From the NCBI GenBank assembly GCA_037043455.1, contig JAWPHD010010227.1, positions 31,877 through 95,876 on the forward strand: a stretch of 64,000 bases of DNA, written 5' to 3'. Under the pieces are notes generated by a model. The model made no database searches. It had not been told where the DNA came from and saw nothing but the letters and a program-made list of their open reading frames with translations. This document shows, one piece after another, positions 1 through 64,000 of this stretch (position 1 is its first letter; the number at the start of each line of letters is the position of its first letter). This DNA comes from Cyrtodaria siliqua (taxonomy: Eukaryota; Mollusca; Bivalvia; Adapedonta; Hiatellidae). A program made the translations under genes and the position numbers.

Positions 1-745
1 TTAAACCAAGTAAGATCTACCATGCTGTTTCACAACCGTTTCAAAAATTAAGACGTTTTAAGACAAATGCTATGAGTCGCGTGCTGAATCGATTATATAC
101 GTTGTTAAATATCTGTTATATTTTTCAGTGCCATTTCTGCCTTAATTAAGCTGTAGCCTAGATGTCCTGAATGTTCAAGAATGTCCAAGAAAAGAATATA
201 GTATACGCCAGTCTTCCATTGTTTGTGGTTGTTTATGACTGCATTTTGCTTTATGTAGAACTCAGCATTAATAACCTGCAACGGATGGCTTGAAAATCAA
301 CTTACAACCAAACTAAAAAGGACTGGATGTACCATTAATGAGGCGCCGTTATCTGTGGTTGATGGATACAAGAGTTTGAATATAAAGTGATGTACCAAGC
401 AATCAATTGTGGCCAACGATCAATTATTTAGTAATTGATATTAAGTTACGACATTCCACAAGAGAATATTGCAAAAAAATAGAATTTTATTATCGCTGAG
501 AACAAAAACAAAACATACAAGCTACTTCGTCAAGAATCAGTCGGATTACCACTATCTCAAAATAGTACATAATAAACTTTTTTTTTTTATACATTGATTA
601 CAAAGAAAGCTACATAGCTTACACAAATCACTCTGGATGGTACAGATGATGGGCGTTAGAGACAAGGAAGCGTACCCGAGCTGCATTCGTCTAGTGACAT
701 TGGTGAGAAGTGAGTGAGTTCGAGTATGTTACATGATTTGATATT
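1..745. other. Intergenic, no gene seen
   Basis: AT-rich sequence with short poly(T) and poly(A) runs. I see no coding frame, splice-bounded exon or clear repeat here. Confidence 0.5.
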
Positions 746-1003
746 TTGTAGCACATCCGTGGTTGAGAGGGTAAAGATGCTGCATTGGAAACCATCTCAA
801 TGCTGCGGGTTCGAATCCCACTGGGAGCTCCACTTTTAAGTGTTGATTCTTACGGACGACGGAAGTGTACAGTACACGTCTTACATGTTCTACCCAGGAA
901 TAATTGAGTGGTCGGCTTCCACCACTAAAAAAAGTTGACCATCATACATAGCCTAAAATGTGCTGGAAAATGACATTACACACCAAACAAACAAAACAGA
1001 CTT
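746..1003 (+). repeat. tRNA-derived SINE, family A, copy 1
   Basis: A tRNA-like head lies at about 765-830, with a box-A-like stretch (GTGGTTGAGAGGGT) and a box B (GGTTCGAATCC, 808-818) followed by CACTGGGAGCTC. The body continues to a tail rich in ACAAACAAAAC near 1000. The same order of motifs recurs at 37150-37395: CCACTGGGAGCTC, ACGGA(C/T)G(A/G)CGG, CCCAGGA, then the ACAAACAAAAC tail. Two diverged dispersed copies with a Pol III promoter are what a tRNA-derived SINE predicts. The anticodon loop is too decayed to name the parent tRNA. Confidence 0.7.
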
Positions 1004-1135
1004 AAGTTTAGTTTTATTTCAATTGTCCTTAATAAAAATGTTCTTGTCCAGTCCATGTGGTGAGTAGCATACACATTTAGGGGACCGTCCTTTATTCAAG
1101 GTCATACAGTTTCATGTCCGGTCATACTCCTTAAC

Positions 1136-1178
1136 CCCTTCTTCTTCTATTCTTCTTCTTCTCTTCTTCTACTTCTTC
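1136..1178. repeat. (CTT)n microsatellite
   Basis: Imperfect run of CTT units with a few interruptions, flanked by ordinary AT-rich DNA. Confidence 0.85.
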
Positions 1179-1399
1179 ATAGATAATAATTAGCTCTTGA
1201 AATAATGAGACGCAACCTTATTTGCGTATGTGTTTTCAATAGACCGTGTGTTGCACATTAAAATAATGGTTACATGTTCAAGGTCAATGTGAGTACTGAT
1301 GTAATTTTGGTGTTCATTCGAATAAGCTGTCCAACAATTTCAGATAATGAGATGAAACTGTTACCTTATCATTAATATATTGGGCGTGCACAACACCAG

Positions 1400-1714
1400 A
1401 TATGGGCTCTTAAGTTTAAGGTCAAGTATCTTGGATTTGTAACCGGAGGCCCCGGGTTCAATCCTCCGTGGTGCCACTGAGTTTCGTTGGTGTGTTCTTG
1501 GGCAAGGCACTTTCCCTTAGCCTCGTCCGTCGGATGGGGACGTAAACCGGGTGGTCCCGTGTATCTGTCTATCCTCCGAGAATGTTAAAGAACCATAGGA
1601 ATCTATTCGATAATAAGAGTAGGGCACGGTTCCCGGATTCCTATGTATCCTTCCCCTCTCTCTGGGGTAGCTCTAAATAACATATACTGTGTTGATGAGC
1701 CGTTAAACAACATT
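1400..1714 (+). repeat. tRNA-derived SINE, family B, copy 1
   Basis: The head carries a box B (GGGTTCAATCC at 1454-1464). The body has the words TTGGGCAAGGCACTTT, CGTCGGATGGGGACG and GGTTCCCGGATTCC, and a tail around CCTTCCCCTCTC. Two more copies lie in the window, one adjacent (from 1715) and one reversed at 18230-18535. The CAAGGCACTT module is common in SINE and LINE tails of marine animals (recalled, not searched). Confidence 0.7.
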
Positions 1715-2345
1715 CAATACAGTTCAAGCATCTTGCGCAAGACATTTTCCCTTGGCTTTGTCTGTCTGATGGGGATGGTAAATAGAAGGTCCAAACAACC
1801 AAAGGACATCCTGTCTGCATGTTAAATAATCATTACAATGTTTCTGACAGTAAAGGAAGGGGGATGTCACGAAACACCCAAATTTACCTATTTCCCGCGA
1901 ATCCACCCAAATCTTCACCAAATCTACCACTAAACTTCCCAAATCCACACCAAATCTACCTTATATGCTTTTACAATGATGTTATTGTACCAAATATCAA
2001 AAATAACATAATCTTTTGAGAAAAATGAAGATATATTTGTTAATTTATTACTGAATAAACGATTTTTGCGTTATTTTTTTACACATTGTGATAACAAAAT
2101 AAATGATTAACAACTACATCTTCATACTGCTCAATGATTTTTTTTGTTGTGATATTTTTTACAACAACATCGATGTTACACCATATAAGGTAGATTTGGT
2201 GTGGATTTGGGTGGAATAGGGGAAATAGGTAGATTTGGGTGTTTCGTGTAACCGGTAGCAGGGCAGAGTTCCAGAATTTTATTTTGTATTCTTCACCTCT
2301 CCATAATGTGCTGATGATTGTTTTTATTTGCATTCCAGTGTTTTT
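1715..2345 (+). repeat. tRNA-derived SINE, family B, copy 2, split by a MITE
   Basis: The 1715-1867 segment repeats the family B body (CTTGCGCAAGACATTTTCCC, TGTCTGATGGGGATGG). After the element at 1868-2248 the family B body resumes (GTAGCAGGGCAGAGTTCC, ATTCTTCACCTCTCC). The SINE was therefore present before the MITE inserted. The copy lacks a tRNA head. Confidence 0.6.
1868..2248. mobile_element. 381-bp inverted-repeat element (MITE-like)
   Basis: The left end reads CACGAAACACCCAAAT and the right end is its reverse complement, ATTTGGGTGTTTCGTG. Inverted similarity runs inward for roughly 170 bp on each side (CACACCAAATCTACCTTATATG against its complement) around an AT-rich centre. No coding sequence is present and no clear target-site duplication was found, so the superfamily is undetermined. 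Confidence 0.7.
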
Positions 2346-2434
2346 TAAGGAATTGAGCTCGCTATGAGGCAGTGTCTTATTCATATTAATCCTGTAACAT
2401 CTAGTATACTATTTAGTATACTCATATTTTGGTT

Positions 2435-2608
2435 AGAAATCCATAAACCGCACTGTTAGATAGTGTGTATATAGTCGTTTCCTGATGTATACGTGTTTAG
2501 AATTATAGTTGATGATCTGTCGCCATTGATATAAATGTATTTTGTAACTGTTGCTTATGCTGTTCATATGTATGAACCTAAGTGAATAAAGAATTTGAAT
2601 TGAATTGA
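2435..2608 (+). repeat. Possible LINE 3' tail
   Basis: The segment ends in GTGAATAAAGAATTTGAATTGAATTG, a polyadenylation-like signal followed by a short TTGAA-type simple repeat, a usual ending of invertebrate non-LTR elements. No coding part is preserved, so this is only a suggestion. Confidence 0.3.
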
Positions 2609-2805
2609 TATCGGGATGTGCCAGGTTTGGGAGCATGGCAAGTTTGTTGTAATTAAAATGGCATTATAATTACCGTTGAGTTTGTCTTCGTGACGTATAT
2701 TTACCAAAATGTTTATTTACTTTCGTTCCAACGGGAAAAATACGCAGGGAATTAATGGAATAGCATTACCGTAAAATAACATACAGTTGTCTCTCTTCTT
2801 TGTAT

Positions 2806-3590
2806 ACTAGTATATGAAAGACTGCGCAGGTCTTCTGCGACAAGGGCTATCACAACCTGACTTCTATGATGATGTGATTTATAAACTTCGTAAGATTCTT
2901 GGTCATGATCACTTTCATACTATCTTTGTTAAACTAGTTCAAAAGTTTATCAAAAGAGGTTATGACCCTATCATTTTGCAATGTACTGCATGCTTGGTGG
3001 TGGACCCTTTTACAGTTCGCCACTATGCTTTCCTCTTTAATTGTACGATGACCGGACAGGCTATAGACCCTATGATGGCGCCTACCTAAAGCCCAATGGG
3101 TCGGTGGCGTTTGATGTTTGTCTATGATCTTTCTTGTCGTGCCCTTAATGGTTTATCCTCTTGTTGCTCTGGCTTCTGCCAAGTCATTGAGTACCTTCAT
3201 TGTGTCTTTCTAGGCTATTGTTTTTTGTATTATATTTACTCGAGCATATTTGTGTTTTACTTATATTGCCTATTGATGCTGCCTTGTTGGTTCGAGTTTA
3301 GATCATGGCGGGGATTTCTTTATTTACACTGTCCTGTTTTAATGGGATGACAGTAGGGTAAGTGTGAGGTTAAGTGCACCCTAGAACCGGTTTAAACCCC
3401 CAGTGGCCTACTTTATCACTGACCGTTCCAAGGCGGTAGCCCTATTGTCAACCCTTTTGTGTTTGTGATGTCGTTTGCATTGAACATTACTTTTGCCTTC
3501 TTGTTTGTCTGTTTGCGTGTTTGTTTCTGTGTTTTGTGGTTGACTGTCCTCCTTGGATGCTACTTTCGATGTCCGATCTTTTTATATTTC
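2806..3590 (+). pseudogene. RT-element 3' fragment, copy A
   Basis: A 91-codon frame (2814-3089) encodes the C-terminal module shared by several copies in the window: LSQPDFYDDVIYKLRKIL, then KRGYDPIILQ, DPFTVRHYAFLFNC and a terminal MMAPT before the stop. The untranslated tail after it is also shared: GTGCACCC, GGTTTAAACCCCCAGTGGCC, ACTGACCGTTCCAAGGCGGTAG, and an end near CTGTCC. I recall this module from bivalve predicted proteins, downstream of a reverse transcriptase. The N-terminal RT is missing here, so the copy is 5'-truncated and dead. The retroelement class is uncertain. Confidence 0.65.
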
Positions 3591-3593
3591 TTT

Positions 3594-3618
3594 ATAATAT
3601 AATATAATATAATATAAT
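3594..3618. repeat. (AATAT)n microsatellite
   Basis: Five-base repeat directly after the retroelement 3' end of copy A. Confidence 0.7.
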
Positions 3619-3658
3619 GTATAAAATATATTCTATAGTGCTTATTATGTATATTTAC

Positions 3659-3771
3659 CATCATTCCAATATATCCAACATTGCCACACGCCGAATAACA
3701 CTGTCCAGGACTCCGCCACACATTATGGTTCTTGGTAGAAATGGATTCGAATTGGTCTGATTTAACACAAC
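3659..3771 (-). CDS. Possible exon, lectin-like or secreted protein (partial)
   Basis: On the minus strand an acceptor (GGTTACAG) precedes an open stretch whose translation includes NHNVWRSPGQCYSACGNVGYIG, ending at a donor (ATG|GTAAAT). The W...C...CG..GYIG pattern resembles short C-type-lectin-like modules, but the match is weak. Entry phase is 1 and exit phase 0, so it is not a symmetric module. A hydrophobic stretch further upstream in the same frame looks like a signal peptide but lies in a retroelement tail, so I do not count it as coding. I see no partner exons nearby. Confidence 0.3.
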
Positions 3772-3960
3772 CTGTAACCATTAGAACTACAGTTATATAA
3801 CATAAAACAAGGTGTAAAACATGAACTGTAACCTTCACAGAACACAGCCGACCAACAACACACATTAAAACACATTAAAGCACACACAAAATACAATGTT
3901 AAAAAGCAAGGCATGTGACAATAAAAGCGCAAACAGGTTGACTATACGGCTTATCAGGTT
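3772..3960 (-). repeat. RT-element 3' tail fragment (minus)
   Basis: The reverse complement carries decayed versions of the shared retroelement tail: GTCAACC..., then ...TGTGTTGTTGGTCGGCTGTG... in place of TGTTTGTGGCTGACTGT. It lies immediately upstream of the acceptor of the possible exon at 3659-3771, the same arrangement as at 45.5 kb. Confidence 0.4.
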
Positions 3961-5306
3961 ATAATCTCTAACATTTTTAAATTGGAAACTGAAACTGGAA
4001 ACCAGGCGAAATACCAAATACTCTCTTAAACGAGAATGTGTTTTCCAGAATTATATATTTTGTGCTTTGTTGCTACGTCATTCTGATACACTGCTGGTTC
4101 CCGTAGGTAGGTGCGTGCGTATCTATGCACGTATATGCTTGTATACGTTTGTAGTATCTTGGACGTATGATGCAGAAAGTCTGTATTTCTTATAGATAAA
4201 TTGTAGTTAACTGAAACAGTAGTTAAATGTCTAATCACAAATGAAGTATTGTGTAATCCAATTATATGTAATTTAGAATGAATGAATTTAACATAGTTGG
4301 TAGTATCCAACTTCTAAATAAAATAATGCCAAATAATAATGTGTAGGATATGGTCGGATCCAAATCTATTAGAGACGGTTAGATCCGAACTCTCTGGACG
4401 CCTATATAAGAATGTTGTATATCTGCACAAGGACATTGCATCTTGTATAATTATTCTGCCGCTGGTGTCACATTTGCAGTCGTAAATACTTGAATTCACG
4501 GATATGCAAAGAATATATGTAATATTAAGTGTAACAACTTTATTACAGAAGGAAATAAAGTTGCAGAAGATAAATCAAATACCAAGATTTGGCTGTACAC
4601 AAATACTGTTATGCTTTAAATTTATTGTATTTTGGATGTTTAGAATTCATATATATAAATAGTCATTTGAATTAATGTAAAAAGTCATTCGAATTACATT
4701 TTAGAAAACACTGTCTATTTTTGTATATATATAGTGTCATTGAATTTATTTAACAAAAAACTGCTTTTAGTATATTTTGGTTAAAATCCTAATTAATGTT
4801 TTTTCTTTTGATTTCTTTGAGGTGACACAATTTTCTCTTCGGCTTAATTGTAACAGCTGGATTCCTGCTATGATAACTGACAATTGATCGCGAATATCCT
4901 ACATAAACAATAAAGCTTTTCACACCATCAGTTATTTCCAGGGTTAGTTTCACAGCCCCGCCTACCTGATAAGTTTTGTAACATGTATTTTATTGGTGTG
5001 TCAACCAAAGTCTGTTTTATGATCTATTTTCCCACTAGGAATAAGTTTTAAGTTTAAGATTTGAGGAGTAGACATTTAGAATTCGTTTTTAAGACAGAGT
5101 AATACCTCGTGCATTTGGATATCCTTTTGAAGATTATTGAATAAGGTTATGTTTGGTGATTCCAACATTGTGACTACATGTTAAAGTGATATTTGGTTTT
5201 CCATTTATCTTCTACATTGAATAAGTGAACATACATCGAATAAGTGGACGATACATTTGTTATCGTTTTAAATACATGTACATGCTTAGCGGAACATTAA
5301 GTAATA
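3961..5306. other. Non-coding, nothing recognised
   Basis: AT-rich DNA with many stops in all frames. The short open frames at 4026-4310 and 4314-4499 (minus) have no splice context or recognisable protein character. Confidence 0.5.
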
Positions 5307-5575
5307 GATAGAGTCTGGTCTTAGCGAGTTGGATTATTTAAACAGCGAGATAGGCGAGGTGTTTAAATAACCAACGAGCTGAGACAGACTCTATTTTTTT
5401 TGTAGCATGGTGTACTTAGTAACACTGGGTGACGTCATAGTAACCGTACTCTACATTCCAATATCCGGTAGTTGTAGTACGGTATAGCCATGCTCCTTTA
5501 GTCACCCTAAATTAAACGATTTAATGCTATGCATTCATCAAAGGAAATGTCAACGACCATGCTACAAAATACAAT
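5307..5575. repeat. Nested inverted repeats (MITE-like pair)
   Basis: ATAGAGTCTGGTCTTAGCGAG...TTATTTAAACA (5308-5344) is answered by TGTTTAAATAA...CAACGAGCTGAGACAGACTCTAT (to 5394), giving an imperfect hairpin of ~35-bp arms. Next to it TTTGTAGCATGGT (about 5397-5410) is answered by ACCATGCTACAAAA (about 5559-5572), enclosing ~150 bp that includes a TGACGTCA word. Both look like small inverted-repeat insertions. Confidence 0.55.
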
Positions 5576-5621
5576 ACAGTGACAATTTGAACAACTCTTC
5601 ATATTTTACATCGATGATGTG

Positions 5622-6376
5622 CAACTCGGCCCCCAGTCACCTCGGCCCCTAGTCATCTCGGCCCCCACATGGAATTTTATATAGTCATCTCCGCCCCCGA
5701 ACTCGGCCCCCCACAGTTTTATATATTGTTTATGTTAGATAAATAAAATATGTATTATTGTTTGTTTTATTTGTTTTTTAGGTGTTTGTTGGTGTCCGAG
5801 ATCATAAAATTATGCTTATTTTTGTCGCATTTCTTTACGACTGATGGTGAAATGAAGAGCCAGTTCGTTTGCTTACGACTAAGTATTTACGTAGGGTGAT
5901 TTGAATGTAATAGTTTTCATATCTTGAATGATTCGTTTAAATTCATTTTGTATCATTATTTCAGGCCAGAACAGGTCATTAAAATGGAAAATATATTGAA
6001 ATTAAATGATGACCAATGAAAATAATCATTATATTTTACAACAGTTTTTTTGATATTATCTTCTTCTACTACATATATATATATATATTGGGGCCGAATT
6101 GACTCTGGGCCGAGTTTATTGACCATTTATTTTACAGGGAGGCCGAGTTGACTATTTTTGGGGGGCCGTGTATATTTTACAACAGGTTTTTTGATATTAT
6201 CTTCTACTACATGTATATGGGGGCCGAGTTGACCATTTATTTTACAGGGGGGCCGAGTTGACTATTTTTTGGGGGCCGTGTGACCAAATAGGGGTCCAGT
6301 TGACCAGGGGCCGAGCTGACTAGGGGCCGAGTTGACTGTAATTAGTAGAAGATAATATCAAAAAACTGTTGATTAT
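5622..6376. mobile_element. Element with inverted arrays of a CGGCCCC word
   Basis: The left end holds several units of ~17-30 bp built on CTCGGCCCC(C/T)AGTCA. The right end (6088-6343) holds the complementary units GGGGCCGAGTTGACT in opposite orientation. Between them is AT-rich DNA. The word TTTTTTGATATTATCTTCT occurs twice before the right array units and once inverted just after them (about 6346-6370). GC-rich arrays in inverted orientation around an AT-rich centre suggest a non-autonomous DNA element. No coding sequence or target-site duplication was identified. Confidence 0.5.
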
Positions 6377-6654
6377 GTCTATAATAAAGTCTTTGTATGA
6401 TATGTTATACATAGTTTTCAATATAACATTATCAGTATTAAGTAATTTACTCCAATACTTAATTAATTCTTACATAACGTGATATATACAATGGGTATCT
6501 ACCCAATTCACCATACATTTACTAGTATAATTCTGGAGTTGTTAATCAAATTAAGGTTTAGGTACATGTATGAGCAGTGACCGATCGTCACTGTTGTTCC
6601 GCCGTGTAGTCCTCTAATGGTCAGCCACGTACTTTTGGTTCTTAGTAAATAATT

Positions 6655-7170
6655 ATTTAAAGTACTGATAAAATCGTGTCTGCTACAATAAACTGGAATA
6701 GTCGGTAAGTCATAATGTAGCCAGCCCTTAATATTTTTCTCGTTTGCTAATATCTCCTAACTATAAACTGGAACATTTGAAATCCGTATTGTAGGCAGCC
6801 ATACTTTATGCCTTTTACTATTATCTCCTAAACTAAACATGTACGAGTATTAGATGTAGGCAGTCATCATTTATCCTTTTAAACATATTTTATTCACAAA
6901 TAGTATATACATTTTCATCATACACTTATACATTTACAATTTACATGACTGTATTAGATAACAATACAATCAGGAACGGATTCAGAAGTAAACTACTAGT
7001 ATAAGCCAGTATAATCGTGTGATTTATTTCGGTTTATACTGTTCTGAAACATTCGGTAGGTCGTGCTGTAGCCAACCATAATTCATCTCGTTTTCTAAAA
7101 TATCAAACCTACTAACTGGAACAAACGCTAGACAGTGATGTAGGCAGGCACAATTTCTTCAGCTGCCGAG
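6655..7170 (-). pseudogene. Decayed tandem copies of a lectin-like exon 3' end
   Basis: The minus strand repeatedly encodes versions of the last ~16 residues of the exon at 7865-8062 (LWLGYITAYRIFQYIG). Examples are LRAGYIMTYRLFQFI near 6665-6725, IKYGCLQYGFQMFQFI near 6760-6800, VGYSTTYRMFQN near 7035-7095, and an ITV-stop-RLFQLV version near 7110-7160. A further copy sits at about 7790-7830 (IGYLITYRMFQY). Some are followed by donor-like sequence. Most have stops or lost residues, so these are remnants of tandem duplication and not usable exons. Confidence 0.5.
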
Positions 7171-7780
7171 GTCTATGGTTAACTGATTGTGAATCATGTA
7201 GTTGACGATAAGCATGCTTTACAAATTAAATACCTAGAGAACTCGTCCAAAAATCTTGAATGGTATAAACCCTTATTTTGGAATGTTTAAAGGTTACCGT
7301 TTCGCCTGTGGATATGACGTAGATAAGTCTACTCAGTGTAGAATGCGGCAATATTATTTTCGGGATCTTTATATCTTGGCAACTCTTTCATAACAGGTAT
7401 TTTCATGGATGAAGAGCCATGAATCCGTGAATATATAACGAGGAAGTTTAGCGTTATATCAGTTTTATTTATAGTGCCAATAAGAAGTGAAAAAGAAGCA
7501 ATTTCAGCTTTTCCACTGTCATTTAAAAGATTTCTGATTTTTTATCAATTTTCATTTGACGTATTGTATCAATAAGGCCTTTGCCAAGTTTCACAATGAA
7601 CACGACGCATACATTGCGTATTTATTGCTTCTGAAAAAAACATCAACACTTATTTCAGCTTGATAACTCTCAGATTTTCACTAATTATACAAACAATTGT
7701 TTGCATTTCTATCAGTTCACTGGCCCACAGTCATGTTTATTTACTTATCGGCAGCCTTTTTACGTTTGCGTAAAACCTTG
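7171..7780. other. Non-coding, nothing recognised
   Basis: Sequence between decayed exon copies. No exon with paired splice sites was found on either strand. Confidence 0.4.
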
Positions 7781-7864
7781 GTTGTCTCGTTTAGTATTGT
7801 ATTGGAACATACGATATGTTATGAGGTAACCAATTTTGATTTATCTCGTGTACTAATCTCTTAC

Positions 7865-8062
7865 CTATGTACTGGAAGATACGATAGGCCGTGATGTAAC
7901 CTAGCCATAATTTATCTCCTCCATTTATGTCTAGTTCCGATATGTTGACATTAACAGTGTTTCCTGAATTTGCATACTCGATGTCTGGATTAGCCAGTGT
8001 ACAGCTGGAGTTCGCTTCTTGCCACGTTGTGCTGGACTCATTTACATGATACACAATTTCAC
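7865..8062 (-). CDS. C-type-lectin-like extracellular exon (phase 1-1)
   Basis: On the minus strand an acceptor (TTTTCTAATTACAG) is followed by 198 nt of open frame and a good donor (ACATAG|GTAAGA). Both boundaries are phase 1, the usual state for shuffled extracellular modules. The translation has W-x-x-A-x-x-x-C near its start (TWQEANSSC), several N-glycosylation sequons (NES, NSS, NIS) and a closing LWLGYITAYRIFQYIG. It resembles the exon at 45181-45489 in order of landmarks (W..A...C, then W, then a (Y/F)-x-Y-(I/T)-G end). I call it C-type-lectin-like by pattern only. The frame runs upstream into the satellite because monomers there are 72 bp; that part is not a protein repeat. It is probably one exon of a second receptor gene whose other exons are not recognised. 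Confidence 0.5.
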
Positions 8063-11000
8063 CTGTAATTAGAAAATATGCAACGAGTGCGTAAAGTTCC
8101 CTTGTTATGACACTTATATCATGCACCATTTCAACTGTGAATAGAAAATATGCAACGAGTGTGTAAAGTTCCCTTGTTATGACACTTACACCATACACAA
8201 TTTCACATGTAATTAGCAAATATGCAACGAGTCCGTAAAGTTCCCTTGTTATGACACTTACACCATACACAATTTCACATGTAATTAGCAAATATACAAC
8301 GAGTCCGTAAAGTTCCCTTGTTATGACACTTACACCATCTACAATTTCACATGTGATTAGAAAATATGCAACGAGTGCGTAAAGTTCCCTTGTTATGACA
8401 CTTATATAATGCACCATTTCAACTGCAATTAGAAAATATGCAACGAGTGCGTAAAGTTCCCTTGTTATGACACTTACACCATACACAATTTCACATGTAA
8501 TTAGCAAATATGCAACGAGTCCGTAAAGTTCCCTTGTTATGACACTTACACCATACACAATTTCACATGTAATTAGCAAATATGCAACGAGTGTGTGTAA
8601 AGTTCCCTTGTTATGACACTTATATAAAGCACCATTTCAACTGTAATTAAGAAATATGCAACGAATGTATGTAAAGTTCCCTTGATATGACACTTACATA
8701 AACACCATTTAGACAGTAATTTGGAATATCCAAATTAAGTGTGTAAAGTTCGCTATGACACTTACACAATACTCCATTTAAACAGTAATTAAGGAATATC
8801 CAAAGAATGTGTGTAAAATTCGCTATGACAATTACATAATATACCATTTCAACTGTAATTAGGTAATATTCAAAGAATGTGTGTAAAATTCCCTTGTTAT
8901 GACACTTACATATTACACCATTTCAACTGTACTAAGGAAATATCCAAATATTGTGTGTAAAGTTCCCTTGTTATGACATTAACATAATACACCATTTCAA
9001 CTGTAATTAGGACATATCCAAAGAATGTGTGTACAATTCGCTATGACACTTACAAATACACCATTTAAACAGTAAATAGGAAATATTCAAATTATGTGTG
9101 TAAAGTTCGTTGGTTATGACACTTACAGAACACACCATTTCAGCTGTAATTAGGAAATATACAAAGATTGTGTGTAAAGTTCCCTTGTTATGACATTTAC
9201 ATAGCACACCATTTCAACTGTAATTAGGAAATATTCAACGAATGTATGTAAAGTTCCCTTGTTATGACAGTTACATAATACACCATTTCAACTGTAATTA
9301 GGACATATCCAAATTATGTGTGTAAAGTTCCCTTGTTATGACCCTTACATATTTTACCATTTCAACTGTTATAATCAAATATGCAACGAGTGTGTGTAAA
9401 GTTCCCTTGTTATGACATTGGATAATACACCATTTTAACTGTAATTAGGAAATATCCAAAGAATATGTATAAAATACCCGTGTTATGACAGTTACATAAT
9501 ACACCATTTAAACTGTAATTAGGAAATGTCCAAAGAATATGTATAAAGTACCCGTGTTATGACAGTTACATAATCCACCATTGCAACTGTAATTAGGAAA
9601 TATGCAACGAATTTGTGAATAGTTCCCTTTTTATGACACTTGCATAAAGCACCATGTCAACAGTAATAAGGAAATATCCAAAGAATATATTTAAAGTTCC
9701 CTTGTTATGACACTTGAATAATATACCATTTGAACTGTAATTAGGAAATATGCAACGATTGTGAGTAAAGTTCAATTGTTATGACACTTACGAAATACAC
9801 CATTTCAACTGTAATTAGGAAAGATGCAACAAGTGTGTGTAAAGTTCCCACGTCATGACACTTAAATAATACACCATTTCAACTGTAATTAGGAAATATT
9901 CAATGAATGTGTGTAACGTTTCCGCGTTATGACAGTTACATAATACATCATTACAACTGTTATTAGGAAATATCCAAAGAATGTGGGTAAAGTTCTCTTG
10001 TGTAAGTGTCATTATGTAGTTCCCTTGTTATGACACTTACATAATGCATCATTTCAACTTGAATTATGAAATATCCAAATTGCCTGTGTAATGTTCCTTT
10101 TTTAGGACACTTAAATAATACACCATTTCAGCTGTAATTAGGAAATATCCAAATATTGTGTGAAAAGTTCCCTTGTTATGACACTTACATAATACACCAT
10201 TTCAACTGTAATAACAACATATCCAAATCATGTTTGTAAAGTTCCCTTTTTATGACACTAATACCATTTCAACTGTAATTTGGAAATGTCCAAAGAATGT
10301 GTGTAAAGTTCGCTATGACACTTACAAAATACACCATTTAAAAAGTAATTAGAAAATATGCAAATTATGTGTGTAAAGTTCGTTGGTTATGACACTTACA
10401 TAACAAATTATTTCAACTGTAATTAGGAAATATGCAAAGAGTGTGTGTAAAGTTCCCTTGTTATGACACTTACATTATATAAAGAGTAATTAGGAAATAT
10501 CCAAAGAATGTTTGTAAAGTTCGCTATGACACTTACAAAATACACCATTTAAACAGTAATTAGGAAATGTCCAAATTATGTGTGTAAAAGTGTTCGTTGG
10601 TTATGACACTTACATAACAAATTATTTCAATTGTAATTAGGAAATATGCAAAGAGTGTGTGTAAAGTTCCATTGTTATGACACTTAAGTTGCTTTCATAA
10701 GGAACATTTAATTTGGTGCAGATGTATCTCCTTAATATTGTAATATTCAATTTTCTTTATTGCTTAATGCTTTCTGCTGTAATTAGGAAATATGCAAAGA
10801 GTGTGTGTAAAGTTCCCTTGTTATGACACTTACATAACACAACACTTCAACTGTATAAACCATAATACACCATTTAATCGTGTATATATGTTGAAATATC
10901 CAAACAGTGTGTAAAAAATTCCCTTCTTATGATACTTACATAGCACACCATATCAACTGTAACTAAGAAATATTCAACGAATGTGTGTAAAGTTCCCTAT

Positions 11001-12495
11001 TTATGACACTTACATAATACACCATTTCAACTGTAATTACGAAATGTCCAAAATATGTGTGTAAAGTTCGCTATGACACTTACAAAATACAACTTTTAAA
11101 CTGTAATTAGAACATATATCCACATTATTTGTATAAAGTTCGTTGGTTATGACACTTACATAACACACCATTTCAACTGTAATAAGGAAATATGCAGTGA
11201 GTGTTTGTAAAGTTCCCTTGTAATGACACTTACATTATACACCATTTCAATAGTAATTAGGAAAATATCCAAAACAGTAGTAATTAGGAAATATCCAAAC
11301 AGCGTGTGAAAAGTTCCCTTGTTATGATACTAACATAGCACATCATTTCAAATGTAATTAGGAAATATTCAAATTATGTGTGTAAAGTTCCCTTGTTATG
11401 ACACTTACATAATACATCATTTCAGCTGTAATTAAGAAATATTCAAAGAATGTGTGTAAAGTTCGTTGGTTATGACACTTACATAAGACACCATTTCAAC
11501 TGTTATTAGGAAATATTCAACGAATGTGTGTAAAGTTCGTTGGTTATGACACTTACATAAGACACCATTTCAACTGTAATTAGGAAATATTCAACGAATG
11601 TGTGTAAAGTTTGTTGGTTATGACACTTACATAAGACACCATTTCAACTGTAATTAGGAAATATCCAAATTATGTGTGTAAAGTTCCCTTGTTATGACAC
11701 TTATATAATACACCATTTCAACTGTAATTAGGAAATATCTAAATAATGTGTGTAAAGTTCCCTTGTTATGACACTTATATAATACACCATTTCGACTGTA
11801 ATTAGGAAATATCCAAAGAATGTGTGTAAAGTTCCCTTGTTATGACAGTTACATAATACACCATTTCAACTGTAATTAGGAAAGATGCAACGGGTGTGTG
11901 TAAAGTTCCCTTGTCATAACACTTACATAATACACCATTTCAACTGTAGTTAGGAAATATCCAAATTATGTGTGTAAAGTTCCCTTGTTATGACACTTAT
12001 ATAATTCACCATTTCAACTGTAATTAGGAAATATCTAAAGAATGTGTGTAAAGTTCCCTTGTTATGACACTTATATATACACCATTTCGACTGTAATTAG
12101 GAAATATCCAAAGAATGTGTGTAAAGTTCCCTTGTTATGACAGTTACATAATACACCATTTCAACTGTAATTAGGAAAGATGCAACGGGTGTGTGTAAAG
12201 TTCCCTTGTCATAACACTTACATAATACACCATTTCAACTGTAGTTAGGAAATATCCAAATTATGTGTGTAAAGTTCCCTTGTTATGACACTTATATAAT
12301 TCACCATTTCAACTGTAATTAGGAAATATCTAAAGAATGTGTGTAAAGTTCCCTTGTTATGACACTTATATATACACCATTTCGACTGTAATTAGGAAAT
12401 ATCCAAAGAATGTGTGTAAAGTTCCCTTGTTATGACAGTTACATAAAACACCATTTCAACTGTAATTAAGAAATATGCATCGAGTGTGTGTAAAG
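8063..12495 (-). repeat. ~74-bp satellite, about 60 monomers
   Basis: Tandem monomers of 72-74 bp recur with few breaks; one ~95-bp interruption lies at about 10690-10780. On the minus strand each monomer reads CCTAATTACAG, then TTGAAATGGTGTATTAT, then GTAAGTGTCATAACAAGGG and so on. It therefore carries an acceptor-like and a donor-like splice signal 17 nt apart. Near the exon at 7865-8062 the monomers are exactly 72 bp and make a long minus-strand frame with a 24-residue repeat. Distal monomers (after about 11590) are more uniform and organised in blocks of four. Confidence 0.9.
11884..12472. repeat. Higher-order repeat of 295 bp (four monomers)
   Basis: The marker GATGCAACGGGTG occurs at 11884 and again at 12179. 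The whole run of four distinct monomers between them is repeated nearly letter for letter, including the variants ATAATTCACC and TATATACACC. This shows recent block amplification at the end of the array away from the exon. Confidence 0.8.
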
Positions 12496-12745
12496 TTCCC
12501 TTGTCTAGATTATCTGCACATTCTCTTAACATACAAACTGGACGGTATGCAAGAAATCGCATACCGAGAAATGAACGATATTGTTTATGTTGTTACTCAC
12601 AAGATCTGGAAGACGAATACCATTTTATATGTGTGTGTCAATGTTACAATGAACTAAGAAAAAAAATATATTAAAGACATTTTCTATAGTTTTTTCTGCA
12701 TAACATATTTTCTTTAAACTTTTTGTACAGTAAGTCTGTTATATA

Positions 12746-12888
12746 TGTCACAGGACTAGAAAAATGTGCAGCCAGACCGGGGCTCGAACCCGGGACCTTC
12801 GGACTACCGTTCCGATGCTCTACCGACTGAGCTAACCGGCCAGACAATGCAACATCAATCTACCTGTTAGATATCCATAACCGTGACA
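12746..12888 (-). repeat. TRIM LTR (3' LTR in minus orientation)
   Basis: 143 bp, begins TGTCAC and ends GTGACA, so both termini are 5'-TG...CA-3' with a short inverted repeat. It includes the tRNA-like unit and a T5 run. Confidence 0.85.
12770..12841 (-). tRNA. tRNA-like sequence inside TRIM LTR
   Basis: 72 nt fold as a cloverleaf. The acceptor has 6 of 7 pairs, two of them G-U. The D arm contains box A (TAGCTCAGTCGG). The anticodon stem TCGGA/TCCGA encloses loop ACGGTAG, and the T arm CCGGG/CCCGG encloses TTCGAGC with box B. The triplet at the anticodon position is GGT (nominally Thr), but position 33 is C instead of the near-universal T, and eukaryotes rarely use a GGT tRNA. A TTTTT run at 12760-12764 follows within 10 nt on the transcribed strand. 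I read it as a Pol III promoter unit derived from a tRNA, not a translating tRNA. Confidence 0.7.
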
Positions 12889-12900
12889 CACTCCCCCTAC
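12889..12900 (-). promoter_or_regulatory. TRIM polypurine tract
   Basis: GTAGGGGGAGTG directly before the downstream LTR. The preceding CGAGGACGAATTTCAGTCTG resembles the 3' region of Ty3/gypsy elements, suggesting the parent family. Confidence 0.75.
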
Positions 12901-12976
12901 AGACTGAAATTCGTCCTCGAATTTCGATGGGTACAGAGAATCATTTCTAATGTTTCTCGAAGTTTACTCAGTCACG

Positions 12977-12994
12977 GTCCCCCGTTGGGCGCCA
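12977..12994 (-). promoter_or_regulatory. TRIM primer-binding site
   Basis: TGGCGCCCAACGGGGGAC begins 2 nt inside the upstream LTR. TGG is the complement of a tRNA CCA end. The GGCGCCCAAC core is shared by many animal LTR elements (recalled). Confidence 0.75.
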
Positions 12995-12996
12995 AA

Positions 12997-13139
12997 TGTC
13001 ACAGGACTAGAAAAATGTGCAGCCAGACCGGGGCTCGAACCCGGGACCTTCGGACTACCGTTCCGATGCTCTACCGACTGAGCTAACCGGCCAGACAATG
13101 CAACATCAATCTACCTGTTAGATATCCATAACCGTGACA
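12997..13139 (-). repeat. TRIM LTR (5' LTR in minus orientation)
   Basis: By reading, the same sequence as the other LTR across all 143 positions, which implies a recent insertion or recent gene conversion. Confidence 0.85.
13021..13092 (-). tRNA. tRNA-like sequence inside TRIM LTR (second copy)
   Basis: Identical by reading to the unit at 12770-12841, with the same box A, box B, anticodon loop and downstream T5 run (13011-13015). It lies in the upstream LTR in transcription order, so Pol III transcription starting here would stop inside that LTR unless the terminator is read through. Confidence 0.7.
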
Positions 13140-14110
13140 TATATATAGACAGAAAAGGCAAAAATAATGGTAGGTCACCATGATTGTTAACATTTTAAAA
13201 AATAATTTGTAATGCCACCGTCATGTCAATCAGTCCAAAAAGTTGAACAAGTCCATGAAATAGCTAAATAAGACATTTTTGAAGTCTAATCATTTATTCA
13301 TTGGTCACAATTCTGCTAAAAATGTATTAAAGTAAAGAACATTTAATTACAATAACATTTAAAGCTCATCTTTATGTAAAACCTATATTTTTTACAAAAT
13401 CTGTTGAGACCATTACCACAATTTATGCACTAATTAGCCCATAATGATACAATTTCCTTTTTTTTTGTATGTTCCCAATAATAGAATTTGTTTAAACTTT
13501 CTAAGCACATAGTTTAACATATATAAAAACAAAATATGCAATAAAAATGATAGGTCCCCATGCTTGTTTAGATTTTTTTTTGAAATCCTACCCCTATGCT
13601 AAAAGGCCAAGTTTTGTATGAAATTATATAGAAATGGCATAGTTTCCTTTTTTGTTATGTTCCTAATAACAGAATTTGTTCAAACTTCCTAGGCACTTAT
13701 TTGAACATATATTTTCTAAATATATGTTCAAATAAGTGCCTAGGAAATTTGATCAAATTAAATTTATAGGTCACCATGCATATTGAGATTTAATATCATG
13801 AGTATTGGTTTTTGGAACCGTGCCATTATGCTTTTTTTTAATTTGTTCGAATTTTTACAACATGCTATATTTTTCCTATTTTATGTATCTAATAATAGGC
13901 CTTTATTTAAATAACGAAAATAAAAAAAGAAAATTCAAAAAAAAAAAATTCAAAAAAAAAAAAGACAAAAAATACAACTAGACATCGAAAGCAACATTCC
14001 TGTAAATTTGTAGGAAAATCCTTCTAATAGTTTTAGAAGAGAAGTCGCCCAAAGAAGTTGCGCATGGAAAACTACCGAAATTGCCTTTAAAAGATATTAC
14101 CACCAGTTCT
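13140..14110. other. Diverged dispersed repeats, no gene
   Basis: The word TAGGTC(A/C)CCATG occurs near 13170, 13552 and 13768. The phrase AATTTGTT(C/T)AAACTT(C/T)CTA(A/G)GCAC occurs near 13487 and 13675. These are old copies of one repeat. A-rich runs lie at 13915-13970. No coding frame is present. Confidence 0.5.
13682..13750. repeat. 33-bp-arm hairpin with 3-nt loop
   Basis: Arms 13682-13714 and 13718-13750 are complementary at 32 of 33 positions around the loop TCT. The arms include CCTAGGCACTTATTTGAACA. It could be a recent fold-back duplication or extrude as a cruciform; nothing shows it is transcribed. Confidence 0.85.
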
Positions 14111-14119
14111 GTTCTGTTA

Positions 14120-14612
14120 TTGTTATGACACTTACATAATACACCATTTGAACTGTAATTAGGAAATGAGTAAAGTTCAATTGTTATAACACTTATAATA
14201 CACCATTTTACCTGTTATTAGAGAAAATATGTAACGAGTGTGTAAAAGATTCCCTTATCATGACACTTACACAATGCACCATTTCTCCTGTAATTAGCAA
14301 ATATGCAACGATTGTGTGAAAGTTCCCTTGTTATGACATTTATATAATACACCATTGCACCTATAAGTAGCAAATATGCAAAAGGTGTGTGAAACGTTAC
14401 CATGCCAAGACAAAAGCATAACACACCATTTGACCTGTAATTAGCAGATATGCAACGAGTGTGTGTAAAGTTCCCTTGTTATGACACTTACATAATACAC
14501 CATTTCAACTGTAATTAGGAAATATGCATCGAGTGTATGAAAAGTGCCCTTGTCGTGAATCTTAGTGATACATAGTACACTATTTCACCTGTAATTAGCA
14601 AATTTGCAACGA
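14120..14612 (-). repeat. ~74-bp satellite, second block
   Basis: About six monomers of the 8.1-12.5 kb satellite, more diverged, separated from the main block by the TRIM and unrelated sequence. The orientation is the same. Confidence 0.8.
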
Positions 14613-15098
14613 GTGCAAATTTTCTCTTGCCATGATGCTTTATTTAATGTAATGTTAAGGCCTATTCGTACGTTAGAATTCATCTTTTTGCGTTTGACAT
14701 GTTGTCATTTTGTTATTTCTCTTTGTTGTTCTGTCGTCTTTTTGCTATTTTTATCATGCATTAATCAAACAGCTGTGTTCATAACAGAGGAACCAGACAC
14801 CATTTGTTATTAAGGAACTATAATTGAGTTAGGACATAATTATTGTAAGCTGTAAAATCTATAGTTAACAGTTGTAGCTCATGAATACCACAAAGTTCAC
14901 ATACCTGAGGTTAATGATGGCAGAAGACAATGCCCAAACATACTAACACAGGTGGCCATCAGCGTTATATAAACTGAATCCATTTTTAAAGAACAAATGA
15001 AAAAAAATCCACTACATCTGAACTACATCTGAATACAATACGGTAGGTTTGAGATGGTGTTTTAAATGCCTGTTAAAACTGGTTGCTACCGATACTAT
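14613..15098. other. Non-coding, nothing recognised
   Basis: No coding frame, repeat or RNA gene was identified. Confidence 0.4.
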
Positions 15099-15102
15099 TT
15101 AA

Positions 15103-16178
15103 AGGGACTGGTGGCGATGTGGAAGATTAATGGGTGTCAATCCAAATACAGTTAAAACCAACATAATGTGTTATAGTGGTATATTCAATGCATGTTCAAT
15201 GTACAATTGCACTAAACTAGACCACTTACAGTAATCGGTTTAATTATTGTAATGAAATAGTTTGGTCGGTAGATCTCAACGACTTGGCTAGATTTTTGTG
15301 AAGACATCACTAATATTAATTCATTTGATGCTTTAGTTATACCAAATCCTTTCTTTGTAATCTAACACGTACTTGTACCACATGTGAATTAACATTGAAT
15401 AATACACTGAGTCGTTGTATTTTCCAGTTCAAACATCTTGATCAACAATAATTCAACCGAGTTTAATAACGAGGAGATTTACAAACTTCGTAAGATCCTT
15501 GGCAATAAGAGGTATGACCATATCATTTTCCAACGCAAAACATGTTTAGTGGTTGATACATTTACAGTGAGCCACTATGATTTCTTCTTTGATTGTGCGA
15601 AGCCCGGACAGACTGTGAACCCTTTATACGTCTACCTAAATATTCTAAGGACGGTAGTGTTTTATGTATGTCTTAATTATTGTCTTGTCGTACCCTTAAC
15701 GGTTTGTTCTCTCTTGTTGCTGCCGAGTCATGGAATACTTGCTTTGTAGCTTTCTATGTTTCTTTAATATTCATATATACATGATAATTTACGTGTTATA
15801 TTGCCTATTAATTCTGTCCCGTTTCATTGGGGTGACAATAGGAAAAGAGAGAGGTTTGGTGCACCCTATAACCTGGTTCAAAACCCCAGCGGTCATGTTT
15901 GCCAATGACCGTTCAAAGACGGTAGTACTATTGTCAACCCTTTTTTTGTTTGTGATGTCATACCTTGCCATTTATTCATCTTTGTAATTTGTAATTTTCG
16001 TTTGTTTCTGTGCGTGTTTTTGTTTGACTGTGGTCCTTGAATGGTACATTTCCCCTTCGAATTTTATATCTGCTTAATACGTCACTTCTGTTATGCATGT
16101 ATACATTTCATATTAAACTGAAGTAAATTATGAGTTGTTTCCTTGTATTCGTACTCTTCCATATCGACTCCAGTCCCT
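15103..16178. mobile_element. TTAA-flanked segment with AGGGACTGG inverted ends
   Basis: The left junction reads TTAA|AGGGACTGG and the right CCAGTCCCT|TTAA. These are 9-bp perfect inverted ends with a TTAA on each side, as produced by piggyBac- or Kolobok-type transposases. It contains a retroelement fragment and no transposase. Short ends and a common TSD word mean chance is possible. Confidence 0.45.
15430..16060 (+). pseudogene. RT-element 3' fragment, copy B
   Basis: The 103-codon frame at 15438-15749 has KLRKILGNK, YDHIIFQRKTCLVVDTFTV and HYDFFFDCAKPGQTVNP, a diverged form of the copy A module with an internal deletion. The shared tail follows: GTGCACCC, AAACCCCAGCGGTC, TGACCGTTCAAAGACGGTAG. 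It is inactive and lies inside the TTAA-flanked segment. Confidence 0.6.
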
Positions 16179-16618
16179 TTAAGGTATATACACTTCAACG
16201 GATGTCCGCCAATTCAGACACAAGCGAACTATTAAAAGCTGATTAATCTCGTAATTGTCGAGTGTCGTTGTGAGTATGGCAATAAGGAAGTAGACATCTC
16301 TTACATGTCACATTATCGTCATTTCATATTATACAAGTATCAACATTATTGTTTACTTCAAGACGTTATCAAATAAACTAAACTGACAAGAGAGATAACT
16401 TTCAAACATTTAATACAGTCGGCATAAATTAAACATACAGTCAAATAAAATGTCATACAATACTATACCCAGAGAGAGAGAGAGAGAGAGAAAGGGAGAG
16501 AGAGAACTATACATATGGTTACGTCAATTGCCTTAGATACGACCATGACATACAAGTACAGACAGATATGAAAATTTCAATATACAATTGTGTCAACATG
16601 TAAGATAATCGCACACAG
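16179..16618. other. Non-coding with (GA)n tract
   Basis: A (GA)n microsatellite with two interruptions lies at about 16471-16503. Nothing else was recognised. Confidence 0.6.
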
Positions 16619-17746
16619 TAATGCATACGGTCATATCAATTACTCTACATACGGTTATATCAATTACTCTACATACGGCCATATTAATTATCATACGTAA
16701 CGCATACGGTCATATCAATTACTCTACATACAGTCATGTCAATTACTCTACATACGGTCATATCAATTACTCTACATACGGTCATGTCAATTACTCTACA
16801 TACGGTCATATCAATTTCTCTACATACGGTCATGTCAATTACTCTACATACGGTCTTACCAATTACTCTACATACAGTCATGTCAATTACTTTACATACG
16901 GTCATATCAATTACTCTACATACGGTCATATTAATTACTCTACATACGGTCATGTCAATTACTCTGCATACGGTCATATCAATTACTCTGCATACTGTCA
17001 TGTCAGTTACTCTGGATATGGTCATGTCAATTACTCTACATACGGTCATATCAATTACTCTACATACGGTCATATCAGTTACTCTGCATACGGTCATGTC
17101 AGTAACTCTGCATACGGTCATGTCAATTACTCTGCATACCGCCATGTCAATTACTCTACATACGGTCATATTAATTACTCTGCATACGGTCATATCAATT
17201 ACTCTCAATTATTCTGCATACGGTCATATCAATTACTCTACGTACGGCCATGTCAATTACTATACATACGGTCATGTCAATTACTCTACATGCGGTCATG
17301 TCGATTACTCTACATACGGTCATGTCGATTACTCTACATACGGTCATGTCAATTACTCTACATACGGTCATGTCGATTACTCTACATACGGTCATGTCGA
17401 TTACTCTACATACTGTCATGTCGATTACTATACATGCGGTCATGTCGATTACTCTACATGCGGTCATGTCGATTACTCTACATGCGGTCATGTCGATTAC
17501 TCTACATGCGGTCATCTCGATTACTCTACATACGGCCTTGTCGATTACTATACATACGGTCATGTCGATTACTCTACATACGGTCATGTCGATTACTCTA
17601 CACACGGTCATGTCAAATGTCAGTTACTCTACACACGGTCATGTCAATTACTCTACATACGGTCATGTCAATTACTCTACATACGGTCATGTCTATTACT
17701 CTACATACGGTCATACCAATTCCACTACATACGGTCATACGGGATA
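16619..17746. repeat. 24-bp minisatellite, about 47 copies
   Basis: The unit is CGGTCATGTCAATTACTCTACATA with frequent single changes (ATATC for ATGTC, GCATAC for ACATAC, GTCGATT in the distal half). Because 24 is a multiple of 3, several frames on both strands stay open for 138-376 codons and give 8-residue repeats such as SITLHTVM or NYSTYGHV. These frames have no start context, splice sites or conservation clue, so I treat them as by-products. Confidence 0.95.
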
Positions 17747-18090
17747 ATTAACAATATCAAAATTAAAATCGTCACTCTTGTCGTAGATTTTACATATCAT
17801 CTCACCATTTTCAATAGAGAGATGTAATTCAAGAACAGAAGCAACAGTATAATAAATGTTAGCTGTATTGAGTTGGAGATCTTTAGGATATATATTATTA
17901 ACCATAGTAGAAAAAAAAAAGATTGTCAATGTTCAATATGTCATCAATATACCGAGATGTGTCATTAAACATTTGATTTACATCTGCCTGAGTATCGGAT
18001 GAAAGACTCATCAAGAAATCTCTTTCATAGCAATACAAGAACAAATCTGCGACTAAGTAAACTGTTCACGAGAGTTAATATAAGGTGCAA
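17747..18090 (-). pseudogene. Reverse-transcriptase fragment with YIDD box
   Basis: The minus strand encodes FNDTSRYIDDILNIDN with the catalytic YIDD at 17940-17951. After a short break it continues PKDLQLNTANI, ENGEMICKIYDKSDDFNFDIVNYP. I recognise this succession (YxDD, then L.LN.AN, then IYDK.DDF.FDIVN.P) from bivalve and cnidarian predicted RT proteins of uncertain class. A frame break after the YIDD box and the minisatellite directly downstream show the copy is dead. Confidence 0.65.
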
Positions 18091-18229
18091 AACCTCTCAC
18101 TCACCTCTTAAGCGGTATTATATTTAATCCACATAGATTGGGCTTGATCATGTTAAAGGACCGGTAAGTAATAACATTACTAGTTTGTAGTCGGGCAAAC
18201 TTTTTACAAGTTTAATGAGACAAATACAT

Positions 18230-18535
18230 TTTAGTGTGTTCAATGTGGTTTAATTGCTCATTAAAAACAGTATGTATGCTATTTAGGGCCATCCAAATGG
18301 AGAGGTAACGGGATACAGAGAATTTCGGGAACCGGCCCAAACTATTTCTATGGTGCTTACACGTGCTCGAGAACATATATTCCGATACATGGGTCCGCCC
18401 GGTTGGCATGCTCATCCGACGAACGAGGCCAAGAAAGTGTATCTTCCAAAAAAACAACCCTTCGAATCTCGGTGAGGCCGGTGAGGTTTGGACCCTTGTC
18501 CTCCGGTCTTAAGTCCACTGTGCTATCTTATTTAA
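18230..18535 (-). repeat. tRNA-derived SINE, family B, copy 3
   Basis: On the minus strand a box-A-like TAGCACAGTGGACTTAAG and box-B-like GGTCCAAACC are followed by family B body words: GGCCTCGTTCGTCGGATGAG, CCAACCGGGCGGACCCATG, GGCCGGTTCCCG. This gives the most complete head of the three copies. Confidence 0.6.
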
Positions 18536-18675
18536 GGGTGAGAACGTCTGATTATTATAGTCAAACCTGCATGAGATATTGAGATAGTACCTCTTAACAC
18601 AGACCACGTTTGTTTTGTCCCAATAATGTTAATCTAAATTAACTTCTACTAAAATACAACTATTGAATTTGAATA

Positions 18676-18960
18676 GAGTCTGGCGGGGATTTCTTTATTT
18701 ACATTGTCCGGTTTTATTGGGATAACAAAAGGGTAAGGGACAGATTTTGTGCACCCCAGATTATGGTTTAAACCCCCAGTGGCCTTTATGCCACTGACCG
18801 TTCCAAGGCGGTATCCATATTGTCAACCCGTTTGTGTTTATGATGTCACATGTCTTGCTTCCTTTTAACATCACTTTAATGCTTGTTTGTTTCTGTGCGT
18901 GCTTTTGGTTGTCTGTGTTCCGTGAAATCTACTGTTCCTGTACGACTTGTATACTACTTT
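18676..18960 (+). repeat. RT-element 3' untranslated tail, copy C
   Basis: Only the shared tail is present: TGGCGGGGATTTCTTTATTT, GTGCACCCC, GGTTTAAACCCCCAGTGGCC, ACTGACCGTTCCAAGGCGGT. It is a strongly 5'-truncated insertion. Confidence 0.6.
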
Positions 18961-19269
18961 GTTGACACATGCAATTTAACTTCTCGCTATAAAGGATATT
19001 CGTTTTTGTACATTGTTTTTCTTTTTTCAAATCAAATATATGTGATTCGCGAAAAGTCAGCTGCAAAATTGGTAGAACACACATTGCAAATGTTCTTCTA
19101 ACCCTGCCAAACAAATGATACATGGCAAGACATACAAAATAATACTGTTGGTACCGAACCATTTTAGTTCACTTGAGCCTTTGCGAGTTATTTTTTATAG
19201 ATTTGTGTCCACCGTTCTGCGTCCGCGAAATGTTCGAATTAAACCTTCTTCTAATTAACTAATAAAGAG

Positions 19270-19415
19270 TATGATAATGGACCTTTGGAAACGGCCGAAA
19301 ACGACACATACGAAATATTGCAGTCACGGTTTGATTGAGACTGTTCATGAGCGGTAGTGAAATATGCTAGCTACCGCGCACCGCCCTCCATCCCCGGGTT
19401 GAGCAGAACTCAATA
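19270..19415 (+). repeat. Dispersed repeat, copy 1 (inverted partner at 33.7 kb)
   Basis: GGTTTGATTGAGACTGTTC, GTAGTGAAA and GGTTGAGCAGA(A/G)CTCAATATT occur in the same order in the reverse complement of 33690-33835. Family unknown. Confidence 0.55.
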
Positions 19416-19593
19416 TTAATAAAATCAATAGTACAAAATTGTAACCATCCCGAAGATGGCATGCATATGGCGGTGGACATGGAGTTTATTGCTTCCCCAT
19501 GTCGTACGGCGTATGGTCCCTGTATCTTATACAATTAAATGCCTCGAAGAAACCTGTGTAGACCAGATTCTACATTTAGCGGTATGTGTGTGT

Positions 19594-19712
19594 ATTTTCG
19601 CGCGCGCGCGCTCGCGCGCGTGGGCGTGAGGCTTGTGTGTGCACGCGCTTTTTTGTGTGTGTGTATGTGTGTGTGTGTGCGTGCGTGGGCGTGTGTGTGT
19701 GTGGTGGGGTGT
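19594..19712. repeat. (CG)n/(GT)n simple-sequence tract
   Basis: GCGCGCGCGCTCGCGCGCG is followed by interrupted GTGTGTGTG runs. The alternating purine-pyrimidine sequence is of Z-DNA-forming type. Confidence 0.85.
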
Positions 19713-19730
19713 TGGAGGGGGTCTGGGTGT

Positions 19731-20499
19731 AGCTTGTCCTGGTTTCTATGACATACTCATTTTTTCAATGAATAAAGAACTTTTAGGAAGTATTTTTGTT
19801 TTAATTATTTTATTCAGACACGTGTGTACATGCATACATTATATAAATACAAACACATTGTGCACATGCAAACATAACATACTCATACACACATTATGTA
19901 CATGCATACATGGAAAACATATTAAGACATTTTAAGGTGAAATGGCATATTAGAAAAAATCCAATGAAACTATATCGAATATAAATAGTCATGAAATGAA
20001 ATCCGTATAAATTACAATCAAACAGCAATATAATTATACAACGCCTAATTATTAAATGATGTGGATAACACATGGTAAACTATACTTAAATATTTCCATC
20101 TCGCTTTCATAGCATTTTATTTTTTCCACAGAGAAGTTACATATACAAAGAGAATAACTCCAGCTGTTTATATTCTTTCAAACAAATTCTCAAAGCAAAC
20201 ACACAGTGTCTTTTTTTTCTTCAGTTTTCAGGAGTAGTCATTAATTCAAGATACAAATACACATATTAATATATATTTTGGACAGATTAATGTTTATCAA
20301 AACATTTAAAGTTAAAAAAAGGAAGACTGATACCGAAGAGTGAAAACTATAAAGCAAAGTTGACTGACCAATGACATGTATTGTTTAACACGATTAATTT
20401 CAATGATGCTGAGAACAATCGAAAATGTTCCCAAAGTAATATATAGCTCCGCTCCGGGTGTCCCATGTTTAAATGTGGAGTACATTGCATAACATTTCA
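19731..20499. other. Non-coding, nothing recognised
   Basis: AT-rich, with a loose CATACATT/ACACATT repeat at about 19820-19920. No exon was seen. Confidence 0.4.
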
Positions 20500-20572
20500 T
20501 ATATCATATCATATCATATCATATCTTCATATCATATCATATCATATCATATCATATCATATCATATCATAT
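20500..20572. repeat. (CATAT)n microsatellite
   Basis: About 14 CATAT units with one TT interruption near 20525. Confidence 0.9.
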
Positions 20573-20759
20573 TGTTATATCATATAATAAATATTGAATC
20601 TAAAACAACTTTTTAGAATCTGCATGGCCAAATACCGTTTTGTGTATGAAATGTCGGTATAACGGAAGTTCCAGATGTAAAAATGGCGTCCAGTGTTACA
20701 TATGAAATATTAGAAAACATCCTCAGAACAAAATGGGCAATGCCAATAAACAGAAGACA

Positions 20760-21160
20760 TCATGTTTTACATAACGGCTGACATTTGTTGAAGGCACTAA
20801 CACGCCAAATAACGGTAGGATTACACTACAACATCATTTTTTCAAATCTTACCCACGTGTTCAAGTTATAAAATAAAGAACATGTCCTGATTAAAAGTAT
20901 AGGTTTATTCACGGGTACTTAAAATACCCAAGATTGCATTTGCGTAAATCGAACTATGAGCTGGTAACTATTAATTCGACGTTCCAGTTTTAGGTTTTGG
21001 CTTGGCTGTTTAAAGCCGTTTATATTGTATCTATAGAGTTCGGATTTCCAAATATAGTAGATATTTAACTTTTATAACTCGTCGTCGGAAGGTTTAGAAA
21101 CGGTGTACATGTGTAGTAAACTTTCCCTGTTGATGGCGTGATAGAGACTTTACATGTTGT
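20760..21160. repeat. Duplicated segment, copy 1 (partner 34240-34590)
   Basis: Ordered shared words with 34240-34590 are (A/G)AACTAAC(A/C)CGCCAAATAA, ATTACACTACA, CATAGGTTTATT versus TATAGGTTTATT, AAAATACCC, TTAATTCGACG(T/C)TCCAGTTTT and GTCTATAGAG. The level of difference indicates an old duplication or an old repeat family. It lies just past the 3' end of the receptor tail exon. Confidence 0.55.
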
Positions 21161-21913
21161 TGCTTGGATAACATAGTATACGTTTCATAAACAAATAATG
21201 TCATTGTATATGTAAATGTCTTACTTGTACATCCATGATGAAATTGCATACATATTATGTACGCCAAGAAAATACATGCACGCACGCACTCAAACACACA
21301 CAAATACACAATTATATATGTTTAACAACAGTTTCACACAATTTCCCAATGAGAATATATACATATAGAAATTAAATTTACAAAAAAACACAATTTAAAA
21401 TGGCCGCCGTTACAGTATGGTAAGTACAAGACAATATACATTTAGGACAGTCACCAATATCAGTCACCAATATCTGTCACCAGTAAATCTGCAAATACAA
21501 AGCGTTGCAATGCTTTTACGCTCATGAACAGTTGTATCATAAAATCACCATTTTCCTTATTTCATGAAAAGTTTCACTGACGTGAGTAACATAACTTGGT
21601 TTACGATCACACACATATTTAATATATAACAAAGCGTCATATACATGTTTTTATATCTTCAAATTATCAATATATATTTATAAGGAAACCAAAATTTGGT
21701 TGAAACTTCATTTGTCTCATTATTTTGCTTGACAATTAATGAGTTTGTAATAAGTAGCATAAACGGTATTTTTACCACATTTTATACATGTTTTAAACTC
21801 TTTTTTTAAAGGTTACATAATGCATAGGCGTGTTTGAATTTACTACGTCTATGACTTTCATCAATTATATCTATAGACACTGTCAGTCAGTTAATCTGGC
21901 TGTTCTCATTTAT
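21161..21913. other. 3' flank of the receptor gene
   Basis: AT-rich with a possible 3'UTR on the minus strand. The only feature noted is the AATAAA that overlaps the stop codon of the tail exon (21910-21915). Nothing else was recognised. Confidence 0.4.
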
Positions 21914-22511
21914 TCAATGTTCCAGTTTTCCATACACATTGTCGGTTAATCTATCTTGTGTATCCCCTTTCCCTGTAATGGTTGTATCATAAACAGTCAA
22001 ATCATTATCCTCATCATTTCGTGTAAACATTGCATGTGAATAAGTATTGTCAATCACTGGTTGTTTGCGATGTAAATCGTCATTTCGTTCATTGCCGCTG
22101 ACATTGGTTCTGTCATATACGTTCTCTGGGTCGTTATCATTTTGGCTATGTGTAACATTCGCAATGGAACATTTACCGCTGATTTTACGGATACTTGTTG
22201 TCGTATGACTGTACGTATCATCTTCAACGCTGTTTAATACATTGTACACGTTTTCGGTGTCTTTTTTTCCACTTCTTATAGAGTGAACGTTAGCTTTGCT
22301 CGTAGATGTTGTGTCATAGACATCGTCTCTGTTGTCCGTAGCTTCAACAGCGGCTTCAGCATGTATGTTAGCTTTAGCGCAACTACCGGAGGTGTTACCA
22401 AGATCATTAGCCTGGGCATAATCGGCCTCTGAATAAATAATACCATTGTCAACATCAGGTGCAACAACACCAAGACTGCTTCCTTGACAAGTTGTTTTCG
22501 CTGTTTGTTGG
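21914..22511 (-). CDS. Receptor cytoplasmic tail, last exon
   Basis: An acceptor (CTTCTTTCAG) opens a 598-nt exon read on the minus strand. It begins with one base that completes a codon and runs 198 codons to TGA. The translation is polar, rich in Asn, Asp, Thr and Ser, and carries at least eight tyrosines in repeated (D/N)-(V/T)-Y settings: GIIYSEADY, DVYDTT, ENVYNVL, DTYSHT, ENVYDRT, NTYSHAM, TVYDTT, DNVYGKLE. Such settings suit SH2-domain docking after phosphorylation (inference). Its entry phase matches the exit phase of the transmembrane exon at 23252-23339. An in-frame ATG at 22249 is internal and not the start. AATAAA overlaps the stop codon. I have no family name for it. Confidence 0.65.
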
Positions 22512-22546
22512 CTGAAAGAAGTGAGCTAAATGTTAATAACCCTTAA

Positions 22547-22703
22547 CCCGCTAAGCACAAGCATGGTAGCATTTGCATCCATTGTATACCCAGATCAGCC
22601 TGTCCGGCTGCCGATAAGTAATTTCCCCAAAACACCCCTTTGTCCCATAAATGGAATGGTCCTAATTCAAAGAAAGAACAGTCCATTATGTTTATGTAGC
22701 GGG
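22547..22703. mobile_element. 157-bp MITE with TTAA duplication
   Basis: TTAA|CCCGCTA at the left and TAGCGGG|TTAA at the right give perfect 7-bp inverted ends, flanked by TTAA (22543-22546 and 22704-22707). This fits a piggyBac-type non-autonomous element. It lies ~30 bp upstream of the tail-exon acceptor inside the last intron. Confidence 0.65.
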
Positions 22704-23118
22704 TTAATAGTTACTTATCGCGTAATACAGCAATAAAACGTACCGCTGGCAACTTTGCTGAGAGAAGCAAGGTCTTAGGCGATAGTGAACGGTCAAACTG
22801 GATGTAAATGGGCATCAACACTTTAGCAATATCCATCATCTTTATGATTTATGGTATTATGGTATATTACGCATAACATATTTAAGCATGCAGTTCGAAG
22901 ATAGCAATGTTAAAACTCGAGTTTCTCAATTTCTTAATTATTTTTGAAATGTGTTTGCTTACAAGCGGCAGGAACAGTTGTTTATTTATAATAAACAATG
23001 TGTACATACATTCTTGTTTGACGCGTTTGTTTCAGTCGGTTATGAAAAAACAAATCAAAAACAAATTGAATGTTGTTTTTGAAAGCGCATCAAACATTTA
23101 AAAAAAATTGACATAACT

Positions 23119-23244
23119 ATGAATAACGTTCCACTGACAAACCTCCATTGATAGAACTAAAAATAACGGACCAATGGTAAACCTCCATTGATTGAACTAA
23201 AAATAACGGACCACTGATAAACCTCCATTGTTAGAACTAAGAAT
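23119..23244. repeat. ~41-bp tandem repeat, three copies
   Basis: Three copies of AATAACG(G/T)(A/T)CCA(C/A)TG(A/G), then AACCTCCATTG(A/T)T, then GAACTAA end against the donor of the transmembrane exon. They are intronic. Confidence 0.75.
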
Positions 23245-23251
23245 ACATTAC

Positions 23252-23339
23252 CGTCTCCTCCTCACCACCAGCACTACAATGATGACAATAACGATCAACA
23301 CCAATATCCCCGCCGTAGCAGCACCCACGTATGTAGAGG
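23252..23339 (-). CDS. Receptor transmembrane exon
   Basis: The minus strand shows a strong acceptor (TCTTTTTTCAG), 88 nt of open frame and a donor (GACG|GTAATG). The translation is STYVGAATAG, then about 19 aliphatic residues (ILVLIVIVIIVVLVV), then RRR. This is a single-pass membrane helix with a basic stop-transfer cluster on the cytoplasmic side. Entry phase is 1, matching the phase-1 exits of the lectin-like exons at 45181-45489 and 7865-8062. Exit phase is 2, exactly what the tail exon at 21914-22511 needs. Together they form the membrane and signalling end of a type I receptor. Confidence 0.7.
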
Positions 23340-23562
23340 CTGAAAAAAGATAAGAAAGGAACTTTGGTGTCCTTATAGAAGAACATAAATCAAATCAAAT
23401 CACTGGCTTACTGATCATTTGGGATCAACGAGTCCAATATAGGTGGCTTTGAAGTAGAATACCGCCTACACCGGTGCCAGGGCGCGTGATAGGTGTTGCT
23501 TTTACATTACCTCTCATGAACAGACTGAAAAAACGAGTCTTCTACTTTATTTTATTTGTTGT
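23340..23562. other. Intronic, nothing recognised
   Basis: Sequence upstream of the transmembrane exon, likely intron on the minus strand. Confidence 0.35.
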
Positions 23563-23994
23563 GTCTATGGTGATGTGATTTATAAACTTCGTAAGATTCT
23601 TGGTCATGATCACTTTCATACTATCTTTGTTAAACTTGTTAAAAAGTTTAACAAAAGAGGTTATGACCCTATCATTTTGCAACGTACTGCATGCTTGGTG
23701 ATGGACCCTTTTACAGTTCGCCACTATGCTTTCCTCTTTAATTGTGCGATGACCGGACAGGCTGTGGACCCTATGATGACATCTACCTAAAGCCTAAAAA
23801 GGACGGTGACGTTTGATGTTTGGTTGCAATATTGTCTTGTCGTGCCCTCAATGGTTTATTCTCTTGTTGCTCTGGCTTGTGCCAAATCATCGAGTACCTT
23901 CTTTGTGGCTTTCTAGGCTATTTTCTTTTCGTATGTATATATACACGAGCATCTTCGTGTTTTACTTATATTGCCTATTAATGCTGCCTTGTTG
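23563..23994 (+). pseudogene. RT-element 3' fragment, copy D
   Basis: The 71-codon frame 23575-23790 has MIYKLRKILGHDHFHTIF, KKFNKRGYDPIILQ and FTVRHYAFLFNC and ends MMTST. It is followed by part of the shared tail, which is cut where copy E begins. Confidence 0.65.
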
Positions 23995-24534
23995 GTGATG
24001 TGATTTACACACTTCGTAAGATCCTTGGTGATATTGTATCACCTTCATACAATCATTATTAAACTTGTTAAAAAGTTTATCCAACGTGATTATGACCCTA
24101 TCATTTGGCAACGCACTGCATGTTTAGTGGTTGACCCATTTACAGTTCGCCACTATGCTTTCCTCTTTGATTATGCGATGACAGGACATATTTCGGAGCC
24201 TATGATAACGTCTACCTGAATACTTACAGGACGGTAGTGTTTGATGTTTGTCTTTAATCGTGTCCTGTCGTACACTTACCGGTTTGCTCTCTTGTTGCTC
24301 TGGCTTCTGCCAAGTCATTGAGTACTCACTTTGTGGCTTTCTAGGCGTTTGTTTTTTATATTATATATACATGATCATTAATGTGTTCTACTGATATTGC
24401 CTATTATACTGCCTTGTTTGTTAGAGATTATGACCTGGCGGGGATATCATTATTTACTGTTACACTGTCCCGTTTTATTGGGATGACAATAGGGTAAGAG
24501 TGAGTTTTGTGCACCCTAGAACCGGGTTTAAACC
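23995..24534 (+). pseudogene. RT-element 3' fragment, copy E (left part)
   Basis: A second copy in tandem with copy D. It restarts at GTGATGTGATTTA, keeps KFIQRDYDPIIWQRTACLVV and HYAFLFDYAMTG, and then the tail (GTGCACCC, CCGGGTTTAAACC). It is interrupted at 24535 by the LTR retrotransposon and resumes at 32193. Confidence 0.65.
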
Positions 24535-26081
24535 TGTCACAGGATGACCTTAGTGGTATGGCTAACTCAGGAAAGAATCAATGACGGTGAATGCATTTAC
24601 ATAAATTTAATGCAACTTTTAAAATATGTTTAATATATATACAATTATCTAAAAAAACAAGCGAATACACAAATGAACTATGAAAAGAATGTTCTCCTGA
24701 ACGTTTAAGACGTTCTTAGTATTGTTATAAATACTGAATGTCTAAGACACTAAAGTGTTGTTAAAGCTATAACAATGTTGATCTAGCGCGATAACTGTGA
24801 TGCGCGAGAGCTCATGAAGACGATGATGCGCGAATTCAATGGATGATTGTCATCAAATGCCTTCTGTAAGGGTTGATGACGCGATGCAATGATAGTTAAT
24901 CTCCACTGAGATTGTGAATGATATTCCTCCAGTGAGGACTGGTAACGGGCCCACCTTGTGTCCCGGGGGTTGTCGTTAGTAAAACCTGGCTGCGCAGGTA
25001 CGGGGACCGTCTCCACCGCTTGTAACGTTAGTCGTGGAAGCTTAGCTCCACTCCTGGATATCCAAACCTAGATGGCTTACTCCAACCCTGGATGGCTTAT
25101 ATCCTGGATGGCTTAGGCTGTAATTATACATACGTTTTAGATGTCGGTTGACAAACATAACAATCTTGCATAATTATCATTACCCAAACAAATCATTATT
25201 CAATCAATATATGTAAGCTGTACTAATGATTAGTAGCAATGTATACATATTCTACAACGCCATGTATACGCTATGTACGTCGCTGTTAATCAATGCCCTT
25301 AATACATGTAATATAAACATGATCAAATTACTCATATATTACACTCACTGAGTTATGCATGCACGCATTTATTCTTGTCACTCATCTCATTGTTAACTAA
25401 TGTTGACAATCGTGTATTACAATCACCGAGTTATACGCCAACGTTAACTAATGCACCTAATATCCACTGTTATCAAATTAATATTGTTTTACAATTAATG
25501 ATCAATTACCATAATTACATCTAATAAAGTCACTTCAAATCATATGCTAGTCTAAAGTTATGTTTGAGAAACATCAATGCTAACCGGATGTCGTAACCGT
25601 CAAACAAGATGGCGCCGCCCACTGAATACAAATATACGATAAAAGTTTAATAAAACTACTAACCACATGTTGCCTGTGAAATTTGCCGTCCAATCTCTGT
25701 TCCTACAAAGTACTATCGATGATCCCGGCGATAGCTAGAAGACAATGGGTTTTATAGCAAACATTACGCCCAAATCATTATTTGCCCCGTTCAGTCCGTG
25801 ACAAACGTGGCTAAATCTACAGTATTGAATCTACACGCGAGGCCCTTATACAATTTTGCCGTTTAAGGAAAATATACCTATACGTTTACATGCATTAGCA
25901 CAAAACTAAACTTATGACACGGCCTCTCTGGCGGCCACTTAAAATGTGCACGCTTTTACGTGTTACATGAATAGATCATGAATATTGTGAAATTGTTTCA
26001 ACTCGAACAATAGATTTTGGGTGTAACCGATAACAAGAGCTATATACGACCAGTACGCTCTACCCGTGACATTTTGTGACA
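24535..26081 (-). repeat. LTR (3' LTR in minus orientation)
   Basis: 1547 bp, TGTCACAGGATG...TTTTGTGACA, with termini TG...CA. A 77-codon frame (24783-25016, minus) is identical in both LTRs but has no recognisable features. Confidence 0.85.
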
Positions 26082-26096
26082 ACATCTCCCCACTTA
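26082..26096 (-). promoter_or_regulatory. Polypurine tract of the LTR element
   Basis: On the minus strand AAGTGGGGAGATGT abuts the downstream LTR, the expected place for plus-strand DNA priming. Confidence 0.65.
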
Positions 26097-26419
26097 AAGA
26101 AAGTGCTACACTTTTAAAATTCAACAAAATGATAATTAATATTTACACGTTAAGAAACTATTAATTCTTCTGAGCAAATGAGCGACAAAACGTAGAAGCT
26201 GATCGCTCAATCGCTTGAGTATGTTAACTATTACTACTGAGGGATGCAACCTTCAGCCAGTACAACGACCGTCTTCCGGAAAACATCCACTGCAGTTATA
26301 ACCTGACTATAATATGTAATTACAATTTCAACACTATTCTACAATTGTACACTACCCTGTCGTAACATATACTATTATTGTACAATACACTGCAATACAC
26401 TATTGAATTAAACCGGTCA

Positions 26420-29400
26420 TTATGTGCGGCGACTTAAATAGTCTGCCCCAATATTGTCCTTTCCACGGTCTATTACACCGACTCTACTGTTGCTAATAAC
26501 ACTACTTCCTGCCACTACCAGAACTCCAACTTTACACATTGCATCCATCGCATTACCAGTATACTGTTTGCGAAATGGAGTAGGGTCTCTCGTTTCCCTA
26601 ATCGGCTTTGCTAAAGTGTGCTTAAAGCTACACTGCACTACATCTGTTGGTCTCGACTTATCGGACCGAACAGTATTACACTCAGAGTCTAAACGACTTA
26701 CCTCTCGTTTCTCTGCTACACTAAGCATGCCCAATATGTCTACATCGGCTGCTGTTTCCTTACCTACACTAGTGGGAGAATATGTGGGACTAGTGTCCTC
26801 ACTACTGTCTTCCTCACTATCCTCAATAACTGCAACATTAACTACATTTAATACCCCTTGTTGCACATTATCGGTTCTACTGATATACTCTTTCAGCATA
26901 TTCGCATGAAAGGTCTTTAACTTTCCGTTTATCTCGATACGGTAATCCATAGTGTTCACTATCCCTCTAACGTAAAACGGACCTTTCCATTGTAATAACA
27001 ACTTGTTATTGTCGGTCGGGAGTAACAGTAACACCTGGTCATCTATCTTAAACTTCCTAGCTCTAGCTTTCTGGTCATAGTACCGTTTATACTTGGTACT
27101 TGCCTTAACTAACTGACTTTGAGCTATCTTACAAGTCTCCTCTAGTTTCTCCTTCAGATCTAAAACATACTGATATGTAGTCTTAACCTCATCACTATCT
27201 ACTTCACCTGCCCACATCTCTCTAAGAATCCTCATGGGACCTCTAACTGACCTACCGTACAATAACTCAAACGGAGAAAATCCTAAACTCTCTTGTGGAA
27301 CCTCTCTAAATGCAAACAATAAAGCATTGAGATACTTGTCCCAATCTTTGGGTCTCTCGGTACACATACGCCGTAACATTTGCTTTAACGTCCCGTTAAA
27401 TCGTTCGACTAACCCGTTACACATAGGGTGATATGGTGTTGTCATGATTTGACGCAAAGACAATAACCTGCTTACTTCAGCCATAAGTTCTGACGTAAAC
27501 TGTGACCCACAATCAGTCAGCATTTCCTCTGGTACACCTAGCCTACTGAACATATCAACTAATGCCTCAGCTACTCTCTCAGTTTCAATTGAGGGCAATG
27601 CTACTGCCTCCGGATACCTAGTTGCATAGTCTACCATGGTTAAAATGTACCTATTTTTCCTATCCGACACTGGAAAAATTGGTCCAACTATGTCTACGGC
27701 TACCCGCTTAAATGGTGTATCTATCAGTGGCATCTGACCTAAATGTACTTTGGTCACTCGACCTTTTGGTACTGTCCTTTGGCATACATCGCAGGACCTA
27801 CAATACCTAGTTACATCTCCACTAACGCCTGGCCAATAAAATTCTGCCAATACTCTATCTGACGTTTTCTTTACGCCTAAATGACCTCCCATAATCGACT
27901 CATGAGCTACCTTAAGCACTGTCGTTCTATACTGGGTAGGTACCACTAATTGGTGAAACTGTCTACTACCACTATCTTCAAATTCTCTGTACAATAACCT
28001 ATTCTTATGTACAAACTTACAACTACCGGACCCTTTACACTTCTTCACTACACCATCCTTGGCCTTCACTTTACAAGGACCTAATGACTCGTCTTGAGTT
28101 TGTGCTTCTATAAACTCCGCTTTAGATATGTCACCTACGGCTGCAGGAACCTTTAATTTTCTATAAGCCTGAGCTTGCTTCTGAACCTGCGCTCTAGTCT
28201 CTACGGCATTACTTATGCTACTTCTAAAATCGGACATTACCGGAAGTGCTGAACCATTTATGTTCCCTATCGTTAAATCATACATCGGGTCATCCATACA
28301 TAGTGCCTCTGTAGTCCCTTTAAAGAAAGGTGTATCTACATCTATTCTCGCTATTGGCACGTGCTCTACCGACTTATTTAGCAACATACACGGTGACTGT
28401 TTACCTACCAACTGGTCATCCGTAACTAAACTACGCCTAACTACCACACCTGTACAACCTGTATCCCTCATTACAATTACGTCCGTGCCATTCACTCTAC
28501 CATCTGCCGTTGGAAGATTTGCATACGGAAAGAGACATGTTCCGATCTTCGTCATTACACCATCCGCTTTTACACAACAGCTACTACTCTCGGTTTTAAT
28601 AACCGGACTATTACTACCTCTGCCTCTACCTCTACCTCGGTTTTGACCACCTCTACCTCTACCGAAATTCCATGGGTTGTTAAAACCTTGGTTCGGACTA
28701 CCTACATGGTTGTCCCCTCTACTATTGTCACTAAAATTGTCTACGACAGCGGACACTTTCACCGCTTTCCTACACTCATGTGAAGCATGATTTCCATTAC
28801 AGTGACGACAACGAATAAAAGGTCTACCTATGTTACCACTATTGCTACCTCCTCTAGAACCCATCGAACTACCTCCACCTCTATAGTTTCCACTCTGGCC
28901 TTTCTGTTTATGATCGTCCCCTTGCCTATCTCTAAAAGTTCTGTCTTTCGACACTACATTATGAGCTCCACCTCTAGCCTCGGCAAACTGATCTGCTTGT
29001 GTTGCCATTTCTCCTACACTAGTAAGTTTTCTTTCTTTAAGAAATAAGAACAGATCTCTACTACAAACATTGAATAGCTGGTCACGCAACAAGAAATCTA
29101 TGAGGCCCTGATAAGTCTGCGCTACTTTCCCTAACTCTAACCACCTATCTAAGTAATTTCTAGATCTACTAATAAACTGAATAAATGACTCGCCTTTCTC
29201 AGGCAGACAAGCTCTAAACCGCTTTCTAAAACCTTCTTCAGTTAACTCAAATCTCTTTAAAAGCGCATCCTTTAACTTGTCATAGTCAAGAGCATCTACA
29301 CTAGGTAATCTAGAAAATACATCTAAGGCCTTGCCTCTCAATAACGCACTTAAATGAACTGCCCACTTATCTTTGGTCCATTCCTGTAACTCAGCATAAC

Positions 29401-29980
29401 GCTCGAACCGTAACAAGTAACTGTCCATGTTATCTTTGTCAGCATCAAAGTATGGTAACTTCGAACCTTTTACCTTCCCAGAATAACTATCTTTCCCTTC
29501 AGTTTTACTTTCCTTACTATGTGTCTTAGCTGCTTCCAACTCTAAAGCTAACTTATGATCAAACTCTTTTTGCTCCCTTTCCATTATCATCTTAGCCTTA
29601 GCTAGTCTACCATCTGTTTCGAACCTCTCATGTTCTAACTCTTGCTTCTCCCTTACTATTCTGCTTTCATCATCTCGCGTCTCTTTAGCTAACCTGCCTT
29701 CTAATTCTAGCTTCTCTTTATCAGCATCTAGCTTCTCTTTAGCTAATCTACTTTCTAATTCTAGCTTCTCTGTGGCTAGTCTACTTTCTTCATCTCGCTT
29801 CTCTTTAGCTAACCTACTTTCAAATTCTAGCCTATCTTTCTCTAATTCTCTTTCCTTAAGTCTAAATTCCCTTTCCCTAGCCTGTTCGTCTTTAACAAAG
29901 GTTCTAAGCTCCTCTCCAGCATACCCTAACTCCTTACCCATTTCCGTAAGATCCTTTATGGACGTCATGGTTATAGACAT
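26420..29980 (-). CDS. Gag-protease-integrase polyprotein (RT core missing)
   Basis: The frame is 1186 codons. Residues ~30-160 are a highly charged coiled coil of EKLELESRLAKEK-type repeats. Residues ~170-340 are gag (KLPYFDADKDNMDSYLLRFERY). A zinc knuckle lies at 391-403 with spacing C-x2-C-x3-H-x4-C, one residue shorter than usual between C and H. An RG-rich stretch follows. The protease has D506-T-G. The integrase zinc domain uses H693, H700, C730 and C733, with catalytic D763, D823 and E859 (35 residues between the last two). A GPF module lies at ~1000-1002. Residues ~1085-1139 resemble the start of an RT (PTDVVQCSFKHTLAKPIR...TPFRKQ). The end (GKDNIGADYLSRRT) resembles the end of RNase H. 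No YxDD box exists. In standard Ty3/gypsy pol, RT precedes integrase. RT/RH scraps after integrase indicate the Gmr1-type order with an in-frame internal deletion. Confidence 0.85.
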   Translation of the reverse strand: MSITMTSIKDLTEMGKELGYAGEELRTFVKDEQAREREFRLKERELEKDRLEFESRLAKEKRDEESRLATEKLELESRLAKEKLDADKEKLELEGRLAKETRDDESRIVREKQELEHERFETDGRLAKAKMIMEREQKEFDHKLALELEAAKTHSKESKTEGKDSYSGKVKGSKLPYFDADKDNMDSYLLRFERYAELQEWTKDKWAVHLSALLRGKALDVFSRLPSVDALDYDKLKDALLKRFELTEEGFRKRFRACLPEKGESFIQFISRSRNYLDRWLELGKVAQTYQGLIDFLLRDQLFNVCSRDLFLFLKERKLTSVGEMATQADQFAEARGGAHNVVSKDRTFRDRQGDDHKQKGQSGNYRGGGSSMGSRGGSNSGNIGRPFIRCRHCNGNHASHECRKAVKVSAVVDNFSDNSRGDNHVGSPNQGFNNPWNFGRGRGGQNRGRGRGRGSNSPVIKTESSSCCVKADGVMTKIGTCLFPYANLPTADGRVNGTDVIVMRDTGCTGVVVRRSLVTDDQLVGKQSPCMLLNKSVEHVPIARIDVDTPFFKGTTEALCMDDPMYDLTIGNINGSALPVMSDFRSSISNAVETRAQVQKQAQAYRKLKVPAAVGDISKAEFIEAQTQDESLGPCKVKAKDGVVKKCKGSGSCKFVHKNRLLYREFEDSGSRQFHQLVVPTQYRTTVLKVAHESIMGGHLGVKKTSDRVLAEFYWPGVSGDVTRYCRSCDVCQRTVPKGRVTKVHLGQMPLIDTPFKRVAVDIVGPIFPVSDRKNRYILTMVDYATRYPEAVALPSIETERVAEALVDMFSRLGVPEEMLTDCGSQFTSELMAEVSRLLSLRQIMTTPYHPMCNGLVERFNGTLKQMLRRMCTERPKDWDKYLNALLFAFREVPQESLGFSPFELLYGRSVRGPMRILREMWAGEVDSDEVKTTYQYVLDLKEKLEETCKIAQSQLVKASTKYKRYYDQKARARKFKIDDQVLLLLPTDNNKLLLQWKGPFYVRGIVNTMDYRIEINGKLKTFHANMLKEYISRTDNVQQGVLNVVNVAVIEDSEEDSSEDTSPTYSPTSVGKETAADVDILGMLSVAEKREVSRLDSECNTVRSDKSRPTDVVQCSFKHTLAKPIRETRDPTPFRKQYTGNAMDAMCKVGVLVVAGSSVISNSRVGVIDRGKDNIGADYLSRRT

Positions 29981-30625
29981 TGTGAACTACACACTACAAT
30001 AATTACAATACACACGTCACTAATAATTCTACTCAACTAACTACTAATGGTAAGTCACTGTGTCCTCAGTAAATACCTGGGCATCATCATAGGACAAGGT
30101 ACATACACATTTGTACTAGCGCTAACTCCTAACGGTTATGTATAGATAGTATCTAGCTTCCACACAACATATACACTACATAAAATATCTATATTTGATA
30201 TTGGACATAACCTTAAACAATCATCGAAATGTGTATAACATGTACATGTATATTTACTTCTCCCATCAATATAAGTATACTCGAGTGTCACAACATGAGT
30301 AGAACGTCTTGTTCGCCAACCTAATTGGATACTATGTGTATATCAAGGGAGGTAAAACAAACACCCAAATTATTGAGCAAAAGTGCCTCAGACCCACTCG
30401 TGTAGACCACTGCGACCTCGCGCCAAGGAAAGAACGGACAAAACAACAGTTTGGACTCACCCTACCCTTGTCGTGTCTTGACTTGTCTTCCAAGCTGTGG
30501 CCGTGATCGTCGACAGTCGCCTTGATGGATCAGAGGGTGGTACACAATTCTAAAATAATAAGTAGAGATTTAGTATATCATAATAAAGATCACTTATTGA
30601 TTCTTTCCCTCCGTAGTCGCCCAGA
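29981..30625 (-). other. 5' untranslated leader of the LTR element
   Basis: ~645 bp between primer-binding site and gag start, AT-rich, with no conserved frame. The gag ATG at 29980 is followed by another at residue 5. Confidence 0.6.
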
Positions 30626-30643
30626 ATCCCACTTCTGACACCA
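30626..30643 (-). promoter_or_regulatory. Primer-binding site, tRNA-Leu type
   Basis: On the minus strand TGGTGTCAGAAGTGGGAT starts 2 nt after the LTR. It is complementary to a tRNA 3' end of the form ATCCCACTTCTGACACCA, which I recall as a tRNA-Leu ending. Confidence 0.75.
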
Positions 30644-30645
30644 GT

Positions 30646-32192
30646 TGTCACAGGATGACCTTAGTGGTATGGCTAACTCAGGAAAGAATCAATGACGGTG
30701 AATGCATTTACATAAATTTAATGCAACTTTTAAAATATGTTTAATATATATACAATTATCTAAAAAAACAAGCGAATACACAAATGAACTATGAAAAGAA
30801 TGTTCTCCTGAACGTTTAAGACGTTCTTAGTATTGTTATAAATACTGAATGTCTAAGACACTAAAGTGTTGTTAAAGCTATAACAATGTTGATCTAGCGC
30901 GATAACTGTGATGCGCGAGAGCTCATGAAGACGATGATGCGCGAATTCAATGGATGATTGTCATCAAATGCCTTCTGTAAGGGTTGATGACGCGATGCAA
31001 TGATAGTTAATCTCCACTGAGATTGTGAATGATATTCCTCCAGTGAGGACTGGTAACGGGCCCACCTTGTGTCCCGGGGGTTGTCGTTAGTAAAACCTGG
31101 CTGCGCAGGTACGGGGACCGTCTCCACCGCTTGTAACGTTAGTCGTGGAAGCTTAGCTCCACTCCTGGATATCCAAACCTAGATGGCTTACTCCAACCCT
31201 GGATGGCTTATATCCTGGATGGCTTAGGCTGTAATTATACATACGTTTTAGATGTCGGTTGACAAACATAACAATCTTGCATAATTATCATTACCCAAAC
31301 AAATCATTATTCAATCAATATATGTAAGCTGTACTAATGATTAGTAGCAATGTATACATATTCTACAACGCCATGTATACGCTATGTACGTCGCTGTTAA
31401 TCAATGCCCTTAATACATGTAATATAAACATGATCAAATTACTCATATATTACACTCACTGAGTTATGCATGCACGCATTTATTCTTGTCACTCATCTCA
31501 TTGTTAACTAATGTTGACAATCGTGTATTACAATCACCGAGTTATACGCCAACGTTAACTAATGCACCTAATATCCACTGTTATCAAATTAATATTGTTT
31601 TACAATTAATGATCAATTACCATAATTACATCTAATAAAGTCACTTCAAATCATATGCTAGTCTAAAGTTATGTTTGAGAAACATCAATGCTAACCGGAT
31701 GTCGTAACCGTCAAACAAGATGGCGCCGCCCACTGAATACAAATATACGATAAAAGTTTAATAAAACTACTAACCACATGTTGCCTGTGAAATTTGCCGT
31801 CCAATCTCTGTTCCTACAAAGTACTATCGATGATCCCGGCGATAGCTAGAAGACAATGGGTTTTATAGCAAACATTACGCCCAAATCATTATTTGCCCCG
31901 TTCAGTCCGTGACAAACGTGGCTAAATCTACAGTATTGAATCTACACGCGAGGCCCTTATACAATTTTGCCGTTTAAGGAAAATATACCTATACGTTTAC
32001 ATGCATTAGCACAAAACTAAACTTATGACACGGCCTCTCTGGCGGCCACTTAAAATGTGCACGCTTTTACGTGTTACATGAATAGATCATGAATATTGTG
32101 AAATTGTTTCAACTCGAACAATAGATTTTGGGTGTAACCGATAACAAGAGCTATATACGACCAGTACGCTCTACCCGTGACATTTTGTGACA
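30646..32192 (-). repeat. LTR (5' LTR in minus orientation)
   Basis: Same length and, as read, the same sequence as the LTR at 24535-26081. Confidence 0.85.
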
Positions 32193-32400
32193 ACACCCCC
32201 AGCGGCCGTTTTTGCCACTGACCATTCCAAGGAGGTAACATATTGTCAACCATTGTGTGTTTGTGATGTCGTATCTTGCTTTTTAATCATCTTTATAGTT
32301 GTTTGTTTCTGTGTGTGTTTGTGGCTGACTGTTGTCCTTGAATTCTACTTTTCCTGTTCGATTTGTATATCTCCTTTAACGATAATACAATTTCGCAAAG
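32193..32400 (+). repeat. RT-element tail, copy E (right part)
   Basis: The host copy resumes with CCCCCAGCGGCC, ACTGACCATTCCAAGGAGGTAA, TTGTGGCTGACTGT and CCTGTTCGATTTGTATATC, the same tail as in copies A and B. Confidence 0.65.
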
Positions 32401-32559
32401 GTTTTTCAAAGTTAATGGTAACAGTAGCCCTAATTAGACATAGGTTACGAATATTAATCTCCTGAACTCGACTACAAGCTCTAGTCAGACGAATAAGGTG
32501 AGACACACATATCCCATGTGATGTTTCTCAGGGAACATCCCTGTCCTAGTTGATATCGA

Positions 32560-32960
32560 AGTTAAAATCATCTGTCTTGTCATACATTTGGCTTATTATT
32601 TCTCTATTATCAATTGAAAGTAGATATAAAAGTCGAACAGAAAATGTAGCATTCAAGGACCACAGCCAACCAAAACACAAGCACAGAAACAAATAATAAT
32701 TGCAAAGATGAATAAAAGGCAAAATACGAAAAATGCAATTGAGAAAAGAAGCGCAAGTATCAGAAATATTAGCATTTTTAAGATATAGTTCCTTAGGGTA
32801 TATAAGTTACCATAGTAGAAAAGAAAGGGTTGCCAGAGTTCAATATACCATATAGACCCCGAGAAGTATATTAAAGCCTTTGATGGCATCTGTCTGAGTT
32901 TGAAATAGAATCAACCTTAAATTTCTTTCATAGAAGAACAAAAACAAATCTGCGACAAAA
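32560..32960 (-). pseudogene. Reverse-transcriptase fragment, YxDD lost
   Basis: Minus strand: NREIISQMYDKTDDFNFDI matches the segment after the YxDD box in the copy at 17.9 kb. The catalytic position reads YIEL and not YIDD. A retroelement tail word sequence (GTCCTTGAATGCTAC) is embedded at 32645-32665. A composite of two truncated insertions is likely. Confidence 0.5.
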
Positions 32961-33689
32961 GGTGCTCAGTCCTCTCGTATTTATCATACCTGCCTTAGGT
33001 TCTGTTGTTAACTGGTTACTGCCGGTCGTGAGAGTGGTTACCCCGGTCGGTTTGGTCGATATCATTGTTTCTGTAAATACACGTACACATGCTCTTTGTT
33101 TTATCCAGCTTTGATGGTAATGTAAAGAATATAAATACAAATACATAAATAAAATGTAGAATAAGTAAGTATATGAAAGTAATGAGCTTAATAAGTTAAA
33201 GGCTCATAAACTCGTTGTTCATATTTCAGAAAGAGGAAAGAAGATATAGAAATCCGAAAAACGTGCCCTGCTCTTAAGGTTTTCAATCAGAACTGTTATT
33301 AATTCCGAATCTTTCGATATCGCTGAACCCGATATTAATATACAAATATCTGTGGTACATTCTCAAATACTTTGTTTTCGTATCTTAATTTTGAATTGGT
33401 GGTTCCACTTCTCCATCCTTTAAAGGGGCCGAGACTTGTTTCATCACACTAAAGATTTGTTGTCTGCTTTTTAATCTAGTCTTTTGACTGTTACTTGTGA
33501 TGCGTAGGCTTCATAACCTCTGCTCCCAACTTAATTCCATTTTGTTTAATTCGCTCATTGTTTTCTCGTTTAGTGCAACGCATTTTGTTAGAAACAGGGA
33601 CCATATACCGCTGGTCAGGCTCCATGTCCACCATCGTATGCATACTATCTTCGAAATGCCTCAAATATTTTCGTACTATTGACATTTTA
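32961..33689. other. Non-coding, nothing recognised
   Basis: Stops in all frames. The overlapping sense/antisense frames at 33491-33685 show no protein character. Confidence 0.4.
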
Positions 33690-33835
33690 AATATTGAGCT
33701 CTGCTCAACCCAGGGTTAGAGGGTGTGAACGGTAGCTATACTTTTTCACTACCTTTGACGAACAGTCTCAATCAAACCGAGATTGCAATATTTTTTCTAT
33801 ATTTGTCGTGTTCGGCGATTTCCAAATTTCATACT
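33690..33835 (-). repeat. Dispersed repeat, copy 2 (inverted)
   Basis: Reverse-complement counterpart of 19270-19415, including the GGTTTGATTGAGACTGTTC word. Confidence 0.55.
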
Positions 33836-34239
33836 TTATTTTTATTTTTTAAGGTCTCCGATGTACGGGTCAGCCGAAGTTTTGCCCAAGGTCATACCGA
33901 AGTAACGCATATGAACGAAACAAATATATATATATATGCAACTACTTAAAAATGAACGCATATGAAAGACGAAAACATATATACTATACACCTAGTTTAA
34001 ACATGTAGTCATTTCTAATTAAAATATACAGAAGTTTTTCGAATAATATAATATGGAATTTTGGTAATTATTGAATCGAAGTTGACGTAACTTTCTAATC
34101 CCAGTTACGTTTGGCGCGTCGCCATTTTTCAGCCTCATACGGAGTTAATGTCATTCGCCGCTAATTTTTATTTTATTGTTAGCAGCTAACACACACCCAG
34201 ACTGTTTACAATTTGTAACATTAAGAACATTGTACATAT

Positions 34240-34590
34240 TGTGACGATCTATGCATCCGACTACGAACAATTAAAGGAACTAACCCGCCAAATAATGGTA
34301 AAATTACACTACACAAACATTTATCAAAACTCTGTCCATGTGTTCAGGTCATATAATAATGTATATGTGCCGCTTAAAAACATAGGTTTATTAACAGGTT
34401 TAAAATACCCTTGATTGAATATGCGTACAAAGTTGATTTTAATTCGACGCTCCAGTTTTCGGGTTTGCCATGTTTGGTTAAAACGAGGTTAATATTGTGT
34501 CTATAGAGGTTTAATTCTCAAAATGTGTAAGTTATATATATACCTAAATGCCTGTTGATAATGGGATAGAGACGTTGATGTTATATATGC
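34240..34590. repeat. Duplicated segment, copy 2
   Basis: Partner of 20760-21160 in the same orientation. No tail-exon homologue follows it, so the duplication did not carry the receptor exon or the exon has been lost. Confidence 0.5.
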
Positions 34591-34843
34591 TCAGCTCGAT
34601 AGATAATCAGTTACGCAGTGTTACAAGCGGAAACGTACCCAGAAAACATGGTACACAATGCAACACACATCTGTATATGGTACACAATGCAACATACATC
34701 TGTATACGTCGTAAAAGTACCGTATTAGTATAGACAGTTGCAAACTAAGTGTATATATTTAAGCTTTTATAGGTTATTTAAGTTGTATGTTCTTACTACT
34801 TACTTGTAGTACAATAACCCGGGCAATTTTGATTTATGTTTGT

Positions 34844-34846
<3 letters not shown>

Positions 34847-34894
<48 letters not shown>

Positions 34895-34898
34895 TAAC

Positions 34899-34931
<33 letters not shown>

Positions 34932-34938
34932 AATAATA
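34847..34938. repeat. (TAA)n microsatellite
   Basis: About 30 AAT/TAA units with two small interruptions. Confidence 0.9.
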
Positions 34939-35990
34939 TCTTTATTTATAGAGGATGTATATTTGGCTTATAGCCAGTCTGACATATGGTCCTGAAACAA
35001 AAACATATATATTTACAATATGAACACACCTTTGTTGAAACAATGTTAAATCTGGCTAAAGACATGTCTAGAAACTTTATACTATCCTAAAAGAACAATG
35101 CACAGTGATGAATAAAAAGATGAGCTTTAAAATATAGTTAATATCAAAAATACCCATATATTACTGTGGTTATTCAATAATGAAATATAGACGATTGATA
35201 CAAACATATATGCTTGAATTTTAATATTCACGATTCTTAGAACGGTTCATGAAGATTAATCAACACACAATATATATGGTATTTTAAGATTCTCTGTGAC
35301 TAAATCGCTGTCCATTTACGATAGATCAAGTTAGGATGTTGAAACACGTAATTGTTTTGTTGATAAAACACATGTAAACTATAAATAAGACGAATGTTGA
35401 TGCAAGGCATCAAATACGCCGCAATTTTGTGTAAGAAAACCAAGGGATGTAACTCTGCAATTGCTGGTCCAATCTAGATTAAATTCAAACTTTTCCCAGA
35501 TTTCATTCATATATGTTTGTCAAAAATCATAAGAAAAGTGAAGGCCCCATCATCTGTACAAAGCAAAATATAGCATTTTACATTACATAGCTCTGGTGTT
35601 ACTGGTCCAATCTGTTTGGATTTCAAACGTGTCCTACTTTTCATTAATATTAACAAGATGAAAACTGAAGTCTCTACTGTTTTAAGTAGGCAACCTATAG
35701 CAATTTTACATATATTTTTGGTCTGATAGAAGGTGTTGTTTATTTAACTTGTCCAAGATTATATTGATATCAATGTACAGTTTGTTAAAGGTTGGGAGAA
35801 ATTAATTTTATAAAAACGTTATAAGATATTTTACCATATATATATGAAATATTTTAAAAAGTAAAGCAATTGCATGGTAAAATATATTGTTAAATAAAGT
35901 AACACTTATTAACATGTTTATATAGTTGCCGAATGTTTATTCCAAGTTGGTCTATTACTTATTAATTATGTCTTTGAAGCTGGCTTGGTG
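34939..35990. other. Non-coding, old dispersed repeat
   Basis: The phrase CTGGTCCAATCT followed by GAT(T/A)...AAA occurs near 35466 and 35599, suggesting two diverged repeat units. No exon was seen. Confidence 0.4.
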
Positions 35991-35999
35991 TTCGGGGTT

Positions 36000-37030
36000 C
36001 GACATTCAAACCCCGCTCGGTATTTAACATTCTGAGCCAGTTTGGATTCAACATTCAAACCCAGTTCGGTATTCAACAATTCAAACTCAGTTCGGCATTC
36101 GGGCCCTGTTTGGGGTTCAACATCCAGTATTCAACATTCGGATCCAGTTCGATATTCAACATTTGGACCCGGTTTGGGATTCATCTTCATACGCACCTCG
36201 GTATTCAACATTCGAACCCATTTTGGAGTTCAACATTCGGACCCAGTTCGGTATTTAACATTTGGACCCAGTCCGGGGTTCAACATTCAAACTCCGTTCG
36301 GTATTCAACGTTCAGACCCAGTTCGGTCTCTGCTTTTAAACCCAGTTCGGTATAAAACATTCGGACCCAGTTCGGGTTTCAACATTCAGACCCAGTTCGG
36401 AGTTCACCATTTAGACCCAGTTCGAGGTTCAAAATTCGAACCCAGTTCAGGGTTCAACATTCGAACACAGTTCGGAATTCAACATTCGGACTCAGTTCGG
36501 GGTTCAACATTTGTACCCAGTCCAGTGTTTAACTTTCAAACCCAGTTCGGTATTTAACATTCAGTTCGGCATTAAACATTCAAAACCATTTCGGCGTTCA
36601 ACATTTGGATTCAGTTCGGGGTTCAAAATTCGGACCAAGAGCGGTATTCAACATTCGAACCCAGTTTGAACTGGACCCACATTTTGAATACCGAACTGGG
36701 TTTCAATGTTGAACCCCGAACTGGGTTCGAATGTTGAAAACCGAACAGGGTTTAATTGTTAATAACCATATTGAGTTTGAATGTTGAACAATGAACTGGG
36801 TCCGAATGTTGAATACCGAACAGCATTTGAAGGTTTAACTTCGAACTGGGTCCGAATGTGGAATACCCAGTTCGGGGTTCAACATTCAAACACCTTTCGA
36901 TATTCAACATGCAGACCCCGTTCGGGGCTCGACATTCAAACCAATTTCGGTATTCAACATTCAGACTCAGTGCATTATTCAACGTTCGGGTCCAGTTCGG
37001 GGTTCGACATTCAAGCCCAGTTTGGGAGTT
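36000..37030. repeat. 25-bp minisatellite with an inverted block
   Basis: The unit is ACCCAGTTCGG(T/G)(A/G)TTCAACATTCGG with many substitutions. Orientation is plus from 36000 to about 36665, minus from about 36666 to 36865 (CCGAACTGGGT...), then plus again to 37030. Frames of up to 171 codons arise from the repeat and are not counted as genes. Confidence 0.9.
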
Positions 37031-37149
37031 AATATTCGCACCCACTTGACTGTGCGTCCAGTTTACAATTTTATGTAATGAGCGCACGTGTTCACCATCA
37101 GGTACGTATCCAGACGACAGTATTTTCACAGTATTTTAATACATTGCGT

Positions 37150-37395
37150 CTAAAACGTTCTATTGCGTCTAAAACGTTCTCGACTCTCATCACTGAGGGT
37201 TCTAATCCCACTGGGAGCTCGATTTGTGAAGTGAGAAAGTGTCGATTATTACGGATGGCGGGAGTTATACAGTACGGGTTATACCCAGGACACATGGGGT
37301 GGTCTGCTTCTACACAAAAGATCGATCGTCATATATGGCCCAACATGTACTAAAATTACGTAAAACACCATTCAAGAAAAACAAACAAAACAAAC
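37150..37395 (+). repeat. tRNA-derived SINE, family A, copy 2
   Basis: A box-B-like GGTTCTAATCC (from 37198) then CACTGGGAGCTCGA, ACGGATGGCGGG and CCCAGGACACATGGGGTGGTC, and a tail of AAACAAACAAAACAAAC. Body order is the same as at 746-1003. The head is truncated, with TCTAAAACGTTCT duplicated before it. Confidence 0.65.
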
Positions 37396-37518
37396 AAACG
37401 CATTCTTTTCTTGGCAGAAAGCGGCAAAAGTATGGAATTCGTTGGAAAGAGGAACGAAAAATCCTCGTTTTTGTTATCAGATTCTGTAAAAAAGACTTTT
37501 ATCACTTAGACATTTTTC

Positions 37519-37553
37519 AGTAATCCAGCTCGAGTAGGTCGAGCTGGATTACT
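37519..37553. repeat. Perfect 15-bp-arm hairpin
   Basis: AGTAATCCAGCTCGA, loop GTAGG, then the exact complement. Nothing links it to a gene end. Confidence 0.8.
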
Positions 37554-37651
37554 ACCTACTTTGACTACATTGCATATTATGCAAATTAAGAATGACGGAC
37601 TCGCAATAAGCCTACTGGTGCTGAACCCGTGCAAATAACTAATTTTTAATC

Positions 37652-37678
37652 TCGCGCGTGCGTGCGTGCGTGCGTGTG
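37652..37678. repeat. (GCGT)n microsatellite
   Basis: CGCGCGTGCGTGCGTGCGTG tract. Confidence 0.85.
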
Positions 37679-38746
37679 TAAAGCAGTGATGATTTAACCT
37701 CGCACCGTAATATGTAAGCGTTTTATATTTCCTGTCAATATAGTGTCTTGAACTAACTATACTTATATATATTTTCTCCATGTAAAGATAATTTGTTAAT
37801 TGTTAGTTATTTGAGTTTTCAATATAAGAAATGTTGTTTTTAAAATGTTCAGTTTTAGATTATGAATATATCTTTTCATTTAATGTCTGTTATATCAATA
37901 AAACAATCTATAATTATGAAGAAATGTATAGTTAAATATACTGTTCATTGATTTAGTATCCAACAGAATATATCTATATATTTAAATATGATAATTAAAT
38001 AAATTTCTGGAAATTATTTGTGTGATATACATTAGAAATATATATAATCACCTATATTAGTAAAAATATATAATTTCATTGTAAACGCAAATATATACGT
38101 TACTCTGAAAACATGTTTTCCCCAGTTTATATATTGTAGACGCAAAGATACATATGTAATACCGAAAAATATATTCGTTTTATGAAAAATATATTGTCTG
38201 TCTTAATATATTGAAGATAAAAATATTTGAGATAAAAATAAATACTGTCTCTAAAATAAATATATTGCGGACGCAAATACATCAATGAAATATCGATAAA
38301 TAAAAAGTGCGAACTTCTTAGTGACCGAAACCATATGTCTATGATGTGTTTTCCAAATATATACGTTATCATAGACTGCGCTAAAAATATATACGTTATC
38401 CTAGACTGCTACACTTTCCCTTTTTTTCAAACTCGCACAAGCCAATTATGCTGGGTATAAAAAACGCTAAAAACACGGACATGCGCAGCAGTACAGCGAT
38501 TGAGAGCGTCTACTCCGCGTAAAAAAAATATGGCGGTCTTTAACGCTGTATGTGTAACTTGATTAATGTTTTGTTGGTCCGACATTATACATGTATGTTT
38601 CCGGTAAATGATGATACAACGTATGATTTGGAGAGCTTCATTATATCTCTCCCTTGTCTTGCTGACGAGGCCACGCGCTTGATGCAATCGGGCAGTGACT
38701 TCGGAATGTGACGTCGAGTCGCCTACGTCAAGCCACATCGCATATG

Positions 38747-38893
38747 TGACGTCATATTTGCTCCTCTCTCAGTATAAAAGTCGAATTTGTTGTATTTTTT
38801 TTAGAGGCGAAGTAACTCTACTTGAAAGCAGTCAGATTCTCAGCTCTTCAAATTAAAAAAAAAATGTCTACCGAGCCTACGGACACCATGGTA
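38747..38893 (+). promoter_or_regulatory. Promoter-like site with CRE and TATA box
   Basis: A palindromic cAMP-response-element word TGACGTCA (38747-38754) lies 18 bp before TATAAAAG (38773-38780). About 85 bp downstream of the TATA box an ATG at 38864 opens a very short frame (STEPTDTMV then stop), with a weak donor GTATAA at its end. The spacing fits a Pol II core promoter, but I find no convincing coding continuation. Confidence 0.4.
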
Positions 38894-39212
38894 TAATCTA
38901 TGTGTGACTACTAATACTCAGCCCAGTATTATAAACTAGACTGCATATACAGTACCAAAGTCACGTGGATCCTAGGATAAAAACGGGGTATTTAATTTTG
39001 GGGCTATTTAAAACCAAAAGCAATAAAACTTACTGGTCACTCAGATGGCCATCAGAAGACAATGGGGCAGTTTCCTTTTGGTACGCAGTATTCAGGGCAA
39101 ATTTAGAGAGTTTTCAGCTCCCACGGCCCGGGTTAAAATAGTATTCAGTACTCGGGTTATCCATGTTAAATAGTATTCAGTACTCAGCTCTAAATTAGAG
39201 AGTATTCAGTAC

Positions 39213-39248
39213 TCGGGGGTGGGGGTGGCGGGGGTGGGGGGGGGGGCA
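39213..39248 (+). other. G-rich tract, G-quadruplex candidate
   Basis: Four or more runs of five or more G separated by T, TGGC or T (GGGGGTGGGGGTGG type), preceded by several copies of the phrase GTATTCAGTACTCGG at 39080-39215. Confidence 0.7.
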
Positions 39249-39920
39249 TCCACACAATGTCCCTGGACATACACTTGACGCTATCGTCTCGGACTGCAAG
39301 GCCTGAAATTTCGGGTTGCTTAACTGATCAACAGTTCTTCGTACGTTAGCTGTTTGGTCGTCCATTTTTAGCGGATTTGTTATGTTTTCGCGGTAAAGAA
39401 ACTACAACATGCGGAACACTTCTCGGACGCTGGGAAATGCGCTCTTTAAATTTGGCTTGTCTCGAATTTGAAAAACGGGACAGTGTAGCAGTCTACGCCA
39501 ACGTATATATGTTGCAGCACAGTCTATGCCAACGTATATATTTGCAGCACAGTCTATGCCAACGTATATATTTGCAGAAGGCATATATATTTTGGAAAAA
39601 CAAATATTTATTTAGTTTCGGTCACCCAGAAGATCGCACCATTTATTTATTAATCAATATTTCATTGATATATTTGTGTCTGCAATATATTTATTTTAGA
39701 GAACTATTTATTTTCATCTCAAATATTTTCAACTTCATTATATTAAGACAATATATTTTTATAAAGCGAATATATTTCCGGTATAACATATAAATGTTTG
39801 CGTCTACAATATATAAATTAGGAAAAAACATATATTCCGAGTAACGTATATATTTGAGTCTACAATATATGTTTAAAAACAGAATATACATTTTTCAGAA
39901 TATATATTTCTAGGAGTAAC

Positions 39921-41010
39921 ATATATATTTGTATGATATATATTTTTGCACAGCATATATATTTCGGAGTGACGTATATATTTGTCTGTATCATATATAT
40001 TTTTGTATTCAGTATATATATTTTCACGCAACGTATATATTTATCTTACAACATATCGTCATGTATGGCGCCTCATAGATACAGTTTGATAAAGATCATA
40101 TGAAAAATAAAGGGGCTGGAGTGTAGACACGAACAAATAAAGCAGTTTTCGTTAATTCAAGCGCCATAACTCAAGTGTTTCTGGTAGATCTTGCTGGTTA
40201 TCGAATTTGTCCGAACTTTACTTATATTAACAATCTGGTAAAGTTTGATAAAGATCGGATGAAAAATGAAAATGGTGAAACAAAAAAGGTTAACAGACGG
40301 ACGGACCAAGTAGAGCTAAAAAACTAATTATATACAAAAAATGGTAACATATATATATATATATATACATGTATGGGGAGAAATATTTGTGAAATACCAA
40401 GGACAGACAACCTTCGGACGAACTACGGCAGGGCGCCTAGCTATGACGAGATACACAGAAATCAAACGTATATATTCACTCCTTAAAAAAGGTAGCTGCA
40501 ACACACGTTGATAAACTGTATCATACGTATATATATATACGTAGAGACAATGTTGAACGTTTTATTAGAATGATACACAGACGTCTTTCAGCCAGATGCT
40601 AGATTTAAGAGTAATGATTTCCCTCAATTTATATTACCGAAACAATTTGTTTTTGATACATGGTTATGTCATAGTATTAAAGACTTTTCGGACAGACGCT
40701 TTCTAATGTTCCATATCTTTCAAAGCAGCATTCAAAAATCCATTGACACGAATATCTCCGCAATAAGGAACAGCTTACCTTGTTAAGTAACTCCTATAAT
40801 TCGCGGAAATAAATATGATCACACTTAAGGCTATGTACATTGTAAAAGGTTATTGTCAAAATGCGTAATTTTACGGAAAACGCATTCGAAACATCTCGAT
40901 AACGGTATTGTTTATTTGTGTTTAAATTTAAATAGAATGTTCAGTCGGAAAAATCGGAATGGTTAAAAAAAACGAAAGAAATAACTAAAAAAATTATAAG
41001 AAATATCCAT
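39921..41010. other. AT-rich degenerate repeats, no gene
   Basis: ACGTATATATTTG-type units continue to about 40050. Then come two copies of a TTTGATAAAGATC(A/G)(T/G)ATGAAAAAT phrase (40088 and 40248). Nothing coding. Confidence 0.5.
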
Positions 41011-41082
41011 CCTTACCGAGAATTGAACTCGGGATCCTTGAATCCCGAAGCGGGCGCTCTACCACTCAACCACAATATCGGT
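41011..41082 (-). tRNA. tRNA-like pseudogene
   Basis: The minus strand has AGTGGTAGAGC (end of a box-A region) and the T arm CCGAG-TTCAATT-CTCGG with box B. The sequence CCCGCTTCGGGA sits at the anticodon loop position, with CGG at the anticodon place (nominally Pro). The 3' half of the anticodon stem and the D and acceptor stems no longer pair, so it is a decayed tRNA or SINE head. Confidence 0.45.
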
Positions 41083-41708
41083 TTGGCCTAAAGCAACCTT
41101 GTTATAACATATAGATATACTATGGTATAGAATATATTGTCCTTCTTTACAACTTTTCAAGATTTCGATGATGACATGACGAAAGCAGACACAAAATATG
41201 TACTGAACAGTATTAATTATAGCCTAGCCATTAATGACGTGTGAATGAAACGACCTTTCTCTTATGATGTATCCGTTTCCATAATAACAGAAGATTAGCC
41301 CCTACCCTATTTTTTCTCGGGAGATATAATTATTTTATATATAAATTATATTTACTTTCCTTCTTGTTATAATTATAAGTATACAATAATTGTTTTTTTT
41401 ATGTATTTTTTATGTAAACAAAATCTGTATTCAATTTGCATTTACTGATGTTACCGTAATAACGCAAGTTTCTCCCAAATCGATGACTCATCTCCACAGG
41501 AGATTCCCACGAGACCTAATGAAACGAAAATATGTTGATTTCTTTAACTATTACTGCATGTTTGTTACCTGCTTGACATAGGACCTTGTATCTTATTTTG
41601 ACACTTATTGCAAAATGTACAGAGCTTCTTTCTCCTTTTATAAATAGATATCCGTATTCGTGTGGCTTTTCTTCGTGATCTGGAATGAAGAATTATAGTT
41701 TTAAATCA

Positions 41709-44009
41709 CACACCCGATTACCGGCAGCCGTAGGCACAGTTCGGCAGCCGTAGGCACAGTTCCCGGTAAAAAATACAAGTTTCAAAAGGGTAAATAAATC
41801 TAGTTTTATGACTTGTTAGCCTTAAACTATTAAAAAGGTGAATCGGCCATTTTAATTTGGAAGGAATATTGTGTATGTCACCTGATTTCCTTGAAATTTG
41901 AACCTATATTATGCGAGTTACGGTAGGTTAAATGTTGAAATTAAGCTAAAAATGTGATTGTAGAAAGTTAGAGACCTGGTACTCGGTAAATAGTGAAGTT
42001 TGAGAGATTTCAGACTTACTGCCATAACATATAATCTTTCCTGAATAAACAGTCCAAAGTTTAGCCCACAGAACATTTTATTAATAATTGTGGGTTTTTA
42101 AACACGACCGGGTATTGAAAAATGGCAGGAGTACGGTACAGTTCCATTATTTATTGCAGGTAGCTAGTACAGTTCCGAAAAATGGCAGGCGTATGGTACA
42201 GTTCCAAAAACATCGGACGCTAGTCTTTTCTCATTTGGTTTAGTGGTGTAATTTCGAAAACACTAATGAAGAAGTACTGTATATAGAATTATATACATCT
42301 TCGGTCCTTCCATAAACGTTTAAGAAAACCCACCAACCGTAGGGAAACGTGAATATAGGCTCGCTTGAACCTTCATTCCGACGGTACAGTACAGAGAAAG
42401 ACACGTTTTAATAACAATCGTATGTTGTGCTGAGTTACGTCCCCTTTTTATAATTCACCATTTATGATAACAGGCGTTTGGTATTTAGATGTTTTGGAAT
42501 AGATTGCTTAATTTTAATTATTGCATAGTTGAACACATCACATTAATTACGTTTCAAGGCCACTCTATGTAACTTAATGTATCTGAATCAAACGTCTACT
42601 GATATATTGGACACGCATATAAATCAATAATGTAGTCGCTCAAAAGTGTACTTAACTCAAAAAGTAATAATCATAGGACACTATTTAAAGTGTGTATCAA
42701 ATTGTAACGGATATAGCGCAGATACCCACGAAATTTCAAAGTTGATACATGCAGACATTTAAACTTTTTTGCTTTGGTGAGACGAAATACTAGTACATGT
42801 CTATTGTCTAAATAAAAGTTTAGTGTCTGAATTTCCCAAAAATATCCTCATCGCAAAATCAGAATATCTATCATAAAGGTGCGACCACTTTAAGTGTATC
42901 TAATTAGCTTACATTTTAGCTTAAACACGCTACTTAGGCAAACTTTAAATGGTCATAATTAAATGCCACATAATCTCATTTGGTTAATGATGACATTTTT
43001 GTAAAGCCCTGTTATTGCTCTTTAAGTAAGCATAAAGTGTATTTTGCGTTACCATGGGTATCTTTTGAGCGACTACAGTATTGGTTTATATGCGTGTCCT
43101 ATATATCAGTAGACGTTTGATTCAGATACATTAAGTTACATAGAGTGGCCTTAAAACGTAATTAATGTGATGTGTTCAACCATGCAATAATTATAATTAA
43201 GCAATCTATTCCAAAACATCTAAATACCAAACGCCTGTTATCATAATAATGGTGAATTATAAAAAGGGGAAGTAACTCAGCACAACATACTATTGTTATT
43301 AAAACGTGTCTTTCTCTGTACTGTACCGTCAGAACGAAGGTTCAAACGAGCCTATATTCACGTTTCCCTACGGTTGGTGGGTTTTCTTAAACGTTTATGG
43401 AAAGACCGAAGATGTATATAATTCTATATACTGTACTTCTTCATTAGTGTTTTCGAAATTACACCACTATAGCAAAGGAGAAAATACTTTAGCGTCCGAT
43501 GTTTTTGGAACTGTACCATACGCCTGCCATTTTTCGGAACTGTACTAGCTACCTGCCAATAAATAATGGAACTGTACCGTACTCCTGCCATTTTTCAATA
43601 CCCGGTCGTGTTTAAAAACCCACAATTATTTTAATAACATGTTCTGTGGGCTAAACTTTGGACTGTTTATTCAGGAAAGATTATATTTTATGGCAGTATG
43701 TCTGAAATCTCTTAAACTTCACTATTTACCGAGTACCAGGTCTCTAACTGTCTACAATCACATATTTTAGCTTAATTTCAACATTTAACCTACCGTAACT
43801 CGCATAATATAGATTCAAATTTCACGGGAATCAGGTGACATACACAACATTCCTTCCAAATTAAAATGGCCGATTCACTTTTCTAATAGTTTAAGGCTAA
43901 CAAGTCATAAAACTAGATTTATTTACCCTTTTGAAACTTGTATTTTTTTTACCGGGAACTGTGCCTACGGCTGCCGAACTGTGCCTACGGCTGCCGGTAA
44001 TCGGGTGTG
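41709..44009. mobile_element. 2.3-kb element with ~940-bp inverted arms
   Basis: The ends are CACACCCGATTACCGG and its complement, with AATCA on both sides (41704-41708 and 44010-44014), a 5-bp target-site duplication. The left arm runs 41709-42646 and the right 43062-44009, matching in reverse complement throughout with a few changes. A 415-bp unique centre has no coding frame. Each arm starts with two copies of a ~20-bp CGGCAGCCGTAGGCACAGTT unit and carries three GGTACAGTTCC-like motifs ~400 bp in. The 80-codon frame at 43306-43548 lies within an arm and is not a gene. A CAC start and a 5-bp duplication recall Transib, and long arms recall fold-back elements; the class is open. Confidence 0.85.
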
Positions 44010-44014
44010 AATCA

Positions 44015-45039
44015 GTTGCTAAAATGATAAAGCAAGCGGAGATATTCCAACAAATGTAAAAGGTGTGGTTAACTAAACCAAGGTATATGCCTTGACACAT
44101 TAGAAAAGCAACACATGTGTGTTCTCCAACGGACCATGTGTGATAAACGCCGATCTTGACCTCTGTCTAAAAGTATGATAATGATTTTTTTCCATCTTTC
44201 TGATATTTTGTTTTGGTTGTATTTTATTTTAGAAGTAAAATGTAATATTGATACGGAAACTTACGATTTCTTGACAATATACACTATTTATTTTAACATA
44301 CGTATACTACTGGCCATTAATTTGTCCAAATAAAAAGACTTGACAAATGAGTGGTTATTTCAGCCTTATACACGTTACCTTTGCGTGTATTCTATTGTTA
44401 AAGTATGGCATTTAGAAACAGGAGCAAACAAATAGTGTTTAAGACTTGCTAGAAATTTAGTGTCGACATGAGTATTGTAGAGTAGCCTATACAAATTAAA
44501 ACAGCCCTACACAATTAAGCATCGGAGTATTTTTTTAGAACAAAATAGCTTAATAGCTTTAATGCAATAGTTTAACAGCTTTTTATACTCCCATATTTTA
44601 ATAATGTCATGTGAGCTTCATTAGAACAAACGTCACCAATTACAGCACACAATATACAACTAATTCGTACTCAAGCTTATTACAAGAGTTCCATGTAGTT
44701 GTTTTTTCCCGTTTTTTTTCTTTCTTCTAATACATGTTTGTATCGATTATGTTGTCTTTCCCTTACGCAAAATAAGACATATAATACAAAAATATCGCAA
44801 TTTCGATGTTAACTGTATTAACCGCCAACAGCAATTGCATTTCTTAAATACCACGGAGAAGAACTTTATATATTGTTTTCTTTTGTTTCAATCCTATTAA
44901 CTTCGTACAATTTATATGTGCATGTTATATACTATGGGAATACAATATGTTTATACCACAATAGCCTAAATACACACTATGCATCGCGTAATACCCGAGG
45001 ATATACACAGCATATGTTAGTTATTGTGGTATAAATACA
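44015..45039. other. Non-coding, nothing recognised
   Basis: AT-rich, no exon or repeat seen. Probably intron if the receptor gene spans this region. Confidence 0.35.
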
Positions 45040-45132
45040 ATAGAGCATGAGTCTTGCACGTGTACGGACGATAATGCACTCGCTAACGCTCGTGCATTAT
45101 CTCCCTGTACACGTGCAAAACTCATGCTCTAT
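45040..45132. repeat. Long hairpin around the lectin-exon donor side
   Basis: ATAGAGCATGAGTCTTGCAC...GTAC is complemented by GTAC...GTGCAAAACTCATGCTCTAT, with an inner GATAATGCAC/GTGCATTATC pair and a ~12-nt loop. It lies 48 bp past the donor of the exon at 45181-45489, in its intron. Confidence 0.8.
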
Positions 45133-45180
45133 CCTATACCTAATATAAACAGTTAGGGAGAAATTGTCATTAAACATTAC

Positions 45181-45489
45181 CTGTGTATCTATAAACAACC
45201 AAGCTTCTAAACATTCCTGTCCCTGCATATCGTGTCCATGTCGTGTTTTCCATCATCGATGTAACATACGACAATGGGTAGAGACTGTTGTTGAAGCAAG
45301 TGAGAGATGCGCCCAGCCACGCTTGATTAGATGTACTTCTAGGCCGGACCACCTCTGTGCCATTTTGACAAAAGACAGGAAGTATATCGTTCACACAATC
45401 CCGCCCAATGAAGACACCTGCGATTCGGTCAAAGACAACACAGTCTTTTTTATCTCTGAATGTAACGTTTTTTATGGACAATGTCGTAA
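45181..45489 (-). CDS. C-type-lectin-like extracellular exon (phase 1-1)
   Basis: On the minus strand an acceptor (CTTCTATGTTTTGCAG) opens 309 nt of frame that end at ACACAG|GTAATG; both boundaries are phase 1. The translation begins TTLSIKNVTF and has four cysteines in two close pairs plus one later (KKDC...GRDC...VFC, then SLTC). It has W-x-x-A-x-x-x-C (WLGASLTC), N-glycosylation sequons (NVT, NGT, NNS, NTT) and an end VVYRYTG. The open frame continues upstream to an ATG at 45589 with a signal-peptide-like stretch, but that DNA is the retroelement tail plus the polypyrimidine tract, so I prefer an internal exon. Phase fits the transmembrane exon 22 kb downstream. Lectin-like is a pattern judgement. 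Confidence 0.55.
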
Positions 45490-45800
45490 CTGCAAAACAT
45501 AGAAGTAAAAACAGGTACAGAAGTCCAACAGGACATGCAGCATTCACAGTACTCAGCCATCCATATACACGCATGGCATGTAAAAACATGCATGATAAAC
45601 AGAAGCAAAGTATGCAATCTCATGAACATAAATACTGACAACATGTCATGGAATGGTCAGTGGCAATACACGCCGCTGGTGGTTTAATCCATGTTCTATG
45701 GTGCACCAAACCTCACTCTCTTACCCTATTATCGTCTCAAACAAATGGGACAGTGTAGATAAGGAATCCCCGACCTGCTATATCTTCTAACAAACTACAG
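45490..45800 (-). repeat. RT-element 3' tail fragment (minus)
   Basis: Reverse complement: GGTTTGGTGCACC, then CCACCAGCGGCG, CACTGACCATTCC, TGGCTGAGTACTGTGAATGCTGCATGTCCTGTTGGA, aligning to the tail of copies A, B and E. Its end runs into the acceptor of the lectin-like exon. Confidence 0.55.
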
Positions 45801-46019
45801 TTACCTTTGTAATTTACTTACACATTTAACACATATATAAGTATATAGGTATGATCAAGTTCCCTAGTGACATATCGGTCAATAAACTAAGAAATAAGTG
45901 AGTGCATATTCATCATGGGATTGCAAGACAAAATTCTGCTTACTGAGACATGTCCACATTGCCCCACAAACAAAGATCAAATTAAATGTACATTAAAAAG
46001 GACAAAACACAAAATAACT

Positions 46020-46090
46020 AGTGGTGACGACAGGGTTACCGACTTGGAACGGTCAGTAGGCAATAATACCTATTGGGTAGCTTAAGTTGA
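46020..46090 (-). repeat. RT-element tail scrap
   Basis: GACAGGGTTACCGACTTGGAACGGTCAGT resembles the reverse complement of the ACTGACCGTTCCAAGGCGGTA tail. Short and isolated. Confidence 0.4.
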
Positions 46091-47195
46091 TTTTAAGTAT
46101 ACACAACCTCGCTATTATCCTGTCTTCAGCACTCAAATTGACGACAGTGTATTTAAAAGTGCATTCCATCAAAAGCAACGGGACATCTCTAACAATAAAG
46201 TCTAAATCTTGAGAAATTAGGAAACGATACACGTATATGTTATTGAAGACCTGATATTATTACCTTGATGTTGAATGGTAATTAAGTCATGCCTTTGGTA
46301 CTTTGCTGTTGAAATCCATCATTGACATTACGTGGTCCCGCCTTAATTCCATTAAGCGATGGGAAAGCTTATATTAGCAGGATATTATAACGGATATTTT
46401 GACAATAAAACATGTTTAGAAACATTTCTTACTTAACAAAATGCGATAAACTGTTTAAAATTATCTAGTAAATGGTTTAATTTTACAATATGCAAACCTT
46501 TTAAGCCGAAATTAAGGTTTTATTTCATACCCCAGCCAACCCCGTCTTCGTTTCTTGGAGAAGGGGTTGGATGTGGTATGAAAGTTAATACTCGTACCAC
46601 GTAATGATTAAGTTTAATTGTATGACCGGTATGTTTAGTTACATCGTGGACACAAATATGTCATTAGAATTTGACACCAAATCATGACTAGATTTTATAT
46701 ACGCGACAAACGTGTTAGATACATACACGTTTAATTTATCTGTTCGAATTCAGATGTGACCCCGGCAACAGATGTACGCAGGACAGACGGACGGATGTCA
46801 GAGCTATCGATATATCACGCGAACATAAATATAAACATACATCCTTTCCCATGAAAAATTTAACGGTGAGAACTAATGGTTTTGTAAATTTTCACTCAAT
46901 GTCAGTTGAATGGAGTTATACATTTATAAGGTGTTTTTTTCTTCAAAAATTTAGAACGTTACCTGGTCGGTATAAAGACAGGAAGCCGATCCCTCCACAC
47001 GCGGTACCAGCAGGAAATGAACAGGATTGGTTGCACATACTCACCCAGGCGTTTGTTATATATACTTGATTAATAAAACAGTAGCACATACTTTGACCCC
47101 CTGGTATAATCTACAATGAAATTTTGATTTAAACACTAACAAATTTTAAAAATATAAATCGTCGGAACATAAAGAAAGACAAAAATATCGGACAG
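46091..47195. other. Non-coding; one hairpin
   Basis: A hairpin at 46523-46583 pairs TTTCATACCCCAGCCAACCCC with GGGGTTGGATGTGGTATGAAA. The 72-codon frame at 46851-47069 shows nothing recognisable. Confidence 0.5.
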
Positions 47196-48060
47196 GGAAA
47201 GCAGCATTCAAGGACGACAGTCAACCACAAAACACAAAAACAAACACGCAAACAGACAAACGAGATGGCAAAAGTAATAAAAAATGCAAACGACACCACA
47301 AACACAAAAGGGTTGACAATAGGGCTACCGCCTTGGAACGGTCAGTGGCAACAAAGGCCACTGGGGGTTTAAACCGGTTCTAGGGTGCACCAAACCTCAC
47401 ACTTACCCTACTGTCATCCCATTAAAACAGTACAGTGTAAATAAAGAAATCACCGCCATGATCTTATCTCTAACCAACAAGGCAGCATCAATAGGCAATA
47501 TAAGTAAAACACAAATATGGTCGTGTAAATATAATACAAAAAACAATAGCATAGAAAGCCACAATGAAGGTACTCAATGACTTGGCAGAAGCCAGAGCAA
47601 CAAGAAAATAAACCATTAAGGGCACGACAAGAAAGATCATAGACAAACATCAAACGCCACCGTCCTAATGGGCTTTAGGTAGGCGTCATCATAGGGTCCA
47701 CAGCCTGTCCGGTCATCGTACAATTAAAGAGGACAGCATAGTGGCGAACTGTAAAAGGGTCCACCACCAAGCATTCAGTACGTTGCAAAATGATAGGGTC
47801 ATAACCTCTTTTGGCAAACTTTTTAACAAGTTTAACAAAGATAGTATGAAAGTGATCATGACCAAGAATCTTACGAAGTTTATAAATCACATCACCATAG
47901 AAGTCAGGTTGTGATAGTCCTTTTCGCAGAAGAGTCCTTCAATTACTTTTATATTTGGAAAGAAGATCAGGGTTACGATAATAAAATTTTGCAAAAGTTT
48001 TACGAAGTTTATGGTAACGGTAACCCTGATTGAGTAGCTTTTCTAGTACAGTAGTGGATA
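47196..48060 (-). pseudogene. RT-element 3' fragment, copy F (longest)
   Basis: Minus strand, from about 48060: LNQGYRYHKLRKTFAKFYYRN, a stop, then RTLLRKGLSQPDFYGDVIYK and the module KLRKILGHDHFHTIF, KKFAKRGYDPIILQRTECLVV, HYAVLFNC, ending MMTPT (47890-47675), then the tail to 47196. It extends further 5' than the other C-terminal copies. It still lacks the YxDD region and has an in-frame stop. Confidence 0.7.
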
Positions 48061-48200
48061 AAGACTCATGAACGGGACGTTGAATTTGGTATTACATAAG
48101 TTGCTATCTCTTGGATGAATACTAATATGTAAATATATAACTGGTGTTAACGCCTACGTCACGTTTACCCCGCATGCGCAGACAATTTTAGAGACATTTT
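48061..48200 (+). promoter_or_regulatory. Possible promoter region of the three-exon gene
   Basis: CGCATGCGCA (about 48172, an NRF1-like palindrome) and CGCCATTTTT (about 48205, YY1-like) are typical of TATA-less promoters near transcription starts. Based on motif memory only. Confidence 0.35.
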
Positions 48201-48206
48201 CAGGAC

Positions 48207-48316
48207 GCCATTTTTATTGCAGCACAGTTGAATATCGTCAGCATTTCGATTGAGGATATTAAACGAATTGCATTAGAGCTCGTGAGTAACGGTTGTCCAA
48301 AAGTTCGCGACGAAAG
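48207..48316 (+). CDS. Unknown short gene, exon 1
   Basis: An open stretch ends at a good donor (GAAAG|GTAGGT). The reading frame gives ...SISIEDIKRIALELVSNGCPKVRDE and leaves two bases, phase 2. No ATG lies in frame and a TAG lies upstream in frame near 48193. Either the coding start is in an unseen upstream exon (a CATTTTCAG acceptor-like site lies at about 48203), or initiation is unconventional. The left boundary given is approximate. The frame is supported because it stays open across the next two splice junctions. Confidence 0.5.
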
Positions 48317-49155
48317 GTAGGTACGTGTATAAGTTGTGAGTTTTGAGATGATGTATTGATTAAATGTATTTTTGTGTAAGCGCTCTCGACTGCCTGTGCC
48401 GTGGTCAGTCGCATAGGTCGCGATCGACTGACTCAGTGACTGTCAGTCGTGATAAACTTCAAAATGCAGAATGTGTGTGTACAGTTTTGAAAATCTGGTT
48501 ATACTTGGACGGTTAAGGGGAATGTTTAATGTTGTTGGTGTGTGTATGAAGAATTATTTTACAAACTTGAGATCTAGGCCAACTGATGTTGTTTTTTTTT
48601 GTGTTAGTACGTATGCGCGTCAGGCGATTTTGTCAGCTAGGAAGCATAGGTGCCAGGGAGGCTATCAAGAAAAGCTCTGTAAATTAGTTTGACCAAAGAC
48701 ACAAGCTATCCGAAAAACTACTTGAGAAGTTCTGAAAAGCCTCCTCCAAAAAGTCGAAAATTTTGTCAACAAACTATATTCATAACTGTCACATGTCATC
48801 ATCAAAATAATTTGACCAATCAGTGATCAATAAAATAAAACACCTCCACATTCTGGTAGGGGGTAAACTCGGTGTTTATCCTTGGTGCTCAACTGACTTT
48901 AGCCCTTTATAAAACTAGTTTGTAGAGATAAGTATATTAAAAGCTTTGTTTTTTGTGTACATCTATGTATGTTCTTTTGGTGTTGTCTGATTTTAAAACA
49001 CCAATAAGGATACATTTAATTTAAATGATGGTCTAATATTTTCATTTTTCATATAGAGATTGAGGATAAAGTCCGAGTAAACCCCTTTATTTTCACCTAC
49101 TGAATAAATTGACCTACCGGAAGTTGACCAGATGTGAAAGTTATGAATTATATAT

Positions 49156-49356
49156 ACAAGGTATGACAGCGGCCATTTTAGCCGGGGCGGAATTACGTAA
49201 TAATCCCATAATTCATAGACTGTTTACCCTCATTCGTAACTGTCATTGCAGGGAATCAGTGGTACCTACACAAATCAGCGTTACGTTGTACAATCGGGTA
49301 CCAATACATTATTACGCAATTCCGCCCTGGCTAAAATGGCCGCTGTCATACCTTGT
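49156..49356. mobile_element. 201-bp MITE in intron 1
   Basis: Arms of ~49 bp (ACAAGGTATGACAGCGGCCA...GGCGGAATTACGTAATAAT) are complementary with two or three mismatches around a ~100-bp centre. No target-site duplication was seen. Confidence 0.8.
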
Positions 49357-49491
49357 GCACTGCAATAGCAGCAATTGGACAGGGAACTAGAATTTTCCTT
49401 TATCCACTTATTGTGTGTCGGACTGGAAAAATAACCCAAAGCAGAGAATGTTGGGCTGCTGTTAATTATATCAAATATTCTCTTTTTTCAG

Positions 49492-49601
49492 CAGAATTCT
49501 CGTACTAGTCCTAGCAGTGTTGGTGAAGCCTGTTGATTTTGTTGAAAAAAGCGGTTCCCTCCAGCGAGAACTTGTTGAACTTTACCTGCCACCTGACTTC
49601 G
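49492..49601 (+). CDS. Unknown short gene, exon 2
   Basis: The acceptor TCTCTTTTTTCAG is followed by CAG, a NAGNAG tandem acceptor that could add or skip one residue. The 110-nt exon continues the exon 1 frame: ILVLVLAVLVKPVDFVEKSG, then SLQRELVELYLPPDF. It exits at phase 1 through CTTCG|GTATGT. The hydrophobic start followed by a charged segment looks like a protein core more than a membrane span. No family was recognised. Confidence 0.55.
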
Positions 49602-50022
49602 GTATGTTGCAAGTGATTCAATTTTGTTGCTTATATATATATATTTCATGTGTTCATGTTGTATTGCCTCTTTGCCAAATTCGCAGTCGGCCGTGGCGAG
49701 TAAAAAATGGTCTGGACGGCCAAAATTTGAATTCCATGCGGCCATGTGGCAATCAAAAATATTCAATAAAAGAAAATGAAAATGGGTAATCATTGGACAC
49801 AAGCATTAAATTTCGAGGACTTTGCCTGATAGATTTTGCTTTTGTGCTGTGAACTACATACTTTTGGAAAGAAACCCGGAAACCCTTAACAAAATAACAA
49901 CGAGGCAAGTGTTTTCTTGTATTTTTCCAATTTCGCTAAATAAACAGAGTTGTGACTATTTACTGCATTTAATCGTTTAATAAACTATGTAAGAACAATT
50001 GCCTTTTTGTTCTGTTTCCTAG

Positions 50023-50159
50023 TAAATCGTTTCTCGGACGATTGGTTAATCGAGTTCCCTCGTCTGGATTCCAATTTCTCCCGTCGAAACGAGCGGCAAA
50101 TCAACAAGCCCGTTGGGCTTGTGTTCTTGGATATTGGGCAAGCCTGGCAGGCATTTTAG
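50023..50159 (+). CDS. Unknown short gene, exon 3 with stop
   Basis: Acceptor TTCTGTTTCCTAG; the first two bases TA complete the codon left open by exon 2. The frame reads NRFSDDWLIEFPRLDSNFS, then RRNERQINKPVGLVFLDIGQ and AWQAF before TAG at 50157-50159. The three exons give about 115 codons with no stop across two junctions. The last part overlaps a 132-bp tandem duplication (50122-50383), so the present stop may have been changed by that duplication. Function unknown. Confidence 0.55.
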
Positions 50160-50383
50160 CATTGTCGGGATTGTGCTAATTTTGTCGACTGCTTTGCGCT
50201 TCGACTGTTAATTTAAACTTAGATATCCATGAGTACAAGTAACATTTGCTGGGTGTTCTTGGATATTGGGCAAGCCGTAGGCATTTTACCAGTCTCGGGA
50301 TTGTGCTAATTTCGACGGCTGCTTTGCGCGTCGAATGTTAATTTAAACTTAGATGTCCATGAGTACAAGTAACATTTGCTGGT
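50122..50383. repeat. 132-bp tandem duplication
   Basis: TGTTCTTGGATATTGGGCAAGCC begins at 50122 and 50254. The copies then share TCGGGATTGTGCTAATTT, CTGCTTTGCGC and CCATGAGTACAAGTAACATT. Confidence 0.85.
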
Positions 50384-50981
50384 ATGTAATCAACTTTTCA
50401 ACAGACAAGGCAGTGTTTATTTTACACATGATCATAAATTTGTGTTATAAATTGAAGGGAATAACATTCGGTTTCACTTCTGGTTCTTTGGTATTCTAAA
50501 ATGCGGCACCTTTTGATTGCTAAAATGCGGTGCTTTTAGAAATCATCAATAATAAGGCTGTGAATGATGTTGATAGAAAAGGTGTCATACATTAATTAAA
50601 AAAGTGTATGTCAACATGAAATATTTCTTACACAATAAGACATTGATTTACAAATATCTAATATGTTTTACTGCTTTAATACAATAATTTACATACGCAG
50701 TTGTGATCATTTATAAAACAAGTCAGTAACACTACTATTTATAAGTAAATACATAACTTGCACTTAGAAGCCTTAATTTTTTGTGTGGCTGTACATGTTA
50801 CACAAACGGATAATGAGTCAGACTCGTGCAAGTGTAAACAAACTTTGAGTTGTCGAATGCAAGATTTGTTTGTTTGATTTTGTCTTTGTTTTAAAATAAA
50901 CACTTCCATAGATTAAAAATACCTCATCAGCTCTAAAGGTTTTACAGAGTTTTCTTTCACACACTGGTAACATTTAGTTAG
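50384..50981. other. Non-coding, nothing recognised
   Basis: AT-rich 3' flank of the three-exon gene. No polyadenylation site can be assigned. Confidence 0.4.
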
Positions 50982-50989
50982 TATACGTA

Positions 50990-51994
50990 CAGTTGCTGCC
51001 ACACGGATTACGACTAATCCCACTCATCGCGGCGATTTTATCTCACCACGGACACACTGATTTTGTCCCCGCGATCCGCGGACAGCCCGCTCATCGCGGG
51101 GATAATACATTTTTTCCACCGCGACGCAATCACCGCGATTCGCCATGATCTGTTTTAATTTGCACACCGCTTTACCCGGTGTGAAATCGTAGGCCATCGC
51201 CGCGATTTATCTTCAGTATCAATGTACAATTGTGCAGTCAATTTAATGCATTGTTATTCAATAACTATTAAAACCCGAAGCAGAAGACAATTTTATTTTT
51301 GTTTTCGGAAAATTCAAATGCCCGGATAATGTATACTGGGTCACGATAGTTATATGGCGGTTCCTATTACCGACTCTGCGGTGATTAAACATAAAATTGA
51401 AATAGTAATTCTTATACTGGAAATTAGAATTATATTTTTAATTAATCGTTATTTTAACATATTTTACTATTCTGCTGTTGGTTATTAATACATCGATGGG
51501 TTCTTTAGTCAGAAATAATCCGAAAAATTGTAAAGAATTCTCGGTCATAAACCCGTTATTAGTGCCGCCTTGTTAATAGGTACACACATCGCAAAGGATT
51601 GTGGGTAGCCAATTTATGTCCGGTGAAGAGAAATGCGACTTTTGGACAACAAAAACAAAAAACACACGTTATTAAATGCATTAAAAGTTTGAAATACGTA
51701 TTGCTTCCAAAATTGTTCATTGTATTTATCATTTTTATTACATTTTTCATTGATCCGTGCTCTAATTTCCCCCGTGTTCCCCCACGTATCTATCACGGAG
51801 AATCACGGTGATTTCTTTCTGACTGGATTTGCAATCGCGGCGATTTTTACAGTCGCAGGGAATCCCCGCGATATTTCGGGTGACAATCCGCGGTACGATC
51901 GCGATCGCGGTACGATCGCGCGGATTTGTGACTTCGATTGAAGAACGGCCGCGGGGATGCTGCGAAAAAGTCGTAATCCGCGTGGCAGCAACTG
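50990..51994. mobile_element. ~1-kb CpG-rich hAT-like non-autonomous element
   Basis: Ends CAGTTGCTGCCAC(A)CGGATTACGACT and its complement give ~26-bp inverted repeats with one mismatch. The flanks TATACGTA (50982-50989) and CATATGTA (51995-52002) agree at 6 of 8 places, the differences being C/T changes, as for an aged 8-bp hAT duplication. About 200 bp at each end is packed with CGCGGCGAT/ATCGCGG words. The AT-rich centre has no transposase. Confidence 0.65.
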
Positions 51995-52319
51995 CATATG
52001 TAAATATGCTTTACGGTAACCCTCTAAAGCAAGTGCCACACGCTTGCTGTTTCTATGGTAGCTAACTCAACATGCAGAAAGGAATGCATTATGTAATAAC
52101 ATTTCTGACAGTAGTCAGTGCAGTCAATTTTGAAAAGTGTGGGATATGCAGGTGTCAATGTCATGGAATAGATAGTTGGTGTCATACGTGTACACATGCA
52201 TTGTTTTGGCTCGCGCAAGCCTGAGGTATTTTAGGGAAGTTTGCATACTGCGTCTTCAACTGCAGGAGTAGCATGTATTTCGCGAAAAATCGGGAGGCTT
52301 TTCATTGAAAGTAATGTGT

Positions 52320-52432
52320 TACTGGAACAGCCTGACGTCATAGCAATCCATTTCCGTTTTGATTCGGCCATTCCTCCATTTTGTTTTCTTCTGTGCAGCA
52401 AGAGCGCTCCAGTGAGAGCGGAACAATTTATC
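52320..52432 (+). promoter_or_regulatory. Possible promoter and 5' untranslated exon
   Basis: TGACGTCA (52333-52340), a GGCCATTCCTCCATTTTG stretch and a run ending at a strong donor ATC|GTAAGT (52432/52433) look like a transcription start with a first exon. No downstream coding exon was found. Confidence 0.3.
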
Positions 52433-53210
52433 GTAAGTAGAATATGTGCAAGTTTAAACTCTCCACTGTCATACGTGTCAATAAAGTTAGCACACATTTT
52501 TAGTTTATGAATGTTTTGTGTTGTCACGGATTGATCTACATGAAATTAGTCTTGATCATGTTCGACGCCTGATAATTTTGTAAACAAGCAAGCGTCGCAG
52601 ATGATCTAGACTACGTATTTGTTATTCATTCTGCGTGTTTAAAAATTCGAGTGAACAATTGGAAGGTTGTGTGTGCATAAACATTCCCTGACGTTTCTAG
52701 TCGTCGTTTGCATATTTGGTAATTTGTAGTATCTAAACTAAAAGAAGAACAACATACCTAGACGGAGACGTGAGAATCATGGCAGTTGTGGTAGTCCGTG
52801 TCATTCAGACCCTGTGTATACCGAATGTGTCTAGGATATTTGTGTATGACTCATGTTTCAGGAGACCTCCAGACATATTTTTCTTGAATGTTTATCTTTC
52901 GAAACATCTTGTGCACTTTTGTTTCCATATAATTTTGGAAACTTAACCCTGCGGTCGACAGTGTTAAGCATACTTGACTCGAGTCCCAGAAATCACGTGT
53001 ATGATTTCCAGTGGGGTCACATCCCGGATTTTTCAAACAAACTCCCGCAGTATCTTACTTAGGCATGGTACTGTGAATAAAGGTCATCCTTCGGAGGGAT
53101 GTAAAGTAGTCTTTCCAGTGTACAGGGAGAACTATACCCTGTGCAATATCTCTCTGAACTTCTATGTTAAGCAGTGATACAAAACCAGGGCCCTATATGA
53201 ATTATATAGA

Positions 53211-53369
53211 GATTATTTAACTGCTGGGATCGATTATAGGGAAATCTTTCACAAGAGGTAGGCGTGTAGTTTTTTTCATGAACGGGCGCATGCGTGTGAG
53301 TAAAAAAAAAAAGCACGTCTACCATGAAGTAAAGGATTACCCATAGTCGATCCCAGCAGTTAAATAATC
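53211..53369. mobile_element. ~160-bp MITE
   Basis: GATTATTTAACTGCTGGGATCGA and its complement TCGATCCCAGCAGTTAAATAATC sit at the two ends, and the similarity extends inward with mismatches. The centre has GGGCGCATGCGTG and an A11 run. Confidence 0.75.
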
Positions 53370-56190
53370 TATTTATTACATTTTAAATTACGTTTTTGCA
53401 AACAAATATTCGCTTTATTGAACGTTATTGGCGGATGATGTTGACGTCGGCAACACTTTATTGACGTCACGACTCAACGTCACAACGTTAATTATTATTG
53501 TGTTCTGAGTTAGTTATTAATATTTAGCGATAATGAATATTCTTGCACTGAGTTCAAACACCTGGGCCTCTTTTAGCCATGTTGACATACAGAGAAAGTT
53601 GAGTGCTTCGGTGATGCCGAATAATTAAAAATAGACTAGACTGTCACTGAATACAACAATTTTGTTCCTGAAGGATTTACTTTCGAATGAAAAAAAATAA
53701 ACTTGATAACCAGTCACATTTAGCCAATCTCAATGGCTCGCTTATTTCAGAATTGACTGGAAACGGCGATGCATTCCATTTGATATTGGCCGTCTTCACG
53801 GTAATGGATAAAATATGATATGCTGACAAAAACGGTTATTTTGTGTAATTAATTTGTTGAAAATAATTGGTACGCACCGATAAAGTAATTTAATTGTGTA
53901 TTTAGCCTACCGGTAATTTAGGGAGTTTTAACTGGGAATTTACGCAAATACGTTGCTTATCTGTAGCTGTTCTGTGACGTTTTATGTCATAGAACTATAC
54001 CAAGCCTAGTTGCATTGCCATTGTTGTGTACTGGTTAATGAGTTCTTTAAAGTTTTAATACACAAACTTTGTCACATTTCTGTTCTTGATACAATGGCAG
54101 GGATGATTAGTGCCATGTGTAGTTGTGCATGTGATTGTTGTGTTCCAGTTGAATGACTTTTGGCGGTGTTATGCCCCATTAAAGGACACAATATCATGCT
54201 TCCCATACCGGGAAAGCTTTGTAAAAACTGTATTTAATTTAATGTAATTTTAATTCTTAAAAATTGTAAAGACTGATATTTAAACAAGGACAGAATGAAT
54301 GCATGCATATATAATGAGAAAATACAAAATGCAGACTCTTTTCACCATTTACTATTTTCATTAAATGCATTTCAATATGCTAACATGCAGAGAAATAAAA
54401 TAAATAGCAATATATTTAGAAAATGTAAGGCTAAACTGAGGCATATACAAGTTCAACTAACACGAGTTCCAAAGAATCTAGAAAGACCGTGCTGCAAATT
54501 CAGGAAGTATACATACACCATTATTTTGAGTAATCGCACCTTTTGTATTGTTTCATGTTGATTGAACAATCAACCATAAAATGAACCCAATTCAGAAACA
54601 GCCGATTAAACACCGGTTCACACTTTCCATTGTTCCAGTTTACGCTACCATGTGTACAACTAATTAGTAGGCACTTAAAGGTCCACATGGCAATCTTGCA
54701 GTAATTGAAATGGGTGTCACAATTTATATATCCAGTATCATTTTTACTTTTACCCTGGTTACATTTAAATAAATCAAATTTTAAGTATTCACTATTTCGT
54801 CTTATTATACTATAAGTTTTTTAATATAATACTGGTGCAATAAGATATAAAATAATAATATGCAAAAACAAATGGCTTAATACAATTCTTATAATTAACA
54901 TTAATGATAAAAACTAACGGGGCGCTGCTAGTTTTTGAAAACTCAAGATTGCCATGTGCTCCTTTAACACTTATCAGTGATTGTAAAGTTCAAAAACACA
55001 GACGGGCTGAGTATCTCTTGCTAATTCGTAAGCAAACATTTTCAAATTTTCTGTTTTGATCAGCCATTTTGGCCGCTAGAGGGCGCCACATTATTTTATG
55101 TTTTACCCGGCACGATCACGCAGTTAAAATCTGTGAATAATGTCACAACTTTATATGACAGATAATGTTGAGCGCGGGGACACAAACCAGTTGATTGACA
55201 GCAAGAGGCGTAACAGTGGGCGGAGTCTTATCGCACCGACAATTTGGTTTTCAATAAACGCTGGTTTTCACTAAACGCTTACATAATTAGTTTATCGATC
55301 TAAATTGATTGTCACTAATTAGCTAAAACACTCAGCTATAGTGGCTTATAAACAGTGAAAGACTTTGTGAATTAGAATTCAGGATTTTCCGAGATCTTTT
55401 AGACAAAATCGGTCGGAAATTTGGATTCGCCAGACCGCCGATGTCTGGAGAATTTGGTGTGTATTTCTTACGGTTTTCATTCGCCAGTTCAGGTTACTTT
55501 ACGCCTATGGCGATTTGGCGAATGACCTAGTAAGCCCATTAAAAATAACCATTGGTAATCGTGAACAGTCGTAAAGATGTGTTAATGTTCTGATCAATGA
55601 AATATGAACCCCATATTGTACTTTTGTTTTCAATCGCTGTCGTACAAATTTGTTACCTCACCGGTTGACTCATAAAATATGTTGGCGATTTTAGCCGAGT
55701 ATTTTCAAATAAAACTCGCAATGTTCCGTCGTATATGCAAGCGTCTAATCATTTGAATCGATAAAGCATGTCGTCTGAGAACAAGTTAAATGTCAACACT
55801 AAATTTCCTTCATAGGAGGGAGAACAGCCTAAAAAACAGCGGGTTAAAGTCAATACTTGTCAAAAACAATAAACTAACATCTTGTGTGGTGTCACATATT
55901 AGTACTGCGAACAATTTAACGTTTTTGCAACAACGGTGTCGGACAAACACTGGTATTTATAAATTGTCCTTGAAAACAGTGGAAAAACCTGGAAAAGACC
56001 TTGAATTTTGTTCTCAAAAAACTGTGGAAACCCTGTAATACACTTACTTTGTACAGACTAGTTCTCCTGCTACCCTGGCTGGCATTCAACAACTAGTGAC
56101 CTATATCATTGCCATGTGCCGGTTGAATGAATGTTGAAAATGTGTTACGGGCCCCTGCACATTTAGCCAGTAGAACATCCACAGACACTT
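53370..56190. other. Non-coding, no gene recognised
   Basis: A cluster of GACGTC/ACGTCA words lies at 53440-53490. Otherwise unique-looking AT-rich DNA. Open frames at 54295-54561 and 55790-56038 have no splice support or recognisable content. Confidence 0.4.
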
Positions 56191-56198
56191 TCACCTCT

Positions 56199-56620
56199 TG
56201 TCTGCACCGTATTTTCAATACTATAACACTTAGAGATACCAGACTTGGTATGTGGATACATCTTGGGATAGCTGTGTGTCGCATACCAAAATAAGGCCAC
56301 TGTGACCTTGACCTGTGACCTCTGTCATAGAAAATGCTTGTCCAGACCGTATTTTTAATACTATAACACTAAGTCTTAGAGATAGCAAACTTGGTATTTA
56401 GATACATCTTCGGATGGTGATGTGTCGCGTACCAGAATAAGGTAATTGTGACCTTGACCTGTGACCTCTGTCATAGTAAATGCTTGTCCGGACCATATTT
56501 TCAATACAATAACACTTAGAAATACCAAACTTGGTATGTTGATACATCTTGGGATAGCGGTAGGTCGCATACCAAAATAAGGTCACTATGACCTCTGTCA
56601 TACCCCAAACATTGTGAGAA
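56199..56620. repeat. ~145-bp tandem repeat, three copies
   Basis: Shared words are ATACTATAACACT(T)AG, ACTTGGTAT, GATACATCTT(G/C)GGATAG, CG(C/T)(A/G)TACCA(A/G)AATAAGG and GTGACCTTGACCTGTGACCTCTGTCATAG. Copies start near 56199, 56340 and 56485. Confidence 0.85.
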
Positions 56621-56705
56621 GCATCAGTATGAAGTGGAACTGCGCATATACATGAAGTCATGGGTTATGCGTTTGCAAGGGTATTAATAACTCTGTGATA
56701 GTTAT

Positions 56706-57862
56706 GGCTCCCCCACACAAAGTGTGGAGGGGAGCCATATTGATTTTGTGCTGTCTGTCTGTGTCACAAACGATGTCCGATCAATAACTAGAGAATGGTT
56801 GGACCTATGGTCCTCAAATTTAGAAGGATGGTTGATCATGACTATTAGATGACCCCTATTGATTTTGGGGTCACTAGGTCAAAGGTCAAGGTCGCGGTGA
56901 CATTGACTATCAAAAAGATTCCGATCAATAACTAGAGAATGGTTTGACCTAGGGTCTTCAGACTTGAAAGGATGGTTGGTCATGACCAGTACATGACCCC
57001 TATTGATTTTGAGGTCACTTAGTCAAAGGTCAAGGTCGCGGTGACATTGACTGAAAACTATATCCGATCAATAACTACACAATGGTTGGACCTGGGGTCC
57101 TCAAACTTGGAAGGATGGTTGGTCATGACCAGTAGATGACCCCTATTGATTTTGGGGTCACTAGGTTTAAGGTCAAGGTCGCAGTGACATTGACTATCAA
57201 AACGATATCCGATCAATAACTACACAATGGTTAGACCTAGGGTCCTCAAACTTGGAAGGATGCTTGGTCATGACCAGTAGATGACCCCTATTGATTTTGA
57301 ATTCGCTAGGTAAAGGTCAACATCGTGTGACATTGACTATCAAATCGATGTTCACTAGGTCAAAGGTCAAGATCGCGGTGACATTGACTATCAATCGATG
57401 TCTGATCAATAACTAGAGAATGGTTGGACCTAGGGTTCTCAAACTTGTAAGGATGGTTGGTCATGACCAGCAGATGACCCCTTTTGATTTTGGGGTCACT
57501 AGGTCAAAGGTCAAGCTAGCGACGACATTGACTATCAAAGCGATGTCCGATCAATAATAACTAGAGAATGGTTGGACCTAGGGTCCTCAAACTTGCAAGG
57601 ATGGTTGGTCATGACCAGAACATGACCCCTATTGATATCAAAACGATCCCCGATCAATAACAAAACAATGTCCAATCAATAACTAGAGAATGGTTGGACC
57701 TAGGGTCCGCAAACTTGGAAGGATGGTTGACCAATAAATATTACTGATACAGGTTGCAGATACAGTCACAGGGATATTGAATATCAAAACGATCTCAGAT
57801 CAATGAGAACGGTTGGACCTAGAGTCGTCAATTATGTCTGTTCGGGCGAGTGGGGAGCCATA
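56706..57862. repeat. ~143-bp tandem repeat array
   Basis: Monomers contain GATCAATAACTA(G/C)A(G/C)AATGGTTGGACCT, GGATGGTTGGTCATGACCAG, TGACCCCTATTGATTTTG and GGTCAAAGGTCAAGGTCGCGGTGACATTGACTATC. Monomer starts are about 143 bp apart near 56812, 56956, 57099 and 57242, then less regular. The array begins with a GGCTCCCCCACACAAAGTGTGG word and ends at GGGGAGCCATACG, so it may be the body of an inserted element. Confidence 0.85.
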
Positions 57863-60800
57863 CGTTTTTGTCCAATAACAATTTCTAGTTTTAGTTTGAC
57901 ATTCTTTTGATCTACATCTTTATTAATTTCACTTAGTTTTGTACACTCTTTTTGTGATGTCTGGGCGATCTCTGTAGTGTAAGGAAACACACTTTTCTTT
58001 CGAGAAAAGAGATTCAAGTTCAAGTCTTGGCAGGGACCTGACACACTGAGTTGTACATACAATTGTTTTTTTCCACATCAGTAATGTTGTTTTTGTATAT
58101 TAAACATATTTTTCAACAAAATACCTATTCTCATTTGTCCCTTTCCGCCAAATCTACAACATCTCATGCACCCCACTTAAAGGGATGCACAGCAATCTTC
58201 ATTTCAGATTTTGTAGTGTCCCTTCACTTCTTCAGCTCCCTACCAATTATTCAATCATGACCGTTATATTTTGGTAGTTACTAGTAATACTCATCCTTAC
58301 AGCAGGTTGTCACACGGTTATTCTTCCGTAAATCACCCCAGCAACGACTAAGCCAGTGCCCTTCAATTAATAGATTATTGCTCCCCACAACAAAGTGTGG
58401 TCGGAGCGCCATGTTCATTTTGACCCCTATTGATTTTGGTGTCACCAGGTCAAAGGTTACATCCGGGCTAACATTGACTATCCAAACGGTGTCCGATCAA
58501 TAACTACAGAATGGTTGGCAGAAGGGTACCCAAACTTAGAGGGATGGTTGCTCATGACCAGTGGATGGCCCTTATTGATTTTGGGGTCACTAGGTCAAAG
58601 GTCAAGGTCGTGTTGACATTAACTATCGAAACGATGTCCGATCAATAACTACAGAATGGTTGGACCTAGGGCCCCCAAACTCGGAAGAACGCTTTACCAT
58701 TACAACTAGATGACACCTATTCATTTTGGGGTCACTACATCAAAGTTCAAGGTCGCGGTCACATTCGCTATCTAAAGATGTCCGATCAATAACTACACAA
58801 CGGTTGGTCCTACGGTCCTCAACCTTGAAAGGATGGTTGGTCATGACCAGTAGATAACCTGTTCTTAGCTCCATTGATCAGAGATTTTCATGAAACTTCA
58901 CACGAATGTTGCTCTTCATGTCTTAATTGATTCTAGCAAAATTTCAGGTCGGCCGGAAATACAAGATGGCCGCCATGGCTAAAAAAAGATTTTCAAAATA
59001 CAAGTTTGTAGCGACTACTTCTTGAAAACTATAAGTGATATTCATATGGACTTTTCCTAAAAATGATACAGCATGACATGATGTTGGTCCTTGTCAAAAT
59101 TCGTTCTAATTCGATGTTAAACATAGCTGTCAGTAGCCATCTTTGTTTACATAGAGTTATATAATGAAAACGTGTAGCCACTACTCCTCTGAAACTACTT
59201 AACGGATTTCCATGAAACTTCACAGGAATGTTGCTCTTCATGTCTAATTGATCCTAGCAAAATTTCAGATCGGCCAGATATTCAAGATGGCCGCTACAGT
59301 CAAAAATAGATTTAAAAAACATAAGTTTGTAGCGACTACTTCTTGAAAACTATAAGTGATATTGATATGTGACTTTTTCTAAAATGATCAGCATGACATG
59401 ATGGTTATTCGAGTCGAACATTATTTTGATTTGACGTTAAACGTGGCTGCCAGTGGCCATCTTTATTTACATAGAGTTATATCATAAAAACTTGTAGCGA
59501 CTACTCCTCTGAAACTACTTGATGGATTTTCATGAAACTTCACATGAATGTTGCTCTTCATGTCTAAATGATCTTAGCAAAATTTCAGGTCGGCCAGAAA
59601 TTCAAGTTGGCCGCCATGGCTAAAAATAGATTGTTAAAAAATAAGTTTGTAGCGACTACTTCTTGAAAACTATAAAAGATACTGATATGGGACTTTTTCT
59701 AAAATGATCAGCATGGCATGATGGTTATAGGAGTCGAACATCATTTTGATTCAATGTTAAACATGGCTGTCAGCGGCCATCTTTGTTTACATAGAATTAT
59801 ATAATGAAAACTTGTAGCGACTACTTCTCTGAAACTACTTGACGGATTTCCATGAGACTTCACAGGAAAGCTGCTCTTGATGACTAATTGATCCAAGCAA
59901 AATTTCAGGTCGGCCGGAATTTCAAGATGGCCGCTACGGCTAAAAATAGATTTTCAAAAAGCAAGTTTGTATCGACTACTTCCTGAAATCAAAATCAATT
60001 AGTAGAGTTTCAAGGTCATTGACCTCTTGTTATTTTCCGGTCACTAGATCGGAGGTCAAGGTTGCGGTGCCCTTCACTATCAATACGATGTCCTATCATC
60101 AACTACAAACTTGATGGATCTAGGTCCTCCAACTTGAAAGGATGAATGGTTGCTCATGACCAGTACATGACCCTTATCCTTATTCATTTAAAGGTCAAGG
60201 TGCCGGTGACCTTCACTATCAAAGCGATGTCCGATCAATAACTAGAGAATGGTTGGACCTAGGGTCCTCAAACTTGCAAGGATGGTTGGTCATGACCAGA
60301 ACATGACCCCTATTGATATCAAAACGATCCCCGATCAATAACAAAACAATGTCCAATCAATAACTAGAGAATGGTTGGTCCTAGGGTCCTCAAACTTGGA
60401 AGGATGGTTGACCAATAAATATTACTGATACAGGTTGTAGATACAGTCACAGGGATATTGAATATCAAAACGATCTCAGATCAATGAGAACGGTTGGACC
60501 TAGAGTCGTCAATTATGTCTGTTCGGGCGAGTGGGGAGCCATACGTTTTTGTCCAATAACAATTTCTAGTTTTAGTTTGACATTCTTTTGATCTACATCT
60601 TTATTAATTTCACTTAGTTTTGTACACTCTTTTTGTGATATCTGGGCGATCTCTGTAGTGTAAGGAAACACACTTTTCTTTCGAGAAAAGAGATTCAAGT
60701 TCAAGTCTTGGCAGGGACCTGACACACTGAGTTGTACATACAATTGTTTTTTTCCACATCAGTAATGTTGTTTTTGTATATTAAACATATTTTTCAACAA

Positions 60801-63800
60801 AATACCTATTCTCATTTGTCCCTTTCCGCCAAATCTACAACATCTCATGCACCCCACTTAAAGGGATGCACAGCAATCTTCATTTCAGATTTTGTAGTGT
60901 CCCTTCACTTCTTCAGCTCCCTACCAATTATTCAATCATGACCGTTATATTTTGGTAGTTACTAGTAATACTCATCCTTACAGCAGGTTGTCACACGGTT
61001 ATTCTTCCGTAAATCACCCCAGCAACGACTAAGCCAGTGCCCTTCAATTAATAGATTATTGCTCCCCACAACAAAGTGTGGTCGGAGCGCCATGTTCATT
61101 TTGACCCCTATTGATTTTGGTGTCACCAGGTCAAAGGTTACATCCGGGCTAACATTGACTATCCAAACGGTGTCCGATCAATAACTACAGAATGGTTGGC
61201 AGAAGGGTACCCAAACTTAGAGGGATGGTTGCTCATGACCAGTGGATGGCCCTTATTGATTTTGGGGTCACTAGGTCAAAGGTCAAGGTCGTGTTGACAT
61301 AAACTATCGAAACGATGTCCGATCAATAACTACAGAATGGTTGGACCTAGGGCCCCCAAACTCGGAAGAACGCTTTACCATTACAACTAGATGACACCTA
61401 TTCATTTTGGGGTCACTACATCAAAGTTCAAGGTCGCGGTCACATTCGCTATCTAAAGATGTCCGATCAATAACTACACAACGGTTGGTCCTACGGTCCT
61501 CAACCTTGAAAGGATGGTTGGTCATGACCAGTAGATAACCTGTTCTTAGCTCCATTGATCAGAGATTTTCATGAAACTTCACACGAATGTTGCTCTTCAT
61601 GTCTTAATTGATTCAAGCAAAATTTCAGGTCGGCCGGAAATACAAGATGGCCGCCATGGCTAAAAAAAGATTTTCAAAATACAAGTTTGTAGCGACTACT
61701 TCTTGAAAACTATAAGTGATATTCATATGGGACTTTTCCTAAAAATGATACAGCATGACATGATGTTGGTCCTTGTCAAAATTCGTTCTAATTCGATGTT
61801 AAACATAGCTGTCAGTAGCCAACTTTGTTTACATAGAGTTATATAATGAAAACTTGTAGCCACTACTCCTCTGAAACTACTTAACGGATTTCCATGAAAC
61901 TTCACAGGAATGTTGCTCTTCATGTCTAATTGATCCTAGCAAAATTTCAGATCGGCCAGATATTCAAGATGGCCGCCACAGTCAAAAATAGATTTAAAAA
62001 ACATAAGTTTGTAGCGACTACTTCTTGAAAACTATAAGTGATATTGATATGTGACTTTTTCTAAAATGATCAGCATGACATGATGGTTATTCGAGTCGAA
62101 CATTATTTTGATTTGACGTTAAACGTGGCTGCCAGTGGCCATCTTTATTTACATAGAGTTATATCATAAAAACTTGTAGCGACTACTCCTCTGAAACTAC
62201 TTGATGGATTTTCATGAAACTTCACATGAATGTTGCTCTTCATGTCTAAATGATCTTAGCAAAATTTCAGGTCGGCCAGAAATTCAAGTTGGCCGCCATG
62301 GCTAAAAATAGATTGTTAAAAAATAAGTTTGTAGCGACTACTTCTTGAAAACTATAAAAGATACTGATATGGGACTTTTTCTAAAATGATCAGCATGGCA
62401 TGATGGTTATAGGAGTCGAACATCATTTTGATTCAATGTTAAACATGGCTGTCAGCGGCCATCTTTGTTTACATAGAATTATATAATGAAAACTTGTAGC
62501 GACTACTTCTCTGAAACTACTTGACGGATTTCCATGAGACTTCACAGGAAAGCTGCTCTTGATGACTAATTGATCCAAGCAAAATTTCAGGTCGGCCGGA
62601 ATTTCAAGATGGCCGCTACGGCTAAAAATAGATTTTCAAAAAGCAAGTTTGTATCGACTACTTCCTGAAATCAAAATCAATTAGTAGAGTTTCAAGGTCA
62701 TTGACCTCTTGTTATTTTCCGGTCACTAGATCGGAGGTCAAGGTTGCGGTGCCCTTCACTATCAATACGATGTCCTATCATCAACTACAAACTTGATGGA
62801 TCTAGGTCCTCCAACTTGAAAGGATGAATGGTTGCTCATGACCAGTACATGACCCTTATCCTTATTCATTTAAAGGTCAAGGTGCCGGTGACCTTCACTA
62901 TCAAAGCGATGTCCGATCAATAACTAGAGAATGGTTGGACCTAGGGTCCTCAAACTTGCAAGGATGGTTGGTCATGACCAGAACATGACCCCTATTGATA
63001 TCAAAACGATCCCCGATCAATAACAAAACAATGTCCAATCAATAACTAGAGAATGGTTGGTCCTAGGGTCCTCAAACTTGGAAGGATGGTTGACCAATAA
63101 ATATTACTGATACAGGTTGTAGATACAGTCACAGGGATATTGAATATCAAAACGATCTCAGATCAATGAGAACGGTTGGACCTAGAGTCGTCAATTATGT
63201 CTGTTCGGGCGAGTGGGGAGCCATACGTTTTTGTCAAATAACAATTTCTAGTTTTAGTTTGACATTCTTTTGATCTACATCTTTATTAATTTCACTTAGT
63301 TTTGTACACTCCTTTTGTGATATCTGGGCGATCTCTGTAGTGTAAGGAAACACACTTTTCTTTCGAGAAAAGAGATTCAAGTTCAAGTCTTGGCAGGGAC
63401 CTGACACACTGAGTTGTACATACAATTGTTTTTTTCCACATCAGTAATGTTGTTTTTGTATATTAAACATATTTTTCAACAAAATACCTATTCTCATTTG
63501 TCCCTTTCCGCCAAATCTACAACATCTCATGCACCCCACTTAAAGGGATGCACAGCAATCTTCATTTCAGATTTTGTAGTGTCCCTTCACTTCTTCAGCT
63601 CCCTACCAATTATTCAATCATGACCGTTATATTTTGGTAGTTACTAGTAATACTCATCCTTACAGCAGGTTGTCACACGGTTATTCTTCCGTAAATCACC
63701 CCAGCAACGACTAAGCCAGTGCCCTTCAATTAATAGATTATTGCTCCCCACAACAAAGTGTGGTCGGAGCGCCATGTTCATTTTGACCCCTATTGATTTT

Positions 63801-64000
63801 GGTGTCACCAGGTCAAAGGTTACATCCGGGCTAACATTGACTATCCAAACGGTGTCCGATCAATAACTACAGAATGGTTGGCAGAAGGGTACCCAAACTT
63901 AGAGGGATGGTTGCTCATGACCAGTGGATGGCCCTTATTGATTTTGGGGTCACTAGGTCAAAGGTCAAGGTCGTGTTGACATTAACTATCGAAACGATGT
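57541..64000. repeat. 2681-bp macrosatellite, 2.4 copies, cut by window end
   Basis: Unit 1 starts near 57541, unit 2 near 60222 and unit 3 near 62903. Matching landmarks are 2681-2682 bp apart (for example 58051, 60732, 63414). The copies differ by only a few substitutions and short indels. Each unit contains 143-bp-type monomers, then four ~320-bp subrepeats, then 143-bp-type monomers again. Frames of 60-77 codons are copied in each unit but lack any sign of selection visible here. Confidence 0.9.
58889..59975. repeat. ~320-bp subrepeats inside the macrosatellite
   Basis: The landmark CATGA(A/G)ACTTCACA occurs at 58889, 59211, 59531 and 59851 (spacing 322, 320, 320). Each subrepeat also has CAAAATTTCAG(G/A)TCGGCC, AAGATGGCCGC, GTAGCGACTACTTCTTGAAA and GCCATCTTTGTTTACATAG. 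The set recurs in unit 2 from about 61570. Confidence 0.85.

Follow-up and report, generated by a model that had tools for sequence, protein, structure and literature searches.

We identified in the bivalve Cyrtodaria siliqua a miniature LTR retrotransposon whose two identical LTRs each carry a tRNA-like unit with Pol III-type signals. It lies in contig JAWPHD010010227.1 of assembly GCA_037043455.1, within the 64,000-nucleotide stretch of DNA that was analysed (positions 31,877 to 95,876, hereafter the window). We are highly confident that it is a TRIM of the Helenus type (TRIMp3), i.e., a non-autonomous LTR retrotransposon that codes for no protein and is mobilized in trans by the machinery of LTR elements, with steps that would depend on Pol III. 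The preliminary description of this DNA had read it as a TRIM with an internal Pol III-type unit, an animal counterpart of the plant Cassandra elements, and had asked whether such animal elements were already described. The LTR landmarks, the tRNA-type unit and the genomic copies support this reading, and the kind is already known from the description of Helenus (Kojima 2024, PMC10886601), which nearly every feature compared fits. New to the Helenus record are the heterodont (Adapedonta) host, sister families with tRNA-Lys- and tRNA-Pro-type primer sites, and a chimeric locus, L112, in which the TRIM is joined to another LTR element.

Read on its sense strand, which is the minus strand of the window, the element at 12746–13139 is complete and measures 143 + 108 + 143 = 394 bp (Table 1). 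The two LTRs are 100% identical; repeat finding gives 144 bp for the pair, as one extra flanking base matches too. Both LTRs open with TGTCACGG and close with CCTGTGACA, the primer-binding site (PBS) TGGCGCCCAACGGGGGAC begins two bases inward of the LTR, and the interior (12889–12996) terminates in the polypurine tract GTAGGGGGAGTG immediately before the second LTR. We take the PBS to be of the tRNA-Lys type from its likeness to the 3' end of tRNA-Lys(CTT); a version with the exact Lys-type sequence was found at 91 genomic places. The flanks match over the 4 bp TATA, and 6 bp match as well. An ORF scan of 12746–13139 found no ORF of at least 120 aa. The ends, PBS, polypurine tract and matching flanks around a 108-bp interior that had been noted before are thus confirmed in the sequence.

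Table 1. Features of the miniature LTR element and its flanks, in window positions
Feature	Position	Strand	Evidence
5' LTR, 143 bp, TGTCACGG...CCTGTGACA	12997..13139	-	Identical direct repeat; 212 near-full-length LTR copies in 96 loci
tRNA-like unit in 5' LTR, 72 nt cloverleaf, anticodon-position GGT, C not U at 33	13021..13092	-	ARAGORN; Rfam RF00005, 52.5 bits; pairs
Box A TAGCTCAGTCGG in 5' LTR	13074..13085	-	Sequence
Box B GGTTCGAGCCC in 5' LTR	13031..13041	-	Sequence
T5 run in 5' LTR, candidate Pol III terminator	13011..13015	-	Sole run of at least four T in the unit; such a run kept in 188/212 LTR copies
Primer-binding site, tRNA-Lys type	12977..12994	-	16/18 matches to the 3' end of tRNA-Lys(CTT), with no break in the first 12
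Palindrome TTCGAGGACGAA upstream of polypurine tract	12910..12921	-	Similar block in second (tRNA-Pro-type) family
Polypurine tract GTAGGGGGAGTG	12889..12900	-	Sequence
3' LTR, 143 bp	12746..12888	-	Identical direct repeat
tRNA-like unit in 3' LTR	12770..12841	-	ARAGORN; Rfam
T5 run in 3' LTR, putative 3' end of the expected run-through RNA	12760..12764	-	Sequence
Target-site duplication TATA, left in window orientation	12742..12745	.	Flank match
Target-site duplication TATA, right in window orientation	13140..13143	.	Flank match

The window also contains other repeats. A 74-bp satellite lies on either side of the TRIM, some distance away (8042–12504 and 14172–14615). Inverted repeats at 41709–44009, which measure about 940 bp and are 96% alike, are likely a DNA transposon or fold-back element, and the end of the window (57352–64000) consists of large tandem units of about 2.68 kb, 95–98% alike, each with a tRNA-like stretch (57967, 60648 and 63330) that reaches 41.8 Rfam bits. 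A SECIS_1 match at 3064–3124, barely above its gathering score and inside a repeat that recurs near 47.2–47.9 kb, is probably due to chance.

The tRNA-like unit was recognized in both LTRs, on the sense strand, by the Rfam tRNA model (E 2e-8) and likewise by ARAGORN, in agreement with the earlier observation that the identical LTRs each hold a complete unit with box A, box B, a cloverleaf and a T5 run. In LTR positions, box A lies at nt 55–66, box B at nt 99–109 and T5 at nt 125–129. ARAGORN called the unit tRNA-Thr (GGT); its anticodon loop reads ACGGTAG in 194 of 212 LTR copies, and the acceptor stem contains a T-T mismatch. The minimum-energy fold given by RNAfold differs from the cloverleaf (z -1.06). 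The T5 is the sole run of four or more T in each unit of LTR plus interior. Because zero or one such run was common in simulations with the element's own composition (3851/5000; with the flank composition it was rare, 594/5000), the single T5 is no more than consistent with transcription by Pol III. Conservation of the signals, for which a test had been proposed, was weak among the 212 LTR copies and is not counted as proof: boxes A and B are slightly better kept within the family (1.3% and 1.6% substitutions) than U3 (3.3%), and T5 varied at 2.5%. In a genome-wide Rfam tRNA search, with 63 of 313115 candidates scored, the eight best-scoring loci inspected (L138–L145) were slightly differing tRNA-Met(CAT)-like copies, perhaps the heads of a SINE family.

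The assembly in which copies were searched comprises 2.88 Gb in 26948 contigs. At least three loci, the window locus included, were 100% identical over all 394 bp (63 matches listed; 40 of 1567 candidates scored), and the exact 20-base LTR/PBS junction occurred 399 times, with no occurrence of the reversed control. We examined 40 loci around the best matches (39 plus the window) and 60 more, chosen close to listing order among the first 100 junction places listed. The 74 junctions in these 60 loci all adjoin TRIM sequence on one side or both: in 59 the LTR precedes and the interior follows, and 15, truncated or rearranged, did not reach the score limit on one of their sides. One of the 15, L112, continues into gag-protease sequence. 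The forms found were elements with two LTRs and chains of three or of seven, the latter at L013 and L017.

The insertions carry the mark of LTR-type integration. After exclusion of chains without intact ends, a 4-bp duplication was found in 33 of 58 chains vs 89 of 3306 mismatched flank pairs (chance 2.7%), with 0/3 among single LTRs, 25/43 among pairs, 6/10 among triples and 2/2 among seven-LTR chains; the first count, over 40 loci, had given 22/32, with 8 loci excluded for partial ends. Since 8 of the 12 chains with at least three LTRs sit within one 4-bp duplication, the chains may have arisen by recombination after insertion. When the flanks of the 33 duplicated insertions were joined, 9 had a junction-spanning match elsewhere in the fetched DNA. 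Several of these paralogous empty sites were gap-free and others had gaps; that of the L025 insertion lies gap-free in the window at 1514–1666 (153 nt, 95.4%), and the seven-LTR chain L013 has a gap-free match to its own satellite.

In a sample of two-LTR elements biased toward good matches, 11 of 43 had identical LTRs, and LTR divergence had a median of 2.1% and a maximum of 11.8%. The recent activity that the preliminary description had deduced from identical LTRs is therefore borne out by these elements and by at least two other loci identical over the whole 394 bp. A genome search for LTR pairs and solo LTRs had also been suggested: 43 intact-ended pairs were recovered, and no clean solo LTR was found among the chains scored, the single-LTR chains (L099, L064 and L111) being broken elements without a 4-bp duplication. 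A unique locus or an assembly artefact does not agree with 399 exact junctions and many copies at independent sites, nor does a plain tandem array without LTR ends and empty sites agree with copies that have such ends, lie between target duplications and have paralogous empty sites. We conclude that this is a real mobile family, neither chance nor assembly error, and that the TRIM is inserted as LTR elements are. The LTR/PBS junction pattern had no match in collections of viral contigs and genome contigs; in a phage collection, at least 20 of the 31 matching records matched over the tRNA part.

The chimeric locus L112 provides a clue to the partner of the TRIM. On its sense strand (minus), 367 nt of another element ending in ...CATGGTTACA AA are followed by TGGCGCCCAACG, the TRIM interior, a TRIM LTR, TT and TGGCGCCCAACGGG, downstream of which a reading frame resembles the end of a gag (arginine-glycine rich) and a protease. 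The first part, including the 12-base PBS, matched L148 at 98.2% over 380 nt, where the leader proper to that element comes after a PBS at position 858. The last part agreed at 38/38 overlapping bases with the gag in L147, a neighbouring stretch of the L148 contig. The L147 gag frame matched Pfam PNMA with 37.9 bits (cut-off 25), and the protease match of the partner candidate stayed under the Pfam cut-off (20.3 vs 24.3). PNMA-type gags derive from Gypsy. Because a 580-base gag-protease piece had at least 40 matches at 98–100% (best 40 of 180 candidates scored), the PNMA-gag element must have multiplied recently.

L112 points to this PNMA-gag LTR element with a Lys-type site as the partner of the TRIM, through template switching, a candidacy that is drawn from one chimeric locus. 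In the simplest reading, the template would have been switched twice among RNAs packaged together in a particle. The left joint lies within the 12 bases common to both PBSs, and the right joint shares two or three G. As the TRIM part runs from interior through a whole LTR to the PBS, its template would have been a multi-unit RNA from a tandem array. The LTR of the PNMA-gag element ends in TTACA, not GTGACA, and its site is 3/18 off tRNA-Lys. In the comparison of the PBS region with autonomous Gypsy elements, L148 shares 12 PBS bases, and the candidate is known from its LTR/PBS and gag-protease parts; L118 has the exact 18-base Lys-type site and an LTR that also ends in TTACA.

A DNA rearrangement could also have given rise to L112. 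That the locus arose by such a chance event, and that a different element whose site is of the Lys type, e.g., the one at L118, is the true partner, is a serious possibility to which we give slightly less than an even chance. The single locus and the exact site of L118 speak for it, as does an open frame at L118 that, judged by eye on a sequence motif, resembles the start of a Gypsy reverse transcriptase. On the other hand, Pfam yields for L118 a borderline Spuma_A9PTase match only, and the left joint of L112 falls exactly where a template switch in one particle predicts. Because of L112, we regard L148/L147 as the better partner candidate.

Another LTR element in the window (24535–32201, minus strand) has 1558-bp LTRs that are 99.9% identical. 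Its 1186-aa ORF (26420–29980) contains an integrase and a SCAN-like stretch (below cut-off), and no Pfam match to reverse transcriptase or RNase H was found in this ORF at E 0.001. We rejected it as a partner since its PBS differs; only the end CCTGTGACA and a TGTCACGG near the start are shared.

A second family was detected as tandem units of about 272 bp, built on the same plan, next to first-family copies at L104, L106, L109, L110 and L114. Its junction occurred 332 times in the genome (control 0), and its PBS, TGGGGGCTCGTCCGGGA, is presumably of the tRNA-Pro type. The LTR is also 143 bp long; its box A lies at 55 and its box B at 99, followed by a T6 run at 124. U3 differs between the families, which have in common the positions of the boxes and of the T run (124–125) and a similar block before the polypurine tract. 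ARAGORN called Thr(GGT) for this unit too, and 48 of the 72 positions in the tRNA-like unit are alike between the families. The first family forms 20 of the 21 pairs of the cloverleaf and the second forms all of them, although paired columns are less alike between families (25/42) than unpaired ones (23/30), and all seven pairs changed on both sides still pair in both families.

This pairing raises the question whether the cloverleaf, beyond the boxes, is under selection. Cleavage by RNase P and RNase Z beside the tRNA-like part may trim the run-through RNA, so that the genomic RNA would extend from about nt 120 to T5 with a very short R, as in Cassandra, the RNA of which starts in the 5S of the 5' LTR, ends in the 5S of the 3' LTR and has an 18-bp end repeat (PMC10886601). 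We consider such selection unlikely, even with the pairing counts in its favour and an odd loop with C33 and GGT that is common to both families and argues for a shared ancestor. Units derived from two different tRNA genes or SINEs would pair without selection, and two separate captures of paired tRNAs would give equal pairing counts. Moreover, the stems appear unconstrained within the first family, in which they vary slightly more than the loops (2.3% vs 1.6%) and 108 of 149 changed pair cells are broken, and the minimum-energy fold of its unit is not the cloverleaf.

For the transcription of the TRIM we propose a scheme inferred from these signals. Recruited by the two boxes of the 5' LTR, Pol III would start near LTR nt 48, sometimes pass the first T5 and halt at the T5 of the 3' LTR, giving a run-through RNA of about 333 nt with about 82 nt in common at both ends. 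U3 would correspond to nt 1–47, R to nt 48–129 and U5 to nt 130–143. The Pol III unit itself would then be the R region and supply the repeat for strand transfer, which would make a Pol III start within the LTR, a puzzle in the preliminary description, compatible with the replication cycle. Read-through must be assumed, since Pol III is expected to terminate at the first T5, ahead of the interior; a stop there would yield a short tRNA-like RNA. First-strand synthesis would be primed by tRNA-Lys, probably in particles of the PNMA-gag element represented in L112, and the integrase of that element would insert the copy with a 4-bp duplication.

Also unlikely is that the TRIM is transcribed by Pol II and that its LTR merely holds a captured, inactive tRNA or SINE fragment. 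The expected stop at the first T5 would agree with this, as would a unit that is without U33 and whose best fold is not a cloverleaf, and Pol III activity is deduced from sequence motifs. However, two families with differing U3 have kept box A, box B and the T run in place, the TATAWA and AWTAAA motifs are absent from the LTRs of both, and the doubly changed pairs have retained their pairing (7/7).

Two other readings have hardly any standing. The SINE-like tRNA head and the seven-LTR tandem forms bring to mind a SINE with such a head, or a simple tandem repeat that includes a tRNA, in place of an LTR element; this is highly improbable in view of the LTR ends, PBS, polypurine tract, 4-bp duplications (also around most chains of at least three LTRs) and paralogous empty sites. 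U33 is considered universal in tRNAs, and eukaryotic Thr tRNAs are not known to use the anticodon GGT; the unit has neither U33 nor a used anticodon, as a functional tRNA gene would (C33, GGT). Functional tRNA-Thr genes spread by duplication are thus equally improbable, despite the ARAGORN call, given this loop, the acceptor-stem mismatch and the spread as LTR elements.

Beyond the Pol III scheme favoured here, a more extended model is conceivable, in which we place little confidence. The Pol III RNA of the TRIM, including multi-unit RNA from tandem arrays, would be packaged by the PNMA-gag LTR element and recombine at the common PBS. Multi-unit RNA is invoked because the interior-LTR-PBS arrangement of L112 goes beyond a single-unit RNA starting in R. 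The cloverleaf would be a working part of the RNA, kept by compensatory change across the switch between Lys and Pro, with host tRNA-processing enzymes perhaps setting the RNA ends, and the elements would predate or have crossed the split between pteriomorphians and heterodonts.

Compared with the published description of Helenus, rather than with family consensus sequences, the likeness is close. Helenus elements are TRIMs with a tRNA-like sequence, including boxes A and B, in each LTR, a PBS and a polypurine tract, and 4-bp target duplications in animals (PMC10886601); absence of coding capacity, a tRNA unit with both boxes in the LTRs, PBS, polypurine tract and 4-bp duplications were all found here. 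In bivalve Helenus families the primer is tRNA-Lys, His, Ile, Pro, Glu or Ser, seven of the families can encode tRNA-Thr, and tandem arrays were noted for the family LTR-11_DR (PMC10886601), while primer sites of the tRNA-Lys and tRNA-Pro types, Thr-type units and tandem arrays occur in C. siliqua too. An active Pol III promoter in Helenus was expected and unvalidated in the same study. What differs is the host, here an adapedontan heterodont, and the chimera with a PNMA gag. The COX1 sequence of the assembly (L146, its single match) agrees with this host placement: among the 120 matches listed of 7999 scored, Panopea was nearest (82%), ahead of Novaculina, Ensis and Solen (75–76%), and Panopea, Ensis and Novaculina belong to Adapedonta in the superorder Imparidentia. 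Molluscan Helenus elements were listed only from Pteriomorphia, in five orders (Table 1 of PMC10886601), and the words Heterodonta, Imparidentia, Venerida and Ruditapes are absent from the main text of that paper. In the open-licence literature, as far as its text was accessible, no further reports of Helenus- or TRIMp3-like elements were found beyond PMC10886601 and one meeting report.

Other TRIMs are more distant. With Cassandra the element shares promoter and terminator signals of the Pol III type within its LTR, and tandem LTR-interior arrays (PMC10886601 and the accessible part of PMC7215508, which also describes multi-element transcripts reading through intervening LTRs). Cassandra, however, occurs in plants, carries 5S rRNA and has demonstrated transcription, whereas the present element holds a tRNA unit whose use by Pol III is read from its motifs; at Rfam gathering scores, no 5S rRNA was found in its LTRs, the match being to tRNA. 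Ajax of nemerteans is likewise a TRIM with a small-RNA promoter in the LTR but has a partial 5S rRNA, 5-bp duplications and a tRNA-Leu primer (PMC10886601). The biv-TRIM family is known from bivalves, heterodonts included, as tandem arrays and solo repeats; according to the accessible text of PMC6934838, its repeats are 202–218 bp long, the polypurine tract is GGGGAGA in most, and a clear PBS is lacking. The conserved TGATCCCAAAGGAC of biv-TRIM occurs neither in the present element nor in the 100 loci scanned, and membership is ruled out by this absence, the 143-bp LTR and the polypurine tract GTAGGGGGAGTG.

Overall, the idea of Helenus/TRIMp3 gains independent support from raw sequence, and its reported host range is widened from Pteriomorphia to heterodont bivalves. 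A heterodont host bears on the dating of Helenus to the ancestor of Pteriomorphia (PMC10886601), as it would imply an older origin, independent origins or horizontal transfer. For animals, Gypsy had been proposed as the Helenus partner from PBS similarity only (PMC10886601), and L112 now points to a specific candidate for the partner, one that has amplified recently. In annotation, abundant tRNA look-alikes of this kind raise the apparent number of tRNA genes. The two families, which share an LTR plan and differ in their primers, also form a good pair for testing Pol III as the source of the R region of an LTR element in animals, and the same pair suits the question of why the cloverleaf stems still pair.
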